From Nocardioides gansuensis (GTDB lineage: Bacteria; Actinomycetota; Actinomycetes; Propionibacteriales; Nocardioidaceae), in assembly GCF_003076135.1 (NCBI RefSeq), contig NZ_QDGZ01000004.1:124001-188000 (forward strand): a DNA stretch of 64,000 nt. The letters are read 5' to 3'. Positions within the stretch are counted from its first letter, which is position 1; every line of letters begins with the position of its first letter. The notes under the pieces are model-generated. The model worked only from the letters and a program-made list of their open reading frames with translations, did no database searches and was not told the origin of the DNA. This document shows positions 1 through 64,000 of the stretch, piece by piece. The position numbers were made by a program, and so were the translations under genes.

Positions 1-278
1 TCGCAGTCCGGATCGGTGGCCGGTGCGGTCAGGGCGAAGCCGGTCACCCGGTTGCGCTCGAGGGCCACGAGCACCCGCTGGCGAGCGTCCCCGGGCCGGG
101 TCAGCGAGACGCGCCAGGCCTCGGCGACCGTCGCGACGTCGGTCGGCAGCGCGCCGGCCGGCAGCACCGCGGCGTACTGCTCCCGCCACGCGCGCAGCTG
201 CAGCTCGGCGATCGCCGGGGCGTCGTCTGCCCAGGCGATCCGGACCGAGACGTCGGCCGTGGGGGAGGAGTGGCTCAT
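1..278 (-). CDS. GNAT family N-acetyltransferase (partial, cut by window edge)
   Basis: Reading leftward from ATG at 278, the protein opens with MSHSSPTADVSVRIAWADDA and continues through WREQYAAVLP and RVLVALERNRVTGFAL before leaving the window. This is the usual N-terminal strand, helix and second strand of the GCN5-related acetyltransferase fold, which transfers acetyl from acetyl-CoA to an amine; the substrate cannot be told. Only about 92 residues are visible, so the acetyl-CoA loop is missing. A TAGCGT hexamer lies 8 nt before the ATG and there is no clear Shine-Dalgarno, so the transcript may be nearly leaderless. Confidence 0.75.
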   Translation of the reverse strand, partial: MSHSSPTADVSVRIAWADDAPAIAELQLRAWREQYAAVLPAGALPTDVATVAEAWRVSLTRPGDARQRVLVALERNRVTGFALTAPATDPDC

Positions 279-309
279 GCCACGCAACGCTAGCCGGTGC
301 CGGGAGCGG

Positions 310-969
310 CTAGGACGCCCGTGCCGCCACCAGCGCGACCACCTGCTCCGGTGCCTCGAGCATCGGCAGGTGGCCGGTCGCCACCCGGGTCACGGGGGCG
401 TCCAGCTCGGCGGCGAACGTCTCCTGGAGACCGACCGGGAACTCGGTGTCCCGCTCCGTGAGGAGGTAGGCCCGGCGGGCGGGCCAGGTGCGCGCAGGGG
501 TGCCGTCGAGGAAGAGGGCCTTCGGGGCCGGCACGAAGTCGGCCACCACCCGGTCGGCCGTCGCCTCGTCGACTCCGGCGCAGAGACCACGGATCGCCTT
601 CTCGGACGGCCGGGTGCCGGCCAGCCGCACCACGAGCGGGATCACGTGCCGCATCGGGAAGGGCAGGGCGCCAGCGAACGACCGGCCGGCCGCCGGCACG
701 CTGGCGCTCAGCCCGGTGACCGACGCGACCCGCTCGGGCGCCAGGGCGGCGACGGCCGCCGCGACGACGCCTCCCGCCGAGTGGGCGACGAGGTGGAGGC
801 GCTCCGCCTCGGCCGCCGCCAGGGCAGCCCGGGCCAGGTCGTCGAGCGACGTCGCCCCTGGCGGGACCGGTGCCACCACCGAGGGCAGGTCGAGGCGGCC
901 GCGCACCTCGTCCCAGATCCAGTCGGGCAGGCCGGCGCCGGAGAGCAGGAGCAGCTGGTCAGTCGTCAT
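310..969 (-). CDS. alpha/beta-fold hydrolase
   Basis: The 219-residue product matches a small soluble alpha/beta hydrolase. The oxyanion strand LLLLSGAG is near residue 6, and the nucleophile elbow HSAGG near residue 64 carries the catalytic serine. A late histidine in the ATGHLPMLEAPEQV stretch is a good candidate for the catalytic His. This is the EstA/salicylate-esterase-like layout, but the substrate cannot be inferred. It is transcribed alone. Start ATG at 969 is preceded by TACGGT with a 6-nt gap, typical of a leaderless mRNA. It could equally be a lactonase or esterase. Confidence 0.8.
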   Translation of the reverse strand: MTTDQLLLLSGAGLPDWIWDEVRGRLDLPSVVAPVPPGATSLDDLARAALAAAEAERLHLVAHSAGGVVAAAVAALAPERVASVTGLSASVPAAGRSFAGALPFPMRHVIPLVVRLAGTRPSEKAIRGLCAGVDEATADRVVADFVPAPKALFLDGTPARTWPARRAYLLTERDTEFPVGLQETFAAELDAPVTRVATGHLPMLEAPEQVVALVAARAS

Positions 970-975
970 GGGCTG

Positions 976-981
976 ACCGTA
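976..981 (-). promoter_or_regulatory. leaderless -10 box of the alpha/beta hydrolase
   Basis: TACGGT read leftward, 6 nt before the ATG at 969. At that distance transcription would begin at or next to the start codon. Confidence 0.5.
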
Positions 982-1011
982 GGGGACGCCGCGGACAGAT
1001 GCTGTCCGCGG

Positions 1012-1602
1012 TCAGCGGTAGGTCTCGGGCAGCTTCTGCCCGATCTTCACCTGGGCCTTCGGGAGCCGCATGAACTTCATCTGCAGCGCCCGCATCACGG
1101 CGTAGTAGGTCGCGCCCTTGACCGACTCTCCGGGGAAGCGGCGCGCCAGCTCCCGGCGGAGCCGGAAGCGGAGGATCACCATGTCGAGCACGATCAGCAG
1201 CAGCGCGCCGAAGAGCACCGAGTTGGCGACGCCGGCGAGGTAGGTGCTGCCGGAGTAGCCGAGGATCAGGGTGACCACCAGGATCGGCACCATCAGCTCG
1301 ATGAACGAGAACCGCGAGTCCACGAAGTCGCGCACGAACCGTCGCATCGGGCCACGGTCGCGGGCCGGCAGGTAGCGCTCGTCTCCGGTCTTCATCGCCT
1401 CGCGGATCTTGCGGCTCGACTCACCGCGCACGGCGCGGGCGGCGGCGGCCTGCTCCTTGCGGGTGCGGGGCGCCTTGGCGCGTGCACGCGCCAAGGCCTC
1501 CGCCTCCTTGCGCGTAGGCGTGGGACGACCCTTGCCGCTGCCAGATGAGGCCGGCGTGGGGTCGGTGGTGGAGGAAGTCTCGGTCTTGCTGCGACGGAAC
1601 AA
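1012..1602 (-). CDS. DUF3043 membrane protein
   Basis: This 196-residue protein has a charged N-terminal tail rich in Lys, Arg and Thr (residues 1-80). It is followed by the conserved block GPMRRFVRDFVDSRFSFIEL, two membrane helices (about 104-122 and 128-148), and a basic C-terminus with a RRFPGESVKGATYYAVMRA-type motif. This is the actinobacterial DUF3043 family, whose function is not known. The start is TTG at 1602, supported by a GAAGG about 8 nt upstream and by no other start codon in frame nearby. It is divergent from pspA across a 151-nt gap. The membrane topology and neighbour suggest, but do not prove, a link to envelope maintenance. Confidence 0.85.
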   Translation of the reverse strand: MFRRSKTETSSTTDPTPASSGSGKGRPTPTRKEAEALARARAKAPRTRKEQAAAARAVRGESSRKIREAMKTGDERYLPARDRGPMRRFVRDFVDSRFSFIELMVPILVVTLILGYSGSTYLAGVANSVLFGALLLIVLDMVILRFRLRRELARRFPGESVKGATYYAVMRALQMKFMRLPKAQVKIGQKLPETYR

Positions 1603-1703
1603 CGCGGGCCTTCGAGGGAGCGGAGCGGCGGATCGGGCGGGCCCAGCCTACCGGCGTGCGACGTGGGCGGCAGGCCAGCCTGTCCCGTGCTTGGGTTTGG
1701 TCC

Positions 1704-1709
1704 TAGGGT
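1704..1709 (+). promoter_or_regulatory. candidate -10 box of the psp operon
   Basis: TAGGGT lies 44 nt before the pspA ATG, which would give a leader of roughly 35 nt containing GAGAGGG as ribosome site. A weak TTGGGT lies just upstream. Confidence 0.35.
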
Positions 1710-1753
1710 GAAGACACCACGAGGGACACATCACCAGAGAGGGCCGCACCCCG

Positions 1754-2548
1754 ATGAGCCTGATGAAGCGGATGAGCCTGATCTTCAGGTCCAAGGCCAA
1801 CAAGGCGCTGGACCGCGCCGAGGACCCGCGCGAGACGCTCGACTACAGCTACCAGCGCCAGCTCGAGCTGCTCAGCAAGGTGCGCCGCGGTGTCGCCGAC
1901 GTCGCCACCAGCCGCAAGCGCGTCGAGTTGCAGGTCAACCAGCTCCAGCAGCAGTCCGCCAAGCTCCAGGGCCAGGCGGAGAAGGCCATCGCCGCGGGCC
2001 GTGAGGACCTCGCCCGCGAGGCCCTCACCCGCAAGTCCGGCCTCACCACCCAGATCAACGACCTCAAGGCGCAGCACGCCAACCTCCAGGGCGAGGAGGA
2101 GAAGCTGGTCCTCGCGCAGCAGCGGCTGCAGGCGAAGGTCGAGGCCTTCCGCACCCGCAAGGAGACGATCAAGGCCAACTACACCGCCGCGGAGGCCCAG
2201 ACCCGCATCGGCGAGGCCATGTCCGGCATCGGCGAGGAGATGGGCGACGTCGGCCTCGCGATCCAGCGTGCCGAGGACAAGACGGCGCAGATGCAGGCCC
2301 GCGCCGGCGCCATCGACGAGCTGATCGCCTCCGGCGCCCTCGACGACGCCTCCCAGCTCAACGCCGGCGACGACATCGCCCGCGAGCTCGACGCGCTCAG
2401 CTCCACCCAGGACGTCGAGGCCGAGCTCGCCCGCCTCAAGGCCGGCTCCCAGCCGGAGGCGATCGAGTCCGCCGACGACGGTGGCGACATCCTCAGGGCC
2501 GAGCCCGAGACCTCGACCGTCGAGGGCGAGCAGGGGGGCCGGGCATGA
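1754..2548 (+). CDS. pspA: PspA/IM30 (phage shock protein A) family protein
   Basis: This 264-residue protein is the ESCRT-III-like membrane-stress protein PspA. It opens MSLMKRMSLIFRSKANKALD, an amphipathic helix that in the family binds stressed membrane. It then has long uninterrupted coiled-coil helices (about 25-190) rich in Glu, Arg, Ala and Gln, and an acidic tail. PspA oligomerises on the inner face of the membrane and helps keep it from leaking protons. It heads a four-gene run (pspA-pspAA-htpX-pspAB); its stop overlaps the pspAA start by 4 nt (ATGA), so the two are translationally coupled. Confidence 0.93.
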   Translation: MSLMKRMSLIFRSKANKALDRAEDPRETLDYSYQRQLELLSKVRRGVADVATSRKRVELQVNQLQQQSAKLQGQAEKAIAAGREDLAREALTRKSGLTTQINDLKAQHANLQGEEEKLVLAQQRLQAKVEAFRTRKETIKANYTAAEAQTRIGEAMSGIGEEMGDVGLAIQRAEDKTAQMQARAGAIDELIASGALDDASQLNAGDDIARELDALSSTQDVEAELARLKAGSQPEAIESADDGGDILRAEPETSTVEGEQGGRA

Positions 2549-2823
2549 TCGTCCGGATCCTGGGGGAGGGCCAGTACGACGTCTCCGACACCGTCGTCGA
2601 CGCGCTCAACTCCCTCGACGCGCAGGTCGAGTCGGCGATCGAGGCGGGCGACGAGGAGTCGTTCCGCACAGCCCTCGAGGCCCTGCTCGCCGGCGTCCGT
2701 GAGCGGGGCACGGCCCACCCGGCCGACTCGCTCGACGAGTCCGACCTGATCCTGCCGCCCGGCGACGCGACCCTCGAGGAGGTTCGCGAGCTGCTCGGCG
2801 ACGAGGGCCTGATCCCCGGCTGA
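2545..2823 (+). CDS. pspAA: PspA-associated protein PspAA
   Basis: This 92-residue acidic protein begins MIVRILGEGQYDVSD and ends in a helix-rich segment with DLILPPGDATLEEVRELLGD. It matches the small PspAA family found next to pspA in actinobacteria and some archaea. The family is thought to partner PspA, with the biochemical role unknown. The start ATG at 2545 overlaps the pspA stop (ATGA), and the stop is separated by a single base from the htpX ATG, so all are one transcript. No membrane segment or signal is visible, so it is probably cytoplasmic. Confidence 0.9.
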   Translation: MIVRILGEGQYDVSDTVVDALNSLDAQVESAIEAGDEESFRTALEALLAGVRERGTAHPADSLDESDLILPPGDATLEEVRELLGDEGLIPG

Positions 2824-2824
2824 G

Positions 2825-3724
2825 ATGGCGCACTCCCGCTTCATCAAGGACACCGGGCTCACCGTCCGGATGACGCTGGTGATGTTCCTGCTCGGCGGCC
2901 TCTTCGTCGCGCTCGTCGTGGCACTGATGTACGCGCTTCCGGAATACGCCCTGCTCATCGGCCTCGCCGGCATCGGTGTCGCCGTCTACCAGTGGTGGAG
3001 CTCCGACAAGGTCGCGATGAGGGCGATGCGGGCCCGCGAGGTCACCCCGGAGGAGGCGCCCGAGCTGCACGGCATGATCGACCGGCTCTGCGCCCTGGCC
3101 GACATGCCCAAGCCCCGCGTGGGCGTGTCCGACCTCGACCTCCCCAACGCCTTCGCCACCGGCCGCTCGCCCGATCGCGCGGTGGTCTGCGTGACGACCG
3201 GCATCCTCCACAAGCTGACCGCCGAGGAGCTCGAGGCGGTGCTGGCGCACGAGCTCAGCCACGTCGCACACCGCGACGTACTCGTGATGACGATCGCCAG
3301 CTCCGCCGGCATCCTCGCCGGCATGCTCACCCGCGGCGCGCAGTTCGGCCTGGGCGGCCGGAGCCGCAACAGCGCCGCCGGCGTGGTCGCGGTGCTGCTC
3401 GTCAGCCTGGTCGTGTACGCCGTGAGCTTCCTGCTGCTGCGCCTGCTCTCGCGCTACCGCGAGCTGTGCGCGGACCGCTCGGGCGCCTACCTCACGCTCA
3501 AGCCGGCCGCGCTCGCGTCCGCCCTCCAGAAGATCAGCGGCGAGTCCGCCTCGATCCCGCAGCGCGACCTGCGCCAGACCGCCCCGGCCGTCAGCGCGCT
3601 GTGCATCGTGCCGGCGATCAGTGGCGCCTCGCTGCGCACCCTCGCGGCGACCCACCCGCCGCTGGAGAAGCGGCTCGAGCAGCTCGCCCGCATCCAGGCC
3701 GAGCTGTCGCGGCCGGGAGGCTGA
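2825..3724 (+). CDS. htpX: M48 zinc metalloprotease HtpX
   Basis: This 299-residue membrane protease has two N-terminal helices (about 15-37 and 40-57). The zinc site HELSH follows at residues 142-146, with a further hydrophobic pair around 185-205 and a downstream RYRELCADR segment whose Glu is the likely third zinc ligand. HtpX-type M48 proteases degrade misfolded membrane proteins and act as quality control during envelope stress. Its position between pspAA and pspAB fits that role. The length and motif order are normal for the family. Confidence 0.92.
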   Translation: MAHSRFIKDTGLTVRMTLVMFLLGGLFVALVVALMYALPEYALLIGLAGIGVAVYQWWSSDKVAMRAMRAREVTPEEAPELHGMIDRLCALADMPKPRVGVSDLDLPNAFATGRSPDRAVVCVTTGILHKLTAEELEAVLAHELSHVAHRDVLVMTIASSAGILAGMLTRGAQFGLGGRSRNSAAGVVAVLLVSLVVYAVSFLLLRLLSRYRELCADRSGAYLTLKPAALASALQKISGESASIPQRDLRQTAPAVSALCIVPAISGASLRTLAATHPPLEKRLEQLARIQAELSRPGG

Positions 3725-3725
3725 G

Positions 3726-4295
3726 GTGCGGATCTGGGACGCGCTCACCGGGCGACGGCCGGCCAAGGCCAACGACCTCGATGCCCTGTTCCTGGTGCCG
3801 AGCGCGGCGATCACCCTGCAGACGGCGGCCGGCTTCACCCCGACGGGCTCGGGATCCGTCTGCTACCGCTCGGCAGCCGGGGCGGCGTTCAGCCAGCTGC
3901 AGGACGAGGTCGTGTCGCTGATCCGCGACGACCCGGACGCCCCCGACGTCACCGTCTCCACGGACCGCTACGGCTTCACCTGGCTGGTCACCCAGGACGA
4001 CCCGGCCGACATCTCCGGGCTGTGCACCGACCTGCACGCCGTCAACACCACGCTCGAGGCGCAGGGCTTCGCGTCCGGGCTGCTGTGCTCGATGCTGCCG
4101 TTCACGGACGGGCGCCGGACCTTCGGCCTCGTCTACCTCTACAAGAGCGGCACCTTCTACGCCTTCGCCCCGGCGGGCGAGCACCAGCGCGACAACCTGC
4201 TCGAGATCTCCGTGCGCGACCACCTGGCCGCCGAGCTCCCGATGGAGCCCGACCTGCAGAAGTGGCTTGCCCTCTGGGACGCTCCAGGGCTATGA
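3726..4295 (+). CDS. pspAB: PspA-associated protein PspAB
   Basis: The product is 189 residues, starting at GTG 3726, one base after the htpX stop. It reads VRIWDALTGRRPAKANDLDA and carries an alternating strand/helix pattern with FTPTGSGSVCYRS, YGFTWLVTQDD and KSGTFYAFAP. This matches the PspAB family that travels with PspA, PspAA and HtpX in actinobacteria. No catalytic motif, signal peptide or membrane segment is seen, and its role is unknown. It ends the operon, 13 nt from the convergent nadA stop, with a short hairpin over the junction. Confidence 0.88.
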   Translation: MRIWDALTGRRPAKANDLDALFLVPSAAITLQTAAGFTPTGSGSVCYRSAAGAAFSQLQDEVVSLIRDDPDAPDVTVSTDRYGFTWLVTQDDPADISGLCTDLHAVNTTLEAQGFASGLLCSMLPFTDGRRTFGLVYLYKSGTFYAFAPAGEHQRDNLLEISVRDHLAAELPMEPDLQKWLALWDAPGL

Positions 4296-4302
4296 CGCCG
4301 GG

Positions 4303-4318
4303 CCGGGATCAGTCCCGG
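4303..4318. terminator. short hairpin at the pspAB/nadA convergent junction
   Basis: CCGGGA-TCAG-TCCCGG forms a perfect 6-bp stem with a 4-nt loop exactly between the converging stops and includes the nadA stop codon. There is no T-run, so it is a weak candidate terminator. Confidence 0.3.
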
Positions 4319-5481
4319 TGCGACTTGCCGGGCAGCGACAGCATCCGCTCGAGGGCCACGAGGGCGTCGCGCTCGGTGTCGGGGTCGACCGTGATCTGGT
4401 TGACCACCTGGCCGGCGACGAGCGACTCCATGGCCCACACGAAGTGGGGGAGGTCGATGCGGTTCATCGTCGAGCAGTAGCAGACGTTGCGGTCGAGGAA
4501 GACGATGTTCTTGTCCGGGTGGGCGTCCGCGAGGCGCTTGACGAGGTTGAGCTCGGTGCCGATCGCCCAGGTGGTGCCGGGCTCGGCGGCCTCGATCGTC
4601 TTGATGATGAACTCGGTCGAGCCCACGAGGTCGGCCTTGAGCACGACCTCGTGCTTGCACTCGGGGTGCACCAGGATCTTGATGTCCTCGTGCTGGGCGC
4701 GCAGCTCGTCGACGACGGCCTCGCTGAAGCGGCCGTGCACGGAGCAGTGGCCCTTCCAGAGGATCATCTTCGCGTCCTGCAGCTGCTGGGCCGTCAGGCC
4801 GCCGCCGGGCTTCTGCGGGTCCCAGACGACGCAGTCGTCGAGGGAGAAGCCCATCTTCAGCACCGCGGTGTTGCGGCCCAGGTGCTGGTCGGGGAGGAAG
4901 AGGATCTTGGCGTCGGGCTTCTGCGCGAAGGCCCACTCGAGCGCCACGTCGGCGTTGCTCGAGGTGCACACGACACCGCCGTTGCGTCCGCAGAACGCCT
5001 TGATGTCGGCGCTGGAGTTCATGTAGGTGACCGGCACGACACTGCCCTGGACGCCGGCGTCGGCCATCGCGTCCCAGGCGTCCTCGACCTGTGAGAGCCG
5101 CGCCATGTCGGCCATCGAGCAGCCCGCGGAGAGATCGGGGAGGATCACCTTCTGCGTGTCGGCGGTGAGGATGTCGGCCGACTCGGCCATGAAGTGCACG
5201 CCGCAGAAGACGATGAACTCGGCCTCCGGCCGGGCCGCCGCGTCGCGCGCGAGCTTGAAGGAGTCGCCGGTGACGTCGGCGAACTGGATGACCTCGTCGC
5301 GCTGGTAGTGGTGGCCCAGCACGAACACCCGGTCGCCCAGGGCCTCCTTGGCCTTGCGGGCACGCGCCACCAGGTCGGGGTCGGACGCCGCAGGCAGGTC
5401 GCCCGGGCACTCGACGCCGCGCTCGGTGGTGAGGTCGCGTCCCTTGCCCAGCGGCAGCAGCGGCAGGTCGATCGTCGTCAT
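4309..5481 (-). CDS. nadA: quinolinate synthase NadA
   Basis: This 390-residue enzyme condenses iminoaspartate with dihydroxyacetone phosphate to quinolinate in de novo NAD synthesis, using a [4Fe-4S] cluster. Recognisable blocks are LGHHYQRDEVIQFADVTGDS, FCGVHFMAESADIL, the YMNSSADIKAFCGRNGG region, HPECKHEVV and NVCYCSTMNRI. Together they supply the conserved cysteines that hold the cluster. The length is normal for the long actinobacterial form. No nadB or nadC lies beside it here. The gene is preceded by TAGGAT with a 6-nt gap to the ATG, so it is probably leaderless. Confidence 0.97.
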   Translation of the reverse strand: MTTIDLPLLPLGKGRDLTTERGVECPGDLPAASDPDLVARARKAKEALGDRVFVLGHHYQRDEVIQFADVTGDSFKLARDAAARPEAEFIVFCGVHFMAESADILTADTQKVILPDLSAGCSMADMARLSQVEDAWDAMADAGVQGSVVPVTYMNSSADIKAFCGRNGGVVCTSSNADVALEWAFAQKPDAKILFLPDQHLGRNTAVLKMGFSLDDCVVWDPQKPGGGLTAQQLQDAKMILWKGHCSVHGRFSEAVVDELRAQHEDIKILVHPECKHEVVLKADLVGSTEFIIKTIEAAEPGTTWAIGTELNLVKRLADAHPDKNIVFLDRNVCYCSTMNRIDLPHFVWAMESLVAGQVVNQITVDPDTERDALVALERMLSLPGKSHRD

Positions 5482-5487
5482 GCCCCC

Positions 5488-5493
5488 ATCCTA
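5488..5493 (-). promoter_or_regulatory. leaderless -10 box of nadA
   Basis: TAGGAT read leftward, separated by GCCCCC/GGGGGC (6 nt) from the ATG at 5481. No Shine-Dalgarno is needed or obvious. Confidence 0.6.
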
Positions 5494-5513
5494 TTGGGCT
5501 CGCGGGCGCAGCC

Positions 5514-6413
5514 TCAGAGCATGCTTCCGTGGTGGATGTACGGCGCCGGGGGCTTCATGCCGCGGAGGGCGAGATAGCCGCTCTGGTGGAGCGCCAGCCC
5601 CGCCTCCAGGCCGACGTCGATCGCCCACTCGTTGACGGCGGTGACGTGGTTCACGTCGACGGTGCCGCCCGGCGGTGAGGAGGCGAGTGCCTCCCACAGC
5701 AGTGCCGAGGCCGTACGCCGGTTGGTGGCGGCCACGAGCGCCGGCGATCCCGACTCGTCGACGTATGCGTAGCCCTGCCCGGTCGTGCGGTCGACCACGA
5801 GCAGCCGGAACTGGTCGAGCAGCAGCTGGTGGTCGGACCCGTGCGCGGCGCCGCGGGTCTGGCGGTCCACGGAGTCCATCAGGTCGAAGTCGCCGGCCGA
5901 TCCCACACGGACGCGGTCGGTGACCGGGATCCGGTCGCGCTCGACCGTGCCGGTCAGGAGCATCTGCGGGTGGAGCGTGAACCCGGCCAGGCGGTAGCGA
6001 CGGGCGGCCGCCGGATCCGCCGACGACGCGAGCATCCCACGCAGGCAGCCGCGGCCGTGGTGCATCGCGGCGGCGAGCAGCTGCAGCCCGATGCCGCGTC
6101 CCTGCAGCCCCGGCCGCACGGCGTAGGACGCGAGGATCCACATCAGCTCACGCACCCGCGAGACCGCGCAGCCGACGACCTCGCCGTCGAGCTCGGCGAC
6201 CCAGCAGCCGCCGGGGTCGGTGCGCAGCGTGTGCGCCGTGCGTCGGATCCAGTGCGCGTCGCGCTCGGGAGCGCGCGGGGCGGGATCGGGCCAGGACCGC
6301 TGGAAGGTGCGCGCGTCGACCTCGTAGTAGGCCGAGGCGGTGAGCCGCGCCATCGCTGGGAGGTCCGCGTCGGTCGCGGGCCGGATCAGGACGTCGTGCG
6401 GACTGGTTGCCAT
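5514..6413 (-). CDS. two-part GNAT family N-acetyltransferase
   Basis: This is a 299-residue protein. Residues 1-150 hold a full GNAT domain: IRPATDADLPAMARLTASAY, CWVAELDGEVVGCAVSRVRE, then the acetyl-CoA loop VRPGLQGRGIGLQLLAAAM. The second half (about 165-299) keeps strands such as RLLVVDRTTGQGYAYV and VNEWAIDVGLEAGLALHQSG but lacks a clear R/Q-x-x-G-x-G/A loop, so it is probably a degenerate second GNAT lobe. The start ATG at 6413 follows a TACGAT box by 9 nt. The substrate is unknown. It is divergent from glycerate kinase. Confidence 0.82.
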   Translation of the reverse strand: MATSPHDVLIRPATDADLPAMARLTASAYYEVDARTFQRSWPDPAPRAPERDAHWIRRTAHTLRTDPGGCWVAELDGEVVGCAVSRVRELMWILASYAVRPGLQGRGIGLQLLAAAMHHGRGCLRGMLASSADPAAARRYRLAGFTLHPQMLLTGTVERDRIPVTDRVRVGSAGDFDLMDSVDRQTRGAAHGSDHQLLLDQFRLLVVDRTTGQGYAYVDESGSPALVAATNRRTASALLWEALASSPPGGTVDVNHVTAVNEWAIDVGLEAGLALHQSGYLALRGMKPPAPYIHHGSML

Positions 6414-6445
6414 GGCGCGCCGATCGTATGCCGTGCCCCCGGTCG

Positions 6446-6463
6446 GTCGAGCGAAGTCGAGAC
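6446..6463 (+). repeat. dispersed imperfect palindrome, copy 1
   Basis: GTCGAGCGAAGTCGAGAC in the 73-nt gap between divergent genes. The same 18-mer recurs at 21668-21685, and on the other strand at 31651-31668. Confidence 0.7.
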
Positions 6464-6474
6464 CCGGCGCAGGG

Positions 6475-6480
6475 CAGGAT
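6475..6480 (+). promoter_or_regulatory. candidate leaderless -10 box of glycerate kinase
   Basis: CAGGAT, 6 nt before the ATG at 6487; the first base departs from TANNNT but the spacing matches the other leaderless genes here. Confidence 0.4.
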
Positions 6481-6486
6481 GAGGCC

Positions 6487-7569
6487 ATGCGCATCCTGGT
6501 CGCCCCCGACAAGTTCGCCGGCACCCTGACGGCGGTCGAGGCGGCCGACGCGATCGCCACCGGCTGGGGGCGGCACGCGCCGGACGACGTGCTCGACCTC
6601 GCGCCGATGGCCGACGGCGGCCCGGGCTTCGTCGACGTCCTGCAGGCGGCGCTCGGCGGGGAGCTGCTGGGCGTGACCGTCCAGGCGCCGCACGGCGACC
6701 AGGTGCCGGCGACCGTGCTGTTCGTCGAGGACACGGCGTACGTCGAGAGCGCCCAGGCCTGCGGGCTGCACCTCCTCGCGGGCGGCGCGGAGCTGGGGTC
6801 GACCTTCGGCGTGGGCCAGCTGCTGCTGGCGGCCGTGGAGAGCGGCGCCCGGCGGATCGTGGTCGGGCTTGGCGGCTCCGGCACCAACGACGGCGGTGCC
6901 GGGCTGCTCGCGGCCCTGGGCGCCACCTCCGACGGCATCCTCGACAGCGGCGCCATCACGCTCGACACCGTCTCGAAGGTGGACCTCGCCCCGGCGGTCG
7001 CGGTCCTCGAGGGCGTGTCGCTGGTCGCTGCCACCGACGTGGACATCCCGCTCACCGGACTCTTCGGCGCCACCAAGACCTTCGGCCCACAGAAGGGCAT
7101 CCCCGAGGAGCGGCTCGTCGAGGTCGACGGCTGGCTCGAGACGTTCGCCGCCGCGGTGGACCGCCGGGTCGCCCTGGAGAAGGGCGCCGGGGCGGCCGGG
7201 GGGCTCGGCTTTGCGCTGCTCGCGCTCGGCGCGACCCGGGAGCCCGGCATCGGTCTCGTGGCCTCCGCCGTCGACCTCGCGGCCCGGGCGCGGCTGGCCG
7301 ACGTCGTGGTCACGGGGGAGGGCGCCTTCGACTTCAGCTCCCGCTCGGGCAAGGTGCCGTACGGCGTGGCCGAGGTGGCCGCCGAGGCGCTGCGCCCCTG
7401 CGTGGCCCTCGCGGGCCGGGTCCTGGTCGGCGCGCGGGAGATGCGGGCGCTCGGCATCGAGTCGGCCTACTCCCTCGTCGACCTGGTGGGGGAGGAGCGG
7501 GCGTTCGCCGATCCGGCCGGCTCGCTGGCCGACCTCGCCGAGCGGGTCGCCCGCACCTGGTCGCGCTGA
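6487..7569 (+). CDS. glycerate kinase (type 1, GarK/GlxK family)
   Basis: The product is 360 residues, starting MRILVAPDKFAGTLTAVEAA at ATG 6487. It carries the family blocks PMADGGPGF, VVGLGGSGTNDGGAGLLAALGA, LFGATKTFGPQKG and ADVVVTGEGAFDFSSRSGKV. The enzyme phosphorylates D-glycerate (2- or 3-phosphoglycerate product depending on clade) and feeds glycolysis. From memory, the M. tuberculosis counterpart (Rv2205c) also lies beside erpA. Codon use matches the neighbours. Upstream longer reading to 6340 is unlikely because it would run across the dispersed repeat and the divergent promoter. Confidence 0.92.
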   Translation: MRILVAPDKFAGTLTAVEAADAIATGWGRHAPDDVLDLAPMADGGPGFVDVLQAALGGELLGVTVQAPHGDQVPATVLFVEDTAYVESAQACGLHLLAGGAELGSTFGVGQLLLAAVESGARRIVVGLGGSGTNDGGAGLLAALGATSDGILDSGAITLDTVSKVDLAPAVAVLEGVSLVAATDVDIPLTGLFGATKTFGPQKGIPEERLVEVDGWLETFAAAVDRRVALEKGAGAAGGLGFALLALGATREPGIGLVASAVDLAARARLADVVVTGEGAFDFSSRSGKVPYGVAEVAAEALRPCVALAGRVLVGAREMRALGIESAYSLVDLVGEERAFADPAGSLADLAERVARTWSR

Positions 7570-7572
7570 CCC

Positions 7573-7812
7573 GGCTGGTTTGCACAGCTGACGCGTGTCG
7601 AGTCGGCTGGTTTGCACGCGCGAACGGCGTCGAGTCGGCTGGTTTTGCGGGCGCGAGCCTGTGCAGATGCGCCGACTCGGCGGATCGCGGGTGTGCAGAT
7701 GCGCCGACTCGGCGGGTCGCGGGTGTGCAGATGCGCCGACTCGGCGGGTCGCGGGTGTGCAGATGCGCCGACTCGGCGGGTCGCGGGTGTGCAGATGCGC
7801 CGACTCGGCGGA
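7573..7812 (+). repeat. 32-bp tandem repeat block in two opposed orientations
   Basis: Five copies of a 32-bp unit containing GTGCAGATGCGCCGACTCGG begin at 7661, 7693, 7725, 7757 and 7789. Upstream, three 32-bp units containing GGCTGGTTTGCAC begin at 7573, 7605 and 7637. Their 19-mer CGAGTCGGCTGGTTTGCAC is close to the reverse complement of the second type, with identical ends CGAGTCGGC and GCAC. The block fills nearly all of the 318-nt gap between glycerate kinase and erpA. The remaining 75 nt before erpA hold no obvious feature beyond a plausible GGGAG ribosome site. Confidence 0.9.
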
Positions 7813-7887
7813 GAGGTCGGGGAATAACCGCGCGTATGCGACCATTGGGGGAGGTAACCGCCTGAACCGACTCATTGGGAGCATCAC

Positions 7888-8250
7888 ATGACCGAGCAGG
7901 TCGAGACCGCCACTGACCGCCGCACCGACCAGATCAACCTCAGCCCGGTCGCGGCTGCCAAGGTCAAGAGCCTCCTCGAGCAGGAGGGCCGCGACGACCT
8001 CGCGCTCCGCATCTCCGTCCAGCCGGGTGGCTGCTCGGGCCTGCGCTACCAGCTGTTCTTCGACGAGCGCACGCTCGACGGCGACGTGACCACCGACTTC
8101 GACGGCGTCACCGTGGTCGTCGACCGGATGAGCGTCCCCTACCTCAACGGCGCGATGATCGACTTCGTCGACAGCATCGAGAAGCAGGGCTTCACGATCG
8201 ACAACCCCAACGCGACCGGCTCCTGCGCCTGCGGCGACTCGTTCCACTGA
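7888..8250 (+). CDS. erpA: iron-sulfur cluster insertion protein ErpA (HesB/IscA family)
   Basis: This 120-residue A-type carrier holds and passes Fe-S clusters to apoproteins. The three invariant cysteines are visible: C49 in QPGGCSGLRYQ, and C113 and C115 in GSCACGDSFH. Residues 15-105 follow the family fold (INLSPVAAAKVKSLLEQEGR, then PYLNGAMIDFVDSI). The gene is single and followed by a strong terminator. GGGAG sits 8 nt before the ATG. Likely clients include NadA, the Rieske protein and other Fe-S enzymes encoded nearby, though that link is inference. Confidence 0.95.
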   Translation: MTEQVETATDRRTDQINLSPVAAAKVKSLLEQEGRDDLALRISVQPGGCSGLRYQLFFDERTLDGDVTTDFDGVTVVVDRMSVPYLNGAMIDFVDSIEKQGFTIDNPNATGSCACGDSFH

Positions 8251-8258
8251 TCTGTCAA

Positions 8259-8295
8259 GACGAAGGCCCCCAACCTGAGGTTGGGGGCCTTCGTC
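8259..8295. terminator. strong bidirectional terminator after erpA
   Basis: GACGAAGGCCCCCAAC (8259-8274) pairs with GTTGGGGGCCTTCGTC (8280-8295), a 16-bp perfect stem with a 5-nt loop between converging erpA and the small gene ending at 8317. Confidence 0.9.
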
Positions 8296-8316
8296 GTCCT
8301 CGACCGGCGGAAGGGC

Positions 8317-8559
8317 TCAGTCGAGGTGGAGGTGCAGCGCGCCGGCGAGGCGCGCAGCCGCCTCGCTGATCGGGATGTCGCGCTTGGCGACCTCACGCGG
8401 GAAGTCCTCGAAGTGGAGGCTGGGAGGGGTCGAGACGGCCTTGCGAGCAGCCTTCTCGAGGCGCAGGTTGACGCCCACGGCACGGCAGTCGGCGGCCATC
8501 TCCTGGGTCGGGGCGAGCTCGTCGTAGGGCAGGTGCGAGGCGGGCTTCGACTGGGGCAT
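8317..8559 (-). CDS. small hypothetical protein, 80 aa
   Basis: An 80-residue soluble protein not recognised by me. It reads MPQSKPASHLPYDELAPTQE and contains AADCRAVGVNLRLEKAARKA and LHFEDFPREVAKRDIPISEA, a mixed helical pattern without membrane segments or metal motifs. Support for being real is threefold: a TAGCGT box 7 nt before the ATG (leaderless geometry), its own side of the bidirectional terminator, and codon use like its neighbours. It is divergent from adoK. Confidence 0.6.
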   Translation of the reverse strand: MPQSKPASHLPYDELAPTQEMAADCRAVGVNLRLEKAARKAVSTPPSLHFEDFPREVAKRDIPISEAAARLAGALHLHLD

Positions 8560-8566
8560 GCCACCG

Positions 8567-8572
8567 ACGCTA
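8567..8572 (-). promoter_or_regulatory. leaderless -10 box of the 80-aa gene
   Basis: TAGCGT read leftward, 7 nt from the ATG at 8559. Confidence 0.5.
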
Positions 8573-8609
8573 GGGGCTACTACGGGGTATCCCCAGCGGT
8601 ACCGCCGGG

Positions 8610-8615
8610 TAGTGT
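8610..8615 (+). promoter_or_regulatory. leaderless -10 box of adoK
   Basis: TAGTGT, then TCCGCC (6 nt), then the GTG at 8622. Confidence 0.55.
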
Positions 8616-8621
8616 TCCGCC

Positions 8622-9608
8622 GTGCCTCTTCTGATCGCCGGGTCCATCGCGACCGACCACCTGATGACGTTCGCCGGCAAGTTCACCGACAGCCTCGTCG
8701 TCGACCAGCTCGACAAGCTCTCGGTGTCCTTCCTGGTCGACGACCTGGAGGTACGCCGCGGCGGCTGCGCCGCGAACATCTGCTTCGGCCTCGGCAACCT
8801 CGGGCTGCGGCCGGTCCTGGTCGGCGCGGTCGGCGAGGACTTCACGGAGTACCGCTCCTGGCTCGAGCGCCACAACGTCGACTGCGACTCCGTGCACGTG
8901 TCCGAGACCCGCCACACCGCCCGGTTCGTCTGCACCAACGACGCCTCGATGGCGCAGATCGCCAGCTTCTACCCCGGCGCCATGAGCGAGTCACGCGAGA
9001 TCGAGCTCAAGCCGATCGCCGACCGCGTCGGCGAGCCCGACTTCGTGCTCATCGGCCCCGACGACCCGCAGGGCATGCGCCGCCACACCGACGAGTGCCG
9101 CCACCGCGGCTACCCCTTCGTCGCCGACCCGTCGCAGCAGCTCGCCTTCGGCGACGGCGACCTGATCCGCCATCTCGTCGACGGCGCCGAGATCCTGTTC
9201 TCCAACGAGTACGAGGCCAGCCTGATCACGCAGAAGACCGGCTGGTCGCGCGAGGAGGTCCTCGGCCGGGTCGGCACCTGGGTGGTCACGCTGGGCGCCG
9301 AGGGCGTCCGGATCGACAGGATGGGCGAGGACTCCATCACCGTGGCCGCGGTCCCGGAGATCGAGAAGGTCGAGCCGACCGGCGTCGGCGACGCCTTCCG
9401 GGCCGGCTTCCTCGCTGCGCTCAGCTGGGGCCTGGGCCACGAACGCGCCGCCCAGCTCGGCTGCCTGCTGGCGGTCTACGTGGTCGAGCAGGTCGGCACG
9501 CAGGAGTACGTCCTGTCCCGCGACGCCTTCCTCAAGCGCTGCGAGGCGACGTACGGCGCGGACGTCGCCGCCGACTTCGAGCCGCACCTGGTCACCCTGC
9601 ACCCGTGA
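8622..9608 (+). CDS. adoK: adenosine kinase-like PfkB family kinase
   Basis: This 328-residue protein opens (GTG) PLLIAGSIATDHLMTFAGKF and closely follows the layout of the mycobacterial adenosine kinase AdoK (Rv2202c). Matching blocks are LSVSFLVDDLEVRRGGCAAN, MAQIASFYPGAMSE, VADPSQQLAF and EPTGVGDAFRAGFLAALSWG. The GVGDAF motif gives the catalytic Asp and anion hole of PfkB kinases. The likely reaction is adenosine to AMP in purine salvage, though other PfkB sugar kinases cannot be fully excluded. It has a leaderless start, and its end meets tusA across an 18-bp inverted repeat. Confidence 0.88.
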   Translation: MPLLIAGSIATDHLMTFAGKFTDSLVVDQLDKLSVSFLVDDLEVRRGGCAANICFGLGNLGLRPVLVGAVGEDFTEYRSWLERHNVDCDSVHVSETRHTARFVCTNDASMAQIASFYPGAMSESREIELKPIADRVGEPDFVLIGPDDPQGMRRHTDECRHRGYPFVADPSQQLAFGDGDLIRHLVDGAEILFSNEYEASLITQKTGWSREEVLGRVGTWVVTLGAEGVRIDRMGEDSITVAAVPEIEKVEPTGVGDAFRAGFLAALSWGLGHERAAQLGCLLAVYVVEQVGTQEYVLSRDAFLKRCEATYGADVAADFEPHLVTLHP

Positions 9609-9615
9609 CTCGCGC

Positions 9616-9693
9616 CGCTGTAACGCCGGGTTAGTTGCTGTAGGCCCCCTGAAATTTCATAGGCACTACAAGCCGTAACCCGGCGTTACAGCG
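9616..9693. repeat. 18-bp inverted repeat with 42-nt spacer between converging genes
   Basis: CGCTGTAACGCCGGGTTA (9616-9633) and its exact reverse complement (9676-9693) flank an AT-richer core with a GAAATTTC palindrome. The element fills the 89-nt gap between adoK and the tusA-like gene. It may be a bidirectional terminator or a mobile REP-like element. Confidence 0.8.
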
Positions 9694-9697
9694 CGGC

Positions 9698-9976
9698 TCA
9701 GCTCAGCCGCCGCACGAGGTAGCGCGGCGCGCCGTCGTCGGCGGTGTCCTCGCCGACGTACTCCTGGTCCCGCATCCGGCACCACGCCGGGACGTCGACC
9801 CGCGCGGCGACGTCGTGGGCGACCACGCCGACGACCTGCCCCACCTCGACGTCGCCGAGGTGCCGCGCGAGCTCGATGACCGGCATCGGGCACCGCATGT
9901 CCCGGCAGTCGAGCTCCAGATCCGGCTCGGGGAGCTCGCCGGAGCCGGGCTCCAGGCGGGACTTGTAGCCGTTCAC
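9698..9976 (-). CDS. TusA/SirA-like sulfur-carrier domain protein
   Basis: This 92-residue protein has the sulfur-transfer signature ELDCRDMRCPMPVIELAR, with the CPxP cysteine at residue 29, followed by a helix and the strands VGQVVGVVAHD and AARVDVPAWC. TusA-type proteins take persulfide sulfur from a cysteine desulfurase and hand it on to tRNA thiolation, molybdopterin or other sulfur pathways. The start GTG at 9976 overlaps the desulfurase stop by 4 nt (GTGA), so the two are coupled and almost certainly act together. The C-terminal tail after residue 75 (DTADDGAPRYLVRR) is slightly longer than in the shortest TusA proteins. Confidence 0.85.
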   Translation of the reverse strand: MNGYKSRLEPGSGELPEPDLELDCRDMRCPMPVIELARHLGDVEVGQVVGVVAHDVAARVDVPAWCRMRDQEYVGEDTADDGAPRYLVRRLS

Positions 9977-11103
9977 AGTCCCACCCTGCCCCGCAGCTCG
10001 CGCACGACCTCGGGCAGCACGTCGCAGAACGCCTCCACGTCGGCCCTGGTGGTGTCGCGCTGCAGGGAGAGGCGCACGTTGCCGTGGGTCAGCACGCCCA
10101 TCGCCTCCAGCACGTGGCTCGGCGCGAGCGTCGACGCCGTGCAGGCCGAGCCGCTCGCGATCCCGAAGCCGCGCCGGTCGAGCTCGTGGACCAGCGCCTC
10201 GCCGTCGACGTAGAGGCAGGAGAACGTGACCAGGTGGGGGAGCCGGTCGACGGGATCGCCGACGACCTCGACGTCGGGCACCTCGCGGGCCACCCGGTCC
10301 CGCACCAGGTCGATGAGGGCGTGCTGCTCGGGATTGACCCGGTCGCGCTCGGCGACGACTGCCTGCAGCGACGCCGCCGCCGCCAGGGCTGCCGGCACGT
10401 TCTCGAAGCCGGTGATCCGCTCGTCGATGCGGTCGTCGCCGGGGAAGGGGTTGCGCCAGCGGGCGCCCTTGCGCACGAGGAGTACGCCGACTCCGGCGGG
10501 GCCGCCCCACTTGTGCGCCGAGCCCGCCGCGACGGTCCAGCCGTCCGGCAGCGGGAGGCGGCCCATCGAGGCGCAGGCGTCGGTGAAGAGCGGGACGTCG
10601 CTGGGCAGCTCGAGTTCGCCGACCGGCTGCAGGGTGCCGACCTCGTGGTTGGCGGTCTGGAGCGCGACGACCGCGACACCGGGCGCGGCGGCCTCCTGCA
10701 CGAGGTCACCGTCGTGCGCACGGCCGTGGGAGTCGACGCTGACCTGCCGGCCGGTCGCGCCCCACGCGACCGCATGCAGGACCGACGAGTGCTCCACGGA
10801 GGGGTGCACCACGATGTCGCCGCGCCGGGAGCCCCGGACCAGGCCCAGCAGGCCGCGGTGGACCGCGTCGGTGCCGCTGGAGGTGAACGTCACCTCGTCG
10901 GGCCGTACGCCGAGGGCGTCCGCCGTGGCCTCGCGGGCGTTGTCGAGGAGCAGCCGGGCGTCGCGCGCGCTGCCGTGGAGGCGCCGCGGGTCGGCGTACC
11001 CCCGCTCCAGCGCCGCCTGGAGGACCTCCCGCGCGGCGGGGTGGAGCGGCGCCGAGGACGCCGCGTCGAGGTCGACGCGACCGCGTGCCGGGTCGTTGCT
11101 CAC
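9973..11103 (-). CDS. cysteine desulfurase (NifS/IscS-type, PLP)
   Basis: This 376-residue fold-type I PLP enzyme releases sulfur from cysteine as an enzyme-bound persulfide. Visible landmarks are the SSGTDAVHRGLLG phosphate loop, H153 in QTANHEVG, the PLP lysine K198 in GSAHKWGGPAGVG, and the catalytic cysteine C321 in IASGSACTAS. Coupling to the TusA-like gene by a GTGA overlap indicates dedicated sulfur relay rather than general Fe-S assembly. The GTG start at 11103 follows TAGGTT by 6 nt (leaderless). It is divergent from ctaC. Confidence 0.92.
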   Translation of the reverse strand: MSNDPARGRVDLDAASSAPLHPAAREVLQAALERGYADPRRLHGSARDARLLLDNAREATADALGVRPDEVTFTSSGTDAVHRGLLGLVRGSRRGDIVVHPSVEHSSVLHAVAWGATGRQVSVDSHGRAHDGDLVQEAAAPGVAVVALQTANHEVGTLQPVGELELPSDVPLFTDACASMGRLPLPDGWTVAAGSAHKWGGPAGVGVLLVRKGARWRNPFPGDDRIDERITGFENVPAALAAAASLQAVVAERDRVNPEQHALIDLVRDRVAREVPDVEVVGDPVDRLPHLVTFSCLYVDGEALVHELDRRGFGIASGSACTASTLAPSHVLEAMGVLTHGNVRLSLQRDTTRADVEAFCDVLPEVVRELRGRVGL

Positions 11104-11109
11104 ACCGCG

Positions 11110-11115
11110 AACCTA
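11110..11115 (-). promoter_or_regulatory. leaderless -10 box of the cysteine desulfurase
   Basis: TAGGTT read leftward, 6 nt from the GTG at 11103. Confidence 0.55.
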
Positions 11116-11177
11116 GACCAAGCCCACGACCGCTCCACGACACCGGACCCGCCCCGTCGGCCGGGTCGGGATTCCGA

Positions 11178-11183
11178 TAGTGT
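11178..11183 (+). promoter_or_regulatory. candidate -10 box of ctaCDF
   Basis: TAGTGT about 38 nt before the ctaC GTG, giving a leader of roughly 30 nt with a GAGAGAGAG purine run as ribosome site. Confidence 0.4.
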
Positions 11184-11220
11184 GCGACCTGTCGAGACTG
11201 ACCGAGAGAGAGGCTCGTTC

Positions 11221-12105
11221 GTGGGTCTGCAACTCCCCAAGCGCATCGCCGCGCCCGCACGCCGGGCTGCGACGGCTGTGATGCTGGGCTTCTTCGCCCT
11301 GACGGTGGCCGCCTGTGGTGACGCCGCGGACAAGGACCAGATCGCGCGTCTGGCCATGCCCGACCCGGCCACCGAGCAGGCTCCGGCCACGTTCGAGCTG
11401 TGGAAGTGGGCGTGGGTGGCCGCGATGATCACCGGCGTCATCGTGTGGGGCCTGATCTTCTGGGCCATCTGGCGCTACCGCCGCCGCAGCGACGACGAGG
11501 TCCCGATCCAGACCCGCTACAACCTGCCGCTCGAGATCTTCTACACGATCGCCCCGATCATGATGGTCGTCGTCTTCTTCTACTGGACCGTCGACGTCCA
11601 GAACAAGATGACCCACATGGAGGACGACCCCGACATCACCATCGACGTCGTCGGCCAGAAATGGCAGTGGACGTTCAACTACACCGGCCAGGGCGAGGGC
11701 GGCAGCACGCCCTACACCGTCGGCACCGGCAGCCAGCGGCCGACGCTGGTGCTGCCCGTCGACCAGACCGTGCAGTTCAACCTGCAGTCGCCCGACGTGA
11801 TCCACTCCTTCGGCATCGACGCGTTCCTGATGAAGATGGACGTCGTGCCCGGCCGGATCAACCAGTTCCAGGCCACGCCGACCGTGGTCGGCGACTACAA
11901 CGGCAAGTGCTTCGAGCTCTGCGGGACCTACCACTCGCGGATGCTCTTCGACGTCAAGATCGTCGACCAGGCGGACTACGACGCCTACCTCGCCGACCTG
12001 GCCGCCCAGGGCTTCGAGGCCGAGGAGCCGCTGCTCGGCGGCGAGGCGGCCCGCACCCAGCACGGCCTCGCTGAGGACGACTCCCAGGAAGGGGCACACG
12101 AGTGA
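11221..12105 (+). CDS. ctaC: cytochrome c oxidase subunit II
   Basis: This 294-residue lipoprotein precursor has the lipobox LTVAAC near residue 32. Two membrane helices follow (about 65-87 and 103-128). A periplasmic cupredoxin domain then carries the CuA ligands, a His in [10 protein letters not shown] and the cluster [12 protein letters not shown]. It accepts electrons from the cytochrome c domain of QcrC and passes them to subunit I in the bc1-aa3 supercomplex. The start GTG at 11221 has a purine-rich ribosome site 9 nt upstream. The stop overlaps the ctaD start by 4 nt (GTGA). Confidence 0.96.
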
Positions 12106-13865
12106 CCGCCACCGCCGCTCCGACGACCGGAGCGCCGCGCAAGGAGCTGGGCCACCAGGTGGTCCGCATCCTCACCACCACCGACCACAAGCTGATCGGC
12201 AAGCTCTACCTCGGCACGTCGTTCGGCTGGTTCATGGTCGCCGGCCTGATGGCCATGCTGATCCGCTCCGAGCTAGCCTTCCCCGGCCAGCAGGTGGTGA
12301 ACGACGAGCTCTACAACCAGCTCTTCACCATGCACGGCACGATCATGCTGCTGCTGTTCGCGACGCCGCTGTTCTTCGGCTTCGGCAACGTGATCATGCC
12401 GCTGCAGATCGGCGCTCCCGACGTCGCGTTCCCGCGCCTGAACATGTTCAGCTACTGGCTGTTCCTCTTCGGCGGCCTGATCGCCGGGGCCGGCTTCCTC
12501 ACCCCCGAGGGCGCCGCGTCGTTCGGCTGGTTCGCCTACACGCCGCTCTCCGACGCGGTGAACACCCCCAGCGTCGGCGGCGACCTGTGGATCATGGGCC
12601 TCTGGATGGCCGGTCTGGGCTCGATCCTGGGTGCGGTCAACTTCATCACCACGATCATCTGCATGCGCGCACCCGGCATGACCATGTTCCGGATGCCGAT
12701 CTTCGTGTGGAACACGATGATCACGTCGCTGCTCGTGCTGATCGCGTTCCCGATCCTCGCCGGCGCGCTGCTCTCGCTCGAGGCCGACCGCCTGCTGGGC
12801 GCCCACGTCTTCGACACCGCCCACGGCGGGCCGATCCTGTGGCAGCACCTGTTCTGGTTCTTCGGCCACCCGGAGGTCTACATCATCGCGCTGCCGTTCT
12901 TCGGCATCGTGACGGAGATCCTCCCGGTCTTCAGCCGCAAGCCGATCTTCGGCTACGTCGGCCTCGTCGGCGCCACGCTCGGCATCGCGATCCTCTCGGT
13001 CGCGGTGTGGGCGCACCACATGTTCGTCACCGGCGCGGTCGACCTGCCGTTCTTCTCCGGCATGACGTTCCTGATCGCGGTGCCCACCGGCGTGAAGTTC
13101 TTCAACTGGATCGGCACGATGTGGGGCGGGTCGGTCTCGTTCGACACGCCCATGCTGTGGTCGATCGGCTTCCTGACGACCTTCCTCTTCGGTGGCCTCA
13201 CCGGCATCATCCTGGCCAGCCCGCCGCTGGACTTCCACGTCTCCGACTCCTACTTCGTGGTGGCGCACTTCCACTACGTCGTCTTCGGCACCGTGGTGTT
13301 CGCGATGTTCGCCGGCTTCTACTTCTGGTGGCCGAAGATGACCGGCCGGATGCTCGACGAGCGCCTCGGCAAGCTGCACTTCTGGCTGCTCTTCGTCGGC
13401 TTCCACACGACCTTCCTCGTCCAGCACTGGCTGGGTGTCGAGGGCATGCCGCGCCGCTACGCCGACTACCTCCCGGAGGACGGCTTCACCACGCTCAACC
13501 AGGTGTCCACCATCGGTGCGTTCCTGCTGGGTGCCTCGACGCTGCCGTTCCTCCTCAACGTCTACCTCTCCCGCAAGGCGCCGCTCGTCGGCGTCGACGA
13601 CCCGTGGGGCTGGGGCCGCTCGCTCGAGTGGGCCACCAGCAGCCCGCCGCCGCGGCACAACTTCGTGTCGCTGCCGCGGATCCGCTCGGAGTCGCCGGCC
13701 TTCGACCTCCACCACCCGGAGATCGCCGCGCTGGAGCTGCAGGAGAACGAGGCGGAGCGTGAGGGCCGCCTGGCCGACGCGCCGGACGTCGAGGGCCGCG
13801 AGGAGATGCTCGAGCAGCGCACCGGACACGAGATCACCGACGACCCCGAGGGAGGCCAGCGATGA
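12102..13865 (+). CDS. ctaD: cytochrome c oxidase subunit I (aa3)
   Basis: This 587-residue, 12-helix catalytic subunit reduces O2 to water and pumps protons. Key segments are the heme-a His in [10 protein letters not shown], the CuB and tyrosine site [18 protein letters not shown], the histidine pair AHHMFVTG, and heme ligands in [11 protein letters not shown]. The N-terminal [19 protein letters not shown] block is typical of actinobacterial CtaD. The C-terminal soluble tail (about 540-587) is acidic. It is coupled on both sides, by GTGA with ctaC and ATGA with ctaF. Confidence 0.98.
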
Positions 13866-14260
13866 AGGCTGAGGCCTGGATCTTCATCCTCACCACGATC
13901 TTCCTGGTGCTGGTCACCCCGGCCTACTGGTTGATCGCCGGTGACTGGACGGGCACGTCCGCGCTCACGATGACCACGCTGCTCACCCTGATGGTCTCGC
14001 TCTACCTCGGCTTCCACGCGGCCCGCATGGACCCCCGTCCCGAGGACCGCAAGAACGCCGAGATCGCCGACGGCGCCGGCGAGCTGGGCTTCTTCCCGCC
14101 CTACTCCTGGTGGCCGCTCTGGTGCGCGCTCACCCTCGGGGTGTGCGTGTTCGGCGTCGCGATGGGCGCCTGGTGGCTGTTCATCATCGGCGGCGCGATG
14201 GGGATGATCGCGCTCAGCGGCTGGATCTTCGAGTACTACCGGGGCGAGCACGCCCACTGA
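13862..14260 (+). CDS. ctaF: cytochrome c oxidase subunit IV, actinobacterial type
   Basis: This 132-residue protein has four predicted membrane helices (about 5-25, 36-55, 80-100 and 102-122) and the family block [19 protein letters not shown]. CtaF is the actinobacterial fourth subunit that stabilises the aa3 oxidase. It closes the ctaC-ctaD-ctaF operon; its ATG overlaps the ctaD stop (ATGA). It ends in a short histidine-containing tail. Confidence 0.94.
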
Positions 14261-14291
14261 CGCTCCACCCGGCTCGGCCCCGTCGGCTGGG

Positions 14292-14318
14292 CTCCCGCAC
14301 GCGTCTCGCGTGACGGAG
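14292..14318 (+). terminator. possible hairpin terminator after ctaF
   Basis: CACGCG-TCT-CGCGTG nested inside CTCC/GGAG, 32 nt downstream of the ctaF stop. There is no T-run, so the assignment is weak. Confidence 0.3.
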
Positions 14319-14357
14319 TCCACGCCCGGTGGGGCCGATCTGCGTGGGTGTGGCAGT

Positions 14358-14363
14358 TAGGCT
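14358..14363 (+). promoter_or_regulatory. candidate -10 box of the L,D-transpeptidase gene
   Basis: TAGGCT 36 nt before the ATG at 14400, with a GGGGGA ribosome site in the short leader. Confidence 0.4.
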
Positions 14364-14399
14364 GTCTGGGCTCATCCACGTCAGCACGGGGGACTCGCC

Positions 14400-15605
14400 A
14401 TGCCAGCCACGCTCGGTCGCGCCAGCGCGCCGGCCCGCCGCCGTACGTCGCTCGCCGCTGCCGCCGTGCTGGTGACCGCGGGCCTCGCGGGCTGTGACGC
14501 ATCGCCGGCCGACCTGATCCCGGGCGACGACGCGACCGCCGCGGGCAAGGCCGCGCGCGTGAAGGTGCGCCTCAACTCCCGCGACACAACCGCCGTGCCG
14601 GTCGACCGCCTGCTGAGGGTGCGGGCGGCGCGAGGCACGCTGCGCCGCGTGCGGGTGACGTCCGAGGCCGGTGCCCTGCCCGGAAAGCTTTCGGGCTCCG
14701 CGTGGCGCGCCACGGAGCGCCTGGAGCCCGGCACCGACTACGTGGTCCGCACGGTCTCCGAGCGCGCCGACGGCACCGTGCAGCGCGACCGCAGCCAGCT
14801 GCACACCCAGGACCTCACGCTCGACGAGCAGACGTTCGCAGCCGTGGCGCCGCTCGAGGGGGAGACCGTCGGCGTCGGCATGCCCGTCATCGTCTCCTTC
14901 GACGTCGCGGTCACCGACAAGGCAGCCTTCGAGCGGCACATGCGGGTCACCAGCGAGCCCGCCCAGCCCGGCACCTGGCACTGGCTCAGCGACCGCGAGG
15001 CCCACTGGCGTCCCAGGACCTACTGGAAGCCCGGCACCGACGTCACGGTCGACCTCGACCTCAACAGCCTGCCCGCCGGCGGCGGGGTCTACGGCCAGGA
15101 GGACCGCACGGTGTCCTTCGACATCGGCGACTCGGTGATCCACCGCGTCGATGCCGCGGCGCACGTGATGAAGACCTACATCAACGGTGCGCTCGCCCGC
15201 ACCACGCCGGTCAGCGCCGGCAAGCCCGGCTTCGAGACCCGCTCGGGGACCAAGGTGGTCATCGAGAAGCACCGCTTCAAGACGATGGACGCCGCCACGA
15301 CCGGCATCGCCGAGGGCGACCCGGAGTACTACAACATCGAGGACGTGGAGTACGCCCTCCGCGTGACTTACTCCGGGGAGTTCCTCCACGCCGCACCCTG
15401 GTCGGTGGGGTCGCAGGGGAGTGCCAACGTCAGCCACGGCTGCGTCGGCATGAGCACCCGCGATGCCGCCTGGGTCTACGACGTGTCCAAGCGCGGCGAC
15501 GTCGTCGAGGTGACCGGCACCGACCGCTGGATGGACCTCACCAACGGCTACGGCGACTGGAACGCCTCCTACGCCGACTACAAGGCCGGCTCCGCCCTCG
15601 GCTGA
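14400..15605 (+). CDS. L,D-transpeptidase lipoprotein (Ig-like plus YkuD domains)
   Basis: This is a 401-residue secreted lipoprotein. Its basic n-region is followed by a hydrophobic stretch ending in the lipobox LAGC near residue 32. Two Ig-like beta domains occupy about 50-250, and a YkuD catalytic domain (about 255-395) carries the SHGCVGMS motif with nucleophile C348. Such enzymes form 3-3 peptidoglycan cross-links and are abundant in actinobacteria. The architecture resembles mycobacterial Ldt proteins. It is transcribed alone between the oxidase operon and the convergent qcr operon, sharing a bidirectional terminator with the latter. Confidence 0.93.
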   Translation: MPATLGRASAPARRRTSLAAAAVLVTAGLAGCDASPADLIPGDDATAAGKAARVKVRLNSRDTTAVPVDRLLRVRAARGTLRRVRVTSEAGALPGKLSGSAWRATERLEPGTDYVVRTVSERADGTVQRDRSQLHTQDLTLDEQTFAAVAPLEGETVGVGMPVIVSFDVAVTDKAAFERHMRVTSEPAQPGTWHWLSDREAHWRPRTYWKPGTDVTVDLDLNSLPAGGGVYGQEDRTVSFDIGDSVIHRVDAAAHVMKTYINGALARTTPVSAGKPGFETRSGTKVVIEKHRFKTMDAATTGIAEGDPEYYNIEDVEYALRVTYSGEFLHAAPWSVGSQGSANVSHGCVGMSTRDAAWVYDVSKRGDVVEVTGTDRWMDLTNGYGDWNASYADYKAGSALG

Positions 15606-15619
15606 CGCCGAGCAAGCGG

Positions 15620-15649
15620 AAGGGCCCGGACCAATCGGTCCGGGCCCTT
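15620..15649. terminator. bidirectional terminator between ldt and qcrB
   Basis: AAGGGCCCGGACC (15620-15632) pairs with GGTCCGGGCCCTT (15637-15649), a 13-bp perfect stem with a 4-nt loop between converging genes. Confidence 0.85.
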
Positions 15650-15674
15650 CTCGCCTGCGTCAGTCCAGCACGCC

Positions 15675-17426
15675 TCAGTGGCCGCGGAGCGGGGCCTCGT
15701 CGGGCGTGTGGTCGGCGTGGCCGTCGAACTGGTGGCCGTCGGCCGGCCGGTCCATGCCGGACGCGTGCTCCAGCTCGTGCTCGTGCTCGGCGTGGTGGTG
15801 CGCCTCCTCGAGCTCGGACGTGGTCGGCTTCTGGACGTTGTTGGCGAACATCCCCTGCGAGAGCCTGGCCCGGAGCTTGCGGACCGGGTAGCCCTTGTCC
15901 CGCACGCCCTGGCCGTCGGTGGGCTGGGGGTCCGGGACCACCACGTCACGGTCGCGTGCGGTGAGCGAGTAGGCCCGCTCCGTGCTGATCGGCAGGTGGC
16001 GCTCGGAGTAGCCGCCCTCCGGGGACCGCATGATGATGCCGGTCTCGTAGCCGTGCAGCAGCACCTCGTTGTCGTGGCGCTGCAGCGAGATGCACCAGCG
16101 ACGGGCGAGGAAGAAGACCAGCACCGGGACGACGAAGATCGCGACCCGCATGAAGTAGGTGATGTAGTTCAGGTTCAGGTTGAACTTGAGCGCCAGGATG
16201 TCGTTGCCGCCGGCGGCCCAGAGCAGGCCGTAGGCGGTGATCATCGCCGCGAGGAACGCGGTGCGGGTCGGGGCGTTGCGCGGGCGCTGGAGCAGGTGGT
16301 GCTCGCGCTTGTCACCGGTCACCCAGGCCTCCAGGAACGGCCAGGCCAGCACCATCATCAGCAGCGCGACGGGCGCGATCTGACCGGGCAGGAAGACGTT
16401 CCAGGAGATGGTGACCCCGAAGATGTGGGTCTCCCAGCCGGGCATGATCCGCAGCAGGCCCTCGGCGATGCCCATGTACCAGTCGGGCTGGGAGCCAGCG
16501 GTCACCTTGGACGGGTCGTAGGGGCCGTACTTCCAGACGGGGTTGATGGCCAGCAAGCCGCCCATGGTGGCGCACACGCCGAAGACGATGAAGAAGAAGC
16601 CACCGGCCTTGGCGGCGTACACCGGGAGCAGCGGGTAGCCGACGACGTTCTGCTCGGTGCGGCCGGGGCCAGGCCACTGCGTGTGCTTGTGGTAGACGAG
16701 CAGCAGCATGTGGGCGGCGATCAGGGCCAGGATCAGGCCGGGGATCAGCAGCACGTGGGCGATGTAGAGGCGGGGGATGATGAGCTCACCGGGGAACTCG
16801 CCACCGAACATGAAGAACGACATGTAGGTGCCGACCACCGGAGTGGCCTTGACCAGGCCGTCCGCGATGCGGAGGCCGGTGCCGGAGAGCAGGTCGTCGG
16901 GGAGGGAGTAGCCCGCGAAGCCCTCGACGATGCCCAGCAGGATCAGCACGCCGCCGATCACCCAGTTGAGCTCGCGCGGCTTGCGGAAGGCGCCGGTGAG
17001 GAACACGCGCATCAGGTGCACCAGCATCGCCGCGATGAAGAGCATCGCCGCCCAGTGGTGCATCTGGCGCATCAACAGGCCGCCGCGCACGTCGAACGAG
17101 ATGTTCAGCGTCGAGGCGTAGGCCTCGGACATGTGGATGCCGCGGAGCTGGTCGTAGGAGCCCTCGTACTGGATCTCCGCCATACTCGGCGTGAACCACA
17201 GGGTGAGGAAGACGCCCGAGAGCAGCAGGACGACGAAGCTCCACAGCGCGATCTCGCCCAGCATGAAGGACCAGTGGTCGGGGAAGACCTTGCGGATCTG
17301 CTTCTTCATGGCGGTCGCCAGGCCGAGGCGCTCGTCGGCCCAGGTCCCGACGCCGGCGAGGGGCGACGGCCTGCCGGTCGTGGCCGCCGTCGTGCCGTTC
17401 GTGGAGGCGATCTTGGTGGTGTCCAT
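15675..17426 (-). CDS. qcrB: cytochrome bc1 complex cytochrome b subunit
   Basis: This 583-residue polytopic protein holds the two b hemes and the quinol sites of the bc1 complex. Landmarks include MRQMHHWAAMLFIAAMLVHL (heme His pair), GYSLPDDLLSGTGLRIADG, the second His pair in RLYIAHVLLIPGLI, and PDWYMGIAEGLLRIMPGWE at the Qo site. The long C-terminal soluble tail (about 430-583, His- and Glu-rich near the end) is typical of actinobacteria, where QcrB is longer than the mitochondrial protein. It lies 2 nt downstream of qcrA in the leftward ctaE-qcrC-qcrA-qcrB operon. Confidence 0.97.
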   Translation of the reverse strand: MDTTKIASTNGTTAATTGRPSPLAGVGTWADERLGLATAMKKQIRKVFPDHWSFMLGEIALWSFVVLLLSGVFLTLWFTPSMAEIQYEGSYDQLRGIHMSEAYASTLNISFDVRGGLLMRQMHHWAAMLFIAAMLVHLMRVFLTGAFRKPRELNWVIGGVLILLGIVEGFAGYSLPDDLLSGTGLRIADGLVKATPVVGTYMSFFMFGGEFPGELIIPRLYIAHVLLIPGLILALIAAHMLLLVYHKHTQWPGPGRTEQNVVGYPLLPVYAAKAGGFFFIVFGVCATMGGLLAINPVWKYGPYDPSKVTAGSQPDWYMGIAEGLLRIMPGWETHIFGVTISWNVFLPGQIAPVALLMMVLAWPFLEAWVTGDKREHHLLQRPRNAPTRTAFLAAMITAYGLLWAAGGNDILALKFNLNLNYITYFMRVAIFVVPVLVFFLARRWCISLQRHDNEVLLHGYETGIIMRSPEGGYSERHLPISTERAYSLTARDRDVVVPDPQPTDGQGVRDKGYPVRKLRARLSQGMFANNVQKPTTSELEEAHHHAEHEHELEHASGMDRPADGHQFDGHADHTPDEAPLRGH

Positions 17427-17428
17427 GT

Positions 17429-18529
17429 TCAGCCACGCTCCCAGTAGCTCGGGCCGACGGGTTCGGTGAAGTCGCTTTGCGCGACGAGGTAGCCCTCTTC
17501 GTCCACCGCGAGCGGGAGCTGGGGCAGTGCCCGCGCGGCCGGTCCGAAGACCACCCTACCGCTGTCGGCCAGGTCGAAGGTCGACTGGTGGCAGGGGCAC
17601 AGCAGGTGGTGGGTGGTGCGCTCGTTGAGCGAGATCGGGCACCCGACGTGGGTGCAGATCTTGGAGTAGGCGACGATGCCGTCGACGGTCCAGTTTTCCC
17701 GGCCGCGACCCGGCGTGATGTCGTCCGGCTCCATGCGCAGGAGGATCAGCGCGGCCTTCGACTTGGCGATCTGCAGCTCGACGCCCTCGATGAGGTGCTC
17801 GCCGTGCTCGTCGGTCTCGAAGATGGCGGCGGGCTCGGCGTTGACCAGGTCACCGACCTCGAGGTCGGACGCCTTGATGGGCGTGCCGACGACGTCGCGC
17901 ACGACCCGCATGCCCTCGGTCCACAGCGTGTGCTCGAGGCCCGCGCCCTCGTACTCGCCGACGACCTGGCCCGGCGTGGGACCGAGGTCGCGGAGCAGTA
18001 CGACGGCGGGCAGGCCGAGCATGCCGACGGCGCCCAGCAGCGAGTTGCGCACGAGGGTGCGGCGGACGATGCCCGACTCCTCGATGCCCGTCTTGAGGTC
18101 GGCGAGGACCTTGTCGCGGTCCTCGTCGGTGGAGTGAGCCGGGTGGCGCATCTCGACGATCTCCTGGTCACCCATGAGCTTGCGGGCCCACTGGATGATG
18201 CCGACCCCGATCAGCAGCAGGGCAGCACCGAAGCTGGTGCCGAGGGCCACGGTGGAGGCGCCCATGCCGAGGAACGTGTCGTGGTTGTCGCCGATCTCCA
18301 GGGTGAAGTAGGCGACGCAGAACAGGATCGCGAAGACCGCGGACAGCCCGAAGAGGCTGGCCACCTGGCGCTCGGCGCGCTTCGCGGCGCGCTCGTCCAC
18401 GTCGGTCGGGCGCCACTGGTGGGGGTGCACGCCCGGGTCGGCGATCGGGTCGGCCTCGTGCATGGTCGCGACCTGGGCGCCGTGCCCGTCGCCCTGGCTG
18501 GGCACAGTGCTGGGGGTGTGGTCGCTCAT
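17429..18529 (-). CDS. qcrA: ubiquinol/menaquinol-cytochrome c reductase Rieske subunit
   Basis: This 366-residue Rieske iron-sulfur protein has the [2Fe-2S] motifs CTHVGCPISL and CPCHQSTF near the C-terminus, on a periplasmic domain. The N-terminal half has three membrane helices (about 97-118, 130-152 and 190-210), a long form characteristic of actinobacteria. It moves electrons from quinol to the QcrC hemes. The start ATG at 18529 overlaps the qcrC stop (TGATG). Confidence 0.96.
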   Translation of the reverse strand: MSDHTPSTVPSQGDGHGAQVATMHEADPIADPGVHPHQWRPTDVDERAAKRAERQVASLFGLSAVFAILFCVAYFTLEIGDNHDTFLGMGASTVALGTSFGAALLLIGVGIIQWARKLMGDQEIVEMRHPAHSTDEDRDKVLADLKTGIEESGIVRRTLVRNSLLGAVGMLGLPAVVLLRDLGPTPGQVVGEYEGAGLEHTLWTEGMRVVRDVVGTPIKASDLEVGDLVNAEPAAIFETDEHGEHLIEGVELQIAKSKAALILLRMEPDDITPGRGRENWTVDGIVAYSKICTHVGCPISLNERTTHHLLCPCHQSTFDLADSGRVVFGPAARALPQLPLAVDEEGYLVAQSDFTEPVGPSYWERG

Positions 18530-19401
18530 CAGGCCTCCACCTTGTCCTTGCTAGTGCGCGTGGTGTGCGCGGCGATCCAGACGGCGAAGCCCACGAGCGA
18601 GCCGATGCCGACGAGCCAGGCGAACAGGCCCTCGGCGACGGGGCCGATGCCGCCCATGCCGAACCCGCCGTACTCGGGGGTCGTCTCGAGGGACTGGAGG
18701 TAGGCGATGACGTCGCGCTTCATCTCGGGGGAGAGGTTGCCGTTGGTGAAGTTGTCCATCGCCTGGGGGCCGGTCAGCATGGCCTCGTAGATGTACTTGG
18801 GCTCGACGCCACGCACCTGGGGCGCGTAGCCGCCCTGGGGCATGGCTCCGCCGGAGCCGTCGAAGTTGTGGCAGGCGGTGCAGTTGGTCAGGAAGATCTG
18901 GCCGCCGCGGACGACCGCCTCCTCGCGCTCCTCTTCCGAGAGGCCCTCGAGGGAGTAGTCCTGCTCGGAGGGGATGGCGGGGCCGGGGCCCAGCGACGCG
19001 ACGTACGCGGCGAGGGCGGCGATCTCCTCCTCGCTGTACTGGACCTCCTTGCGCGGCACCTGGGCGCCGGGCTGGGCCATCGGCATGCGGCCGGTGCCGA
19101 CCTGGAAGTCGACCGCGGCGGCGCCGACGCCGACCAGCGAGGGGCCGATCTGGTAGCCGGGGCGGGCGGTCGAGATGCCTTCGCCGTTCTGGCCGTGGCA
19201 GAAGGAGCAGCCGACCAGGAACAGCTCGCGGCCCTTGGCGACGAGCTCGGCGTCGGACTCGGCCTTCTGGGCCTGGGCCGGGGCGAGGACGGTGTAGAGA
19301 CCGCCGGTCAGGAGGAGGCCGAGCAGCAGTACGACGAGGCCGGCGAGGGGGCCGCGACGATGCTGTGAGAGCCGACCAGCGGAGCGGTTCAGCAAACGCA
19401 C
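18529..19401 (-). CDS. qcrC: cytochrome bc1 complex diheme cytochrome c subunit
   Basis: The product is 290 residues from GTG 19401 (VRLLNRSAGRLSQHRRGPLA), with a ribosome site ACAGGA 6 nt upstream. An N-terminal hydrophobic segment (about 20-40) is followed by two c-type heme sites, CSFCH and CTACH, and a C-terminal membrane anchor (about 258-280). This diheme protein replaces soluble cytochrome c and links the bc1 complex directly to the aa3 oxidase. A longer reading to 19590 would run across the ctaE stop and is not expected. Confidence 0.95.
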   Translation of the reverse strand: MRLLNRSAGRLSQHRRGPLAGLVVLLLGLLLTGGLYTVLAPAQAQKAESDAELVAKGRELFLVGCSFCHGQNGEGISTARPGYQIGPSLVGVGAAAVDFQVGTGRMPMAQPGAQVPRKEVQYSEEEIAALAAYVASLGPGPAIPSEQDYSLEGLSEEEREEAVVRGGQIFLTNCTACHNFDGSGGAMPQGGYAPQVRGVEPKYIYEAMLTGPQAMDNFTNGNLSPEMKRDVIAYLQSLETTPEYGGFGMGGIGPVAEGLFAWLVGIGSLVGFAVWIAAHTTRTSKDKVEA

Positions 19402-19432
19402 GTTGAGTCCTGTCTTGATCCGGGTCGAGCTG

Positions 19433-20107
19433 TCACTTGATGAGGTAGATCGTGGCGAAGAGGCCGATCCACACGACGTCGACGAAGTGCCAGTAGTAGG
19501 ACACGACGATGGCGCTGACCGCCTGCTCGTGGGTGAAGCGGCGGGCGATGTAGGTGCGGCCCAGCACGAACAGGAAGGCCACGAGACCACCGGTCACGTG
19601 GATGCCGTGGAAGCCGGTCGTCAGGTAGAACATCGTGCCGTAGGCGGAGCTCGGGATGGTCACGCCCTGGTGGATCAGCTCGGCGTACTCCAGGGCCTGG
19701 CCGCCGATGAACACCGCACCCATGACGTAGGTGAGGATGAACCACTCGCGGAGGCCCCAGCCGCCGACCTTGAGCACCGAGCCCGTGCGGCCGACCTGGC
19801 CGCGCTCGGCGGCGAAGACGCCCAGCTGGCAGGTGACCGACGACAGCACCAGGATGACGGTGTTGACCGTGGAGAAGGGGACGTTGAGCTTCGCGGTCTC
19901 CTGGGCCCACAGGTCCGGGCTCACGGCGCGGATGGTGAAGTAGGCCGCGAAGAGGGCCGCGAAGAACATCAGCTCACTGGAGAGCCAGATGATCGTCCCG
20001 ACGCTGACCATGCTCGGCCGGTCGTGGTGCCCATGAAGTCGGGATGCCGGAATCGCTGTTGCTGTCGCCACGGGCGCCATTATGTCGTGAGTGGGACCCG
20101 AGGGCAC
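19433..20107 (-). CDS. ctaE: cytochrome c oxidase subunit III
   Basis: This 224-residue protein has five predicted membrane helices and the family blocks [34 protein letters not shown] and [17 protein letters not shown]. Subunit III supports proton uptake and stability of subunit I. The GTG at 20107 has a G-rich site upstream. An internal ATG at 20080 ([11 protein letters not shown]) looks more like the family N-terminus, so either may be used. It heads the leftward operon with qcrC 31 nt downstream, and is divergent from ctaG. Confidence 0.95.
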
Positions 20108-20132
20108 CCCGACCCCCTGTCTTTGAGAGTCA

Positions 20133-20138
20133 TATCGT
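20133..20138 (+). promoter_or_regulatory. leaderless -10 box of ctaG
   Basis: TATCGT, 7 nt before the GTG at 20146; this spacing supports the shorter start over a reading from 20044 that would overlap ctaE. Confidence 0.5.
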
Positions 20139-20145
20139 TCATGGG

Positions 20146-21078
20146 GTGATCCATCCCGTACTGACGACCGACGAGGTCCTTCCGAGATTCACGCTCGCGC
20201 GGGTCTTCACGGACTGGGGGATCGACCCCCTGCCCTTCGTCCTGGCCGTCTGGGTCGCCGGTCTCTACCTGTGGGGCGTGGCCGTGCTGACGCGCCGCGG
20301 GGACCGCTGGCCGGTGGGCCGGACCCTGGCTTTCGTCGTGGCCGGGATGGGGTCGTTCTTCTTCGCGACGCAGTCGGGCCTGGGCCGCTACGACACCACC
20401 CTGCTGAGCGTGCACATGGTGCAGCACATGGTGCTGTCGATGGTGGTGCCGCTGTCGCTGGCGCTCGGCGCGCCCGTCACGCTCGCCCTCCGCACGCTCC
20501 CGGCCCGGCCGCGGCGCTGGCTGCTCGCCGTACTCCACTCACGAGTGGCCAAGGTGCTCTCGTTCCCCCCGCTGGCGTTCCTGCTCTACGTCGTGTCGCC
20601 GTGGGCGCTCTACTTCTCGAGCTGGTACGACGCGTCCCTGGCGTCGGCGTACGTCCACGAGATGATGCACGTCCACCTGGTGGCGGTGGGCGCGCTGTTC
20701 TTCTGGCCGCTCATGGGCATCGACCCGCTGCCCGGCCGGGTCGGCTACCCGTTCCGCGTGCTCCTCACGGTGCTGACGCTGCCGTTCCACGCCTTCCTGG
20801 GCGTCACGATCATGGGGCAGAGCACGCTGATCGGGGGCGAGCACTACCTCGCGCTCCGGGAGGGGCCGATGGGGGCGTGGCTGCCGGACCCGTACGAGGA
20901 GCAGCACCTCGCCGGCGGGATCCTGTGGGGCGCGGGAGACCTCATCGGCCTGGTGTTCTTCGCGGTGCTCTTCACCCAGTGGGTCCGCTCGTCGATGGCG
21001 GAGGCGAAGCGGGAGGACCGGCGGCTGGACATGATGGAGGCCCGCGCCCGCCGCGAGCAGCCGCCGCCCGGTGGTTGA
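20146..21078 (+). CDS. ctaG: cytochrome c oxidase assembly protein (CtaG/caa3_CtaG family)
   Basis: This 310-residue polytopic protein (about seven helices) has the family histidines in [19 protein letters not shown] and [20 protein letters not shown], plus [14 protein letters not shown]. The family assists copper delivery or assembly of aa3-type oxidase. The start is taken as GTG 20146 because of the TATCGT box and to avoid overlap with divergent ctaE. The stop codon lies inside a dispersed repeat copy (21071-21106). Placement beside ctaE-qcrCAB fits the role. Confidence 0.88.
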
Positions 21079-21106
21079 GGAGGGCCGTCCAGGCCCCGTC
21101 TCGAAA
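21071..21106 (+). repeat. dispersed palindromic element, diverged copy
   Basis: GGTTGAGGAGGGC...CCCCGTCTCGAAACC type element at the end of ctaG. Its arms GGTTGAG and CTCGAAACC are partly complementary, like the GGTCGAG...CTCGA(C/T)ACC family elsewhere in the window. Confidence 0.5.
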
Positions 21107-21116
21107 CCCCGGGCAC

Positions 21117-21122
21117 TACTAT
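21117..21122 (+). promoter_or_regulatory. leaderless -10 box of the receiver-like gene
   Basis: TACTAT, then GCCCAC (6 nt), then GTG at 21129. Confidence 0.55.
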
Positions 21123-21128
21123 GCCCAC

Positions 21129-21542
21129 GTGACCGACACCACCACGCCGTTGAAGGTCCTCGTCTACAGCGACGACGTCAACACCCGCCAGCAGGTCATC
21201 CTCGCGCTCGGCCGCCGGCCGCACCCGGACCTGCCGGAGCTGCAGTACGTCGAGGTCGCGACGGAGCCCGTGGTCATCCAGAACATGGATGCCGGCGGCA
21301 TCGCGCTGGCGATCCTCGACGGCGAGGCCGTGCCGGCCGGTGGGATGGGCATCGCCAAGCAGCTCAAGGACGAGATCTACCAGTGCCCGCCGATCCTGGT
21401 GCTGATCGGGCGGCCGCAGGACGCCTGGCTCGCCACCTGGTCGCGTGCAGACGCGGCGGTGGCGCACCCGATCGACCCGATCCAGCTGGCCGACGTGGTC
21501 GTCGACCTGCTGCGCTCGCGCGTCCCCGCCACCACGGCCTGA
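21129..21542 (+). CDS. receiver-like (pseudo-response-regulator) protein
   Basis: This 137-residue single-domain protein has a response-regulator receiver pattern. It shows an acidic pair in VLVYSDDVN, a candidate phosphoacceptor Asp in LAILDGEAVPAGGMG, and a strand/helix series ending LADVVVDLLRS. The usual conserved Lys-Pro after strand 5 is replaced by His-Pro (AAVAHPIDP), so phosphorylation signalling may be altered or lost. There is no output domain. The GTG start is leaderless. It sits alone between ctaG and trpD, and I cannot assign a function. Confidence 0.75.
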   Translation: MTDTTTPLKVLVYSDDVNTRQQVILALGRRPHPDLPELQYVEVATEPVVIQNMDAGGIALAILDGEAVPAGGMGIAKQLKDEIYQCPPILVLIGRPQDAWLATWSRADAAVAHPIDPIQLADVVVDLLRSRVPATTA

Positions 21543-21568
21543 CGGACGGCCCTTCGCTGGTCGAGCAG

Positions 21569-21685
21569 CGCTGGTCCTCGGTGGTCGAGTCGCGCTGGTC
21601 CTCGGTGGTCGAGTAGCGCCCGACGAAGGAGGGCGCGTATCGAGACCCCCGGCGCCGTCCCCGGCCGGTCGAGCGAAGTCGAGAC
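21569..21685 (+). repeat. cluster of dispersed palindromic repeats between the receiver-like gene and trpD
   Basis: A 24-bp unit CGCTGGTCCTCGGTGGTCGA(GT..) occurs twice in tandem (21569-21592, 21593-21616). It runs into a GGTCGAGTAGCG...GCGTATCGAGACC element and then into GTCGAGCGAAGTCGAGAC at 21668-21685. The rest of this 183-nt gap shows no gene. Confidence 0.8.
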
Positions 21686-21725
21686 TGCCCCGGCGCCGCG
21701 GCGTACGTCTGGAACACTCGGCGCC

Positions 21726-22754
21726 ATGACGCACACGTGGCCAGAGGTGCTCTCGACCCTCGTCTCCCGTCAGGACCTGTCCGCCGAGCAGGCCGAGTGG
21801 GCCCTGGGGCAGGTGTTCGCCGGAGAGGCGACGCCCGCCCAGATCGCCGGTTTCGCTGTCGCGCTGCGTGCGAAGGGCGAGACGGTCGAGGAGCTGGGCG
21901 GCTGTGCGGACGCGATGCTGGCCGCCGGCAACACCATCGACGTCCCCGGGCGCCTTCTCGACGTCGTCGGCACCGGCGGCGACCGCTCGATGTCGGTGAA
22001 CATCTCCACTATGGCGGCGATCGTCGCCGCAGGCGCCGGAGCGCGTGTGGTCAAGCACGGCAACCGGTCGGCCTCGTCCCAGTCGGGCTCCGCCGACGTC
22101 CTCGAGCGGCTCGGCGTACGCCTGGACCTGCCGCCCGCCCGGGTCGCCGAGGTGGCCGAGGAGGCAGGCATCACGTTCTGCTTCGCGGCGACGTTCCATC
22201 CGGCCATGCGCCACGCCGCGGTCGCGCGGCGCGAGCTCGGCATCGGCACGACCTTCAACTTCCTCGGCCCGCTCACCAACCCGGCCCGCCCGGCCGCTCA
22301 GGCGATCGGCTGCGCGGACCGGCGGATGGCGCCGGTGATGGCCGGGGTCTTCGCGAGCCGCGGCGTGGACGCGTGGGTCTTCCGTGGGGACGACGGGTTC
22401 GACGAGCTCACCACGACGACCACCTCCGCGGTCTGGGCGGTACACGCCGGTGAGGTCAACGAGACCAAGGTCGACCCCGCGGCGTACGGCATCGCTCCCG
22501 CGACGACCGAGGACCTGCGCGGCGGCGACGCCGAGCACAACGCCGAGGTCGTACGCCGCCTGGTCGCCGGCGAGAAGGGCCCGGTCCGGGACGCCGTGGT
22601 GCTCAACGCCGGGGCCGCCCTCGCCGTGCACGGGGCGCCGGAGCTGCCGGTCGACGAGGCGCTGGCCGCGGGCATCCAGCGCGCCGCGAACGCGATCGAC
22701 AACGGGTCCGCTGCTGCGACCCTCGAGCGCTGGGTCGCTGCGACGGCGCGCTGA
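21726..22754 (+). CDS. trpD: anthranilate phosphoribosyltransferase
   Basis: This 342-residue enzyme joins anthranilate to PRPP in tryptophan synthesis. Diagnostic segments are the glycine-rich PRPP loop [36 protein letters not shown], and [13 protein letters not shown]. The length is normal. No other trp gene is adjacent; trpD standing apart beside ctaE is also the mycobacterial arrangement. It starts at ATG 21726, with no strong ribosome site. Confidence 0.96.
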
Positions 22755-22788
22755 GGGGCACGACCCACTTAGCGGAAGCGTCCGGCGT

Positions 22789-22905
22789 TCAGCCGGAGTA
22801 CCACCCCTGCATGACCGCGACCGCGTTGAGCACGACCAGCGCGAAGAACATCGCGCCGATGACGACGTTGTTGTTGAGCCAGCCGTTCCTGAACATCCGC
22901 GGCAC
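22789..22905 (-). CDS. 38-aa single-pass membrane microprotein
   Basis: Reading from GTG 22905 the product is VPRMFRNGWLNNNVVIGAMF and then a hydrophobic helix ending in VAVMQGWYSG. The GTG has a good AGAAGGG site at 6 nt and a TACCCT -10 box (22928-22933) upstream, so translation is likely. The N-terminal half is polar and amidated (NGWLNNN) and the helix spans about 20 residues. Not recognised. It lies between trpD (convergent) and the next gene, and could be a small respiratory-chain or stress membrane protein, but nothing shows which. Confidence 0.55.
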   Translation of the reverse strand: MPRMFRNGWLNNNVVIGAMFFALVVLNAVAVMQGWYSG

Positions 22906-22979
22906 GCAACCCTTCTGGAAGACTTCAAGGGTAGGAGCCGGCGCGCGTCGCGCCAAGGAAAACTTGCTGGGGCGTCGGG

Positions 22980-23240
22980 TCACGGGTCGAGCACGAAGCC
23001 CGCGCCCTCGCGCCGGAAGCCGACACGGTCGTAGTAGGGCGCGACCATCGTCGGGGACGTGACGACACGACTCAGCCCGTGATCGGTCAGCATCCCGCTC
23101 CGCCCGCAGACGAACTCACCGGGTGAGAAGTCGCAGTAACGGGGCGCGACGTAGTCCAGGTCCACGTACGCTGCGGCGATGAGGTCGAGCACCCGGAAGC
23201 GCAAGACCCGCGACTGGCAGGGAGAAGACCAGCAGGGCAC
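22980..23240 (-). CDS. short unrecognised protein, possibly a truncated acetyltransferase-like remnant
   Basis: This is an 86-codon frame. The segment LDLIAAAYVDLDYVAPRYCD and the ending LSRVVTSPTMVAPYYDRVGF REG look like the last strand-helix-strand of a small alpha/beta domain; the YYDRVGF ending recalls GNAT C-termini. The N-terminus (MPCWSSPCQSRV) looks unlike a real start, and no promoter or ribosome site is evident. It may be a decayed gene or a start further inside (for example near residue 12). Low confidence. Confidence 0.35.
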   Translation of the reverse strand: MPCWSSPCQSRVLRFRVLDLIAAAYVDLDYVAPRYCDFSPGEFVCGRSGMLTDHGLSRVVTSPTMVAPYYDRVGFRREGAGFVLDP

Positions 23241-23294
23241 TGCCGTTCAGCCTATGAGGTCGAGCCAGGTCACTTGCCGGATGCTATCCGCGTC

Positions 23295-23326
23295 GGCTCA
23301 CTCCGCCGCCTCCGGCGGAGTGAGCC
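23295..23326 (-). terminator. terminator of the large secreted protein gene
   Basis: GGCTCACTCCGCC (23295-23307) pairs with GGCGGAGTGAGCC (23314-23326), a 13-bp perfect stem with a 6-nt loop. It begins 1 nt past the stop of the leftward gene. Confidence 0.85.
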
Positions 23327-23327
23327 C

Positions 23328-26300
23328 TCACCGGACGACGTACAGCTTGACGATCTTGGACTTGGACGATGCGGTGGAAGCGTTGCCGCTGTAGACGGCC
23401 TTGATCTTGTGCTTGCCGACCTTCAGCTTCGGCAGCCGCCAGCCGATCTTCCCGTCGCGGGTGGAGACGAGGGTCAGCGTCTTGAGGCGCTTGGCGCCGT
23501 CGTAGACCTTGATCGGACCCACTGGACCCTTCACGCCAGGCACGGTGACGGTGATGCCGATCTTGACCCGCTTCGCCGGCGACGTGCGCGTCTTCGAGAG
23601 AGTGGCGACAGTCGACGAGACGAGCTTCGGCACCGCCACGGCGGCTGCGGCGGCTGCACCGTCCGAGAACCCGGCCTTCCTGGCAGTGACGGTGGCGGAG
23701 ATGTCCTTCCCCGCGTCCCCTGGCTTCAGCGTGTAGGACGGGGTGGTCGCCCCAGGGATAGGTGCACCGGTGCGGAGCCACTGGTAGCCGAAGGTCCCGC
23801 CGGGCTCGGCCCAGGAGCCGGTGGACACCCTCAGGGAGTTGCCCACCACGGCTGTCCCGGTGATGGCCGGCGGGGCCGTCGCCTGGAGCGCGCCACCAGC
23901 CGAGACCCCGATGCTGTTGCTGACGGACGTGCCGTCGGAGAAGCCGTCCTTCTTGCCGGTCACCTTGAGTGAGACGCTCTTGCCGTAGTCAGCCGCCGAC
24001 AGGACGTACGTCGCGGCGGTGGCGCCGCCGATGTTCGCGCCGTCGCGCAGCCACTGGTAGGTGCTGGTCACTCCTGCCTGGTTCCACGTCGGCAGCGTGC
24101 TCGTCACCGTCTGGCCCACGCCTGTGCCGGTCGGGGCGTGGATCTGGGCGCCCTGGACGACCCCGACGCTGGCGTCGACCGAGAAGGTGCCCTCGGCCGA
24201 GCCGATGGCGTTGCCGCCAGGGTCCTTCGCGGTCACGGTCCAGACGTAGGTGCCGGTGCCTAGGGTGGAGACGGCCGCGTAGCCCGAGGCGACAGTCGTC
24301 GTGTTGACGGTCGCACCCGATCCCGAGGCTGGCCTGACCTGGACCGCGTAAGTGGACGCCCCGGCGACCGGGGCCCACTGCAGCACCGGCGCGTTCGCGG
24401 GCTGCGAGCCGCCGTTGGCGGGCGAGACGATCGACATCGCGCCGGAGCTCACCAAGAAGCGGCCGGGCTCCGACCACGGCCCCTTGTTGCCGTCGGCGTC
24501 GGTCCGCCGCACGCGCCAGATGTAAGGCTGTGGACTGGGTGACAGGGGAACGTTGTGGGCGTATGCCGGTGTTTTGAGGTTGGTCTTGCCGAACACCTTG
24601 TTGGCGCTCGAGAACGTCGCGTCGTTGTTCTTGTAGACCTCGACCTCGTAGGAGCTGGCGAAGGCCTGGGACGCCCAGCGCAGGGGAGTCGTGCCGGCGA
24701 CCACCTGCTGGCCCACCGGGGACGTGAGACTGACCTGCGGGCTCTGCTTGGTGAACGTCTTGACGGTCGACCAGGTCAAGCCGTTGTCGTCGGAGTCGAT
24801 GGCCTGGACCCGCCAGTGGAAGGTGCCCTCGGGGTAGAGGCGATCGAAGGCCGTGTAGGTCGTCTGATCGACCACGCGCTCGTCGACGAGCGGCGCCGCG
24901 AACGACAGGTCGTCGTCCACCTGGATGCGGTACTGCTTCGCGGCCTGGGGGCGCTCCTCACCGGTCCGAGCCCAGAGGGCAGCGCGGTTGGTGTCGAAGT
25001 AGTTGTCCCAGGAGAATGTGATCTCGGTGCCTGCCGGTGAGCTCGAAGTGAGTCCGATTGAGCCGGCGAACGCGTCCCCGCCGACTGCCGGAGACTGCTT
25101 GACGAAGCTGTGCTGGGCGTTGCCGATGGTGGAGACCGGATCTGGCCCGCAGTTACCGATCGTCCGGCAGGGCCTGATGTGCCAGTAGTAGGCCTGTCCT
25201 GCCTGGTTATCGGCGTAGGTGTGGTCCTGGTTGTCGAGGGTCGGGGCGTAATAGGTGTTCGCCGTCGCTGGGATCGCGCTGCTCGGCTCGATCAGGTTCG
25301 TGAAGCTGGCGTCCTCGCTGACGTAGACCATGTAGAAGGACGCCCGCACGTCAGGGGTCCAACGCAGCACCGGCGTGGCAGGCACCGTGCACGGGCCCGA
25401 GCCCGGGACGCACGGCGTGCCGGTGGGCGGGTCAGCCTCGAAGAGCGCCAGCTCTCCGCCGTCGAGCGCCACCGCGTGGCCGGTCACTGAAGTAAGCGGC
25501 TGGACGGTGAAGCGCCCCTCGGGCCCTGTGGCCAAGATCGTGTCGTCGGCGGCAAAGGCCATGACCTTCCAGTCATAGCTGCCGGGCTCGAGCAGACGCT
25601 TCGACGTGTCCGTCATCGCTGGATAGGGGACGGGCTGGCCGAACAGGTCTCCTGCTCCGTGTCCGAACCACACCTGGTCGGGACCTGGTGTAGCGGGATC
25701 CTCGTCGGTGGCGTTGCCGATCAGCACCGCGTAGTGGTGTGCGGCGGGCAGCGGCGACCAAGTGAGGGAGGGGGCCTGTTGGATGCCCGGAGTCGAGCTT
25801 GTGGGCGACAAGGGGGTGAGGCCCGGCTCCGGCTCGCTCGGCACGGACCCCGAGACGTTGAACGTGTTGATGTAGTTGACCGAGCGCTCGCCCTTGGCGT
25901 TGACCGCCATGATCTCCCAGCGGTGGGGGTTGTTGGCGGGGTCCAGCGGCGTGGTGCCGTCCATCGTGTAGGAGGTCGACGAGGTCGTCGCGCTGTCGAC
26001 TTCGGAGCCGTTGGCCCGCCTGATCCTGATCTCGTACGTCTCCGCGCCGATCACGGGGTCCCACGTCAGAGTCGGCACGTCGACTGTCTCCCCACCCGAG
26101 GGCGACAGGTTCTTGACGCTCAGCGGCTGATAGATGAAGGAGTGGGTGGGGGAGTAGAGGCCCTGCACGCCGGGGATCTCGCCGGGCTGGGTGCGGGGGC
26201 GGTCGAGCGGGCGCACGCGCCAGTAGTTGATCGCGCCCGCCTGCGGGAGGCAGTCCTCGTTGATTCGGTTGGTGCTGGGCTGCCCGTTCGTGTTCACGGC

Positions 26301-27455
26301 GAATGCGCCGGGCGTGAACGTGGTGCCGGCAATGCGGCAGCTGTCGAAGGTGCCCGCGGAGAAGTTGCTCTGTGTGCCGACCTGGAGCTCGTACTCCGAT
26401 GCGTGCTTGACCGAGCGCCACTGGAAGTGGAACGGCGCGCCGACGGTCTCGAGCGTCGCCTTAGCGGGGTAGACGGGCTCGGGCACGTACGGATAGGTGC
26501 GGTTGAAGCTGAAGTGGGACTCGGTCCACGGCGTCGCGTGCCCCGTCAGGTCGACCGCCCGCACCCGCCAGAAGTACTGGTTGTTGTTGTAGGTAATCGG
26601 CGGCGAGTAGCGCGTACCGAGGATGCCGAGCTTCTCCTCGATGAGGGAGCCTCCGACGGTGAAGTCGGTGTTGGTCGCGACCTGTACGTCGTAGGACTTG
26701 GCGCCCGGCACCGGAGCCCAGTCCAAGACGACGTCCTGGAGTTCGATGTCCGGATTGTCGGGCGGCGAGGTGATCGTGGGCGCGGCGAGCGGGGAGATGA
26801 CGAAGCGCGAGGCGTTGCTCGGCATGGATGCGAAGCCCGGGCCCTTGCTGGCTGTGACCCTCCAGTACCAGTCGCCGTCCTGAAGGGGGTCGGGGACCAC
26901 GAGCGAAGTGGTCTGGGTCGTGTAGCTGAACGCCCCGACGAAGTCGTTGTCGCCATCCACCTCCACCGAGTACGACGTGGCGGAGGGGACACCGGTCCAG
27001 GACAGCAGCGGTGGATTGGCCGGCTGGACGAGGACCGCACCCTCGGCCGGAGAGGCCGGGACAGGCACCTTCAAGGCCGGATTGCCGAAGGAGTGATCCG
27101 ACCAGGACGACGACTCGCTCGCGGAGTTGAGGGCCCGCACGCGCCAGAAGTTCGTTCCGGACTTGAGGTTCATCGTCGGGATGTACGTGTTGTTGACCGT
27201 CTGCACGGTGGCGTAGGGGCTCCCGAAGCCTGCGTCGTCATCGACCTGCACCTCGTAGCGCGATGCTCCTCCTGCGTGCGCCCACGTGAGGATGCTGGTG
27301 GCGTCGTCGGGCTGCTGCACGGACAGAGACCCGGGGGCATCCGGCGGTACGGCGCTGGCGAGCGGCGCCGGTCCGCTGAGGCTGACGGCCAGGCCAAGTG
27401 CCAGCGCCGCGGCGGCCCCCGCAACATGGGCTCGGCGCTCGTGCGTGCGTGTCAT
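23328..27455 (-). CDS. large secreted FN3/Ig-like repeat protein
   Basis: This protein has 1375 residues from ATG 27455, which has AGGGGAG 8 nt upstream. A Sec signal peptide (MTRTHERRAHVAGAAAALAL... cut near LASAVP) is followed by about ten fibronectin-III-like modules. These are recognisable by a recurring W-x-P-V-x-G-A-x-x-Y-x-V/I-x-V core (examples LLSWTGVPSATSYSVEV, VLDWAPVPGAKSYDVQV, VLQWAPVAGASTYAVQV). Next come two bacterial Ig-like modules with YQWLR(D/T)G and a final Ig-like domain ending KAVYSGNASTASSKSKIVKL. There is no LPXTG, C-terminal helix or catalytic motif, so it is probably released or wall-associated. It may serve adhesion or binding; the function is not known. Confidence 0.88.
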   Translation of the reverse strand: MTRTHERRAHVAGAAAALALGLAVSLSGPAPLASAVPPDAPGSLSVQQPDDATSILTWAHAGGASRYEVQVDDDAGFGSPYATVQTVNNTYIPTMNLKSGTNFWRVRALNSASESSSWSDHSFGNPALKVPVPASPAEGAVLVQPANPPLLSWTGVPSATSYSVEVDGDNDFVGAFSYTTQTTSLVVPDPLQDGDWYWRVTASKGPGFASMPSNASRFVISPLAAPTITSPPDNPDIELQDVVLDWAPVPGAKSYDVQVATNTDFTVGGSLIEEKLGILGTRYSPPITYNNNQYFWRVRAVDLTGHATPWTESHFSFNRTYPYVPEPVYPAKATLETVGAPFHFQWRSVKHASEYELQVGTQSNFSAGTFDSCRIAGTTFTPGAFAVNTNGQPSTNRINEDCLPQAGAINYWRVRPLDRPRTQPGEIPGVQGLYSPTHSFIYQPLSVKNLSPSGGETVDVPTLTWDPVIGAETYEIRIRRANGSEVDSATTSSTSYTMDGTTPLDPANNPHRWEIMAVNAKGERSVNYINTFNVSGSVPSEPEPGLTPLSPTSSTPGIQQAPSLTWSPLPAAHHYAVLIGNATDEDPATPGPDQVWFGHGAGDLFGQPVPYPAMTDTSKRLLEPGSYDWKVMAFAADDTILATGPEGRFTVQPLTSVTGHAVALDGGELALFEADPPTGTPCVPGSGPCTVPATPVLRWTPDVRASFYMVYVSEDASFTNLIEPSSAIPATANTYYAPTLDNQDHTYADNQAGQAYYWHIRPCRTIGNCGPDPVSTIGNAQHSFVKQSPAVGGDAFAGSIGLTSSSPAGTEITFSWDNYFDTNRAALWARTGEERPQAAKQYRIQVDDDLSFAAPLVDERVVDQTTYTAFDRLYPEGTFHWRVQAIDSDDNGLTWSTVKTFTKQSPQVSLTSPVGQQVVAGTTPLRWASQAFASSYEVEVYKNNDATFSSANKVFGKTNLKTPAYAHNVPLSPSPQPYIWRVRRTDADGNKGPWSEPGRFLVSSGAMSIVSPANGGSQPANAPVLQWAPVAGASTYAVQVRPASGSGATVNTTTVASGYAAVSTLGTGTYVWTVTAKDPGGNAIGSAEGTFSVDASVGVVQGAQIHAPTGTGVGQTVTSTLPTWNQAGVTSTYQWLRDGANIGGATAATYVLSAADYGKSVSLKVTGKKDGFSDGTSVSNSIGVSAGGALQATAPPAITGTAVVGNSLRVSTGSWAEPGGTFGYQWLRTGAPIPGATTPSYTLKPGDAGKDISATVTARKAGFSDGAAAAAAVAVPKLVSSTVATLSKTRTSPAKRVKIGITVTVPGVKGPVGPIKVYDGAKRLKTLTLVSTRDGKIGWRLPKLKVGKHKIKAVYSGNASTASSKSKIVKLYVVR

Positions 27456-27598
27456 CCGGAGCTCCCCTGCAGACAATGCGGACCCGCCGAACCTAGGACG
27501 GCCCACCCCGCCTGCGGGTCTGAATGGAGGCGAGTGGCCCCAACGGACTAGTGAATGCCGCCGAAAGGCCTAACCACCTAGAGAGCCAACGGCCCCGC

Positions 27599-27604
27599 TA
27601 CCGT
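27599..27604 (+). promoter_or_regulatory. leaderless -10 box of the RAM-domain gene
   Basis: TACCGT, 6 nt before the ATG at 27611. Confidence 0.5.
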
Positions 27605-27610
27605 GTCCCC

Positions 27611-27889
27611 ATGATCACCGCCATCGTCTTCGTCAAGGCCGACGTCGCGCGCATCCCCGAGGTCGCCGAGGCGATTGCCGCCCTCGACGGCGTGAGCGAG
27701 GTCTACTCCGTCACCGGGCAGATCGACCTGATCGCGCTCGTGCGGGTCAGGGCGCACGACGACGTCGCGGCCGTCGTCGCGGACCGGCTCAACAAGGTGC
27801 CTGGTGTGACGGCAACGGAGACGCACATCGCCTTCCGCACCTACTCGCGACACGACCTGGAGTCGGCGTTCTCGCTGGGGCTTGACTAG
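27611..27889 (+). CDS. stand-alone RAM-domain (Lrp/AsnC ligand-binding) protein
   Basis: This 92-residue protein consists only of the effector domain of Lrp/AsnC regulators: MITAIVFVKADVARIPEVAE, then VSEVYSVTGQIDLIALVRV and VTATETHIAFRTYSRHD. There is no DNA-binding helix-turn-helix. Such single RAM proteins assemble into octamers and bind amino acids, and may partner full-length regulators encoded elsewhere. The ATG at 27611 is leaderless. The stop overlaps the first base of a dispersed repeat copy. Confidence 0.88.
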   Translation: MITAIVFVKADVARIPEVAEAIAALDGVSEVYSVTGQIDLIALVRVRAHDDVAAVVADRLNKVPGVTATETHIAFRTYSRHDLESAFSLGLD

Positions 27890-27935
27890 GTCTCGATACG
27901 CCTCTCTCGTCCCTCGGTCGGCTACTCGACCAGCG
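27889..27935 (-). repeat. dispersed palindromic element, copy between RAM gene and nuclease
   Basis: GGTCTCGATACGCC...GGCTACTCGACCAGCG is the reverse-complement form of the element at 21608-21656. It occupies most of the 60-nt gap between converging genes. Confidence 0.75.
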
Positions 27936-27949
27936 AGTGGGGCGTCGGA

Positions 27950-29734
27950 TCAGCGGGCGGGCTGGTGCTCGGGCCGGAGCAGCCCGCGCTGCTCGTCGAA
28001 AGGCACGAGCGAGAGACGTGACTGGTTGACGGCGTCGTAGACCGCGAGGTGCCGGGACGCGCCGGCAACCGGGCAGACCCACTCGCCGTCGACGTCCACC
28101 AGCCGGAGGCCGGGTGCCTCGAGCCAGCGCAGGATGCGCTCGGTCTCCTCCGCAGTCGCCGCGGGCACCGGCCCGGGGGCGGGCGCCACGGTCTCGGCGG
28201 AGGCGCGCAGCTCGCGCACGAACTGGTGGGCGTCGGCGCCGGGCGGGATCACTCCGGCAGCGGCCAGCCGCCCATGCCGGACGACGTGGACGGACCACCG
28301 GCCGTCGTCCTCACGTCTGGCCGCGACGACCTCCGGGCACCGGGTGAGCGCCGAGAGCCGCTGCGTGCGCGCGGCCGCCCGGATGAAGGTGGCGAGCCGG
28401 TCGCGGTGCATCCCGGCCTCCTCGAAGCGCTCGAGCTCGGCCAACGCGGTCATCCGCCGGTTGATCGCCTCGACGACCTCGTCCGGCCGGCGGAGCAGTG
28501 TGTCGCGCAGCTGCCGCACCACCGCGGCGTACGTCGCCTCGTCGGCGCTGCCGTCGCAGGGAGACAGGCACCGGCGCATCTCGGCGAGCACGCAGGGGGA
28601 GCGGGACGGCTCCTTGCCGAGCCGGTCGCTGCACTGGCGCACGGGGAACGTCTCGTGCAGCGCGGCCAGGCACTTCTCGGCCGTGCGCCTCGAAGAGAAG
28701 GGACCGAGGTAGTCGCCATCGTCATCGAGCACCCGCCGGACCAAGGAGAGACGCGGCCACGCCTCGCGGGTGAGCTTGACGAAGTGCACCTTCTCCGGGA
28801 AGCGGGAGCGGCGGTTGTACTTCGGCTTGTGCTCCGCGATGAGGCGCAGCTCGCGCACTTCGGCCTCGAGCGGGGTGGCGCACTCGATGCCTGTCACCGA
28901 CGCCGCCAGGCCGACCATCTCGCCCATCCGGGACCTGGTCTCCGAGGCCGTGAAGTAAGTGCGCACCCGTGTGCGCAGGTCCTTGGACGTGCCGACGTAG
29001 AGCACGCGGGAGCGGTCGTCTCGGAAGAGGTAGACGCCCGGGGCGTGCGGGAGGGCCTCGGCCAGGTGGCGCTTGCGGCGCTGGGCGGCCGTGACCCGGC
29101 TGCTGAAGGTCTGCAGCTCCTCGAGCGTATGCACGCCCAGGCCACCCAGCCGCTCCATCAGGCCGTGGAGCACATCGACCGTGGCTCGGGCGTCGGCCAG
29201 CGCCCGGTGGTTGGGCGTCGTGGACGACCCGAACGCCTTGGCGAGCGAGGAGAGCTTGCAGTTGGGCGCGTCGTCGCGGGTCACCACGCGACGGGCCAGC
29301 TTGGCCGTGTCCAGCACCTCGAAGCGAGGCCACGGCTGGCCGAGCTGCTCGGCGAAGTGCTTGAGGAAGCCGACGTCGAAGGGCGCGTTGTGCGCGACCA
29401 GGACCGTGCCGGCCGCGAACTCCAGGAACGCCGGCAGGGCCGAGTCGATCGACGGGGCGTCGGCGACCATCGAGTTGGTGATGCCGGTGAGCACCGCAAT
29501 GAACGCGGGGATCTCGGCGCGCGGGTTGACCAGCGTCTGGAACTCCCCGAGCACCTCGCCGCCGCGCACCTTCACCGCGCCGATCTCGGTGATCATCGAG
29601 CCACCCGCCGCGGAGCCCCCCGTGGTCTCGAGGTCCACCACGCAGAAGGTGGTGTCCCGCAACGGCCGCCCCAGCTCGTCGAAGCTCCGCTGGTCCTCCC
29701 ATCGGGACTGGGGGGCTCGTGCGGCACTGCTCAT
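27950..29734 (-). CDS. DEDDh exonuclease fused to GIY-YIG (UvrC-N/Cho-like) nuclease
   Basis: This 594-residue protein is a two-nuclease fusion. Residues 28-195 are a DnaQ-like 3'-5' exonuclease with D34 and E36 in VVDLETTG, D120 in AHNAPFDVGF, and H176 with D181 in HRALADA. Residues 230-310 are a GIY-YIG endonuclease (APGVYLFRDD, RVLYVGTSKDLRTRV). The remainder resembles UvrC/Cho middle regions, with a cysteine group CVLAEMRRCLSPC. Family members (Rv2191 type) are thought to act in DNA repair. Start ATG 29734 is leaderless (TAGCGT at 7 nt). Confidence 0.92.
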   Translation of the reverse strand: MSSAARAPQSRWEDQRSFDELGRPLRDTTFCVVDLETTGGSAAGGSMITEIGAVKVRGGEVLGEFQTLVNPRAEIPAFIAVLTGITNSMVADAPSIDSALPAFLEFAAGTVLVAHNAPFDVGFLKHFAEQLGQPWPRFEVLDTAKLARRVVTRDDAPNCKLSSLAKAFGSSTTPNHRALADARATVDVLHGLMERLGGLGVHTLEELQTFSSRVTAAQRRKRHLAEALPHAPGVYLFRDDRSRVLYVGTSKDLRTRVRTYFTASETRSRMGEMVGLAASVTGIECATPLEAEVRELRLIAEHKPKYNRRSRFPEKVHFVKLTREAWPRLSLVRRVLDDDGDYLGPFSSRRTAEKCLAALHETFPVRQCSDRLGKEPSRSPCVLAEMRRCLSPCDGSADEATYAAVVRQLRDTLLRRPDEVVEAINRRMTALAELERFEEAGMHRDRLATFIRAAARTQRLSALTRCPEVVAARREDDGRWSVHVVRHGRLAAAGVIPPGADAHQFVRELRASAETVAPAPGPVPAATAEETERILRWLEAPGLRLVDVDGEWVCPVAGASRHLAVYDAVNQSRLSLVPFDEQRGLLRPEHQPAR

Positions 29735-29741
29735 GTCGAGG

Positions 29742-29747
29742 ACGCTA
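29742..29747 (-). promoter_or_regulatory. leaderless -10 box of the DEDDh/GIY-YIG nuclease
   Basis: TAGCGT read leftward, 7 nt from the ATG at 29734. Confidence 0.5.
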
Positions 29748-29784
29748 GGGCGGACCACCGACAATCCCGCGGCGACGCGCGCAC

Positions 29785-29790
29785 TACGCT
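29785..29790 (+). promoter_or_regulatory. candidate -10 box of the zinc-ribbon gene
   Basis: TACGCT 36 nt before the GTG at 29827; the leader ends in a strong GGAGGAG ribosome site. Divergent from the nuclease promoter. Confidence 0.4.
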
Positions 29791-29826
29791 GGCAGCGCCG
29801 CCACGCCGACCGGAGGAGAAGCACCC

Positions 29827-30090
29827 GTGAGCCACGAGATCCCCGACGCCACCCACCGCTGGCGCTGCGGTGGCTGCGGCAACCTGACCCGCTTCGACGT
29901 CACGCGCACGCGGCGCACCACCGAGTTCTGGCACTTCGACCTCGCCGGTGACCACCGGGTCGAGTCGACCGAGGTCAAGGACGAGACGGTCGAGCGCGTG
30001 TCCTGCCGCTGGTGCGGTCGCGACGACGCCATCGAGCGCGTCGACCGCAACGAGGCCGAGGCGTCCACCGACCCCTCGACCGCAGGCTGA
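29827..30090 (+). CDS. small zinc-ribbon-like protein, 87 aa
   Basis: An 87-residue protein with two CxxC knuckles, WRCGGCGN near residue 14 and VSCRWCGR near 60, separated by a strand-rich stretch (TRFDVTRTRRTTEFWHFDLA). It has the shape of a single zinc ribbon. The GTG start has GGAGGAG 8 nt upstream, one of the best ribosome sites in the window. I do not recognise a named family. Next to nuclease genes it could bind nucleic acid, but this is a guess. The acidic tail is likely flexible. Confidence 0.72.
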   Translation: MSHEIPDATHRWRCGGCGNLTRFDVTRTRRTTEFWHFDLAGDHRVESTEVKDETVERVSCRWCGRDDAIERVDRNEAEASTDPSTAG

Positions 30091-30122
30091 GTCGAGGCCC
30101 GGACTCAAGGCAGAGGGCTGAC

Positions 30123-31349
30123 ATGCCCGAGCTCCCGGAGCGCGTGCGGGCACGCGTGCTGGCCCTGGCGGCCCAGGTGCTGCCCGTGGTGACGCCGCTG
30201 CCGCCGGCGCTGCGGCGGGTCGCGGCCTTCGCTCCGGCGCGCCGCGCCCGGCTGGGTGCCTCGAGCATCTGGTCGGCACTCGAGGAAGACGACTTCCGCG
30301 AGCGAGTCGCGACCCAGGTCTCCGCCCTCGACCTGGACAGCGACGCGCCGACCCGTGCCGCCCTGCTCTGGCTCGCCCGCGGCGACGGATGGCAGGAGGA
30401 GCTCGAGGCGACGCTCGGGAGCCTCACCGGGGAGTCGTCGGCCACCCGGGGTGTCGACAGCGCGGAGCTCGACCGGGCGCGCGAGCAGGTGGCCTCGCTC
30501 CAGCGCGAGCTGCGCGACTTCCGTGCCGCGCAGCGGCATCGCCTCGACGAGCTCAAGTCGGACAACGCCACACTCCGCCGCAAGCTGGGCGAGGCACGGG
30601 CCCAGCTGCGCGAGAGCGAGGCCGCCCGCCAGGAGGCGGAGGAGGCCATGCGTCGTGCGCAGGGCGCCGCCACCGAGGCCGCCGAGCGCGCGCAGGCAGA
30701 GGTACGCCGCCTCCGCGCCCGGCTGGACGAGGCGACCGCAGGACTCGCCGCCGGCCGGAAGGAGGTGCGTGAGGGGCGTGACGCCGCGACCCTCCGGGCG
30801 CGATACCTGCTCGACACGGTCCTGGAGGCCGCCGCCGGGCTCCGCAGGGAGCTGGCACTGCCGGCCGTCGAGGGCGCGCCCGGCGACCAGGTCGAGGGTC
30901 GCCTCGTCGCGGGAGCGGAGGCCGCGGGCCGTGCAGCTGGCCCTGTCGCGCTCGAACAGCTACTGGCCATGCCGAGATCACGGCTGGTGATCGACGGCTA
31001 CAACGTGAGCAAGGCGGCCTGGCCGAGCAGCTCGCTGGAGGCGCAGCGCATCCGGCTCGTGCAAGCCCTCGCGCCGCTGGCCGGCCGCACCGGTGCGGAG
31101 ACTACGGTGGTCTTCGACGCGGCGTCGTCGACGACCCGACCGGTCACCGTCCAGCCGCGGGGCGTCCGGGTGGTCTTCAGCCCCGAGGGCGTCATCGCCG
31201 ACGACGTGATCCGCGAGCTGGTCGCGGCCGAGCCCGTCGGGCGGGTGGTGGTCGTGGTGACGAGTGATCAGGAGCTCGCGACCGACGTGGCAAGGGCCGG
31301 GGCCCGGGTGGTGTCCTCGGACGCCCTGGTGGCCCTGATCGAGACCTGA
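30123..31349 (+). CDS. coiled-coil protein with C-terminal NYN (PIN-like RNase) domain
   Basis: This is a 408-residue protein. Residues 1-100 are helical and Arg/Ala-rich. Residues 112-230 form a long coiled coil (runs such as LDRAREQVASLQRELRDFRA). Residues 280-408 form a NYN domain opening RLVIDGYNVSKAAW, with acidic positions in VFDAASS, VIADDVIREL and VVVTSDQELATD that would hold the catalytic metal. NYN domains of the YacP/Rae1 sort are ribosome- or tRNA/rRNA-directed nucleases in other bacteria. The start ATG at 30123 has a weak purine run upstream. It probably shares a transcript with the zinc-ribbon gene. Confidence 0.86.
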   Translation: MPELPERVRARVLALAAQVLPVVTPLPPALRRVAAFAPARRARLGASSIWSALEEDDFRERVATQVSALDLDSDAPTRAALLWLARGDGWQEELEATLGSLTGESSATRGVDSAELDRAREQVASLQRELRDFRAAQRHRLDELKSDNATLRRKLGEARAQLRESEAARQEAEEAMRRAQGAATEAAERAQAEVRRLRARLDEATAGLAAGRKEVREGRDAATLRARYLLDTVLEAAAGLRRELALPAVEGAPGDQVEGRLVAGAEAAGRAAGPVALEQLLAMPRSRLVIDGYNVSKAAWPSSSLEAQRIRLVQALAPLAGRTGAETTVVFDAASSTTRPVTVQPRGVRVVFSPEGVIADDVIRELVAAEPVGRVVVVVTSDQELATDVARAGARVVSSDALVALIET

Positions 31350-31422
31350 GCCGACGGCGCGACACGCCGGTGGCCGCGGCGTACGGGGCTCGTTGTCGGT
31401 GGCCCCTGCCAGCGTCCCCGGC

Positions 31423-31629
31423 ATGACCACGCACATCGACTGCGACACCTGCCTCGTCCGCGGGCTGCACTGCCACGACTGCGTCGTGACCGTGCTGCTG
31501 GGTCCGCCTGACGAGCTCATCCTCGACGACGGCGACCGAGAGGCGCTCGATGCCCTGGCGGCGGGCGGCCTGGTGCCTCCACTGCGGCTCGTCACCCCGA
31601 TGCCGGCCCCGATCATCGAGTCGGCCTGA
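31423..31629 (+). CDS. 68-aa cysteine-rich small protein
   Basis: From ATG 31423 the product is MTTHIDCDTCLVRGLHCHDC followed by VVTVLLGPPDELILDDG and a proline-rich end. Four cysteines in CxxC-x6-CxxC (the second pair CHDC) suggest a bound metal. The same kind of small Cys protein precedes NlpC/P60 genes in related actinobacteria, to my recollection, but its function is unknown. A start at 31393 is less likely because it adds an unstructured stretch. The gap upstream is 73 nt and shows no promoter that I can defend. Confidence 0.65.
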   Translation: MTTHIDCDTCLVRGLHCHDCVVTVLLGPPDELILDDGDREALDALAAGGLVPPLRLVTPMPAPIIESA

Positions 31630-31650
31630 CGCGCGCAAGGGGCCGTCGGG

Positions 31651-31697
31651 GTCTCGACTTCGCTCGACCAGCCGGGCCGCACTTCGCTCGACCTGCC
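31651..31697 (-). repeat. two dispersed palindrome copies side by side
   Basis: GTCTCGACTTCGCTCGACC (31651-31669) and a truncated CACTTCGCTCGACCTGCC (31680-31697), both the reverse complement of the copy at 6446-6463. Confidence 0.7.
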
Positions 31698-31774
31698 GAC
31701 CTCGTTTGGCGCGCCGCGCGGAGCACCACTAGTCTGAGCGCCCAGAGGTGACCGTGGAAGTGGATCATTCGGAT

Positions 31775-31955
31775 CCGCGCGGTCACCACGCCGAATCCCT
31801 GAGGCTCACCGTCCGGCATGCCGGCGGGAGTGGACGGGAGCCGGGGAACCACTTCCCCCTGGGGTGAATCGCCGTCAAGGCGCCGCGAGGCGAGGAGACG
31901 ACGTAGGGCAGGTCGTGCCCGAACCCGTCAGCTCACCCGGTAGGCGGACGACTAA
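31775..31955 (+). promoter_or_regulatory. cyclic di-AMP (ydaO-yuaA) riboswitch
   Basis: The leader carries the conserved ydaO/yuaA blocks in order: CCGAATCCCTGAGGC (31791), GGGAGCCGGGGAACCAC (31835), CTGGGGTGAATCGCCG (31859), then GTAGGGCAGGTCGTGCCCGA (31903) and ACCCGTCAGCTCACCCGGTA (31923). It ends about 20 nt before the GTG of an NlpC/P60 gene, which is the usual actinobacterial target. In the family, c-di-AMP binding lowers expression of the downstream wall hydrolase. Boundaries are approximate; a GAGGGAG ribosome site follows at 31958. Confidence 0.9.
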
Positions 31956-31974
31956 TTGAGGGAGACCCCCGCAC

Positions 31975-32964
31975 GTGGCTCGTGACCGCAAGCGCATCGG
32001 CAGCGCCATCCTCGGCCTCACCACCTTCGCAGCACTCGGCTTCGTTCCCTCCTCCCCAGCGTCCGCCGAGCCGGACATCAAGACCGTCAAGGCCAAGGTC
32101 GAGCGGCTCTACCACGAGGCCGAACAGGCCTCCGAGCGCTACAACGACGCCAAGCTCGACCTCGCCGAGCTCCGCAAGGACCTCGCCGCCGTCCGCTCCG
32201 ACGAGGAGCGTCAGGACGACCGGCTCGAAGACGTGCGCGAGCAGGTGACCGACGTCGTCCTCCGCCAATACCAGGGTGAGGGCATCTCCACCGTCGGCCA
32301 GGTCTTCGTCTCCGAGGACCCCGAGTCCTTCCTGGGACAGCTCTCCACGATGTCCGCCTTCGGAGAGATGCAGGAGAGCCTCTTCTCCCGCTACTCCACC
32401 GAGCTGCAGGCCCTCGACCTCCGCCGTGAGGCCACCGCCGAGCGGGCCGCGGAGATCGCGAAGAAGACGGCGCAGCTCGAGGCCGAGAAGAAGACGATCG
32501 ACGAGAAGCTCGACGAGGCCAAGGACGTGTTGGCCGACCTCGAGGAGGAGGAGCGCGAGCGCGTGCTCGCCTCCCGCGGCGGCGTCACCCGCATGCCCAG
32601 CTCGGTGCCCGCCTCCGGCCGCGCCGCTGCTGCCATCTCCTACGCCATGGCCCAGGTCGGCGACGCCTACGTCTACGGCGCCACGGGCGAGAGCGCCTTC
32701 GACTGCTCCGGCCTCACCATGCGCGCCTGGGGTGCTGCGGGCGTCGGCCTGCCCCACTCGTCCAGCGCGCAGTACGGCTCCGGCCCGCACATCCCGGTCA
32801 GCGCCCTCCAGCCGGGCGACCTGGTCTTCTACTACAGCCCGATCAGCCACGTGGGCATGTACATCGGCAACGGCCTGATCGTGCACGCGGCCAACCCGAG
32901 CACCGGCGTCCAGGTCACCGGCCTCCACTCCATGCCCTACGTCGGCGCGGTCCGCCCTGGCTGA
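31975..32964 (+). CDS. NlpC/P60 peptidoglycan hydrolase with coiled-coil N-terminus
   Basis: This 329-residue secreted enzyme has a signal peptide ending PASAEP (about residue 31). Long coiled coil occupies 35-200 (RipC/CwlO-like), and an NlpC/P60 domain 215-329 has catalytic C244 in AFDCSGLTM, H292 in ISHVGMYIG and H304 in IVHAAN. It cuts D-Glu/mDAP-type stem peptides during growth or division; the coiled coil is often held inactive until bound by an FtsEX-like partner. It is controlled by the c-di-AMP riboswitch just upstream and followed at once by a terminator hairpin. Confidence 0.95.
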   Translation: MARDRKRIGSAILGLTTFAALGFVPSSPASAEPDIKTVKAKVERLYHEAEQASERYNDAKLDLAELRKDLAAVRSDEERQDDRLEDVREQVTDVVLRQYQGEGISTVGQVFVSEDPESFLGQLSTMSAFGEMQESLFSRYSTELQALDLRREATAERAAEIAKKTAQLEAEKKTIDEKLDEAKDVLADLEEEERERVLASRGGVTRMPSSVPASGRAAAAISYAMAQVGDAYVYGATGESAFDCSGLTMRAWGAAGVGLPHSSSAQYGSGPHIPVSALQPGDLVFYYSPISHVGMYIGNGLIVHAANPSTGVQVTGLHSMPYVGAVRPG

Positions 32965-32979
32965 CCAGCCCCCGTCGAG

Positions 32980-33011
32980 GACCGGTCACCCCCGCTGGTG
33001 GGTGGCCGGTC
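32980..33011 (+). terminator. terminator after the NlpC/P60 gene, overlapping the next gene start
   Basis: GACCGGTCACCC (32980-32991) pairs with GGGTGGCCGGTC (33000-33011; one G-T pair), followed by TTTCGTT. It lies 16 nt past the stop and covers the GTG at 33002. Confidence 0.65.
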
Positions 33012-34210
33012 TTTCGTTGTCCGCAGTGCTGGCCCTGGTCGCGGCCGTACTGTTCGTTCGCGGCGACGAGCACGAGGTCGACAGCGCGCCGCCCGCCGTA
33101 CGCACCGCCTCGCCGGGTGAGGCTTCCGCACTGCTGGAGGCGTTCGAGGACGCCGTGGCCGCGGGGGACGAGGAGGGCGCGGCCGGCCTCGCCCCGGACG
33201 GCGACGCCGAGCCGGGGGAGCTGCTCGCCACCGTGGTCGCGAACGCGGAGGCCCTACATGTCCGTGGGTTCGACCTGAGGTACGTCGACCAGGTGGGCGC
33301 GGTCGCTCCGGACGGCTCGTGGAACGCAGCCGTCGACGTCCGGTTCGCCTTCGACGGCTTCGACTCCAGGGCGGTCGGCGGCGAGATGCAGGTGGCCTTC
33401 GCGCCCGATGACCGCGACGGCATCGGCATCGTGCGGCTCGGCGGTGGCGGCGACTACACGCCGGTCTGGCTTGCGGGGCCGGTGGAGGTGGTGCGCACCG
33501 CCCGGAGCCTGGTGCTGGTCGACGGCAGCAGGCGGGAGACCCGGGAGGTCGTGCAACGCGTGCGCCGCGCGATCCCCGTGGTCAGGCGCGTGCTGCCGCA
33601 GTGGCAGCCGTCCGTCGTCGTGGAGGTCCCGGGCACCGCAGCCGAGCTCGACGCCGCGCTCGACAGCCCGGCTGGCACCTATGCGGGCATCGCCGCGGTC
33701 ACGACCACCGTGGACCGCTCCAACGACCCCGGCTCGCCGGTGCACGTCTTCGTCAACCCCGACGTCACCCGGAGGCTGCGGGTCGACGGCGCCCAGGTGG
33801 TGATGAGCCACGAGCTCGTGCACGTGGCAACGGATGCGGCCACGAGCCCGGTGGACCTCTGGCTGCTCGAGGGCTTCGCCGACTACGTCGCGCTGCGCGA
33901 CGTGAAGCTGCCGCTGTCGACGACCGCGGGCCGCGCGATCGCCCTCGTGCGGCGCGACGGTGTGCCCGAGCACCTGCCGTCCGATGACGACTTCGGCACG
34001 TCGGCTCCCGACCTGGAAGCCAGCTATGAGCTGGCGTGGCTGGCCTGCCGCACGCTCGCGGAGCGGGCGGGAGAGGACGCGCTGGTGGCGGTGTACGCCG
34101 CCGCCAGCGACGGCGTGCCCGTGGCCCGCGCAGTCGCGACCCACGCCGGGCTGTCGCTCGCCGAGCTCGAGGACCTGTGGCGTGCCGACCTGCGCAGGCT
34201 GGCGTCGTGA
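33002..34210 (+). CDS. membrane-anchored gluzincin-like metalloprotease
   Basis: This 402-residue protein has one N-terminal membrane helix (about 3-19). A tudor/NTF2-like stretch (about 38-150) and a zinc peptidase domain follow, with HELVH (H270, E271, H274) and the downstream ligand E290 in LLEGFADYV. This is the peptidase MA-like gluzincin pattern, with the active site outside the membrane. The GTG at 33002 falls inside the terminator hairpin, and the sequence before it (PPSRTGHPRWW) would make a proper positive N-in anchor. Initiation at an upstream CTG (32957) is therefore possible, as is a later GTG at 33026. It couples to the next gene by GTGA. Confidence 0.78.
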   Translation: MAGLSLSAVLALVAAVLFVRGDEHEVDSAPPAVRTASPGEASALLEAFEDAVAAGDEEGAAGLAPDGDAEPGELLATVVANAEALHVRGFDLRYVDQVGAVAPDGSWNAAVDVRFAFDGFDSRAVGGEMQVAFAPDDRDGIGIVRLGGGGDYTPVWLAGPVEVVRTARSLVLVDGSRRETREVVQRVRRAIPVVRRVLPQWQPSVVVEVPGTAAELDAALDSPAGTYAGIAAVTTTVDRSNDPGSPVHVFVNPDVTRRLRVDGAQVVMSHELVHVATDAATSPVDLWLLEGFADYVALRDVKLPLSTTAGRAIALVRRDGVPEHLPSDDDFGTSAPDLEASYELAWLACRTLAERAGEDALVAVYAAASDGVPVARAVATHAGLSLAELEDLWRADLRRLAS

Positions 34211-35478
34211 GCGACCCTGAGCAGATGGAGCGGGAGGAGGCGGCTGGTCGAGCTGAGTCGGCCGGTCGAGCGGAGTCGAGACCCGCCCTGGCACTTGCCC
34301 TCATCTGCACCGTGGGCTTCCTGGTGCTCGCCTGGGCTGCGGTGCCTTGGGACCCCGTGCCCGGAGGCCGTGTCGAGCCCGTAGCCGCGACCGACGTCTT
34401 CACCGCCAAGCAGATCGCGGCCGGAGAGGCCTATTCCCGCGTCGCCCGCTGGCTCGGCTGGATCGGGCTGGCGATCTCGCTCGCCACGACCTGCCTCGTC
34501 GGCTTCACGCGCTGGGGTGCGCGACTGGTCTCCCGGGTGCCGGGACCCTGGTGGGTCCAGGCGCTCGCCGGGGTGCTGCTGGTGCACCTGCTGGTCCGCT
34601 GGCTCACGCTGCCCATCTCGGGGCTGGCCCACCGCCACCGCCTGGAGCACGGACTGTCGACACAGGGCTGGGCGGCCTGGGCGCGCGACGTCGTGGTCAG
34701 CGAGCTCATCTCGGTGGTCGTCACCTGGCTGGCCCTGCTGGTCGTGATCGGCTGCGCCCGCAGGTGGCGGGTGTGGTGGACCTGGCTGGCGGGTGGCGCG
34801 GTGGCGGCGCTGGTCGTGCTCGGGTCGTTCGTCTATCCGGTCCTGGTCGAGCCGCTCTTCAACTCGTTCGAGCCGCTGGCTGACGGTCCGCTGAGGACCG
34901 AGATCTTCGAGCTCGCCGACCGCGAGGGCGTGGTCATCGAGGACGTGCTGGTGGCGGACGCCTCGCGTCGTACGACCACACTCAACGCCTACGTGTCCGG
35001 GCTGTGGGGGAGCCGCCGGGTCGTCGTCTACGACACCCTGGTCGAGGACCTGCCGCAGGACCAGGCGCTCTCCGTCGTCGCCCACGAGCTGGCCCATGCC
35101 CGGCACGACGACGTGCTGCTCGGCACCGGCCTCGGGGCGCTCGGCTCGGCACTCGGAGTGGCGGCGCTGGGGCTCCTGCTGGGGCAGCGGGCGGCGGACG
35201 CGTCCTCGGTGCCGCGGATTCTCGCGCTCGTCGCAGTGGCGACGCTCATGACCGCGCCAGTCGAGAGCGGCATCAGCCGCCGGATCGAGACCCGGGCCGA
35301 CGTGGACGCGCTGACTGCCACCCGCGATGCCGAGGCGTTCGAGCGGATGCAGGTGCGGCTCGCGGTGCGTGCGCTGGCTGACCCGACGCCGCCTCGGTGG
35401 GCGCAGATCTGGTGGGGGAGTCATCCTGCGACGCTGGAGCGGATCGGAGTGGCGCGCCAGCTGGAACCGGGTCAGTAG
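34207..35478 (+). CDS. M48 family (Ste24/CAAX-prenyl-protease-like) membrane protease
   Basis: This 423-residue protease has membrane helices at about 27-45, 84-102, 117-137, 165-185 and 195-215, and the zinc site HELAH at 293-297 in SVVAHELAHARHDDVLLG. The downstream Glu lies in ETRADVDALTAT. The arrangement matches the Ste24p type rather than HtpX. The GTG start overlaps the preceding stop (GTGA), so two unrelated zinc proteases are made together. Residues 14-24 (GRAESAGRAES) are encoded by a dispersed intergenic repeat that has entered the gene. It ends 7 nt inside the convergent membrane-protein gene. Confidence 0.88.
   Translation: MSDPEQMEREEAAGRAESAGRAESRPALALALICTVGFLVLAWAAVPWDPVPGGRVEPVAATDVFTAKQIAAGEAYSRVARWLGWIGLAISLATTCLVGFTRWGARLVSRVPGPWWVQALAGVLLVHLLVRWLTLPISGLAHRHRLEHGLSTQGWAAWARDVVVSELISVVVTWLALLVVIGCARRWRVWWTWLAGGAVAALVVLGSFVYPVLVEPLFNSFEPLADGPLRTEIFELADREGVVIEDVLVADASRRTTTLNAYVSGLWGSRRVVVYDTLVEDLPQDQALSVVAHELAHARHDDVLLGTGLGALGSALGVAALGLLLGQRAADASSVPRILALVAVATLMTAPVESGISRRIETRADVDALTATRDAEAFERMQVRLAVRALADPTPPRWAQIWWGSHPATLERIGVARQLEPGQ
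34246..34282 (+). repeat. dispersed palindromic repeat inside a coding sequence
   Basis: GGTCGAGCTGAGTCGGCC followed by GGTCGAGCGGAGTCGAGACC lies in frame in the N-terminus of the M48 gene and differs at one base from the intergenic 18-mer at 6446 and 21668. Confidence 0.75.
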
Positions 35479-36944
35479 GGCGTGGCCGCCCGCTGCAGCA
35501 GGAGGTAGCCCTCGGCCTCTGCCAGCGTGGTCCACCGCTTGTCGCGGAGGGCCTCCGCGAGCGGAGACTGCTCCTCCACGAGCGCGTACGAAGCGTCGTA
35601 CGCCTCGACGATCTCGTGCCAGCCAGGCATGAGCGCGTAGACCCGCTGGTAGTCGGAGAGGTGGTCCACCGAGTAGGCCTCTGTCATCCCATCGACCACG
35701 GGTTCGAGGTCCGGATGAGCCCACCGCAGCCAACCGCCGAGCTGATAGCTGTTCAGCACGACCGAGCCGTCCGGCAAATCATGGAGGTCGGCGTCGAGAG
35801 CCGTGGGCACCGCCGCCGGCGTGGCCGCGGTGGAAGGCACCGCCAGACCCACCGCAGCCAGGCAGAGCAGCATCCACCCAGCGATCACGCGCCGCTCCGC
35901 CCGTGAAGGGACGTCTCTCGGTCGACCCACCAAGGTCTGGAGTGCGCTCGCCGCGAGAGGCGCCACCAGGAGTCCGCCGAGGGCGACCGTGCGGGCGGCG
36001 AGCAGGATCCACGCCGTTCCGAGCAGGAGGACGCCGATCTCCACCCAGGATGCACGCTCCTGCCGTCGTGACCAGACGAGGGTCACGAGTGCCACCAGGG
36101 CCATCGCGGCTGCTGGCCCGACCATCCGGAACGAGGGTGCCTGCCATTCCGTGATGAACGAGCCGACTCCAGCCACCGCGAACGGGGTGCCCCAAAGGGC
36201 TGGCCCGACTGGAGTGAGCCCAGCCACGACGATCGAGAGCAAGGGCACAACCATCAGTGGCGTCGCCTGCGCGCGCGTGACTCGCCGGTCGGCGACCAAG
36301 CCACCAATGACGACGAGGCCAAGCAGCGGGCCGGTGAACCACATCCCGTGGCTCATCGCCCACACCCAGGTGAGGGGGACCAGCCACCAGCGCGGTCGCA
36401 GGTCGTCCGCCGTGCGCAGCCAGCCGATCAGGGTGACGGCTAGGAGCAGGTACGTCGCGAGGTGGGGGCGCGGTGAGAGACTGCCGCTCATCGCGACGAC
36501 CGTGAGACCGGTGGTCATCGCAGCGGCTGTGGCACCTGCCCGGCCCCGGCAGAGCCGGTGGATCAACCACGTGAGCGCGAAGAGCGCCGTGGCGAAGAGG
36601 AAGGCAACCCCGGGCAGCCCCGCCACTTCGTGTACACCGGCGACCACGACTTCGGTCAGCCACTGCGTCGGCACCCATGGGCGGTCCGACAGGGCGCTCC
36701 ACGAGGCCGTGGGTGCGTGGACCGAGCGGCTGGCCAGGATGTCGTCGCCCAGCCGGATGTGCCAAAAGGTGTCGAAGTCGGAGATCGGCTTGGCGGCCTG
36801 CCTGGCGAGAGAGGCGATGAAGAAGCCCAGCACCATGGTGGGAAGCAGCCATGACGCCGAGGTGGGGTGAGCGTCGTCGGGCGGTCGGGCCCCCGGGACG
36901 AGACGGCTGTTGACGGCGGGGTCGTGCAGGCTCATGGAGCGCAT
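35472..36944 (-). CDS. polytopic membrane protein with DxDxFWH motif, coupled to Flp pilin
   Basis: This 490-residue protein has about ten membrane helices and a large soluble C-terminus (about 385-490). An early periplasmic-loop motif SDFDTFWHIRLGDDIL resembles the D-x-D-x-W-W-H-x3-G signature of GT-C-like membrane proteins of unknown function. The ATG at 36944 overlaps the stop of the second Flp pilin (TGATG), so it is translated with it. A sugar transfer onto pilin or wall would fit the motif and setting, but this is inference. It is not a recognised tad gene. The 3' end overlaps the convergent M48 gene by 7 nt. Confidence 0.78.
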   Translation of the reverse strand: MRSMSLHDPAVNSRLVPGARPPDDAHPTSASWLLPTMVLGFFIASLARQAAKPISDFDTFWHIRLGDDILASRSVHAPTASWSALSDRPWVPTQWLTEVVVAGVHEVAGLPGVAFLFATALFALTWLIHRLCRGRAGATAAAMTTGLTVVAMSGSLSPRPHLATYLLLAVTLIGWLRTADDLRPRWWLVPLTWVWAMSHGMWFTGPLLGLVVIGGLVADRRVTRAQATPLMVVPLLSIVVAGLTPVGPALWGTPFAVAGVGSFITEWQAPSFRMVGPAAAMALVALVTLVWSRRQERASWVEIGVLLLGTAWILLAARTVALGGLLVAPLAASALQTLVGRPRDVPSRAERRVIAGWMLLCLAAVGLAVPSTAATPAAVPTALDADLHDLPDGSVVLNSYQLGGWLRWAHPDLEPVVDGMTEAYSVDHLSDYQRVYALMPGWHEIVEAYDASYALVEEQSPLAEALRDKRWTTLAEAEGYLLLQRAATPY

Positions 36945-37105
36945 CAGAGGTTGGCGACGATCCAGTCACCGAAGCTGTCGAATGCGTCGTTAAGGCTGGT
37001 GCCGAAGAAGGTCACGCCGAGCACGATCGCGAGGGCGACGAAGAAGACGACCAGGGCGTACTCGGTCGCCGTGGCGCCCTGGTCGTCGCGCAGGTGGTGA
37101 TGCAT
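36944..37105 (-). CDS. Flp family type IVb pilin, second copy
   Basis: This 53-residue pilin precursor begins MHHHLRDDQGATATEYALVV. The prepilin peptidase site G/ATATEYA, with Glu at position 5 after the cut, is followed by the hydrophobic assembly helix and a short tail (GTSLNDAFDSFGDWIVANL). It is a shorter-leader paralogue of the pilin at 37200. The start ATG at 37105 is chosen for its normal leader length and an upstream G-rich site. The stop is shared with the start of the membrane-protein gene. No dedicated prepilin peptidase gene (tadV) is visible in the window. Confidence 0.9.
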   Translation of the reverse strand: MHHHLRDDQGATATEYALVVFFVALAIVLGVTFFGTSLNDAFDSFGDWIVANL

Positions 37106-37146
37106 GGGAGACCCCCGGTTCATGTGGCTGGGATGGTGGAGATGCG

Positions 37147-37185
37147 CCGAGCCGGTCACGCCGACGAACGACGTGACCGGCTCGG
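37147..37185 (-). terminator. 14-bp hairpin between the two pilin genes (attenuator or processing site)
   Basis: CCGAGCCGGTCACG (37147-37160) and CGTGACCGGCTCGG (37172-37185) form a perfect 14-bp stem with an 11-nt loop in the 94-nt gap. There is no T-run, so partial termination or RNA stabilisation of the upstream pilin message is more likely than full stop. Confidence 0.55.
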
Positions 37186-37199
37186 ACCGAAGGCGCGGC

Positions 37200-37385
37200 T
37201 CAGATCCAGCCGGAGACCGTGGTGCCCAGGTTGTTGAACCAGGTGTTGAGCGTGTTGCCGAAGAAGCCGACGCCGAGGACGAGGGCGAGGGCGATCAGGC
37301 CGACGAGCAGCGCGTACTCGGTGGCGGTCGCGCCCTTCTCCTCGTCGCGGCCGATGAGCATGAAGGTGATGAACTTCTCGAGCAT
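37200..37385 (-). CDS. Flp family type IVb pilin, first copy
   Basis: This 61-residue precursor reads MLEKFITFMLIGRDEEKGAT with the cleavage site G/ATATEYALL, Glu at +5 and a long hydrophobic helix, ending NTLNTWFNNLGTTVSGWI. The ribosome site GAGGGAGA is 6 nt before ATG 37385. It is likely the major subunit of the pilus built by the tad genes at 39.8-48.1 kb, because it precedes the second pilin and is separated from it by a hairpin. The 213-nt gap upstream is AT-richer than its surroundings (GTTTACGT, CTATTAAGA) and probably holds the pilin promoter, though no box stands out. Confidence 0.93.
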   Translation of the reverse strand: MLEKFITFMLIGRDEEKGATATEYALLVGLIALALVLGVGFFGNTLNTWFNNLGTTVSGWI

Positions 37386-37598
37386 GGTGGGTCTCCCTCT
37401 TGGGTGATGAGTCCGAGTCCGGTTGTTTACGTGGCCCCGCAAGAGGACCCGTCATGGAAGAGTCTGCGCGACTGAGGCCTTCCGGCGGATCGGGTGATCG
37501 GCCGCGCTTCGGGGGCCCGATGTGACTATTAAGAGACCCGTCGTGCACACCATCGGGCATGGTCGAGTCGCCCGGTCCAGCTGGTCCGGCGCCGTCGG

Positions 37599-38252
37599 TC
37601 AGAACGAGTCGCGCACGACCTCGTTGAGCAGACCGAGCCTCATGGCCGCCACCAGCGCCTGGGCGCGGTTGGCTGCCCCGAGCTTCTGGTAGATGTGCGC
37701 GATGTGGGTCTTCGCGGTCGACTCGCTCAGGTAGAGCCGCTTGGCTATCTCGCTCGTGCGCAGACCCTCTGCGAGGAGCCCGAACACTTCCTGCTCACGG
37801 GTGGAGAGCTGCGGCGTCTTGGGTCCAGCAGCCCGCCGCATCATGGCGCCACTGAGCCCCGAGCACAGGAAGGTGCGGGGCGAAACTGCCGCGTGCCGCG
37901 CGGCGCCCACAACCTCCGATGCCTTGCTGTTCTTGCCCACGAAGGCCGAAGCTCCAGCCTCGAGCGCCGCGAAGATCTGGTCGTCGCCCGCGTGCATCGT
38001 GAGCACGACCAGGCCGACGGTCTCGCTTTGCCGCCGCGCTGCCCGGACGATGTCCAGACCCGTGCCGTCGGGCATCTGGAGATCGGTCACCACCACGTCG
38101 GGTGAGAGCGTGGAGAAGGCCGCGAGGCCTTGCGCCACCGTGCCGGCCTGGCCGATGACGGTCATCTCCTCGTCGCGCTCGAATGCGCGTGCGAGGCCTT
38201 GGCGGATCAGCTCGTGGTCATCGACGAGCAGGACTGTGGTGCTCATGGGCAT
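37599..38252 (-). CDS. LuxR/NarL-type response regulator in the tad operon
   Basis: This 217-residue regulator has a receiver (residues 1-120) with the acidic pair LLVDDHE, phosphoacceptor Asp in VVVTDLQMPDG, and Lys in FVGKNSKASEV. A LuxR helix-turn-helix occupies 148-205 (STREQEVFGLLAEGLRTSEI). The ATG at 38252 lies 35 nt inside the end of the histidine kinase gene, so the pair is coupled. It is the last gene of the tad transcript before the pilin promoter region. The obvious candidate target is the pilin/tad genes, but no binding site has been shown. Confidence 0.93.
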   Translation of the reverse strand: MPMSTTVLLVDDHELIRQGLARAFERDEEMTVIGQAGTVAQGLAAFSTLSPDVVVTDLQMPDGTGLDIVRAARRQSETVGLVVLTMHAGDDQIFAALEAGASAFVGKNSKASEVVGAARHAAVSPRTFLCSGLSGAMMRRAAGPKTPQLSTREQEVFGLLAEGLRTSEIAKRLYLSESTAKTHIAHIYQKLGAANRAQALVAAMRLGLLNEVVRDSF

Positions 38253-39816
38253 GGGGCTCCTCTGAACTCTGCGGCGGACGAGAGGTCACCGTCACAGCGG
38301 TACCCCGATCCGGTCTGGGGATGATGAGAAGCTCTGCACCGATCCGCTCGGCACGCTCACGCATGGTGTGCAAACCGTAGTGGCGGTCCTTCGGTGCGAC
38401 GGCTCCGACGCCATCATCCTCGACACTCAACCGCAGTGTGTGCCCGTCGGTGACCAGGCTGACCCAGACGTTGTTGGCTCTCGCATGCTTGCGGACGTTG
38501 CCGAGTGCCTCTTGTGCGATGCGGAGGAGCTCGGACTCCACCCGGCGGGGGAGCGGCGGGCCCTGCTCGTCGAGCAGGAGGTGGACCCGTAGGTCCGACC
38601 CTGCGCTGATCTCGCGCACGTACTCGGCCAGGGCGCCCGACAGATTCTGCTCCGCCACCTCGTGGCGCAGGTCGAAGATGGAGAAGCGCAGCTCGGAGAC
38701 GACCCGCGTGATCTCGTTGCGCAGGGCCTCGGCCGTGGAGAGCGTGCCCGGCTCGGCCGTCGTCGACTCGATCTCGTCGACGAGGTAGCCCAGGCCTACG
38801 ATCTCCTGGGCCACGCCGTCGTGGATCTCTCTCGCCAGCCTGTGCCTCTCCTCCACAGTCGCAGACGCGCGCACCTCATCGAACAGCAAGGTGGTTTCGA
38901 GTCGCAGCGCGAGTTCATCGGCTGACCTGCGAGCGACTTCACGGGCCTCGTGGGGCCACGCGCCGTGACGCCCCAGGACGAGGAGCCCCGCAGTGTGGTC
39001 ACCGACGGTCAGGGGGAGCGCAAGGTCCGCGAGGCTCCAGCCCCAGGGCGGTGTGGCCGGAAAGCTCCCGGCGAGGTCGTCGTACCCGTCGATGTTGCCG
39101 GACGAGACGAGCCGGTCGAGTCGACCGGACTCTCCATAGACGTAGAGCGCCGCGCGGATGGCGCCGGTGCGGTCTCGCACCTCGTTGACGAGCGCGGTCG
39201 CCGAGCTCACCGGGTCGAGGCCGACCGTGCCGGCCTTCGTGAGGGTGTGCAACTGGCTCATCAGCTGATGAGCCGCGGCGTACGGAGCCTGGGCCGCCTC
39301 GAGGACTCGAAGGGACCGCGTCTGCCATCCTGCGAGAAGGCCGGCGCCGAGGCCTACGCTCAACCATGGCACGGCCGCGGAGGCGAACGTCGCCTCCAGC
39401 CCCAGCACCTCCGCGCCGTACCAGGCGACGGCGAGGGTGCTGCCGGTCGCCAGGAACGTGTTCAGGGTGGTGACGGACCCACGCCGGATGCCCGCCACGA
39501 CCAGTGGCACGGCCAGATAGATCATCAACGGCGGGGTCACCTTGATCCCACTGGCGAGCACGACGGCTGCCAGCATCCCCTCGACGACAGGGATCCACAG
39601 CGTGGCACGGCCAGAGACACCCAGGTCCAGGACGCAGCAGACAGTCGCGATGACGAACAGCGCGGTCAGGGGAAGCACGTCGGTGGTGATCGTGTCGGCG
39701 CTCAGCACCTGTCCAGTCGCCAGCGCAAGGGCGAAGGCCCTCACAGCCGTGGTGACGCGCCACGACCGCACAGCCGGTGCCACGTGCGTCGCCGGAGAGG
39801 CGGGGGTCCGGTTCAT
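38218..39816 (-). CDS. membrane sensor histidine kinase (HisKA_3) in the tad operon
   Basis: The kinase has 532 residues. Five or six membrane helices occupy about 25-165, a GAF-like segment about 185-300, then a HisKA_3 dimerisation helix follows with H332 in RHRLAREIHDGVAQE. The C-terminal HATPase_c domain has N in LGNVRKHARANN and G boxes in VEDDGVGA. The start ATG at 39816 overlaps the tadC stop (TGATG), so the kinase is made from the same message as the pilus machine. Together with the downstream regulator it forms a NarL-type pair. The signal sensed is unknown. Confidence 0.93.
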   Translation of the reverse strand: MNRTPASPATHVAPAVRSWRVTTAVRAFALALATGQVLSADTITTDVLPLTALFVIATVCCVLDLGVSGRATLWIPVVEGMLAAVVLASGIKVTPPLMIYLAVPLVVAGIRRGSVTTLNTFLATGSTLAVAWYGAEVLGLEATFASAAVPWLSVGLGAGLLAGWQTRSLRVLEAAQAPYAAAHQLMSQLHTLTKAGTVGLDPVSSATALVNEVRDRTGAIRAALYVYGESGRLDRLVSSGNIDGYDDLAGSFPATPPWGWSLADLALPLTVGDHTAGLLVLGRHGAWPHEAREVARRSADELALRLETTLLFDEVRASATVEERHRLAREIHDGVAQEIVGLGYLVDEIESTTAEPGTLSTAEALRNEITRVVSELRFSIFDLRHEVAEQNLSGALAEYVREISAGSDLRVHLLLDEQGPPLPRRVESELLRIAQEALGNVRKHARANNVWVSLVTDGHTLRLSVEDDGVGAVAPKDRHYGLHTMRERAERIGAELLIIPRPDRGTAVTVTSRPPQSSEEPHAHEHHSPARR

Positions 39817-40748
39817 CAGCCGAAGAAGTCCATCATCTGCAGGACGACGGGCCCGATGATGACGATGAAGAGCGACGGAAGGATGAAGAAGACCAGCGGG
39901 AAGAGAATCTTCACCGGGAGCTTCTGTGCCTTCTCCTCAGCACGCTGCCGGCGCTTGGTGCGCATCTCTTTGCTCTGGATGCGCAGCACACGGCCGATCG
40001 GGATGCCGAGCTGGTCGGCCTGCACCATGGCCAGGCAAAACGACTGCAGGTCCTTGATGGTAGTGCGCTCGCCCATGGCCCGCATCGCCTCCATCCGTCC
40101 CACGCCGATCTGCATCTCCTGCAGGAGTCGGGAGAACTCCTGGGCCAGGGGGCCGGTGGTGTTCTTGGCCACGCGACCGACGGCAGCGTCGAATCCGAGC
40201 CCCGCTTCGACCGAGATCGTGAGCAGGTCCAGCGCGTCCGGCAGCGAGTTCTGCATGAGCTGCTCGCGCTTCTGGCCGGCGTTGTTGAGCAGGATGTTGG
40301 GGATCATGTAGCCGAGCGCTGCGACGCCTCCGCAGATGAGCGCCGATTTCATCAGCGTGTAGTCCCTCGGCAGGACGTAGAGGAGGCCGAAGATCCCGAA
40401 CAGGCCGAGTCCGAGCGCCTTGAGGCCGATGATCCGGTTGACGTCCCAGCCCGGCGGGTTGCCCGCGACGTCGAGCTTGTGCTTGATCCGGTCCGCGGTG
40501 TCGGCCCGCACGAGGCGCCGACCGATGCCGACGAGCCGTTCGCCCAAAGGGGCGATGACTCGCTCGGCGAAAGGACGCTCGAGCTCCTGCTTGAGGACGT
40601 CGGGCGCATTGTCGAGCGCCTGGATGGCCGAGAGCGAGCGGGTGACTGCGCGTCGCTCGGTGGTCAGGACCCCCATGATGGACAGGACGATTCCGAAGCC
40701 CGCGAACAACAGTGCTGCGCCCAGGGCGAGGAAGACGGTGGCCGGCAT
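39816..40748 (-). CDS. tadC: Tad platform protein TadC (type II secretion F family)
   Basis: This 310-residue inner-membrane protein opens with a helix (about 3-25), then two helices (about 115-150), the T2SSF cytoplasmic core (VEAGLGFDAAVGRVAKNT, GRMEAMRAMGERTTIKDLQS) and a C-terminal helix pair (about 270-300). TadC with TadB forms the platform that the ATPase TadA drives to extrude Flp pilin. It begins 1 nt after the VWA-TadB fusion stop and overlaps the kinase start. Confidence 0.9.
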   Translation of the reverse strand: MPATVFLALGAALLFAGFGIVLSIMGVLTTERRAVTRSLSAIQALDNAPDVLKQELERPFAERVIAPLGERLVGIGRRLVRADTADRIKHKLDVAGNPPGWDVNRIIGLKALGLGLFGIFGLLYVLPRDYTLMKSALICGGVAALGYMIPNILLNNAGQKREQLMQNSLPDALDLLTISVEAGLGFDAAVGRVAKNTTGPLAQEFSRLLQEMQIGVGRMEAMRAMGERTTIKDLQSFCLAMVQADQLGIPIGRVLRIQSKEMRTKRRQRAEEKAQKLPVKILFPLVFFILPSLFIVIIGPVVLQMMDFFG

Positions 40749-40749
40749 C

Positions 40750-42636
40750 TCAGACCTCGATCCTCACGAGTCGGGACATGATGAAGAAGCCTGCGCAGAT
40801 CAGACCGACTGCCGCGGCACCGAGAACCAGGCCCATGGGCTCTGTGTAGAGCGGTCGCACGAAGTCGGGTCGGACCATGAGCATGTAGAGGAACATGACG
40901 ATCGGAAGCGCGCCCAGGACCCAGGCAGAGATCCGCCCTTCCGCGCTCAGCACCTTGACCTGGCGGCGCAGGTACTCGCGTTCGCGAATCGTGTCCGCCA
41001 CGGTGGTCAGGAGCTCGGCCAGGTTGCCGCCCACCTCTCTCTGGATGCGGATGGCCATGACCACCCAGCCGAAGTCCTGGCTCTCCATGCGATGGGACAC
41101 CCCGTCGAGTGCGTCCTCGATGTCGACTCCGAGTCGCTGCTCGACCAGCACTCGGCGCAGCTCACTGGCCATGGGCTCCTGCCCTTCCCGGACGACCGTG
41201 TCCACTGCCTGGGGCAGGGAGAGACCGGCGGAGAGACCGCCCGCCATCAGGGTCAGGGTCTCGGCGAGCTGGGCGTTGAAGGCGGCCAGGCGCTTGGAGT
41301 GCCGGAACTTCAGGTAGACCCAGGGCGCCAAAACGCCCAGGATCGTGAGGAAGACGGCCAACGCCCCGCCCCGGAACACAAACCCCACGAAGCCCATGCC
41401 GACTGCAACCCCCGCGTGGATGAGCAGCCACTCCGCCGGGGTCAGGGCAGAGCCGGCACCTGCCAGCTTCGTGGCCACCCTTGACTCGAAGTCGCCCTTG
41501 ACCACCTTGGCGGTCATGTGGACCGCCGAGTCAACGAGGCCTTGGTGCGCGGGCATCTCCTTCGACCGCTTGCCCCCAGTGGATTGGCCGAAATAGGCAC
41601 TGATCCGACGCTCGCTATCCGACGGTCCGCGGTTGCCCAGGAGCACCACTGCCAGGACGCCGGCGAGGCCGAGCGCGAGTGCCACGGCGCCCAGGAGCAT
41701 GGCCCCGCGGTTGACCAGTGGCTCCCCGAGATCCACGCTGCGTGGCGCCTCGGCCGCCGAGCCAAGGCTCACGAAGGCCGAGTCTGAGTACGTCGTGTCG
41801 CCGGCTGTCAGCGTCACGTCGAGCGAGGCCTCCTCGCCCACTGTCTGGGGGGCGGGGAAGGTGACGAGCAGCTGGCTCGCCAGGGCGTCTGCCTGGGCCT
41901 TGAAGACCTCGGACAGGGCGCTGGCGTCGGCGGCGATGACCTTGCCCCCCGAGGCGCTCGAGATCTCGGTGAGGACCGCCTCATGCTTCGGGGACTGGTC
42001 GAGGGAGACGACATCGACGATCACGCGCGCGTCGGTCGCAGCGTCGACCGTGTCCTGGACTGCCGCCTCGCTCCCGGTGTCCGCGCCGTCCGAGAGGACG
42101 AGGAGAGAGCGCGCCCCATCGGTGCCGGCGAGGTTCACCGACTGCACCATCGCGTCGTAGACCCGCGTCCCCTTGTCCAGGGTGATCGTGTCGACAGCGG
42201 CGGCGATCGACTCGTGGTCCGTGGTCGGCGCGATGGTGTCCTGCACCGTGCCTGAAAAGGTCAGTAGCCCGATCCGGACGTCCGGCGGAGCTGACTCGAG
42301 GAACGCGTGAGCGGCGGCCTTGGCCGCCGCGATGCGATCGCCGTTCATGCTGTTGCTGGCGTCGATCGTGAGGATCGTGGTGCGCTCGATCTCGCCGGCC
42401 TCGATGGCCTTGGCCTCGGCGGTGACCGCCTCGCCGTCCACGGAGACCGTGACGCCTCCCACGTCGGGGGTGACACCGGCTGGGAGTCCGTCGACCGCGA
42501 CCAGGACGGAGACGTTGCCGTCCGTCGACTCGACGTGGTCGATGTTGATCTCGTCGGCCGCAGCGGCGGGATGCGCCCAGAGCGTCACCGCCGCCACGCC
42601 AGTTGCTGCGGCCACCCGGAAGCCATGACGGGTCAT
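40750..42636 (-). CDS. fusion of secreted VWA domain with TadB platform protein
   Basis: This is a 628-residue protein. A signal peptide (about 1-27) precedes a von Willebrand A domain (about 85-265) with the MIDAS motif DASNS at 92-96, TFSGT and LSDGADTGSE. A membrane helix (about 323-347) leads to a TadB-type T2SSF region (about 370-628) with GGLSAGLSLPQAVDTVVREG and several helices. TadB and VWA (TadG-like) functions are normally separate proteins. Here the VWA part would face outward and the F domain inward. It couples to tadA by ATGA and is followed by tadC. Confidence 0.88.
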   Translation of the reverse strand: MTRHGFRVAAATGVAAVTLWAHPAAAADEINIDHVESTDGNVSVLVAVDGLPAGVTPDVGGVTVSVDGEAVTAEAKAIEAGEIERTTILTIDASNSMNGDRIAAAKAAAHAFLESAPPDVRIGLLTFSGTVQDTIAPTTDHESIAAAVDTITLDKGTRVYDAMVQSVNLAGTDGARSLLVLSDGADTGSEAAVQDTVDAATDARVIVDVVSLDQSPKHEAVLTEISSASGGKVIAADASALSEVFKAQADALASQLLVTFPAPQTVGEEASLDVTLTAGDTTYSDSAFVSLGSAAEAPRSVDLGEPLVNRGAMLLGAVALALGLAGVLAVVLLGNRGPSDSERRISAYFGQSTGGKRSKEMPAHQGLVDSAVHMTAKVVKGDFESRVATKLAGAGSALTPAEWLLIHAGVAVGMGFVGFVFRGGALAVFLTILGVLAPWVYLKFRHSKRLAAFNAQLAETLTLMAGGLSAGLSLPQAVDTVVREGQEPMASELRRVLVEQRLGVDIEDALDGVSHRMESQDFGWVVMAIRIQREVGGNLAELLTTVADTIREREYLRRQVKVLSAEGRISAWVLGALPIVMFLYMLMVRPDFVRPLYTEPMGLVLGAAAVGLICAGFFIMSRLVRIEV

Positions 42637-44042
42637 CGCACTGCGCCCGCCGTCGCGAAGACCATGGGGTCGACGTGGACACCGTGGTCGGTGAGCCGGT
42701 CGAGGAATCGCGGACGGAGGCCCATCGACCGGAGGTGCCCGAGCGACCTGCCCTGGTCGTCGTAGCCCGCGCCGTAGTCGAACATAAAGACGTCCTGGGT
42801 GGTGATGACGTCGCCCTCCATGCCCACGATCTCGGTGATGGCAGTGATCCGTCGGGTGCCGTCCTTGAGACGCGTCTGCTGGATGATCAGGTCGACCGCG
42901 CTGGACACCTGCTCACGGATGGCCCGCACCGGGAGGTCCATGCCGGCCATCAGCACCATCGTCTCGACGCGGGAGAGCGCGTCACGCGGCGTGTTCGCGT
43001 GCACGGTCGAGATGGAGCCGTCGTGGCCGGTGTTCATCGCCTGGAGCATGTCGAGCGCGGCAGCGTCGCGGATCTCGCCGACGACGATGCGGTCGGGTCG
43101 CATGCGCAGGGAGTTGCGGACCAGGTCGCGGATGTGCACCGCGCCCTTGCCCTCGATGTTGGCCGGACGAGACTCCAGACGGAGCACGTGGTCCTGGTTG
43201 AGCTTGAGCTCGGCGGCGTCCTCGATGGTGACGATGCGCTCGTCGGTGGGGATGAAGGACGAGAGCACGTTGAGCGTCGTCGTCTTCCCGGCGCCGGTGC
43301 CACCCGAGACCAGGATGTTGAGCCGTCCGCGCACGCAGGCCTCGAGCAGATCGGCCGCCGGACGCGTGAGCGTGCCGAAGGAGATCAGGTCGTCGACCGT
43401 GTAGGGGTCCGCGGAGAACTTGCGGATCGTGAGCTTGGAACCGTCCAGCGCCAGGGGCGGGATGATGGCGTTGACACGGCTGCCGTCGGGGAGACGGGCG
43501 TCGACCATGGGACTGGTCTCGTCCACCCGGCGGCCGATCTTGCCCACGATCTTGTCGATGGTGCGGCGCAGGTGGGCCTCGTCGGCGAAGGTGGCGTCGA
43601 CCCGCTGGAGCCGGCCGTCTCGCTCGATGTAGATGTCCTGGAACGAGTTGACCATCACCTCGCTGAGGCTCGGGTCGCGGAGTAGTGGCTCGATCGGGCC
43701 GTATCCCAGGATGTCGTCTGCGATCTCCTGGGAGATCCGGGTGCGGTCGGCGCTGGACATCATGGTCTCGGAGGCGGCCATGCTGGTCTGCAGCGCGATC
43801 CGCACCTCCTGCTCGAGGTCGCTCTGGGTCATGTTGACGTCGTAGAGCTTGGGCCCGAGAGTCGAGACAAGGTGTGCGTGCACCGCGCGCTTCACATCGG
43901 CGAAGGGGTCGCGCGCGGACTTCTTGCGGGCAGGTGCGGGTGCGCCGTTCGTGGTGGTCGGAGCTGATGCTTCGATCTGCCGCTGGTCGGCTCCCTGCTC
44001 ACGGGAGCGCTGGGCTGCGGCGATCCGATCTGTGAGACCCAT
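42633..44042 (-). CDS. tadA: Tad/CpaF secretion ATPase TadA
   Basis: This 469-residue hexameric motor powers Flp pilus assembly. It has an N-terminal region with YGPIEPLLRDPSLSEVMVNS, the Walker A loop GGTGAGKT at 247-254, an Asp box with FIPTDERIVTIEDAAELKL, RMRPDRIVVGEIRDAAALD (Walker B), and His box TVHANTPRDALSR. The start is ATG 44042, with GGAAGG 9 nt upstream and 1 nt from the tadZ stop; a longer reading from 44180 would lie inside tadZ. The length fits the family. Confidence 0.95.
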   Translation of the reverse strand: MGLTDRIAAAQRSREQGADQRQIEASAPTTTNGAPAPARKKSARDPFADVKRAVHAHLVSTLGPKLYDVNMTQSDLEQEVRIALQTSMAASETMMSSADRTRISQEIADDILGYGPIEPLLRDPSLSEVMVNSFQDIYIERDGRLQRVDATFADEAHLRRTIDKIVGKIGRRVDETSPMVDARLPDGSRVNAIIPPLALDGSKLTIRKFSADPYTVDDLISFGTLTRPAADLLEACVRGRLNILVSGGTGAGKTTTLNVLSSFIPTDERIVTIEDAAELKLNQDHVLRLESRPANIEGKGAVHIRDLVRNSLRMRPDRIVVGEIRDAAALDMLQAMNTGHDGSISTVHANTPRDALSRVETMVLMAGMDLPVRAIREQVSSAVDLIIQQTRLKDGTRRITAITEIVGMEGDVITTQDVFMFDYGAGYDDQGRSLGHLRSMGLRPRFLDRLTDHGVHVDPMVFATAGAVR

Positions 44043-44043
44043 G

Positions 44044-45246
44044 TCAGGTGACCTTCCGGAATCGGAGTCGTCGTGAGGGAGTGGCGTGACGACTGGCGGG
44101 GGAGCCCTGCTCAGGCACCTTGGGGGAGCCCGACGTTGCCGTGACGATCGACGCGGCGAGCTCGGCGATGGCCTTGGCATTGGGGTGGCCGGGATGAGCG
44201 CGGACGAGGGCCTCGCCGCGGTTGACGCAGGCGAGCAACTCGCGGCTCGAGGCGAGGCGGCAGTCGGACTTCAGGCCGAGCGTGTCCTCGAACTCCTTCT
44301 CGGTCAGCCCGACCCGGGCGTCGGCCCGGTTGAGGACGAAGCGCCAGTTCTCCCGCGGGTAGTTGAGAAGGTCCAGCGTGCCAGCGGCGAGCTTGAGGCT
44401 CTTGAGCGCCGGGATGTCGAGCGTGCCGATGAGCACCAGCGCGTCGGTATGGTCCAGAGCCACCAGCGCGTGGTCGTCGAAGATCCCGGAGGTGTCGACT
44501 ACGACGATGTCGAACATCGCCTTGAGCCGGTCCAGCAGCTTGCCGACTGCGTCCGGTGAGGCCTGGTCAGGCGAGTCGATGTGGATCGGTGCGGCGATGA
44601 CGGACAGCCCGGGGGAGTGCTCCGTCAGCAGTGACGTGACGGCTCCCTCGTCGATCACTCCGCCGAACGCAACCAGGTCGTTCAGGTGATGGGCGGGAGT
44701 CAGCTGCAGCATGATTGCGACGTCGCCGCTGTGGATGTCGAGGTCGACGAGGCAGACCTTCAGGTCCCGGTCCGCGAGCGCGGCCGCCAGGTTGGTGGCC
44801 AGGAAGCTCTTGCCGACGCCTCCCTTTGTGGAGAAGACCGTCACCAGTGAGCCGAGAGGTCCACCGTCGGTGGCGCCGCCTTCCTGGGACTGGAGCATCG
44901 CCTCGGCAACCACGTGGGCGCGCTGGACCGCCTGTGCGAGGCCCGTCAGGTCCCGCGCCTCGACGACCTCGCGCATGCCGCTTCGTAGGGCCTCCGCCAG
45001 GATCGAGCTGTCGACGCGGTGGCGGAGCAGGATGACACCGAGCGCGGGCCGGTGGATGCGCGCCCACTGGGCGAACATCGTCGCCGCCTCGGTCGGGACC
45101 GACGGTCCGACGACCACTGCGTGCTCATGCGGGTGGGCGCGTACGTGCTCGTCGACCTGCTGCATCGTGCTGAAGGTCGTGGACCCCGCGAGAGTCCCGT
45201 GAAGGAGCTCGAGCTGGGAGGCGTCGGGTTCGACGAGCGCGGTCAT
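44044..45246 (-). CDS. tadZ: Tad pilus localisation ATPase (TadZ/CpaE family)
   Basis: The protein has 400 residues. An atypical receiver-like domain (1-125) is followed by a ParA/MinD-type ATPase with the deviant Walker A FSTKGGVGKS (K141, K146), VDLDIHSGD and VVDTSGIFDD. TadZ/CpaE proteins mark the site on the membrane where the pilus machine assembles. The receiver-like part lacks a clear DD pair. The start overlaps the cpaB stop by 4 nt, and the basic C-terminal tail (SRRLRFRK) may touch membrane lipid. Confidence 0.9.
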   Translation of the reverse strand: MTALVEPDASQLELLHGTLAGSTTFSTMQQVDEHVRAHPHEHAVVVGPSVPTEAATMFAQWARIHRPALGVILLRHRVDSSILAEALRSGMREVVEARDLTGLAQAVQRAHVVAEAMLQSQEGGATDGGPLGSLVTVFSTKGGVGKSFLATNLAAALADRDLKVCLVDLDIHSGDVAIMLQLTPAHHLNDLVAFGGVIDEGAVTSLLTEHSPGLSVIAAPIHIDSPDQASPDAVGKLLDRLKAMFDIVVVDTSGIFDDHALVALDHTDALVLIGTLDIPALKSLKLAAGTLDLLNYPRENWRFVLNRADARVGLTEKEFEDTLGLKSDCRLASSRELLACVNRGEALVRAHPGHPNAKAIAELAASIVTATSGSPKVPEQGSPASRHATPSRRLRFRKVT

Positions 45247-46019
45247 CGTGCTGTCCTGAACGGCTCGGGCATGATGTCGGCAGCCGTGATCCCGCGGCCG
45301 TCGATGACCTTGGACTCCTTGCTCAGGAGTGCGAAGGACAGCTCACCGTTGCGGCTTCCGTAGATCACCTTCTCGGCTTGCTCCTGGTCGACGGCGACGG
45401 TCAGGATCGTGCGAGGGACCTGCTCGGTCGTCTGCTCGCCCTCCTCGGTTGTGGTGGTCTTGGCGGTCATGCTGGTCGTGCCGACACCAATGACCTGGAC
45501 CTGCGGGAGCAGCAGCCGCGTGTATGGCGCCAGCTTCTGCTCGGTGCCGTCCGGCTTGAGCAACACTGGGTCAGCCGACACGAAGATCGCCACCTGCGAG
45601 CCCGGGTTGACGAAGCCGGCCACCCGGGCAGGGTCGGTGAGCTCGACCGAGATCGCCAGCTTGTCGTCGGGGATGACGAGGCCCTCCTCGGAGCCCGGGT
45701 CGCCGAACTTCTGGCTGATGATCTGCTCCTGGGGGAAGATCGTCCCGAGGGACACCTTGTCCTCGATCGAGCTGATCGAGCCGAGCGCCCCCTCGACCAT
45801 GTCCTCGCGTCGTACCTCGACCTTCTCGAACTTGCCGGCCGCCTGCGCTGAGGCCACGGACTCACCGGCATCGATGACATCGGTTGCCGCCAGGACCTCG
45901 ACGAGGTCCTGGCCCTCGGCGGCGCGGGCGTCGATGCCTTGCACGTAGAGCACGATCATCGCGGTGCCCAATGCGGCGATGACGAGTGCGACAGTCAGGA
46001 GGACGGAGCGGCGAGCCAT
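45243..46019 (-). CDS. cpaB: Flp pilus assembly protein CpaB/RcpC
   Basis: This 258-residue protein has an N-terminal membrane anchor (about 7-27), an SAF/beta-clip domain (about 40-110; LAATDVIDAGESVASAQ, EQIISQKFGD) and a RcpC domain (LAISVELTDPARVAGFVNPG, ILTVAVDQEQAEKVIYGS). It sits outside the membrane and is needed for pilus assembly, in gram-negatives with the secretin. Since this is a monoderm-like actinobacterium, the role may be wall passage. The ATG 46019 lies 31 nt past the TadG-like stop. Confidence 0.9.
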   Translation of the reverse strand: MARRSVLLTVALVIAALGTAMIVLYVQGIDARAAEGQDLVEVLAATDVIDAGESVASAQAAGKFEKVEVRREDMVEGALGSISSIEDKVSLGTIFPQEQIISQKFGDPGSEEGLVIPDDKLAISVELTDPARVAGFVNPGSQVAIFVSADPVLLKPDGTEQKLAPYTRLLLPQVQVIGVGTTSMTAKTTTTEEGEQTTEQVPRTILTVAVDQEQAEKVIYGSRNGELSFALLSKESKVIDGRGITAADIMPEPFRTAR

Positions 46020-46049
46020 GGGAAAGTTCCTTCGAGACGGGGGTGGGGG

Positions 46050-47696
46050 TCAGTTGACGAGCACGATGACTTTCGTGCCAGAGCCGGTGTATTCGATCTC
46101 GCCGCCCACGGGGGGTGCGGTCGTCGGAAGCGCTGCCTCGGGGAACAGCACCACGTTGAGCTGCTCGACGTGGCCGGCGTGGAAGTGCACGCCGTTGTGG
46201 CCGGTGACGGCTCCCCGCGCGGCGGCGGTGGCGCTGTCGGGCTCCTCGGTGATGAAGCCGGGGCGGAAGTCGACGATGGGGTACTCCCCGGAGGCGCCCG
46301 AGGATGCCTGGACGGGAATGATCGGGATCTGGAAGAACCTGGGGGACTTGAAGATGTCGCCCGAGAGGATGTTCGGAGTGCCGGCGACCACGTCGCCGAC
46401 GCTGTGGCCTCCGAGGATGTAGCACGTGAGCACGTCGTCGTTGAGCGCCGGCGCGGTCGCCGTCCGGTTGCTGCCTCCGGCGCGGTCGCAGCCGGGCGTC
46501 GTGTCGACGTCGAGACGGCCGGGAGTGCTCCCGGAGCCGTTGACGAGGCCGTCGGTGGCGGCCTCGTTGGGGAAGCCGGGGTCGGTGCTGATGCAGTCGG
46601 TGGGGCTCACGGGCGCGTGCTCGGAGTCGGCGGGTGAGCACGGGACCGCGGACGACGCGTTCTCGACCAGCAACGGCTCGAAGCCGTGGATGATGTTGTC
46701 CTGGAGCCAGGTCGCGGGGGTGCCGTTCGTGCGGGCCACCTTGAGGGTGCCGAAGTTGCCGCTGACCACGCCGTCGCAGAACATCAGGTCTCCCACAACG
46801 AACGGCTCCGCCTCGTCGGTGGGGGAGTAGTCGGTGCCGGCGGAGGTGACCACCTTGATCCGAACCCACCAGATGGCGCTCGTGTTGAGCACGTCGGCGG
46901 GCACGGTCGAGATAGAGATGGTGGTGCTGCTCCATCCCGGCCCGGTCGGTAGTGCAGTCGCCGTGCCCGCCTCGTGGATCGCGCCGGTGTCCGGGTGGGT
47001 GAAGGTCACCTGGCCCGTGGCGCCGGTGGGCATGCTCTTGACCTGGAAGGACACGGTTGCGGGATACGGAGCGACGCTGCCAGTCGGCGCGTCAGGTGGA
47101 CTGATGGTGATCCCCTTGACCTCCGCAGTGCCGGCCGGCGCCAGGGTGGGCGGGGAGTGGCTTGCCGGCGGACCCGGAGGGGGGTCGCTGATCGTGCGGT
47201 GTCCGGTGTCGCAGCCCGACACGGCGTACATGGGTAGGGACGACGACCGGCTGGGTGACTTCACCGCCGCTTCCGCGAACGCCGGGACCTCGAGCTCCTC
47301 CACGTTCGACACCGCCTTGGCGAAGCCGAAGTCGTGATGGCTCCGGGGTGCCCAGAGCTTGACGTGCCAGTTGACGCACTGGATGAAGCCGTCGGTGTCG
47401 CCCGGGCCGCCGCCGAGGTTCGGGGTGGGGTACTGATCGGGCGTCTTGTTCGTGGCCTTGGTGAGGAACTCCTCGGCCTTGTTCACCACCTCGACGTTGC
47501 AGGCGCCGCTGGTGTTCAGCTCTGCGGCAGCTGCCATCACGGCCATGTCGACGGTGGACTGGAGAGAGGCGCGCTTGGCATAGACCTGGCCCACGTCGAT
47601 GGCCAGCGCGCCGGCGCCGAAGAGGGCCATGGCGAGCGCGGCGACCAGGACGGCGGTCGCCCCACGCTCGTCGCGGGCGGGTCGGGGGATTCTCAT
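46050..47696 (-). CDS. TadG-like protein with Tad_N pseudopilin segment
   Basis: This is a 548-residue protein. A pilin-like N-terminal segment RDERGATAVLVAALAMALFG (residues 7-26) anchors it. The motif VYAKRASLQSTVDMAVMAAA is typical of TadE/TadG-type pseudopilins. A long extracellular region (about 80-548) follows, with beta-rich stretches and several Cys, but no clear VWA MIDAS. The VWA function appears instead in the TadB fusion. The ATG at 47696 overlaps the tadE TAA (TAATG); an ATG 6 nt upstream is less well placed relative to AGGA. Confidence 0.86.
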   Translation of the reverse strand: MRIPRPARDERGATAVLVAALAMALFGAGALAIDVGQVYAKRASLQSTVDMAVMAAAAELNTSGACNVEVVNKAEEFLTKATNKTPDQYPTPNLGGGPGDTDGFIQCVNWHVKLWAPRSHHDFGFAKAVSNVEELEVPAFAEAAVKSPSRSSSLPMYAVSGCDTGHRTISDPPPGPPASHSPPTLAPAGTAEVKGITISPPDAPTGSVAPYPATVSFQVKSMPTGATGQVTFTHPDTGAIHEAGTATALPTGPGWSSTTISISTVPADVLNTSAIWWVRIKVVTSAGTDYSPTDEAEPFVVGDLMFCDGVVSGNFGTLKVARTNGTPATWLQDNIIHGFEPLLVENASSAVPCSPADSEHAPVSPTDCISTDPGFPNEAATDGLVNGSGSTPGRLDVDTTPGCDRAGGSNRTATAPALNDDVLTCYILGGHSVGDVVAGTPNILSGDIFKSPRFFQIPIIPVQASSGASGEYPIVDFRPGFITEEPDSATAAARGAVTGHNGVHFHAGHVEQLNVVLFPEAALPTTAPPVGGEIEYTGSGTKVIVLVN

Positions 47697-48115
47697 TAGC
47701 ATGGTCCTGCCGGGATGTTCTCGACCCGAGACGTGGCCGACCGGGAGACGGAGCCGGAGAAGCCCGGGATCAGGCCCATGTCCAGGACGGTGAAGGCCAC
47801 CTGGACCGTGATGTCATCGCCGATCGCGGCCGGGGGGCTCCCAGTGACGGTGACGACTGCAGTGTTGTCCGGCGTAGGCGCGGACTCGTTGACGCGGTCG
47901 TTGCCACGCGCCTGGATGACGCCGATGTCGCACGGCTCCACCGCCGCAAGACGGGCCGCCTCCCGGGCGGCGTGCGACGCCGACTGGTAGCCCCAGAACC
48001 AGATGGAGAACTGGATGATCCCGATCATCAGGGTGAGCAGGATCATCGCGACAAGCGCGAACTCGACCGCAGCAGCGCCGCGTTCGTCGCGCGTAGCCTT
48101 CTCGGCAGGCCCCAT
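47696..48115 (-). CDS. TadE family pseudopilin
   Basis: This 139-residue protein has the TadE motif RDERGAAAVEFALVAMILLT, with a pilin-like hydrophobic helix, YQSASHAAREAARLAAV in the following amphipathic helix, and a beta-rich extracellular end. The start is ATG 48115, with the strong ribosome site GAGGGAGAGGG directly upstream; a GTG 15 nt earlier would sit on that site. It is the first gene of the leftward tad operon. Confidence 0.9.
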   Translation of the reverse strand: MGPAEKATRDERGAAAVEFALVAMILLTLMIGIIQFSIWFWGYQSASHAAREAARLAAVEPCDIGVIQARGNDRVNESAPTPDNTAVVTVTGSPPAAIGDDITVQVAFTVLDMGLIPGFSGSVSRSATSRVENIPAGPC

Positions 48116-48163
48116 GTCCCTCTCCCTCACAGATCGGGAGGCCCGAGAACTCCCAGCCCCCGG

Positions 48164-48169
48164 AATCTA
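48164..48169 (-). promoter_or_regulatory. candidate -10 box of the tad operon
   Basis: TAGATT read leftward, 48 nt before the tadE ATG, in the 189-nt gap upstream of the operon. No clear -35 or regulator site was recognised. Confidence 0.35.
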
Positions 48170-48304
48170 TGGGCGGGCGGGACGCGGCCGTGGTGCTTTC
48201 ACGGCGAATCGCCTACCCGACCACGGAGATGGCCCGAATTGACTACTCCAAGCCCCTCCGAAGTAGTTCTTGAAGGTTGAGGAACCGCGAAGGCAAATCC
48301 GACC

Positions 48305-50104
48305 TCAGGTCAGGTACAGAGCCTCGACGTCCTCGCGGAACTCGCGCATCACGACGTTGCGCTTGAGCTTGAGGCTGGGCGTGAGCTGCCCGCCTTCCTC
48401 GGTCCACTGGTCGGTGAGGATCGCGAACTTCCGGATCGCCTCCGCCTTCGAGACGGCCTTGTTGGCGTCCTCGACCGCGGCCTCGATCTCGACGCGCAGG
48501 TCGGGGTCGGACGCGAGATCCTCCACCGAGCCGTCCTTGCCGTGGGACTCGGCCCAGGCGGGCAGCGACTCACGGTCGAGGGTCACCAGGGCCGCGATGA
48601 ACGGCTGGCCGTCGCCCACGACCATGCACTGGTCGACGAGGGCGTGGGCGCGGAGGCGGTCCTCGAGGACGGCGGGCGCGACGTTCTTGCCGCCCGCGGT
48701 GACCAGGATCTCCTTCTTGCGGCCTGTGATCCTGACGAAGCCCTCGTCGTCCACCTCACCCACGTCACCGGTGTGGAACCACCCGTCGCGCTCCAGGGCC
48801 TCGGCGGTGGCCGCCTCGTTCTCCCAGTAGCCGGCGAAAACCTGGCCGCCCTTGAACATCAGCTCGCCGTCGTCGGCGACCCGGACGGTGGTGCCCGGCA
48901 GCGGCCGCCCGACGGTGCCGATCTTCTGGGCGTCGGGCAGGTTCACTGTTACCGCCGCCGTGGTCTCGGTGAGCCCGTAGCCCTCCAGGACCGTCAGGCC
49001 GATGCCGCGGTAGAAGTGGCCGAGGCGCTCGCCCAGCGGCGCCCCGCCGGACACGGCGTACTGGCACTTGCCGCCCAGGGCGTCGAGCAGCTTGCCGTAG
49101 ACCAGCCTGGAGAACAGGGCGTGCTGCGCCTTGGTCCGGATGGGCACCCGGCCCTTGTCCAACGCCCGGGACCAGGCGATCGCGGTCTCCGCGGCACGGT
49201 CGAAGATCCTGCCCTTCCCGTCTGCCGCGGCCCGCTGAGACGCGGTGTTGAAGACCTTCTCGAAGACCCGCGGCACCGCCAGGATGAACGTGGGCTTGAA
49301 GACCTCGAGGTCGCCCAGCAGGTTCTTGATGTCGCTGCTGTGGCCCAGGCGGACCCGAGCCTGGACGGCACCGACCTGGATGATCCGCGCGAAGACGTGG
49401 GCCAGGGGGAGGAAGAGCAACGTGGACGCGCCCTCGACGAAGAGGGCGTCCAGCTCGTCGACCGCGACGCCCAGCTCGAACATGAAGTTGCCGTGGGTGA
49501 GCATGCAGCCCTTCGGCCGACCGGTCGTGCCGCTGGTGTAGATGAGCGTCGCGAGGTCGAGCGGCGTGGTCGCCGTACGACGCGCCTCCAGCGCCTCGTC
49601 GGTGATGTCCTGCCCGAGCTTGCCGAGCACCGCGACGGCGTTGTCCGTGAGGGACCACACGTGGTTGAGGTCATCGAGGGAGCCGGCCTGCCGGGCCTCC
49701 CGGACCCGCGCGAGGTGGCCAGGCCCCTCGACGATGACCGCCTTGGCGGCGGCGTCCTGGAGGATCCAGCCCACCTGCTCGGCCGAGGAGGTCTCGTAGA
49801 CCGGCACGGTCACGGCGCCAGCGAACCAGATGGCGTAGTCCATCAGGGTCCACTCGTAGCGGGTCTTGGAGACCAGCGCGACGCGGTCGCCGGCCTCGAT
49901 CCCGGCCGCCATCAGGCCCTTCGCAACCGACTGCACCTCGGCGAGGAACTCGGCGGCCGTCACGTCCGACCAGCCCCCGCCCTCGGGGGACGGGCGGCTG
50001 AAGACGACTGCGTCCGCGTGGTCGCGGGCATTGGTGACGACGGCGTCGGTCAGGTTGCCGGTCGAGGGGATCTCGATGGTCAGGGGCGTGGAGAACTCGC
50101 GCAC
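48305..50104 (-). CDS. long-chain acyl-CoA synthetase (FadD15-like)
   Basis: This 599-residue AMP-forming ligase activates fatty acids with CoA. It has the P-loop LIYTSGTTGRPKGCML, the A4 block VLEGYGLTETTAAVTV, GWFHTGDVGEVDDEGFVRIT and the adenylation hinge GRKKEILVTAGGKNV, then the C-terminal lysine in LTPSLKLKRNVV. Order and length match mycobacterial FadD15 (Rv2187), and the next genes also follow that order. The GTG start at 50104 has GAAGGAGG upstream. It is divergent from the SRPBCC gene. Confidence 0.94.
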   Translation of the reverse strand: MREFSTPLTIEIPSTGNLTDAVVTNARDHADAVVFSRPSPEGGGWSDVTAAEFLAEVQSVAKGLMAAGIEAGDRVALVSKTRYEWTLMDYAIWFAGAVTVPVYETSSAEQVGWILQDAAAKAVIVEGPGHLARVREARQAGSLDDLNHVWSLTDNAVAVLGKLGQDITDEALEARRTATTPLDLATLIYTSGTTGRPKGCMLTHGNFMFELGVAVDELDALFVEGASTLLFLPLAHVFARIIQVGAVQARVRLGHSSDIKNLLGDLEVFKPTFILAVPRVFEKVFNTASQRAAADGKGRIFDRAAETAIAWSRALDKGRVPIRTKAQHALFSRLVYGKLLDALGGKCQYAVSGGAPLGERLGHFYRGIGLTVLEGYGLTETTAAVTVNLPDAQKIGTVGRPLPGTTVRVADDGELMFKGGQVFAGYWENEAATAEALERDGWFHTGDVGEVDDEGFVRITGRKKEILVTAGGKNVAPAVLEDRLRAHALVDQCMVVGDGQPFIAALVTLDRESLPAWAESHGKDGSVEDLASDPDLRVEIEAAVEDANKAVSKAEAIRKFAILTDQWTEEGGQLTPSLKLKRNVVMREFREDVEALYLT

Positions 50105-50136
50105 CCGGGGGCCTCCTTCGCTGGCGTTGTGCGGGC

Positions 50137-50142
50137 AGGCTA
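50137..50142 (-). promoter_or_regulatory. candidate -10 box of the acyl-CoA synthetase gene
   Basis: TAGCCT read leftward, 32 nt before the GTG at 50104, with a leader containing AAGGAGG. Confidence 0.4.
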
Positions 50143-50183
50143 TCCCTGCCTCCTCGCCGTCAGGTGAACGGTCCTGGGTCCGG

Positions 50184-50189
50184 TAGGGT
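50184..50189 (+). promoter_or_regulatory. leaderless -10 box of the SRPBCC gene
   Basis: TAGGGT, 7 nt before ATG 50197; heads the rightward run to the ROK kinases. Confidence 0.5.
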
Positions 50190-50196
50190 CACGGCC

Positions 50197-50634
50197 ATGG
50201 CCGAACAGACCACCTCGTCGATCGTCATCGACGCACCTCCGGCCGCCGTGATGGCCGTGATCGCCGACTTCACCTCCTACCCGGCCTGGGCCAAGGGTGT
50301 GAAGAGCGCGCAGGTGCTCTCCACCGGCATTGACGGGCGCGCCGAGCAGGTGCACTTCGACCTGGACGTCTCCCCGATCAAGGACACCTACACCCTGTCC
50401 TACGACTGGGAGGGTGACCGCGAGGTGACCTGGACGCTGGTCGAGGGGCAGATGCTGAAGGCCCTCGACGGGGCCTACACGATGCGCGACCTCGGCAACG
50501 GCTCCACCGAGGTGACCTACCGCCTCGCCCTCGACGTCTCCATCCCGCTCATCGGCATGCTCAAGCGCAAGGGCGAGAAGATCCTGATAGACACCGCCCT
50601 CAAGGGCCTGAAGAAGCGCGTCGAGTCGCACTGA
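50197..50634 (+). CDS. SRPBCC (polyketide cyclase/START-like) family protein
   Basis: This 145-residue protein has the helix-grip fold pattern: TTSSIVIDAPPAAVMAVIAD, FTSYPAWAKGVKSAQVLS, a beta-rich middle and the long C-terminal helix KRKGEKILIDTALKGLKKRV. Such domains bind hydrophobic ligands or lipids. The gene is the counterpart of Rv2185c and precedes the ArsA-like ATPase at 8 nt. The specific ligand is unknown; neighbours (acyl-CoA ligase, acyltransferase) make a lipid plausible. Confidence 0.88.
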   Translation: MAEQTTSSIVIDAPPAAVMAVIADFTSYPAWAKGVKSAQVLSTGIDGRAEQVHFDLDVSPIKDTYTLSYDWEGDREVTWTLVEGQMLKALDGAYTMRDLGNGSTEVTYRLALDVSIPLIGMLKRKGEKILIDTALKGLKKRVESH

Positions 50635-50642
50635 GCGAGCGC

Positions 50643-51812
50643 GTGCGGGTCCTCCTCTTCACAGGCAAGGGCGGGGTCGGCAAGTCCACGGTCGCAGCCG
50701 GTACGGCGGCGCTCGCGGCCGCCGCCGGCCACCGCACCCTCGTCCTGTCCACCGACGCGGCGCACTCCCTCGCCGACGCCTTCGACGCCCCAGTGGGGGC
50801 GGAGCCGACGCAGGTGGCCGAGCGACTCTTCGTCCAGCAGGTCGACGCCCAACTGCGCTTCGAGCAGTCGTGGAGCGAGATCCAGGGCTATCTCCTCAGC
50901 GTGCTGGACGTCGCGGGCGTCGACCCGGTCGCGGCCGAGGAGCTCACGGTGATCCCCGGCGCCGAGGAGGTGCTCGCGCTGCTAGAGCTCCGGCTGCACG
51001 CCCTGTCAGGGGACTGGGACGTGATCGTGGTCGACTGCGCCCCGACCGCTGAGACGCTGCGCCTGCTCGCCCTGCCCGAGGCGCTGGGCTGGTACATGGA
51101 CCGCGTGTTCTCCGCCGAGCGCCGCATGGTCAAGGCTCTCAAGCCCCTGCTCACCCGGGCCGCTGGCGTGCCGATGCCGGAGGACTCGGTCTTCGACGCG
51201 ATCGAGCGCCTGCACGGGGAGCTGGAGGAGGTGCGGGCCTTGCTGTCCGGGCCCGACTCCAGCGTGCGGATCGTGCTCACCCCCGAGACGGTCGTGCTCG
51301 CCGAGGCGCGCCGGTCGCTCACCATGCTCTCGCTCTTCGGCTATCGCGTCGACGGCGCGGTGGTGAACAGGATCTTCCCGTGCGACGGGGCGGACGAGTG
51401 GCGCTCCCGCTGGGTCGACGCTCAGGCGAAGGTGCTGGAGGAGGTCGAGGCCTCCTTCGACGGCGTGACCACATGGCGTTCGGGCTACCTCTCCGAGGAG
51501 CCAGTGGGCGTCGAGGCGCTGCGCAGCCTCGCCGAGGCCGTCTACCGCGATGCCGACCCGCTCGCCGTCCCGGCCGGCCCGGGGCCGTTCCGCGTGACCC
51601 GCACGTCCCGCGGCGCCGTACTGCACCTCGCGCTGCCGCACGTCATGCGCACCGATGTCGACCTGGCGCGCAAGGGCGACGAGCTGGTGGTGACCGTGGC
51701 GTCGTATCGTCGTGTCCTCACGTTGCCTTCCGGGCTGGCGCGGCTCCCAGTCGCCGGGGCCCGGGTGGAGGACGGCGAGCTCCAGGTCAGGTTCGAGGAA
51801 GGGGCGTCGTGA
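50643..51812 (+). CDS. ArsA/GET3-like ATPase with HSP20-like C-terminus
   Basis: This 389-residue P-loop ATPase opens VRVLLFTGKGGVGKSTVAAG, with deviant Walker A and signature Lys. It has switch regions LSTDAAHSLADAF and VDCAPTAETLRLL, and helices with VFSAERRMVKALKPLL. The last 80 residues (GPFRVTRTSRGAVLHLALPH onward) are an HSP20-like beta domain typical of actinobacterial ArsA_HSP20 proteins. There are no arsenic genes nearby and no CxxC pair, so tail-anchored or lipid-related client handling is more likely than arsenite export. It couples to the next gene by GTGA. Confidence 0.88.
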   Translation: MRVLLFTGKGGVGKSTVAAGTAALAAAAGHRTLVLSTDAAHSLADAFDAPVGAEPTQVAERLFVQQVDAQLRFEQSWSEIQGYLLSVLDVAGVDPVAAEELTVIPGAEEVLALLELRLHALSGDWDVIVVDCAPTAETLRLLALPEALGWYMDRVFSAERRMVKALKPLLTRAAGVPMPEDSVFDAIERLHGELEEVRALLSGPDSSVRIVLTPETVVLAEARRSLTMLSLFGYRVDGAVVNRIFPCDGADEWRSRWVDAQAKVLEEVEASFDGVTTWRSGYLSEEPVGVEALRSLAEAVYRDADPLAVPAGPGPFRVTRTSRGAVLHLALPHVMRTDVDLARKGDELVVTVASYRRVLTLPSGLARLPVAGARVEDGELQVRFEEGAS

Positions 51813-52267
51813 CGGACGGCGAAGACGCACGCGACCCCGAAGTGGGCTCCCTCGCCGAGGAGACCGCCAAGCTGCTCGGCGCGCTGTCCGGCTGGGCCCG
51901 CGACCACGGCGCTGCCGACGTCGCCCAGGGCATGGCGGGAGCAGCCGACGGCGTCGGCCAGTTCGTCCACGAGGTGGACCAGCACATCGCGACCGGGTCT
52001 GCCGAGTGCACCTACTGCCCGATCTGCCGCACGGTGCACGCCGTACGGACGCTGAACCCTGAAGTGAAGCATCACCTTGCCGTCGCCGCGTCCTCGCTGG
52101 CGCAGGCCGCCGCGGGCATGCTGGCGACCGTCGCGCCCCAGCCGGACGCCGACAGAACCGGCCATCCGGGCGCCGAGGCGTCGACGGGCGTGGAGCACAT
52201 CGACCTCGACGAGGACTGGCCGGACGACACCGAGCCGGCAGGGCAACCACCGCAGGAGGACCAGTGA
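51809..52267 (+). CDS. hypothetical protein with CxxC pair, coupled to ArsA-like ATPase
   Basis: This 152-residue acidic protein starts at GTG 51809 in the overlap GTGA. Residues 10-50 are helical (LAEETAKLLGALSGWARDHG). A single CTYCPIC motif in SAECTYCPICRTVHAVR lies near residue 66, followed by a second helix and an acidic Pro-rich tail. I do not recognise a named function. Its position matches the small protein next to the ArsA-like gene in mycobacteria. The Cys motif may bind metal. It is coupled at both ends, so it is likely a partner of the ATPase or the kinase. Confidence 0.75.
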   Translation: MTDGEDARDPEVGSLAEETAKLLGALSGWARDHGAADVAQGMAGAADGVGQFVHEVDQHIATGSAECTYCPICRTVHAVRTLNPEVKHHLAVAASSLAQAAAGMLATVAPQPDADRTGHPGAEASTGVEHIDLDEDWPDDTEPAGQPPQEDQ

Positions 52268-53214
52268 CGGGCACGCTCGCATGTGGCGTCGACGTAGGCG
52301 GCACCAAGATCGCCGGTGGCGTCGTCGACGAGGAGGGCAAGATCCTCGAGCGGCTCACGCTCGAGTCGCCGGCCGAGGACGTCGAGGCCATCGAGGACGC
52401 GATCGCCTCGCTGGTCAGCGACCTGGCCTCCCGCCACGACGTCGCCTGCGTGGGCATCGGTGCCGCCGGCTACGTCGACAGTGACCGCAGGCGGGTCTAC
52501 TTCGCGCCCAACCTGGCCTGGCGCGACATCGACCTCAGCGCCGAGCTCGAGGAGCGTGTCAAGCTGCCCGTCGTCGTGGAGAACGACGCCAACGCCGCAG
52601 CGTGGGGGGAGTTCACCTTCGGGGTCGGCGAGGACGTCGAGGACTTCATGCTCGTCACCGTCGGCACGGGTGTCGGCGGGGGTCTCGTCCTGGACGGGGC
52701 GCTGCACCGGGGTGCCTTCGGCGTCGCGGCCGAGATCGGCCACATGCGGGTCGTGCCCGGCGGGATCCTGTGTGGCTGCGGCAACCGCGGCTGCCTCGAG
52801 TCCTACGGCTCCGGCACCGCGCTGGTCCGCGAGGCCCGTGAAGCTGCCTCCGGCAAGTCCTTGCTGGCCCGGACCCTGCTCGACCGGGCGGGCGGCGATC
52901 CCGAGAAGATCAACGGCCCGCTGATCACGGAGGTCGCCCGCGGCGGGGACCCCTTCTCCCTCGAGCTGATCGCCGACGTCGGCCGGTGGCTCGGTGAGGG
53001 CATCGCATCGCTCGCCGCGGTCCTCGACCCGGCCATGGTCGCCATCGGCGGCGGGGTGAGCGAGGCGGGTGACCTGCTGATGGACCCGATCCGCACTGCG
53101 TTCGCGCGCGAGCTGTCTGGCCGCGGCTACCGACCCGTGGCGCAGGTCGTGCGGGCCGAGCTCGGCAACCTGGCCGGCCTCGTCGGCGCAGCCGACCTCG
53201 CGCGACGTCCCTGA
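52264..53214 (+). CDS. ROK family glucokinase
   Basis: This 316-residue sugar kinase has the phosphate-1 loop ACGVDVGGTKIAGGVVDEEG, the catalytic Asp in VENDANAAAWGE, GTGVGGGLVLDG, and the ROK zinc site EIGHMRVVPGG plus CGCGNRGCLESYGSG. The likely reaction is glucose phosphorylation with ATP (or polyphosphate, which cannot be told apart here). The start GTG overlaps the preceding stop (GTGA). A second ROK gene follows after 5 nt. Confidence 0.9.
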   Translation: MTGTLACGVDVGGTKIAGGVVDEEGKILERLTLESPAEDVEAIEDAIASLVSDLASRHDVACVGIGAAGYVDSDRRRVYFAPNLAWRDIDLSAELEERVKLPVVVENDANAAAWGEFTFGVGEDVEDFMLVTVGTGVGGGLVLDGALHRGAFGVAAEIGHMRVVPGGILCGCGNRGCLESYGSGTALVREAREAASGKSLLARTLLDRAGGDPEKINGPLITEVARGGDPFSLELIADVGRWLGEGIASLAAVLDPAMVAIGGGVSEAGDLLMDPIRTAFARELSGRGYRPVAQVVRAELGNLAGLVGAADLARRP

Positions 53215-53219
53215 CGGCG

Positions 53220-54173
53220 ATGCCCGGGGTCTACGTCGGCGTCGACGTCGGCGGCACGAAGGTGCTCGCGGGCGTCGTCGACGCCCAGGGCCACGTCGTG
53301 CGCCAGGCGCGCCGGGCGACGCCAGGGAGGCGGGTCGAGGTGCGCCACGTCGAGGACGCCCTGGATGCGGCGGTGCGCGAGGCCGCCGACGGGGAGCCGA
53401 TCGCGGGGGTCGGCGTCGCGGCGGCGGGCTTCGTGGACGCAGGGGGTGAGCGGGTGATGTTCGCGCCGCACCTGCCCTGGCAGGGGGAGCGGGTCCGCGA
53501 CCGTCTGGCCGAGCGCTGGGGGGTCCCCGTGGCGCTCGACAACGACGCCACCTGCGCCGCCCTGGCCGAGTGGACGTACGGCGCGGCGCGAGGTGCCTCG
53601 TCGGCCATCGTGGTGACGATGGGCACCGGTATCGGCGGCGGCGTCATCATCGATGGCCTTCTCGTCCGGGGCCACAACGGGATGGCGGGGGAGTTCGGCC
53701 ACATGCAGGTCGTGCCCGGCGGCCGGCCCTGCGAGTGCGGGGGCCGGGGGTGCTGGGAGCAGTATTCCTCGGGCAACGCGCTGGTCCGCGACGCGCGAGA
53801 GCGGCTCGGCGAGCTGCCGAGCCTCCTCGAGGAAGCCTGCGGTGGTGACCCCGACCTGATCACCGGGTCGATGGTGGGCGACGCCGCGGAGGAGGGCGAC
53901 CTGGTCGCCCGGCACGCCTTCGAGTCCGTGGGAGACTGGCTCGGCGTCGGCCTGGCCAACCTCGTCGCCGCCTTCGACCCCGAGGTGGTCGTGATCGGCG
54001 GGGGCCTCTCCGCCGCCGGCGACCGCCTGCTCGAGCCGGCCCGCCATGCCCTGGTGCGCTCGCTCGTCGGCGCCCCACACCGCGACGTACCCGCGGTGGT
54101 CACCGCCCTGCTCGGGCCGTCCGCCGGGCTGGTCGGCGCCGCCGAGCTCGTACGCCGTCAGGAACGGCGGTAG
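53220..54173 (+). CDS. second ROK family kinase (tandem paralogue)
   Basis: This 317-residue protein has the same blocks as its neighbour: YVGVDVGGTKVLAGVVDAQG, LDNDATCAALAEW, GTGIGGGVIIDG, EFGHMQVVPGGRPCECGGRG. They are clearly paralogous. The CECGGRGCWEQY zinc motif is intact and the catalytic Asp is present, so it should be active; its sugar may differ from that of the first copy. It starts at ATG 53220, 5 nt from the first copy, so one transcript. The 3' end overlaps the convergent gene by 16 nt. Confidence 0.88.
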   Translation: MPGVYVGVDVGGTKVLAGVVDAQGHVVRQARRATPGRRVEVRHVEDALDAAVREAADGEPIAGVGVAAAGFVDAGGERVMFAPHLPWQGERVRDRLAERWGVPVALDNDATCAALAEWTYGAARGASSAIVVTMGTGIGGGVIIDGLLVRGHNGMAGEFGHMQVVPGGRPCECGGRGCWEQYSSGNALVRDARERLGELPSLLEEACGGDPDLITGSMVGDAAEEGDLVARHAFESVGDWLGVGLANLVAAFDPEVVVIGGGLSAAGDRLLEPARHALVRSLVGAPHRDVPAVVTALLGPSAGLVGAAELVRRQERR

Positions 54174-55396
54174 TCGGGCACCAGCTCGAGGGCCAGCTGC
54201 TCCAGGAAGAGGCCGACGTCGGTCACGATGCCCTTGGCCTGGCTCGACCCACGGTCCGCGAGCTTGGTGACGGTCGCGGGGTTGATGTCGACGCACACGA
54301 GCGGGATGGACGCGGGCAGGAGGTTGCCGGTGGCGACCGAGTGCAGCATCGTCGCGACCATCAGGCAGAAGCCGACGTCCTTCAGCTCGGCACGCATCGC
54401 GCGCTGGCCCTCGATGACGTCGGTGTAGACGTCCGGCAGCGGGCCGTCGTCGCGCACCGACCCGACGAGGACGAACCGCTTGTCCTGGGTCACCAGAGCG
54501 TGCATGATCCCGCTGGTCAGCACGCCGGAGTCCACGGCCGCGCGGATCGAGCCCGCCTTGCGGATCGTGTTGAGCGCCCGGATGTGGTGCTCGTGGCCGT
54601 GCTCGACGCCCCGCCCCATCGCCAGATCGATGCCCAGCGAGGTGCCGTAGAGGGACGACTCGATGTCGTGCGTGGCCAGGGCGTTGCCCGCGAAGAGCAC
54701 GTCGACGAAGCCGGCCTTCACCAGCTGCACCATCGCCGGGGCGGCGCCCGTGTGGACGACGCCGGGACCGCCGACCCAGAGCACCTTCTTGCCGGCAGCC
54801 TTGGCCTCCCGCATGCCGTCGGCGACCTGGCGCACCAGCACGGCCTGCGGCTTCTCCGAGGAGACGTCGGACTCCATGAAGCCGAAGGCGTCACTGCCCT
54901 TCTCGATGACCGGCACGGACACCTTGATGCCCGACGCGCCGCAGACGACCTTCATGCCGGTGCGCACGTCGGACATGGGCAGCGTGTAGACGCGCACCGA
55001 TCCGCCGTCCTGCTCCACGATGAGTCCACAGTCCATCTCGGGGTTCTCCACGTCGTACCAGCGGCCGTCGAGACGGATCCTGGTGGCCAGGTTGGTCGTG
55101 GAGTAGAAGCCGTCGGGGAAGACGCCGTCCATGTCCGCCTCGACCACCGAGGCCTCGCCCGGGTCGACCTGGTTGACCCCGCGGGTCTGCAGGCGCATCA
55201 GCAGGCGCTGGAGGGACTCGTCGTCCTCGGCGGTCACGGTGATGGTCGCCCGGCTGACGTCGGCGGCATCGTGGCCGACGTCGAAGCGGTCGATGACGTA
55301 GTCGCCGCCGTACTCCCGGATGTCGTCGAGGATCCTGCTCAGGATCCCGCTGTCCATGAGATGGCCGGTGACTTCGACGGTCTCGCTGATGCTCAC
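54158..55396 (-). CDS. TIGR00300 family protein (LOR/SDH-like, ornithine cyclodeaminase candidate)
   Basis: The product is 412 residues from GTG 55396. It has an N-terminal ACT-like/LOR domain (SETVEVTGHLMDSGILSRIL, ATITVTAEDDESLQRLLMRL), a beta domain (GRWYDVENPEMDCGLIVEQD) and a C-terminal Rossmann-like domain (KKVLWVGGPGVVHTGAAPAM, YGTSLGIDLAMGRGVEHGHE). Relatives in archaea and at the C-terminus of cyanobacterial AgrE/ArgZ convert ornithine to proline with NAD+ release of ammonia, so this is the best guess. The GTG is leaderless (TAGGGT at 7 nt). Confidence 0.82.
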   Translation of the reverse strand: MSISETVEVTGHLMDSGILSRILDDIREYGGDYVIDRFDVGHDAADVSRATITVTAEDDESLQRLLMRLQTRGVNQVDPGEASVVEADMDGVFPDGFYSTTNLATRIRLDGRWYDVENPEMDCGLIVEQDGGSVRVYTLPMSDVRTGMKVVCGASGIKVSVPVIEKGSDAFGFMESDVSSEKPQAVLVRQVADGMREAKAAGKKVLWVGGPGVVHTGAAPAMVQLVKAGFVDVLFAGNALATHDIESSLYGTSLGIDLAMGRGVEHGHEHHIRALNTIRKAGSIRAAVDSGVLTSGIMHALVTQDKRFVLVGSVRDDGPLPDVYTDVIEGQRAMRAELKDVGFCLMVATMLHSVATGNLLPASIPLVCVDINPATVTKLADRGSSQAKGIVTDVGLFLEQLALELVPDYRRS

Positions 55397-55403
55397 CCCA
55401 GCG

Positions 55404-55409
55404 ACCCTA
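55404..55409 (-). promoter_or_regulatory. leaderless -10 box of the TIGR00300 gene
   Basis: TAGGGT read leftward, 7 nt before GTG 55396; supports that start over longer readings. Confidence 0.5.
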
Positions 55410-55433
55410 GCGACAGCCTCACGGGGCCGCGAC

Positions 55434-55856
55434 TCAGACTCGGGAGCCGTCGTCCCAGGGTTCCCGCGGAGCACGCGGCATCGTGGCGACGAGGTAAACG
55501 AACCCACCCACGAACCAGCCGAGCAGCACGAGGTCGACCAGCGCCGGCGTGCGGACCCGAAACACCAGGAGGACGAGCAGCAGGATGGGCGCCCCGAACA
55601 CGCCCGCCCAGGCAACCGCCCGACGCGGTGTCGGGCGCGGCAGCGGCGGGGGAAGCGGAGGGACGAACCGCTCCGAGTCGTACGCCGGCTCGTCGGGCTC
55701 GTCGTCGAGGTCCTCGTCGAAGGGCGGCAGCGCCACCTCTGGCAGCGGGTCGGGCTCCGGCTCGAGCGCCGGGCGGTCGCCGTAGTGCTCCACGATGGAG
55801 CGCCAGGCCTCGTCGGTCCTGCGCTCCTCGTCGCCCGGAGATGTCACGTCGTCCAC
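55434..55856 (-). CDS. small membrane protein with acidic cytoplasmic domain
   Basis: This is a protein of about 140 residues. An acidic, proline-rich region (residues 10-75, with LEPEPDPLPEVALPPFDEDL) is followed by two membrane helices (AWAGVFGAPILLLVLLVF and ALVDLVLLGWFVGGFVYL) and a short tail. It is of a type often annotated hypothetical in actinobacteria; I do not assign a function. Starts at GTG 55856 or GTG 55847 fit; a longer reading to 55982 would overlap the divergent esterase and is unlikely. Confidence 0.68.
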   Translation of the reverse strand: MDDVTSPGDEERRTDEAWRSIVEHYGDRPALEPEPDPLPEVALPPFDEDLDDEPDEPAYDSERFVPPLPPPLPRPTPRRAVAWAGVFGAPILLLVLLVFRVRTPALVDLVLLGWFVGGFVYLVATMPRAPREPWDDGSRV

Positions 55857-55893
55857 GGTATCCGGCACCGGGACATGGTGCAGACTCCTGCCC

Positions 55894-56691
55894 GTGAAGA
55901 TCCCGTTCCGCAGCACCTCGGTCCAGGCTGCGCCGTCCGCAGCGGTCGCTCCACTCTCGACCCCGGCCAGTCCCGAGCTCACCGGTGGCCGCTCGATCGG
56001 CGTGCTGCTCCTGCACGGCTTCTCCGGCTCGCCCGCCTCGATGCGGCCGTGGGCGGAAGACCTCGCCGCGCGGGGCTACGCCGTCGAGGTGCCCCTCCTG
56101 CCCGGCCACGGCACCCGATGGCAGGACCTCAACGCGGTCTCCTGGACGCAGTGGTACGACGAGGCGGAGGCCGCGCTGGACCGCCTGCTCGTGTCCTGCG
56201 ACCGCGTGTGCGTGGGTGCCCTGTCGATGGGCGGCTCGGTGGCCCTGCGGCTCGCCGAGAAGCGTGGCGATGACGTGGCCGGCCTCGTGCTCGTGAACCC
56301 CTTCGTGTCCAGCGTGCGCAAGGAGCTGCTGGTGCTGCCGGTGCTCTCCAGGGTCGTCCCGGCGCTGAAGGGCATCACGAACGACATCAGCAAGCCCGGC
56401 CAGGACGAGGTCGGCTACCTGAAGCTGCCCCTGAGAGGACTCGCGCAGGTGACCCGGATGTGGCGGGACGTGGTGCCGGACCTGCCCAAGGTCACGCAGC
56501 CCCTGCTCTACTTCCGGTCCGCGGTCGACCACGTCATCGACGACTCCTCCCGGCAGACCGTGCTGGGGGCCGTCAGCTCGCGCGACGTCGAAGAGCGCGT
56601 CCTCGCGGACAGCTACCACGTGGCGACGCTCGACCACGACGCCCAGGCCATCTTCGACGGCTCCGCGGACTTCTTCGCTCGCGTCACGTGA
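55894..56691 (+). CDS. carboxylesterase/monoacylglycerol-lipase-like hydrolase
   Basis: The product is 265 residues from GTG 55894. It has the oxyanion motif VLLLHGFSGSPASMRPWAED, the nucleophile elbow VGALSMGGSVALRLAE, an Asp in RSAVDHVIDDSS and His in ADSYHVATLDHDA. The pattern matches the Est30-like carboxylesterases, which hydrolyse medium-chain esters and glycerides. A CAGACT hexamer 7 nt before the GTG has leaderless spacing, though it is weak. It is followed by the acyltransferase gene, and both may act in lipid turnover. Confidence 0.87.
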   Translation: MKIPFRSTSVQAAPSAAVAPLSTPASPELTGGRSIGVLLLHGFSGSPASMRPWAEDLAARGYAVEVPLLPGHGTRWQDLNAVSWTQWYDEAEAALDRLLVSCDRVCVGALSMGGSVALRLAEKRGDDVAGLVLVNPFVSSVRKELLVLPVLSRVVPALKGITNDISKPGQDEVGYLKLPLRGLAQVTRMWRDVVPDLPKVTQPLLYFRSAVDHVIDDSSRQTVLGAVSSRDVEERVLADSYHVATLDHDAQAIFDGSADFFARVT

Positions 56692-56710
56692 GGCCGGCAC
56701 CGCGGGGGGC

Positions 56711-56716
56711 TAGGCT
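56711..56716 (+). promoter_or_regulatory. leaderless -10 box of the acyltransferase gene
   Basis: TAGGCT, then CAGCCC (6 nt), then GTG 56723. Confidence 0.55.
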
Positions 56717-56722
56717 CAGCCC

Positions 56723-57460
56723 GTGCTCTACTGGTTCCTGAAGTGGATCGCCATCGGACCGGCCCTGCGCCTGGTCTTCCGGCCCCACGCACACGGTCTC
56801 GAGAACGTCCCCGAGCAGGGACCTGCCATCCTGGCGAGCAACCACCTGTCCTACGCCGACTGGCTGTTCATGCCGTTGACGCTGAGCCGGCGGGTGACCT
56901 TCGTGGCGAAGGCGGAGTACTTCACCACGCCCGGCATCAAGGGCTGGTTCCAGAAGAAGTTCTTCTCCGGCGCCGGCCAGGTGCCGATCGACCGCTCCGG
57001 CGCCAACGCGGCCGAGGGCGCGCTGAAGTCGGCGAAGAAGATCCTCGCGGAGGGTGAGCTGTTCGGGATCTACCCCGAGGGCACCCGCTCCCACGACGGC
57101 AAGCTCTACCGCGGCAAGACGGGTGTCGCCCGCCTCGCGCTCGAGACCGGAGCCCCGGTCATCCCGTGCGCTGTCGTCGGCACCGACGTCGTCGCGCCGC
57201 CCGGCAAGAAGTTCGGCAGCTGGACCCGGCCGGTCGTCCGGTTCGGCCCACCTCTGGACTTCTCCCGCTACGAGGGCATGGAGAACGACCGCTACATCCT
57301 GCGGTCGATCACCGACGAGATCATGTACGAGATCATGCGGCTCTCCGGCCAGGAGTACGTCGACATGTATGCCAGCAAGGCCAAGGAGCTCTCCAAGGAG
57401 GCCGCGAGGGAAGCGGCCAAGGAGCGCGGTCCGTCCACGGAAGAGAAGAAGGCGTCCTGA
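56723..57460 (+). CDS. 1-acylglycerol-3-phosphate acyltransferase (PlsC family)
   Basis: This 245-residue membrane-associated enzyme has the HX4D catalytic block ILASNHLSYADWLFMP (H41, D46), GWFQKKFFSGAGQVPIDRSG and the glycerol-phosphate block GIYPEGTRSHDGKLYRGKTG. It acylates lysophosphatidic acid to phosphatidic acid. The counterpart in mycobacteria is Rv2182c. The charged C-terminus (KAKELSKEAAREAAKERG) looks flexible. Its stop TGA overlaps a CTG that probably starts the kinase gene. Confidence 0.93.
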   Translation: MLYWFLKWIAIGPALRLVFRPHAHGLENVPEQGPAILASNHLSYADWLFMPLTLSRRVTFVAKAEYFTTPGIKGWFQKKFFSGAGQVPIDRSGANAAEGALKSAKKILAEGELFGIYPEGTRSHDGKLYRGKTGVARLALETGAPVIPCAVVGTDVVAPPGKKFGSWTRPVVRFGPPLDFSRYEGMENDRYILRSITDEIMYEIMRLSGQEYVDMYASKAKELSKEAAREAAKERGPSTEEKKAS

Positions 57461-58611
57461 CGCCCTCCCCCCGGACGACCACGCCGGCGGCAGCCTCCGC
57501 GGCGGGGGTCGCCGTCGAGGACCGCCTCTTCCGGGCCCTGGCGATCCTGCGCGTCGTCGTCACCGTCAACGCGGTCGCCCTCAACCTCTACCGACGCGAC
57601 AACTTCGACCATCCGGTCGCGGGAGCGCTGCTCGTCGTCGCGATGACCGGGTGGTCGGGCGTGGCGATCTGGGCGTACGGCGCGCCGCGGCGCCGTACTC
57701 CTGTGCTGCTCGGTCTCGACCTGGCCCTGGCGATCGGGTCGCTGCTGCTCACCCCGGTGGTCAAGGGCGCCGACTTCAACGCCACCGTGCCCGGCTTCTG
57801 GGTGATGGGAGCCCTGCTGGCCTGGGCGGTGCACTGGCACGTGCGCGGCGGCCTGGTCGCGGCCATGGCCATCTCGGTGGCCGACCTGGGGATCCGCGAC
57901 CACATCGAGCAGGCCAACTACGGCAACGTCTTCCTGCTGATGATCGGCGGGCCGATCGTCGGCTACATGTGCGGCTCGCTGCAGCGGATGGCGACCGAGC
58001 GCGACCTCGCCGAGCGCGCGGCTGCCGCGGCCGAGGAGCGGGCGCGGCTCGCCCGGGCCGTCCACGACGGCGTCCTGCAGGTGCTCTCGCTCATGCAGCG
58101 GCGTGGGGCGGAGGCCGGCGGAGCCTGGGCGGAGCTCGGCCAGGTGGCCGGTGAGCAGGAGCGGTCGCTCCGCTCGCTGATCCGGCAGCAGGCCGGCGTG
58201 ACGGCCGAGGCGTCCGACCGGGAGCAGGACCTCGCCGGCGCGCTGGAGGCGCTCGGCACGGCGAGCGCGACCCGCGTGGAGGTGTCGACCCCGGGGCATC
58301 CGGTGCTCCTGCCAGGCCCGGTGGTCTCGGAGCTGGTGGCCGCCGCGGGCGCGTGCCTGGACAACGTCGGCAGGCACGCCGGCCCGGACGCGCGGGCCTG
58401 GGTGCTGCTGGAAGAGCTCGAGTCCTCCGTGGTGGTGACCGTCCGGGACGACGGCCCCGGGATCCCGGCCGGCAGGCTCGAGGCGGCCCAGCACGAGGGA
58501 CGGCTCGGCGTGGCCGAGTCGATCCGCGGCCGCCTCGCAGCCCTCGGAGGCGAGGCCCGCCTCGACACCGGCTCGTGGGGGACCGAGTGGGAGCTGGAGG
58601 CACCCCGATGA
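57457..58611 (+). CDS. macS: MacS family sensor histidine kinase (probable CTG start)
   Basis: The kinase has about 384 residues. Four to six membrane helices lie in residues 20-175 (VAGALLVVAMTGWSGVAIWA, FLLMIGGPIVGYMCG), then the phospho-accepting helix ARLARAVHDGVLQVLSLMQR and an ATPase domain with ACLDNVGRHAG and VRDDGPGIPAGRL. No ATG, GTG or TTG is near the coding start. A CTG at 57457 overlaps the upstream TGA in the same 4-nt manner as other joints here and has AGAAGG 5 nt before it. It works with the LuxR regulator at 59130. Confidence 0.85.
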   Translation: MTPSPRTTTPAAASAAGVAVEDRLFRALAILRVVVTVNAVALNLYRRDNFDHPVAGALLVVAMTGWSGVAIWAYGAPRRRTPVLLGLDLALAIGSLLLTPVVKGADFNATVPGFWVMGALLAWAVHWHVRGGLVAAMAISVADLGIRDHIEQANYGNVFLLMIGGPIVGYMCGSLQRMATERDLAERAAAAAEERARLARAVHDGVLQVLSLMQRRGAEAGGAWAELGQVAGEQERSLRSLIRQQAGVTAEASDREQDLAGALEALGTASATRVEVSTPGHPVLLPGPVVSELVAAAGACLDNVGRHAGPDARAWVLLEELESSVVVTVRDDGPGIPAGRLEAAQHEGRLGVAESIRGRLAALGGEARLDTGSWGTEWELEAPR

Positions 58612-59120
58612 CGATCCACTCGGACCACCCGTTCGCGACACCGGAGGGCGAGCGGGATCAGGCACGCCGCCTGCGAGGGCGGCTCGGTGGGCAGGTCAGC
58701 CTCTGGACCGCGGGCGCCGGTGCCGAGCGGGTAGGGCTCACCGTGTCGTCGCTGATGGTCGCCCCGGGGGAGCCGGCGTACGTCCTCGGCCTGCTCGACC
58801 CCGACTCGGACCTCGCCCAACGGCTCACCCGCGGGGACGACCCCCGCTGCGTCGTCCAGCTCCTGCACTGGTGGCACCGCGACCTGGCCGAGATGTTCGC
58901 CGGCCTGATGCCGGCGCCGGGTGGGGCGTTCGGCCACGCGGAGTGGGTGCAGACCGGAGCGGGGCCGCGGCTGGCCGACGCCACCACGTGGGCGGAGTGC
59001 GTCGTGTCGGACACGCGCGACGTGGGCTGGTCGGTGGAGGTCACCTGCCGGCTCGACGAGGTGGAGGTGGGGGAGGACGACGACCCGCTCCTCCACCGGC
59101 GCGGCCGCTACCACCACTAG
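58608..59120 (+). CDS. flavin reductase-like (FMN-binding split barrel) protein within macSR
   Basis: This 170-residue protein has the flavin-reductase fold: QVSLWTAGAGAERVGLTVSS, GEPAYVLGLLDPDSDLAQRL, FGHAEWVQTGAGPRLADATT and a Glu/Asp-rich last strand. It probably binds FMN and may hydrogenate or reduce it. The ATG at 58608 overlaps the macS stop (ATGA), and the regulator gene starts 9 nt after its stop. A flavin protein between a sensor kinase and its regulator could report redox state, but that is inference. Confidence 0.8.
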   Translation: MTIHSDHPFATPEGERDQARRLRGRLGGQVSLWTAGAGAERVGLTVSSLMVAPGEPAYVLGLLDPDSDLAQRLTRGDDPRCVVQLLHWWHRDLAEMFAGLMPAPGGAFGHAEWVQTGAGPRLADATTWAECVVSDTRDVGWSVEVTCRLDEVEVGEDDDPLLHRRGRYHH

Positions 59121-59123
59121 GTT
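59118..59123 (+). promoter_or_regulatory. internal leaderless -10 box of macR
   Basis: TAGGTT overlapping the flavin-protein stop, 6 nt before GTG 59130. It could let the regulator be made without the kinase. Confidence 0.45.
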
Positions 59124-59129
59124 GGGGCC

Positions 59130-59798
59130 GTGGACGAACGGGTGGACGAGCGGGTCCGGGTGATGGTGGTCGACGACCACCCGATGTGGCGCGACGCGGT
59201 GGAGCGTGACCTCGCCGCCGCGGGGTTCGAGGTGGTCGCGGTGGCGGCGGACGGCCACCAGGCGCTCGCGCGCTTCCCGGCCGCCCGGCCACAGGTGGTC
59301 GTGCTCGACCTCCAGATCCCCGGCCCCAGCGGGGTCGAGGTCACCGCGCAGGTCCTCCAGCAGGACCCGGCGGCCCGCGTGCTCATCCTCTCGGCATCGG
59401 GCGAGCAGGCGGACGTGCTCGGCGCGGTGAAGGCCGGCGCGACCGGCTACCTCGTGAAGTCGGCGTCCCGCGAGGAGCTCCTCGATGCCGTACGCCGCGT
59501 GGCGGCCGGCGACACGGTCTTCACCCCCGGCCTGGCCGGGCTCGTGCTGGGGGAGTTCCGCCGGATCGCCGAGGGCCCCGCCGACGACCCGGTCGACCAG
59601 CTCACCGAGCGCGAGACCGAGGTGCTCAAGATGGTCGCGAAGGGGATGTCCTACAAGCAGATCGCCGAGCGGCTCGTCCTCTCGCACCGCACCGTGCAGA
59701 ACCACGTGCAGAACACCCTGCGCAAGCTGCAGATGAACAACCGCGTCCAGCTGACCCGCTGGGCGATCGAGCACGGCCTCGACGATGACGACGAGTGA
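59130..59798 (+). CDS. macR: MacR-type LuxR family response regulator
   Basis: The protein has 222 residues. A receiver with VMVVDDHPMWRD, phosphoacceptor Asp in VVVLDLQIPGPSG and Lys in GYLVKSASREEL is followed by a LuxR domain LTERETEVLKMVAKGMSYKQ. It is the partner of the upstream MacS kinase. GTG at 59130 or 59142 can serve as start; the -10 box favours 59130. The 3' end overlaps the acetyltransferase gene by 14 nt. Confidence 0.9.
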   Translation: MDERVDERVRVMVVDDHPMWRDAVERDLAAAGFEVVAVAADGHQALARFPAARPQVVVLDLQIPGPSGVEVTAQVLQQDPAARVLILSASGEQADVLGAVKAGATGYLVKSASREELLDAVRRVAAGDTVFTPGLAGLVLGEFRRIAEGPADDPVDQLTERETEVLKMVAKGMSYKQIAERLVLSHRTVQNHVQNTLRKLQMNNRVQLTRWAIEHGLDDDDE

Positions 59799-60258
59799 GC
59801 TGACCTGGCGCACCGCCGGACCTGACGACGCCGTCGCCCTCCGCGACCTCGAGCGGGCGGCCAACCTGGCCGCCCTGGCGCACGTCTTCGGCGACCTGCC
59901 CTATCCCGCCGACGACGTCCTCGCGCGCTGGGTGCTGGTGCTCGCCGACCCGGGCGTCACTGTCGACGTGGTCGACAGCGGGGACGGCGGACTGCTGGCC
60001 TGCACGGCGTACGACGACCGCTCGCTGCGGCATCTCGCGGTGTACCCCGACGCCTGGGGCCGGGGCCTCGGCCGCGCCGGCGTCGAGCGGGCCGTCGCCC
60101 ATATCCGGGCCAGAGGAGAGGTCCCGCACCTGTGGGTGCTCGAGGCCAACCACCGGGCGCGGGCGCTCTACGACCGGCTCGGCTGGCAGCTGACCGGGGT
60201 GAGTCAGGAGTGCCCCTGGCCGCCCCATCCGACCGAGCTGGAGATGGCGCATCCCTAG
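59785..60258 (+). CDS. GNAT family N-acetyltransferase
   Basis: This 157-residue single GNAT domain reads LTWRTAGPDDAVALRDLERA, then LRHLAVYPDAWGRGLGRAGV with the acetyl-CoA loop, and VLEANHRARALYDRLGWQLT as the last helix-strand. The start overlaps the macR end by 14 nt, so it is probably co-transcribed with it. The substrate is unknown; the GVSQECPWPPHP ending is unusual for the family. Confidence 0.85.
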   Translation: MTTSELTWRTAGPDDAVALRDLERAANLAALAHVFGDLPYPADDVLARWVLVLADPGVTVDVVDSGDGGLLACTAYDDRSLRHLAVYPDAWGRGLGRAGVERAVAHIRARGEVPHLWVLEANHRARALYDRLGWQLTGVSQECPWPPHPTELEMAHP

Positions 60259-60261
60259 GAT
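60256..60261 (+). promoter_or_regulatory. leaderless -10 box of the coiled-coil gene
   Basis: TAGGAT overlapping the acetyltransferase stop, then CAGGGC (6 nt), then GTG 60268. Confidence 0.55.
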
Positions 60262-60267
60262 CAGGGC

Positions 60268-61155
60268 GTGACCGACCCGTTGCTCGCGATCGCCGACGAG
60301 CTCTACGCCCTGTCGCTGGAGCAGTTCACGCCGGCGCGCGACGCGCTGGTGAAGGAGCACAAGGCGGACAAGGAGCTCGCGGCCAGCATCAAGGCGCTGA
60401 AGAAGCCGTCGGTCGCGGCCTGGGTCGTCAACCTCTTCGTCCGCCGAGACCCGGACCGCGTGGCCCAGCTGCTGCAGGTCGGCGAGGCGCTGCGCGAGGC
60501 CCAGGCGACCCTGGACGCCGACCAGCTGCGCGAGTTCACCCGCCAGCGCCGTCAGCTCACCGCCGCCGTCACCACCGACGCGCGACGGGTGGCTCGCGAG
60601 GAGGGCCTCAAGGTCACGCAGGCCGTGGCCGACCAGGTCGAGGCCACCCTGACGGCGGCGATGCTCGACGAGGGCGCGGCGCAGGCCGTCCGCAGCGGGC
60701 TGCTCGTCACGCCACTGGCCGCGACCGGCATCGAGGCGGTCGACGTCGGGCCGGCGCTCGCCGTGCCCGAGGCGCTGGGCTTCGAGGCCGCCACGCGGGA
60801 GCCCGAGCCGACCCCGCGACCCGAGCTGCACGTCGTACCCGACCCAGAGGCCGACCTGAAGGCCCGACACGCCGCCGACGAGCGCGTCGCGGCGGCCGAG
60901 GCGGCGGTGGCTGCCGCCCGCACCGACCTCGACGCCGCCGCCAGCGACGTGGCCGAGCTCGAGGCGCGCGTGATGCAGCTGCAGGCCGAGATCGACGAGC
61001 TGCGCCGCCTGATCGCCGAGAAGGAGGCCGCACTCGAGGAGGTCGACGACGAGCTCGGCGACGCCGAGGACGTCAAGGCCGAGGCGTCCGACGCCCTGCG
61101 CGGCGCCGAGCGTGAGCTCGAGGCCGCGCGGAAGGCCCGTGCCCGACTGCCGTGA
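60268..61155 (+). CDS. hypothetical coiled-coil protein
   Basis: This is a 295-residue cytoplasmic protein. Residues 1-165 are helical and contain KELAASIKALKKPSVAAWVV, a block also seen in other actinobacterial hypothetical proteins. A proline-rich linker (about 175-195) leads to a long coiled coil (200-295) made of Glu/Ala/Arg heptads. No enzymatic motif. The gene is leaderless with a TAGGAT box. I do not assign a function; the coiled coil suggests a scaffold or DNA/RNA binding partner. Confidence 0.78.
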   Translation: MTDPLLAIADELYALSLEQFTPARDALVKEHKADKELAASIKALKKPSVAAWVVNLFVRRDPDRVAQLLQVGEALREAQATLDADQLREFTRQRRQLTAAVTTDARRVAREEGLKVTQAVADQVEATLTAAMLDEGAAQAVRSGLLVTPLAATGIEAVDVGPALAVPEALGFEAATREPEPTPRPELHVVPDPEADLKARHAADERVAAAEAAVAAARTDLDAAASDVAELEARVMQLQAEIDELRRLIAEKEAALEEVDDELGDAEDVKAEASDALRGAERELEAARKARARLP

Positions 61156-61233
61156 CCGCGTGCGCCGGCAGCGCGTGTGTATCTTGACCAATCGAACGGG
61201 CCTGCCGAGGCCTGTCGAGGGGGAGCGGATCCG

Positions 61234-61992
61234 TTGAGTCACCCAGAACAGCTGGCCTTCTTCCGGGCCGTGGCCGAGAGCAACGCGGCCCTGCTCGGGG
61301 ACGCGCGCCTGCTCGAAGTCGGTTCCTACGACGTCAACGGGTCGATGCGTGAAGTCTTCGCCAAGGTTCAGGAGTTCGTGGGGGTCGACCTCACGGCAGG
61401 GCCCGGGGTGGACGTGGTGGCCTACGGGCACGAGGTCGCGGACGCAGACGGCTCGTTCGACGCGACGGTGTCCGGCGAGTGCTTCGAGCATGACCCGCAC
61501 TGGCAGGACACGTTCGCCAACATGGTCCGCCTCACCCGACCCGGTGGCCTGGTCGCCTTCACGTGCGCCTCCCACGGCCGGCCGGAACACGGCACACGTC
61601 GCAGCGACGTGACCGACTCGCCCGGCACCCAGGCCGAGGGGCTGGACTACTACCGCAACCTGGTGGAGGTGGACTTCGACTCGCTCCCGCTTGCAGAGTG
61701 GTTCACCAGCTTTCGCTTCTGGCGCATGAGCTCCACCTTCGACCTCTACTTCGCAGGGGTGCGCGCCGGTGATCCGGGTGCCCGTCCCGTGGCCGCCCTG
61801 CCCACGGACGATCAGGTGAAGCCCATCGCCCGCATGCTGCCGCTCGCGCACCGCCTGGTGCGGGCGCCCTTGCGGCCCATCGCGCTCGCGGTGCGGAACG
61901 AGGATCGCTACCAGCGGATCATCCTGCCCTACTGGCTGGCGCTGCTGCGCCGCTCGAGTGGTCACCACCGCAGGGCACGTTCCGCCTCCTAG
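61234..61992 (+). CDS. class I SAM-dependent methyltransferase
   Basis: The product is 252 residues from TTG 61234, which has AGGGGGAG 9 nt upstream. Upstream GTG 61177 is possible but lacks such a site. The SAM loop is LLEVGSYDVNGSMREVF, followed by FVGVDLTAGPGVDVVAYGHE, SGECFEHDPHWQDTFANMVR and RPGGLVAFTCASHG. This is the usual Rossmann methyltransferase order, with the target unknown. The C-terminus (about 205-252) is basic. It ends in a CTAG shared with the convergent glpK stop. Confidence 0.82.
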   Translation: MSHPEQLAFFRAVAESNAALLGDARLLEVGSYDVNGSMREVFAKVQEFVGVDLTAGPGVDVVAYGHEVADADGSFDATVSGECFEHDPHWQDTFANMVRLTRPGGLVAFTCASHGRPEHGTRRSDVTDSPGTQAEGLDYYRNLVEVDFDSLPLAEWFTSFRFWRMSSTFDLYFAGVRAGDPGARPVAALPTDDQVKPIARMLPLAHRLVRAPLRPIALAVRNEDRYQRIILPYWLALLRRSSGHHRRARSAS

Positions 61993-63461
61993 TCGCTCGC
62001 CCAGCCCTTGGAGCGCTCGACGGCGTCCTTCCAGCGGGAGTACGCCGCGTCGGCAGCGCCGCGGTCACCGACCGGGTCGAAGCGCCGGTCGAGGGCCCAG
62101 GTCTCGCGCAGCTGCTCCGTCGACGACCAGGCACCCGTGCCGAGGCCGGCGAGGAAGGCGGCGCCCAGCGCTGTGGTCTCGACGATCCGGGGCCGCTCGA
62201 CCGGCAGCCCGACCTGGTCGGCCTGCACCTGGCACAGCAGGTCGTTGGCGGCCGCGCCGCCGTCGACCTTCAGCGAGGCGACCTCGGGCATGGTCTCGAG
62301 AACGTCGCGCACCTCGAAGGCGATCGCCTCGAGGGTCGCCCGCACCAGGTGTGCGCGCGTCGTGCCACGCGACAGCCCGATGATCAGTCCCCGGGCGTGC
62401 GGGTCCCAGTGCGGGGCGCCGAGGCCGGTGAGGGCGGGCACGAAGACCACGCCGTCGGTGTCCCGGACGGTCGCTGCGATGGCCGCGGTCTCGGCGGCCG
62501 AGCCGACGATCTGGAGCCCGTCGCGCAGCCACTGGACGGCAGCGCCGGTGACGAAGATGGCACCCTCGAGCGCGTAGGTGAGCTCACCCTCCGGCGATCG
62601 CCAGGCGGCCGTGGCAAGGAGCCCGGCGTCGTTGCGCACCACGTTCGAGCCGGTGTTGGTGAGGATGAACGAGCCGGTGCCGTAGGTGCACTTGGAGTCG
62701 CCCTCGTCGAAGCAGGTCTGGCCGAAGAGCGCGGACTGCTGGTCGCCCGCGATCCCCGCGATGGGCAGCGACAGGTCGGCGAAGCTGCGCGGATCGGTGA
62801 TGGCGATCTCGCCCCAGCTCGGCACCACCTGAGGGAGCGCGTCGCCCGGGACGCCGAAGAGGTCGCACAGCTCGTCGGACCAGTCGCCGGCCTCGAGGTC
62901 GAAGAGCAGGGTGCGAGAGGCGTTGGAGACGTCGGTGACGTGCCAGGTGCCGCGCGTCATCCGGGCGATCAGGTAGGAGTCGACGGTGCCGACGGCGTAG
63001 CGGCCGGCCTCGACGAGTGCCCAGGTGTGTGGCTCGTTCTCCTTCAGCCAGGTCAGCTTGGTGCCCGAGAAGTAGGGGTCGAGCCGCAGGCCGGTCAGCT
63101 CGGTGACCCGCTTCTCGTGGCCGGCGTCGCGGAGCCGGCTGCAGATGTCCGCGGTGCGGCGGTCCTGCCACACGATCGCGCGCCGCGGTGAGCCGAGGGT
63201 CTCGCGGTCCCAGAGCACGACCGTCTCGCGCTGGTTGGTGATCCCGACCGCGGTGAGCGACGTGGGGTCGATCTTGCCGAGCACCTCCCGGGTCGCCTCG
63301 AGCGTCGCCTGCCAGATCTCCTCGGGTGCGTGCTCGACCCACCCCGAGCGGGGGAAGTGCTGGGCGAACTCCTGGTAGCCCTTCGCCACGATCTCGCCCC
63401 GGTCGGAGACGACGACGGCGGTGACACCCGTCGTACCTGCGTCGATGGCCAGGATGCTCAT
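61989..63461 (-). CDS. glpK: glycerol kinase
   Basis: This 490-residue FGGY kinase starts MSILAIDAGTTGVTAVVVSD at ATG 63461, with GAGGGGAGAAGG just upstream. It has VGITNQRETVVLWDRETLGS, the substrate loop GTKLTWLKENEP, IAGIAGDQQSALFGQ, and SLKVDGGAAANDLLCQVQAD near the C-terminus. It phosphorylates glycerol to glycerol-3-phosphate. No glpF or glpD is seen in the window. The start overlaps the DUF1028 gene by 4 nt (ATGA), which is an unusual partner. It converges with the methyltransferase gene. Confidence 0.94.
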   Translation of the reverse strand: MSILAIDAGTTGVTAVVVSDRGEIVAKGYQEFAQHFPRSGWVEHAPEEIWQATLEATREVLGKIDPTSLTAVGITNQRETVVLWDRETLGSPRRAIVWQDRRTADICSRLRDAGHEKRVTELTGLRLDPYFSGTKLTWLKENEPHTWALVEAGRYAVGTVDSYLIARMTRGTWHVTDVSNASRTLLFDLEAGDWSDELCDLFGVPGDALPQVVPSWGEIAITDPRSFADLSLPIAGIAGDQQSALFGQTCFDEGDSKCTYGTGSFILTNTGSNVVRNDAGLLATAAWRSPEGELTYALEGAIFVTGAAVQWLRDGLQIVGSAAETAAIAATVRDTDGVVFVPALTGLGAPHWDPHARGLIIGLSRGTTRAHLVRATLEAIAFEVRDVLETMPEVASLKVDGGAAANDLLCQVQADQVGLPVERPRIVETTALGAAFLAGLGTGAWSSTEQLRETWALDRRFDPVGDRGAADAAYSRWKDAVERSKGWASD

Positions 63462-64000
63462 GCCTTCTCCCCTCGGAGGATCTCCAGCACGCGCGCGTCG
63501 ATCCACGACCCGTCGTCGGCGACCCGCATCTCGTAGTTCTCGGTGCCGACCCACGCGTGCAGGTCGGGATGCCCGAGCGCTCGCACGCGCTCGGCGATCT
63601 CGCCCTCGAGCTCCGGCGTCACGGCGATCTTCTCGTCCTCGATGGAGGCGGTGAGGTAGAGGTCGTTGAGGTCGAGCAGCCGGGCGAGCTCGTCCACGGG
63701 CGCCTGGTGGTCGTCGACACGCAGGTCGACGGCGACGTCGTCGCCCCCGCCGTACCCGGCACCTTCGCGTACGACGAGGAGTGCGGCCGACTGGCGGCCG
63801 CGCCGGTCACCCCCGGCCTCCTCACCGGCCTGCAGCGCGGCCAGCAGCCGGCGGGCCAGGGGCGCGGCGGGGTCGCTGGCCTCGAAGGCCGTGCGCATCG
63901 CCTCGACCACCTCGGGACCGGTGAGGATGTTGCCCTGCACCGCGAAGCCGTCGCCGGTGACGCCGCCGGCCCAGTCGAAGCACGCGCTGCCCGTGTGGGT
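63458..64000 (-). CDS. DUF1028 family protein (partial, cut by window edge)
   Basis: This DUF1028 (Ntn-hydrolase-like) protein enters from beyond 64000 with HTGSACFDWAGGVTGDGFAV and QGNILTGPEVVEAMRTAFEA. It continues through GDRRGRQSAALLVVREGAGY, VDLRVDDHQAPVDELARLLD and an 80-residue C-terminal segment. The catalytic N-terminal residue is outside the window. The stop overlaps the glpK start by 4 nt (ATGA), so the two are one transcript. The family is often linked to peptide or amide breakdown; the substrate is unknown. Confidence 0.85.
   Translation of the reverse strand, partial: THTGSACFDWAGGVTGDGFAVQGNILTGPEVVEAMRTAFEASDPAAPLARRLLAALQAGEEAGGDRRGRQSAALLVVREGAGYGGGDDVAVDLRVDDHQAPVDELARLLDLNDLYLTASIEDEKIAVTPELEGEIAERVRALGHPDLHAWVGTENYEMRVADDGSWIDARVLEILRGEKA

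Follow-up and report, generated by a model that had tools for sequence, protein, structure and literature searches.

The window analysed here, a stretch of 64,000 nucleotides from Nocardioides gansuensis, carries a Tad operon on the minus strand (36944-48130), with a histidine kinase (HK) gene and a response regulator (RR) gene placed between tadC and a pair of flp pilin genes. Read in the direction of transcription, the operon comprises a TadE-like gene (47696-48130, with an ATG at 48115) and a TadG-like gene (46050-47702), both named by sequence reading, and a CpaB-like gene (45243-46019), named in the same way without a Pfam scan. These are followed by genes assigned with Pfam: a TadZ-like ParA-type ATPase (44044-45246), the TadA ATPase (T2SSE, 42633-44045; the start is uncertain and the open frame reaches 44180), TadB with an N-terminal VWA domain (40750-42636), TadC (T2SSF, 39816-40748), the HK (38218-39816), the NarL/LuxR-type RR (37599-38252, or from 38246) and the Flp_Fap pilins Flp1 (37200-37385) and Flp2 (36944-37123, start uncertain). 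The Pfam families T2SSE, T2SSF (twice), ParA-type and Flp_Fap identify a Tad/Flp pilus locus, and the same set is present in relatives. In TadB, the VWA domain is fused N-terminally to T2SSF, and many relatives likewise show long TadB matches. The genome also possesses a pilus-like locus with several ATPases (L125) and three more T2SSE/T2SSF loci (L122-L124), none of which shows a match to the HK or RR.

The overlap of the HK start with the tadC stop in TGATG, reported in the first-pass annotation of this DNA, is exact: the TGA occupies 39818-39816 and the HK begins with the ATG at 39816. The 35 nt given there for the overlap of HK and RR apply if the RR starts at the ATG at 38252. The RR start motif of relatives, M-x-T-x-VLLVDDHELIR, corresponds to the ATG at 38246, from which the overlap is 29 nt; in close relatives, the two genes overlap by 4 or 23-29 nt. 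TadC, HK and RR form a single overlapping run, and two flp genes follow the RR. The gap between the RR and flp1 is 213 nt, so the flp genes probably have their own promoter, and a single promoter for the entire cluster was rejected because this gap holds conserved elements. Neither a sigma-70 consensus nor a terminator-like site was found in 36900-38300. No Rfam family scored above its gathering score in 36500-48600, hence no known riboswitch is indicated.

The HK features the Pfam domains HisKA_3 and HATPase_c, and the RR features Response_reg and GerE. A GAF domain in the HK scored 21.3 bits against a cut-off of 22.4 bits with the whole protein and 23.0 bits when the C-terminal piece was scanned alone. 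The predicted model of the HK (mean pLDDT 77.3, pTM 0.41) contains about six helices with short loops (residues 14-196), then a GAF-like region, a helical pair and an ATP-binding domain. Structure comparison of the model matched the kinase part to VraS (TMt 0.81) and DesK. On the strength of this model, we propose that the HK is a kinase of the DesK/VraS type, having some six predicted membrane helices, a GAF-like domain and no large outside domain; the predicted helices and the GAF-like domain distinguish it from the DesK-DesR/VraS-VraR class, which it resembles in the kinase part.

The nearest full-length regulators to the RR among solved chains are DevR, VraR, ChrA and NarL. The RR scored below every cut-off of the named NarL-type equivalogs in NCBIfam (MadR, MctR, NarL and others), the best being MadR with 145.2 against 300 bits. 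Residues H332 and N440 of the HK are invariant in 17 HK rows, and D9, D10, D55, T83 and K105 of the RR in 14 RR rows. We take these to be the phosphorylated His and the ATP-binding Asn of the kinase, and the acidic pair, the phosphorylated Asp, the Thr and the Lys of the regulator. The catalytic residues required of an orthodox two-component system are present in both proteins in the sampled rows. Adjacency, overlap and joint absence make it plausible that HK and RR are cognate partners.

Conservation of the pair in the genus and class

Throughout, "same-genus" is the label attached to the genome set searched. The search for TadC in 98 same-genus genomes returned 84 places in 81 genomes (E<=1e-40), and 83 loci besides the window, from 80 same-genus genomes, were examined. 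In all 83 of them, TadC, HK and RR lie on one strand and in that order. With RR starts set by rule, 73 of the 83 have overlapping HK and RR genes; in nine, the two are 0-60 nt apart, and in one, further apart. An flp gene is the next neighbor, within 1.6 kb past the RR, in 81 of 84 loci including the window; by this 1.6-kb rule it was not found in L070, L111 and L113.

The pair is also missing together with tadC. The HK accompanies TadC in 81 of 81 genomes, the window genome included, against 2 of the 17 without this tadC (G049 and G079; Fisher p 7e-16, kinship ignored), and was not found at E<=1e-45 in the remaining 15. The RR search covered 21 genomes, including all 15 of the HK-less ones, and gave three true orthologues at 366-398 bits, with anything else at 179 bits or less. 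Given this separation of the orthologues from the next-best match, the 15 HK-less genomes are without the RR too.

Outside the genus, in a class set of 197 genomes, TadC was matched in 105 (E<=1e-25) and the HK in 65 (E<=1e-60). TadC lies within about 2.7 kb of the HK in 28 of the 65 and does not in 37, as tallied by hand in a set with many fragmented genomes and one (G157) split between contigs. In eight loci (L126-L133), 1-2.5 kb separate TadC from HK, and flp still follows the RR. The insert in L126 (3945-6431) and L128 encodes a protein of 427-474 aa with a below-cut-off GAF-like match and, on the opposite strand, a DnaB_C/KaiC-like ATPase. Lower-scoring HK/RR genes follow TadC in L163 and L164, a lower-scoring pair lies on the other strand in L150 and L152, and the tad locus L157 shows weak HK/RR matches only. 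No HK/RR match was present in ten class tad loci (L151, L153-L156 and L158-L162).

These ten loci are what speaks for a co-location of tad genes and HK-RR that has no functional meaning. The order kept in 83 of 83 same-genus loci led us to reject chance co-location, and together with the repeated linkage outside the genus and the joint absence from genomes without tadC it makes a meaningless association very improbable. Within the genus, none of the tad loci examined is without the pair, the condition that the first-pass annotation had named as refuting; some more distant tad loci do without it.

The pair without the pilus

Named records were found with an HK alignment as query, a single HK query having returned none, and 29 of the 80 loci obtained were annotated. 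One flank of the slot in the window has genes for a fadD15-like ligase, SRPBCC and ROK, and its other flank has M48, NlpC/P60 or DEDDh genes. The order ligase-CpaB-TadZ-TadA-TadB-TadC-HK-RR-Flp is shared by Nocardioides caeni, a Pimelobacter MAG and two Marmoricola MAGs. Many HK-RR pairs without nearby tad genes occupy a slot matching that of the window. They include 16 Micromonosporaceae records (Actinoplanes, Planosporangium, Micromonospora, Plantactinospora and Jidongwangia), in which the ligase was matched in 12 of 16 and M48 in 14 of 16, some contigs being short. We take all five genera to belong to this family, a placement confirmed for three of them. One Nocardioidaceae MAG and one Kineosporiaceae MAG likewise have HK-RR in the slot and lack tad there.

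Three same-genus genomes hold the HK without this tadC. G237 (L141) and G049 (L172) are without the machine and have HK-RR, the promoter palindrome described below and an flp match, which in L141 was obtained with the HMM only and missed by the flp sequence expression; G079 (L173) has kept HK-RR alone. In L142, a stretch with no tad machine, a 65-aa flp-like ORF lies past the RR (8761-8958) and may be a relic or a free-standing pilin.

In a FastTree phylogeny of HK and RR (51 taxa, 13 of them tad-less), tad presence changes about ten times by parsimony, a count near that of random labels (mean 11.75, minimum 8). The tree is rooted at the midpoint with no outgroup, so that its root is not reliable; RR-only outgroups had been misplaced in an earlier version. 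It leaves out L150, L152, L164 and six outgroups, and labels L138 as tad-less though its contig ends near the HK, and L139 as tad-linked though its tadC is on another contig. Even so, recurrent loss of tad is a likelier history than its recurrent arrival at the same position. The presence of the pair in a matching slot without tad and the roughly ten changes on the tree suggest that it has another job, and it probably controls more than the pilus.

Taken further, the same observations (the 16 Micromonosporaceae records and others, the changes on the tree and the three same-genus genomes with HK and no tadC) could mean that the real job of the pair lies elsewhere, in the cell envelope or with the fadD15-like, M48 or NlpC genes of the slot, and that the tad operon is a passenger profiting from proximity. 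This is unlikely, as 15 of the 17 genomes of the genus that lack this tadC have lost HK and RR, flp stays next to the RR in nearly every locus, and flp promoters have a box at fixed spacing that is not seen at 24 other palindrome sites. The first-pass annotation had envisaged a local circuit in which machinery and sensor are made together and the regulator sets pilin expression. The overlap with machine genes and its retention in the loci agree with this, and regulation of pilin expression by the RR is plausible from the gene arrangement, but a purely local circuit is at odds with the persistence of HK-RR where tad does not adjoin it.

Elements of the flp promoter

The gaps between RR and flp share the palindrome TAGTC-N6-GACTA. 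It is perfect in 53 of 81 (0.05 in dinucleotide shuffles), and 75 of 81 deviate from it by two positions or fewer (3.25 in shuffles). The copy in the window (37513-37528, minus strand), upstream of flp1, is half decayed, with three mismatches. Past the palindrome, CC[CT]GAT follows after 18 nt in 47 and after 19 nt in three flp promoters, that is, in 50 of 75. The related pattern C[CT]CGAT was found near that spot in 43 of 75 flp promoters, whereas none of 24 other palindrome sites has it on either side. In the window, this is the TCACCCGAT box (37489-37497, minus strand), whose CCCGAT lies 18 nt past the palindrome; from the spacing, it likely takes the position of a -35 element.

Among RR-flp gaps, the word TCAYCCG, picked after viewing the sequences, was found in 8 of 12 from outside the genus (1.3 in shuffles), in 16 of 27 from close relatives (2.9) and in 10 of 54 from a distant subclade (4.7). 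It did not figure among the top words that an unbiased k-mer scan listed for the 12 gaps from outside the genus.

Upstream of the operon, a palindrome-like site lies 114 nt before the TadE ATG (48230-48245, minus strand). Among the operon-upstream stretches of 21 loci including the window, a site of at least 13 bits was found in nine and none in 12, the closest relative being among the 12; of these 21, only the window and L239 had their first gene identified. One further palindrome precedes a TadE-like gene in L182. Past their operon-upstream palindromes, L239-L241, L243, L247, L249, L250 and L182 have in common a CGGGTGGTTTG-N3-GG-Y-TTAGCC-like stretch, which differs from the box of the flp promoter and is absent in the window. 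Another palindrome-like site of the window (27535-27550, 18.7 bits) lies just upstream of a minus-strand gene (23328-27506). Its product, of 1392 aa and with bacterial Ig-like domains, may be a surface protein under common regulation.

The strict palindrome is not restricted to tad loci. Of the 98 same-genus genomes, 86 contain it; a reversed control pattern gave four forward and five reverse matches across all 98. Enrichment is a property of the strict pattern only: with one mismatch allowed, the window genome has 38 matches against 61 for the reversed pattern. Of 30 strict-palindrome loci returned, 13 adjoin a PBP-type gene, with WhiB on the other side in 12 (the families were Pfam-tested for L178 only). 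These palindromes, next to transglycosylase/transpeptidase genes, lie at 1501-1516 in L178, L179, L185, L187, L189, L190 and L191, and likewise in L194, L195, L198, L199, L201 and L202. The palindrome also precedes the gene after clpX in G000 and G028 (L168, L188) and a trypsin-like gene in G000 and G097 (L169, L197), Trypsin_2 scoring just under the cut-off; these genes may possibly form a small surface/secretion regulon. Nothing relevant to the palindrome and its neighbors was found in the literature searched.

Two assignments of proteins to these elements have to be weighed. The palindrome stands before other genes and is kept at the WhiB/PBP site in G001 and G055, which have no RR; this suggests that it probably serves another, genus-wide regulator, and the CCCGAT-containing box is then the likelier candidate site for the RR. 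Alternatively, the palindrome would be bound by the RR, perhaps along with another NarL-type regulator whose specificity is similar, and the CCCGAT box would be just a -35 element. The palindrome is the strongest element of these promoters and has a NarL-type 16-bp geometry like that of BldM sites. It is also commoner in HK-bearing genomes (a mean of 2.36 strict palindromes per genome, n=83, against 0.87 in HK-less ones, n=15; both lower-bound counts), so the RR might bind it instead. Yet the RR-less genomes retain it before the WhiB/PBP pair, two same-family genomes without an HK match (L158, L159) have it before flp with no CCCGAT box, and the RR-flp gaps of tad-HK-RR loci outside the genus do not contain it. 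The last argument is not a strong one, since the recognition helix of the RR, though similar in genus and class, differs at four positions (A/T, S/T, A/S and R/K, mostly conservative). Binding of the palindrome by the RR itself was set aside on these grounds and kept as a rival, which we consider quite unlikely.

Known systems and a proposed circuit

The first-pass annotation knew of no named system with this layout, which stands for the exact gene order: in the literature searched, including the available portions of PMC6668835 and PMC9686282, an actinobacterial tadC-HK-RR-flp arrangement is not described. It does not stand for the principle, as tad-resident or adjacent pairs that activate flp/tad are already known, and the circuit is not wholly new. 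According to the available part of one report (PMC3510237), the flp-rcp-tad locus of Pseudomonas aeruginosa, with five transcription units, encodes the HK PprA and the NarL-type RR PprB, which activate pilus genes; pprA and pprB lie apart (PA4293, PA4296), and PprB additionally controls a secreted adhesin and CupE fimbriae. The window likewise has an HK and a NarL/LuxR-type RR within a tad locus, but as one overlapping run between tadC and flp, and the likeness seen is one of architecture. By analogy, it is plausible that the window RR activates flp/tad promoters as PprB does, the candidate box being its possible target.

In Pectobacterium, the pair ECA0785-ECA0786 adjoins flp/tad and has a positive effect on its transcription, as stated in the accessible part of PMC3767616. 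That regulator is OmpR-type and the pair flanks the cluster, whereas the window RR is NarL-type and lies between tadC and flp. A PAS kinase in the cpaB-tadZ operon of M. luteus is mentioned in the part of PMC8467076 that was available. BldM and BldM-WhiI sites of Streptomyces are, in the available part of PMC4125116, 16-bp NarL-type sites with a CCGnnCGG-like core and a TCACCCG half-site. The palindrome shares the 16-bp geometry of these Group I/II sites and the TCACCCG half-site resembles the second box, but the palindrome half-site is TAGTC against TCAC. Membership of the BldM regulon is defined by a BldM orthologue binding TCACcCgnncGgGTGA, and the palindrome was likened by eye from geometry alone.

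The tad-embedded two-component module is real and conserved; it also exists independently of the pilus, and the pilin promoter next to it has two parts. In the circuit that we propose, HK and RR would be made together with the Tad machine through translational coupling; the HK would sense a membrane or intracellular state and phosphorylate the NarL-type RR. The RR would then act, presumably as an activator rather than a repressor, on the separate flp promoter, most likely via the box that contains CCCGAT, in what is likely the -35 position. A genus-wide regulator on the TAGTC-N6-GACTA palindrome, 18 nt upstream of the box, would act alongside it, and the operon promoter may be a further target of both. 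The pair would not be bound to its role in the pilus, and other genes are probably under its control as well. We give this model as a whole, a coupled cognate pair acting on the flp promoter and separable from the pilus, a probability of about 0.6. Against it count the retention of the pair without tad, the post hoc choice of TCAYCCG and its weakness in the distant subclade, the excess of palindromes in HK-bearing genomes, the differences in the recognition helix, the decayed palindrome of the window and the 12 of 21 operon promoters without a site of at least 13 bits.

A broader reading, less likely than not, is offered tentatively: the Tad pilus may be an accessory that has been shed time and again from an actinobacterial two-component locus with a fixed place in the chromosome, and the flp promoter may integrate two NarL-type regulators in fixed phase. 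The tad RR would occupy the -35 box, and the genus-wide binder of the palindrome would also serve the WhiB/penicillin-binding-protein pair and secreted proteins. If this holds, pilus output would be coupled to the growth of the envelope, much as with BldM-WhiI. Tad pilus regulation in actinobacteria is little described in the literature searched. Named organisms that carry the conserved locus include Nocardioides caeni and organisms represented by Marmoricola MAGs, and Micromonospora and Actinoplanes provide natural tad-less contrasts. These contrasts make the role of a pilus-linked sensor after the loss of the pilus testable, and the promoter boxes are concrete.
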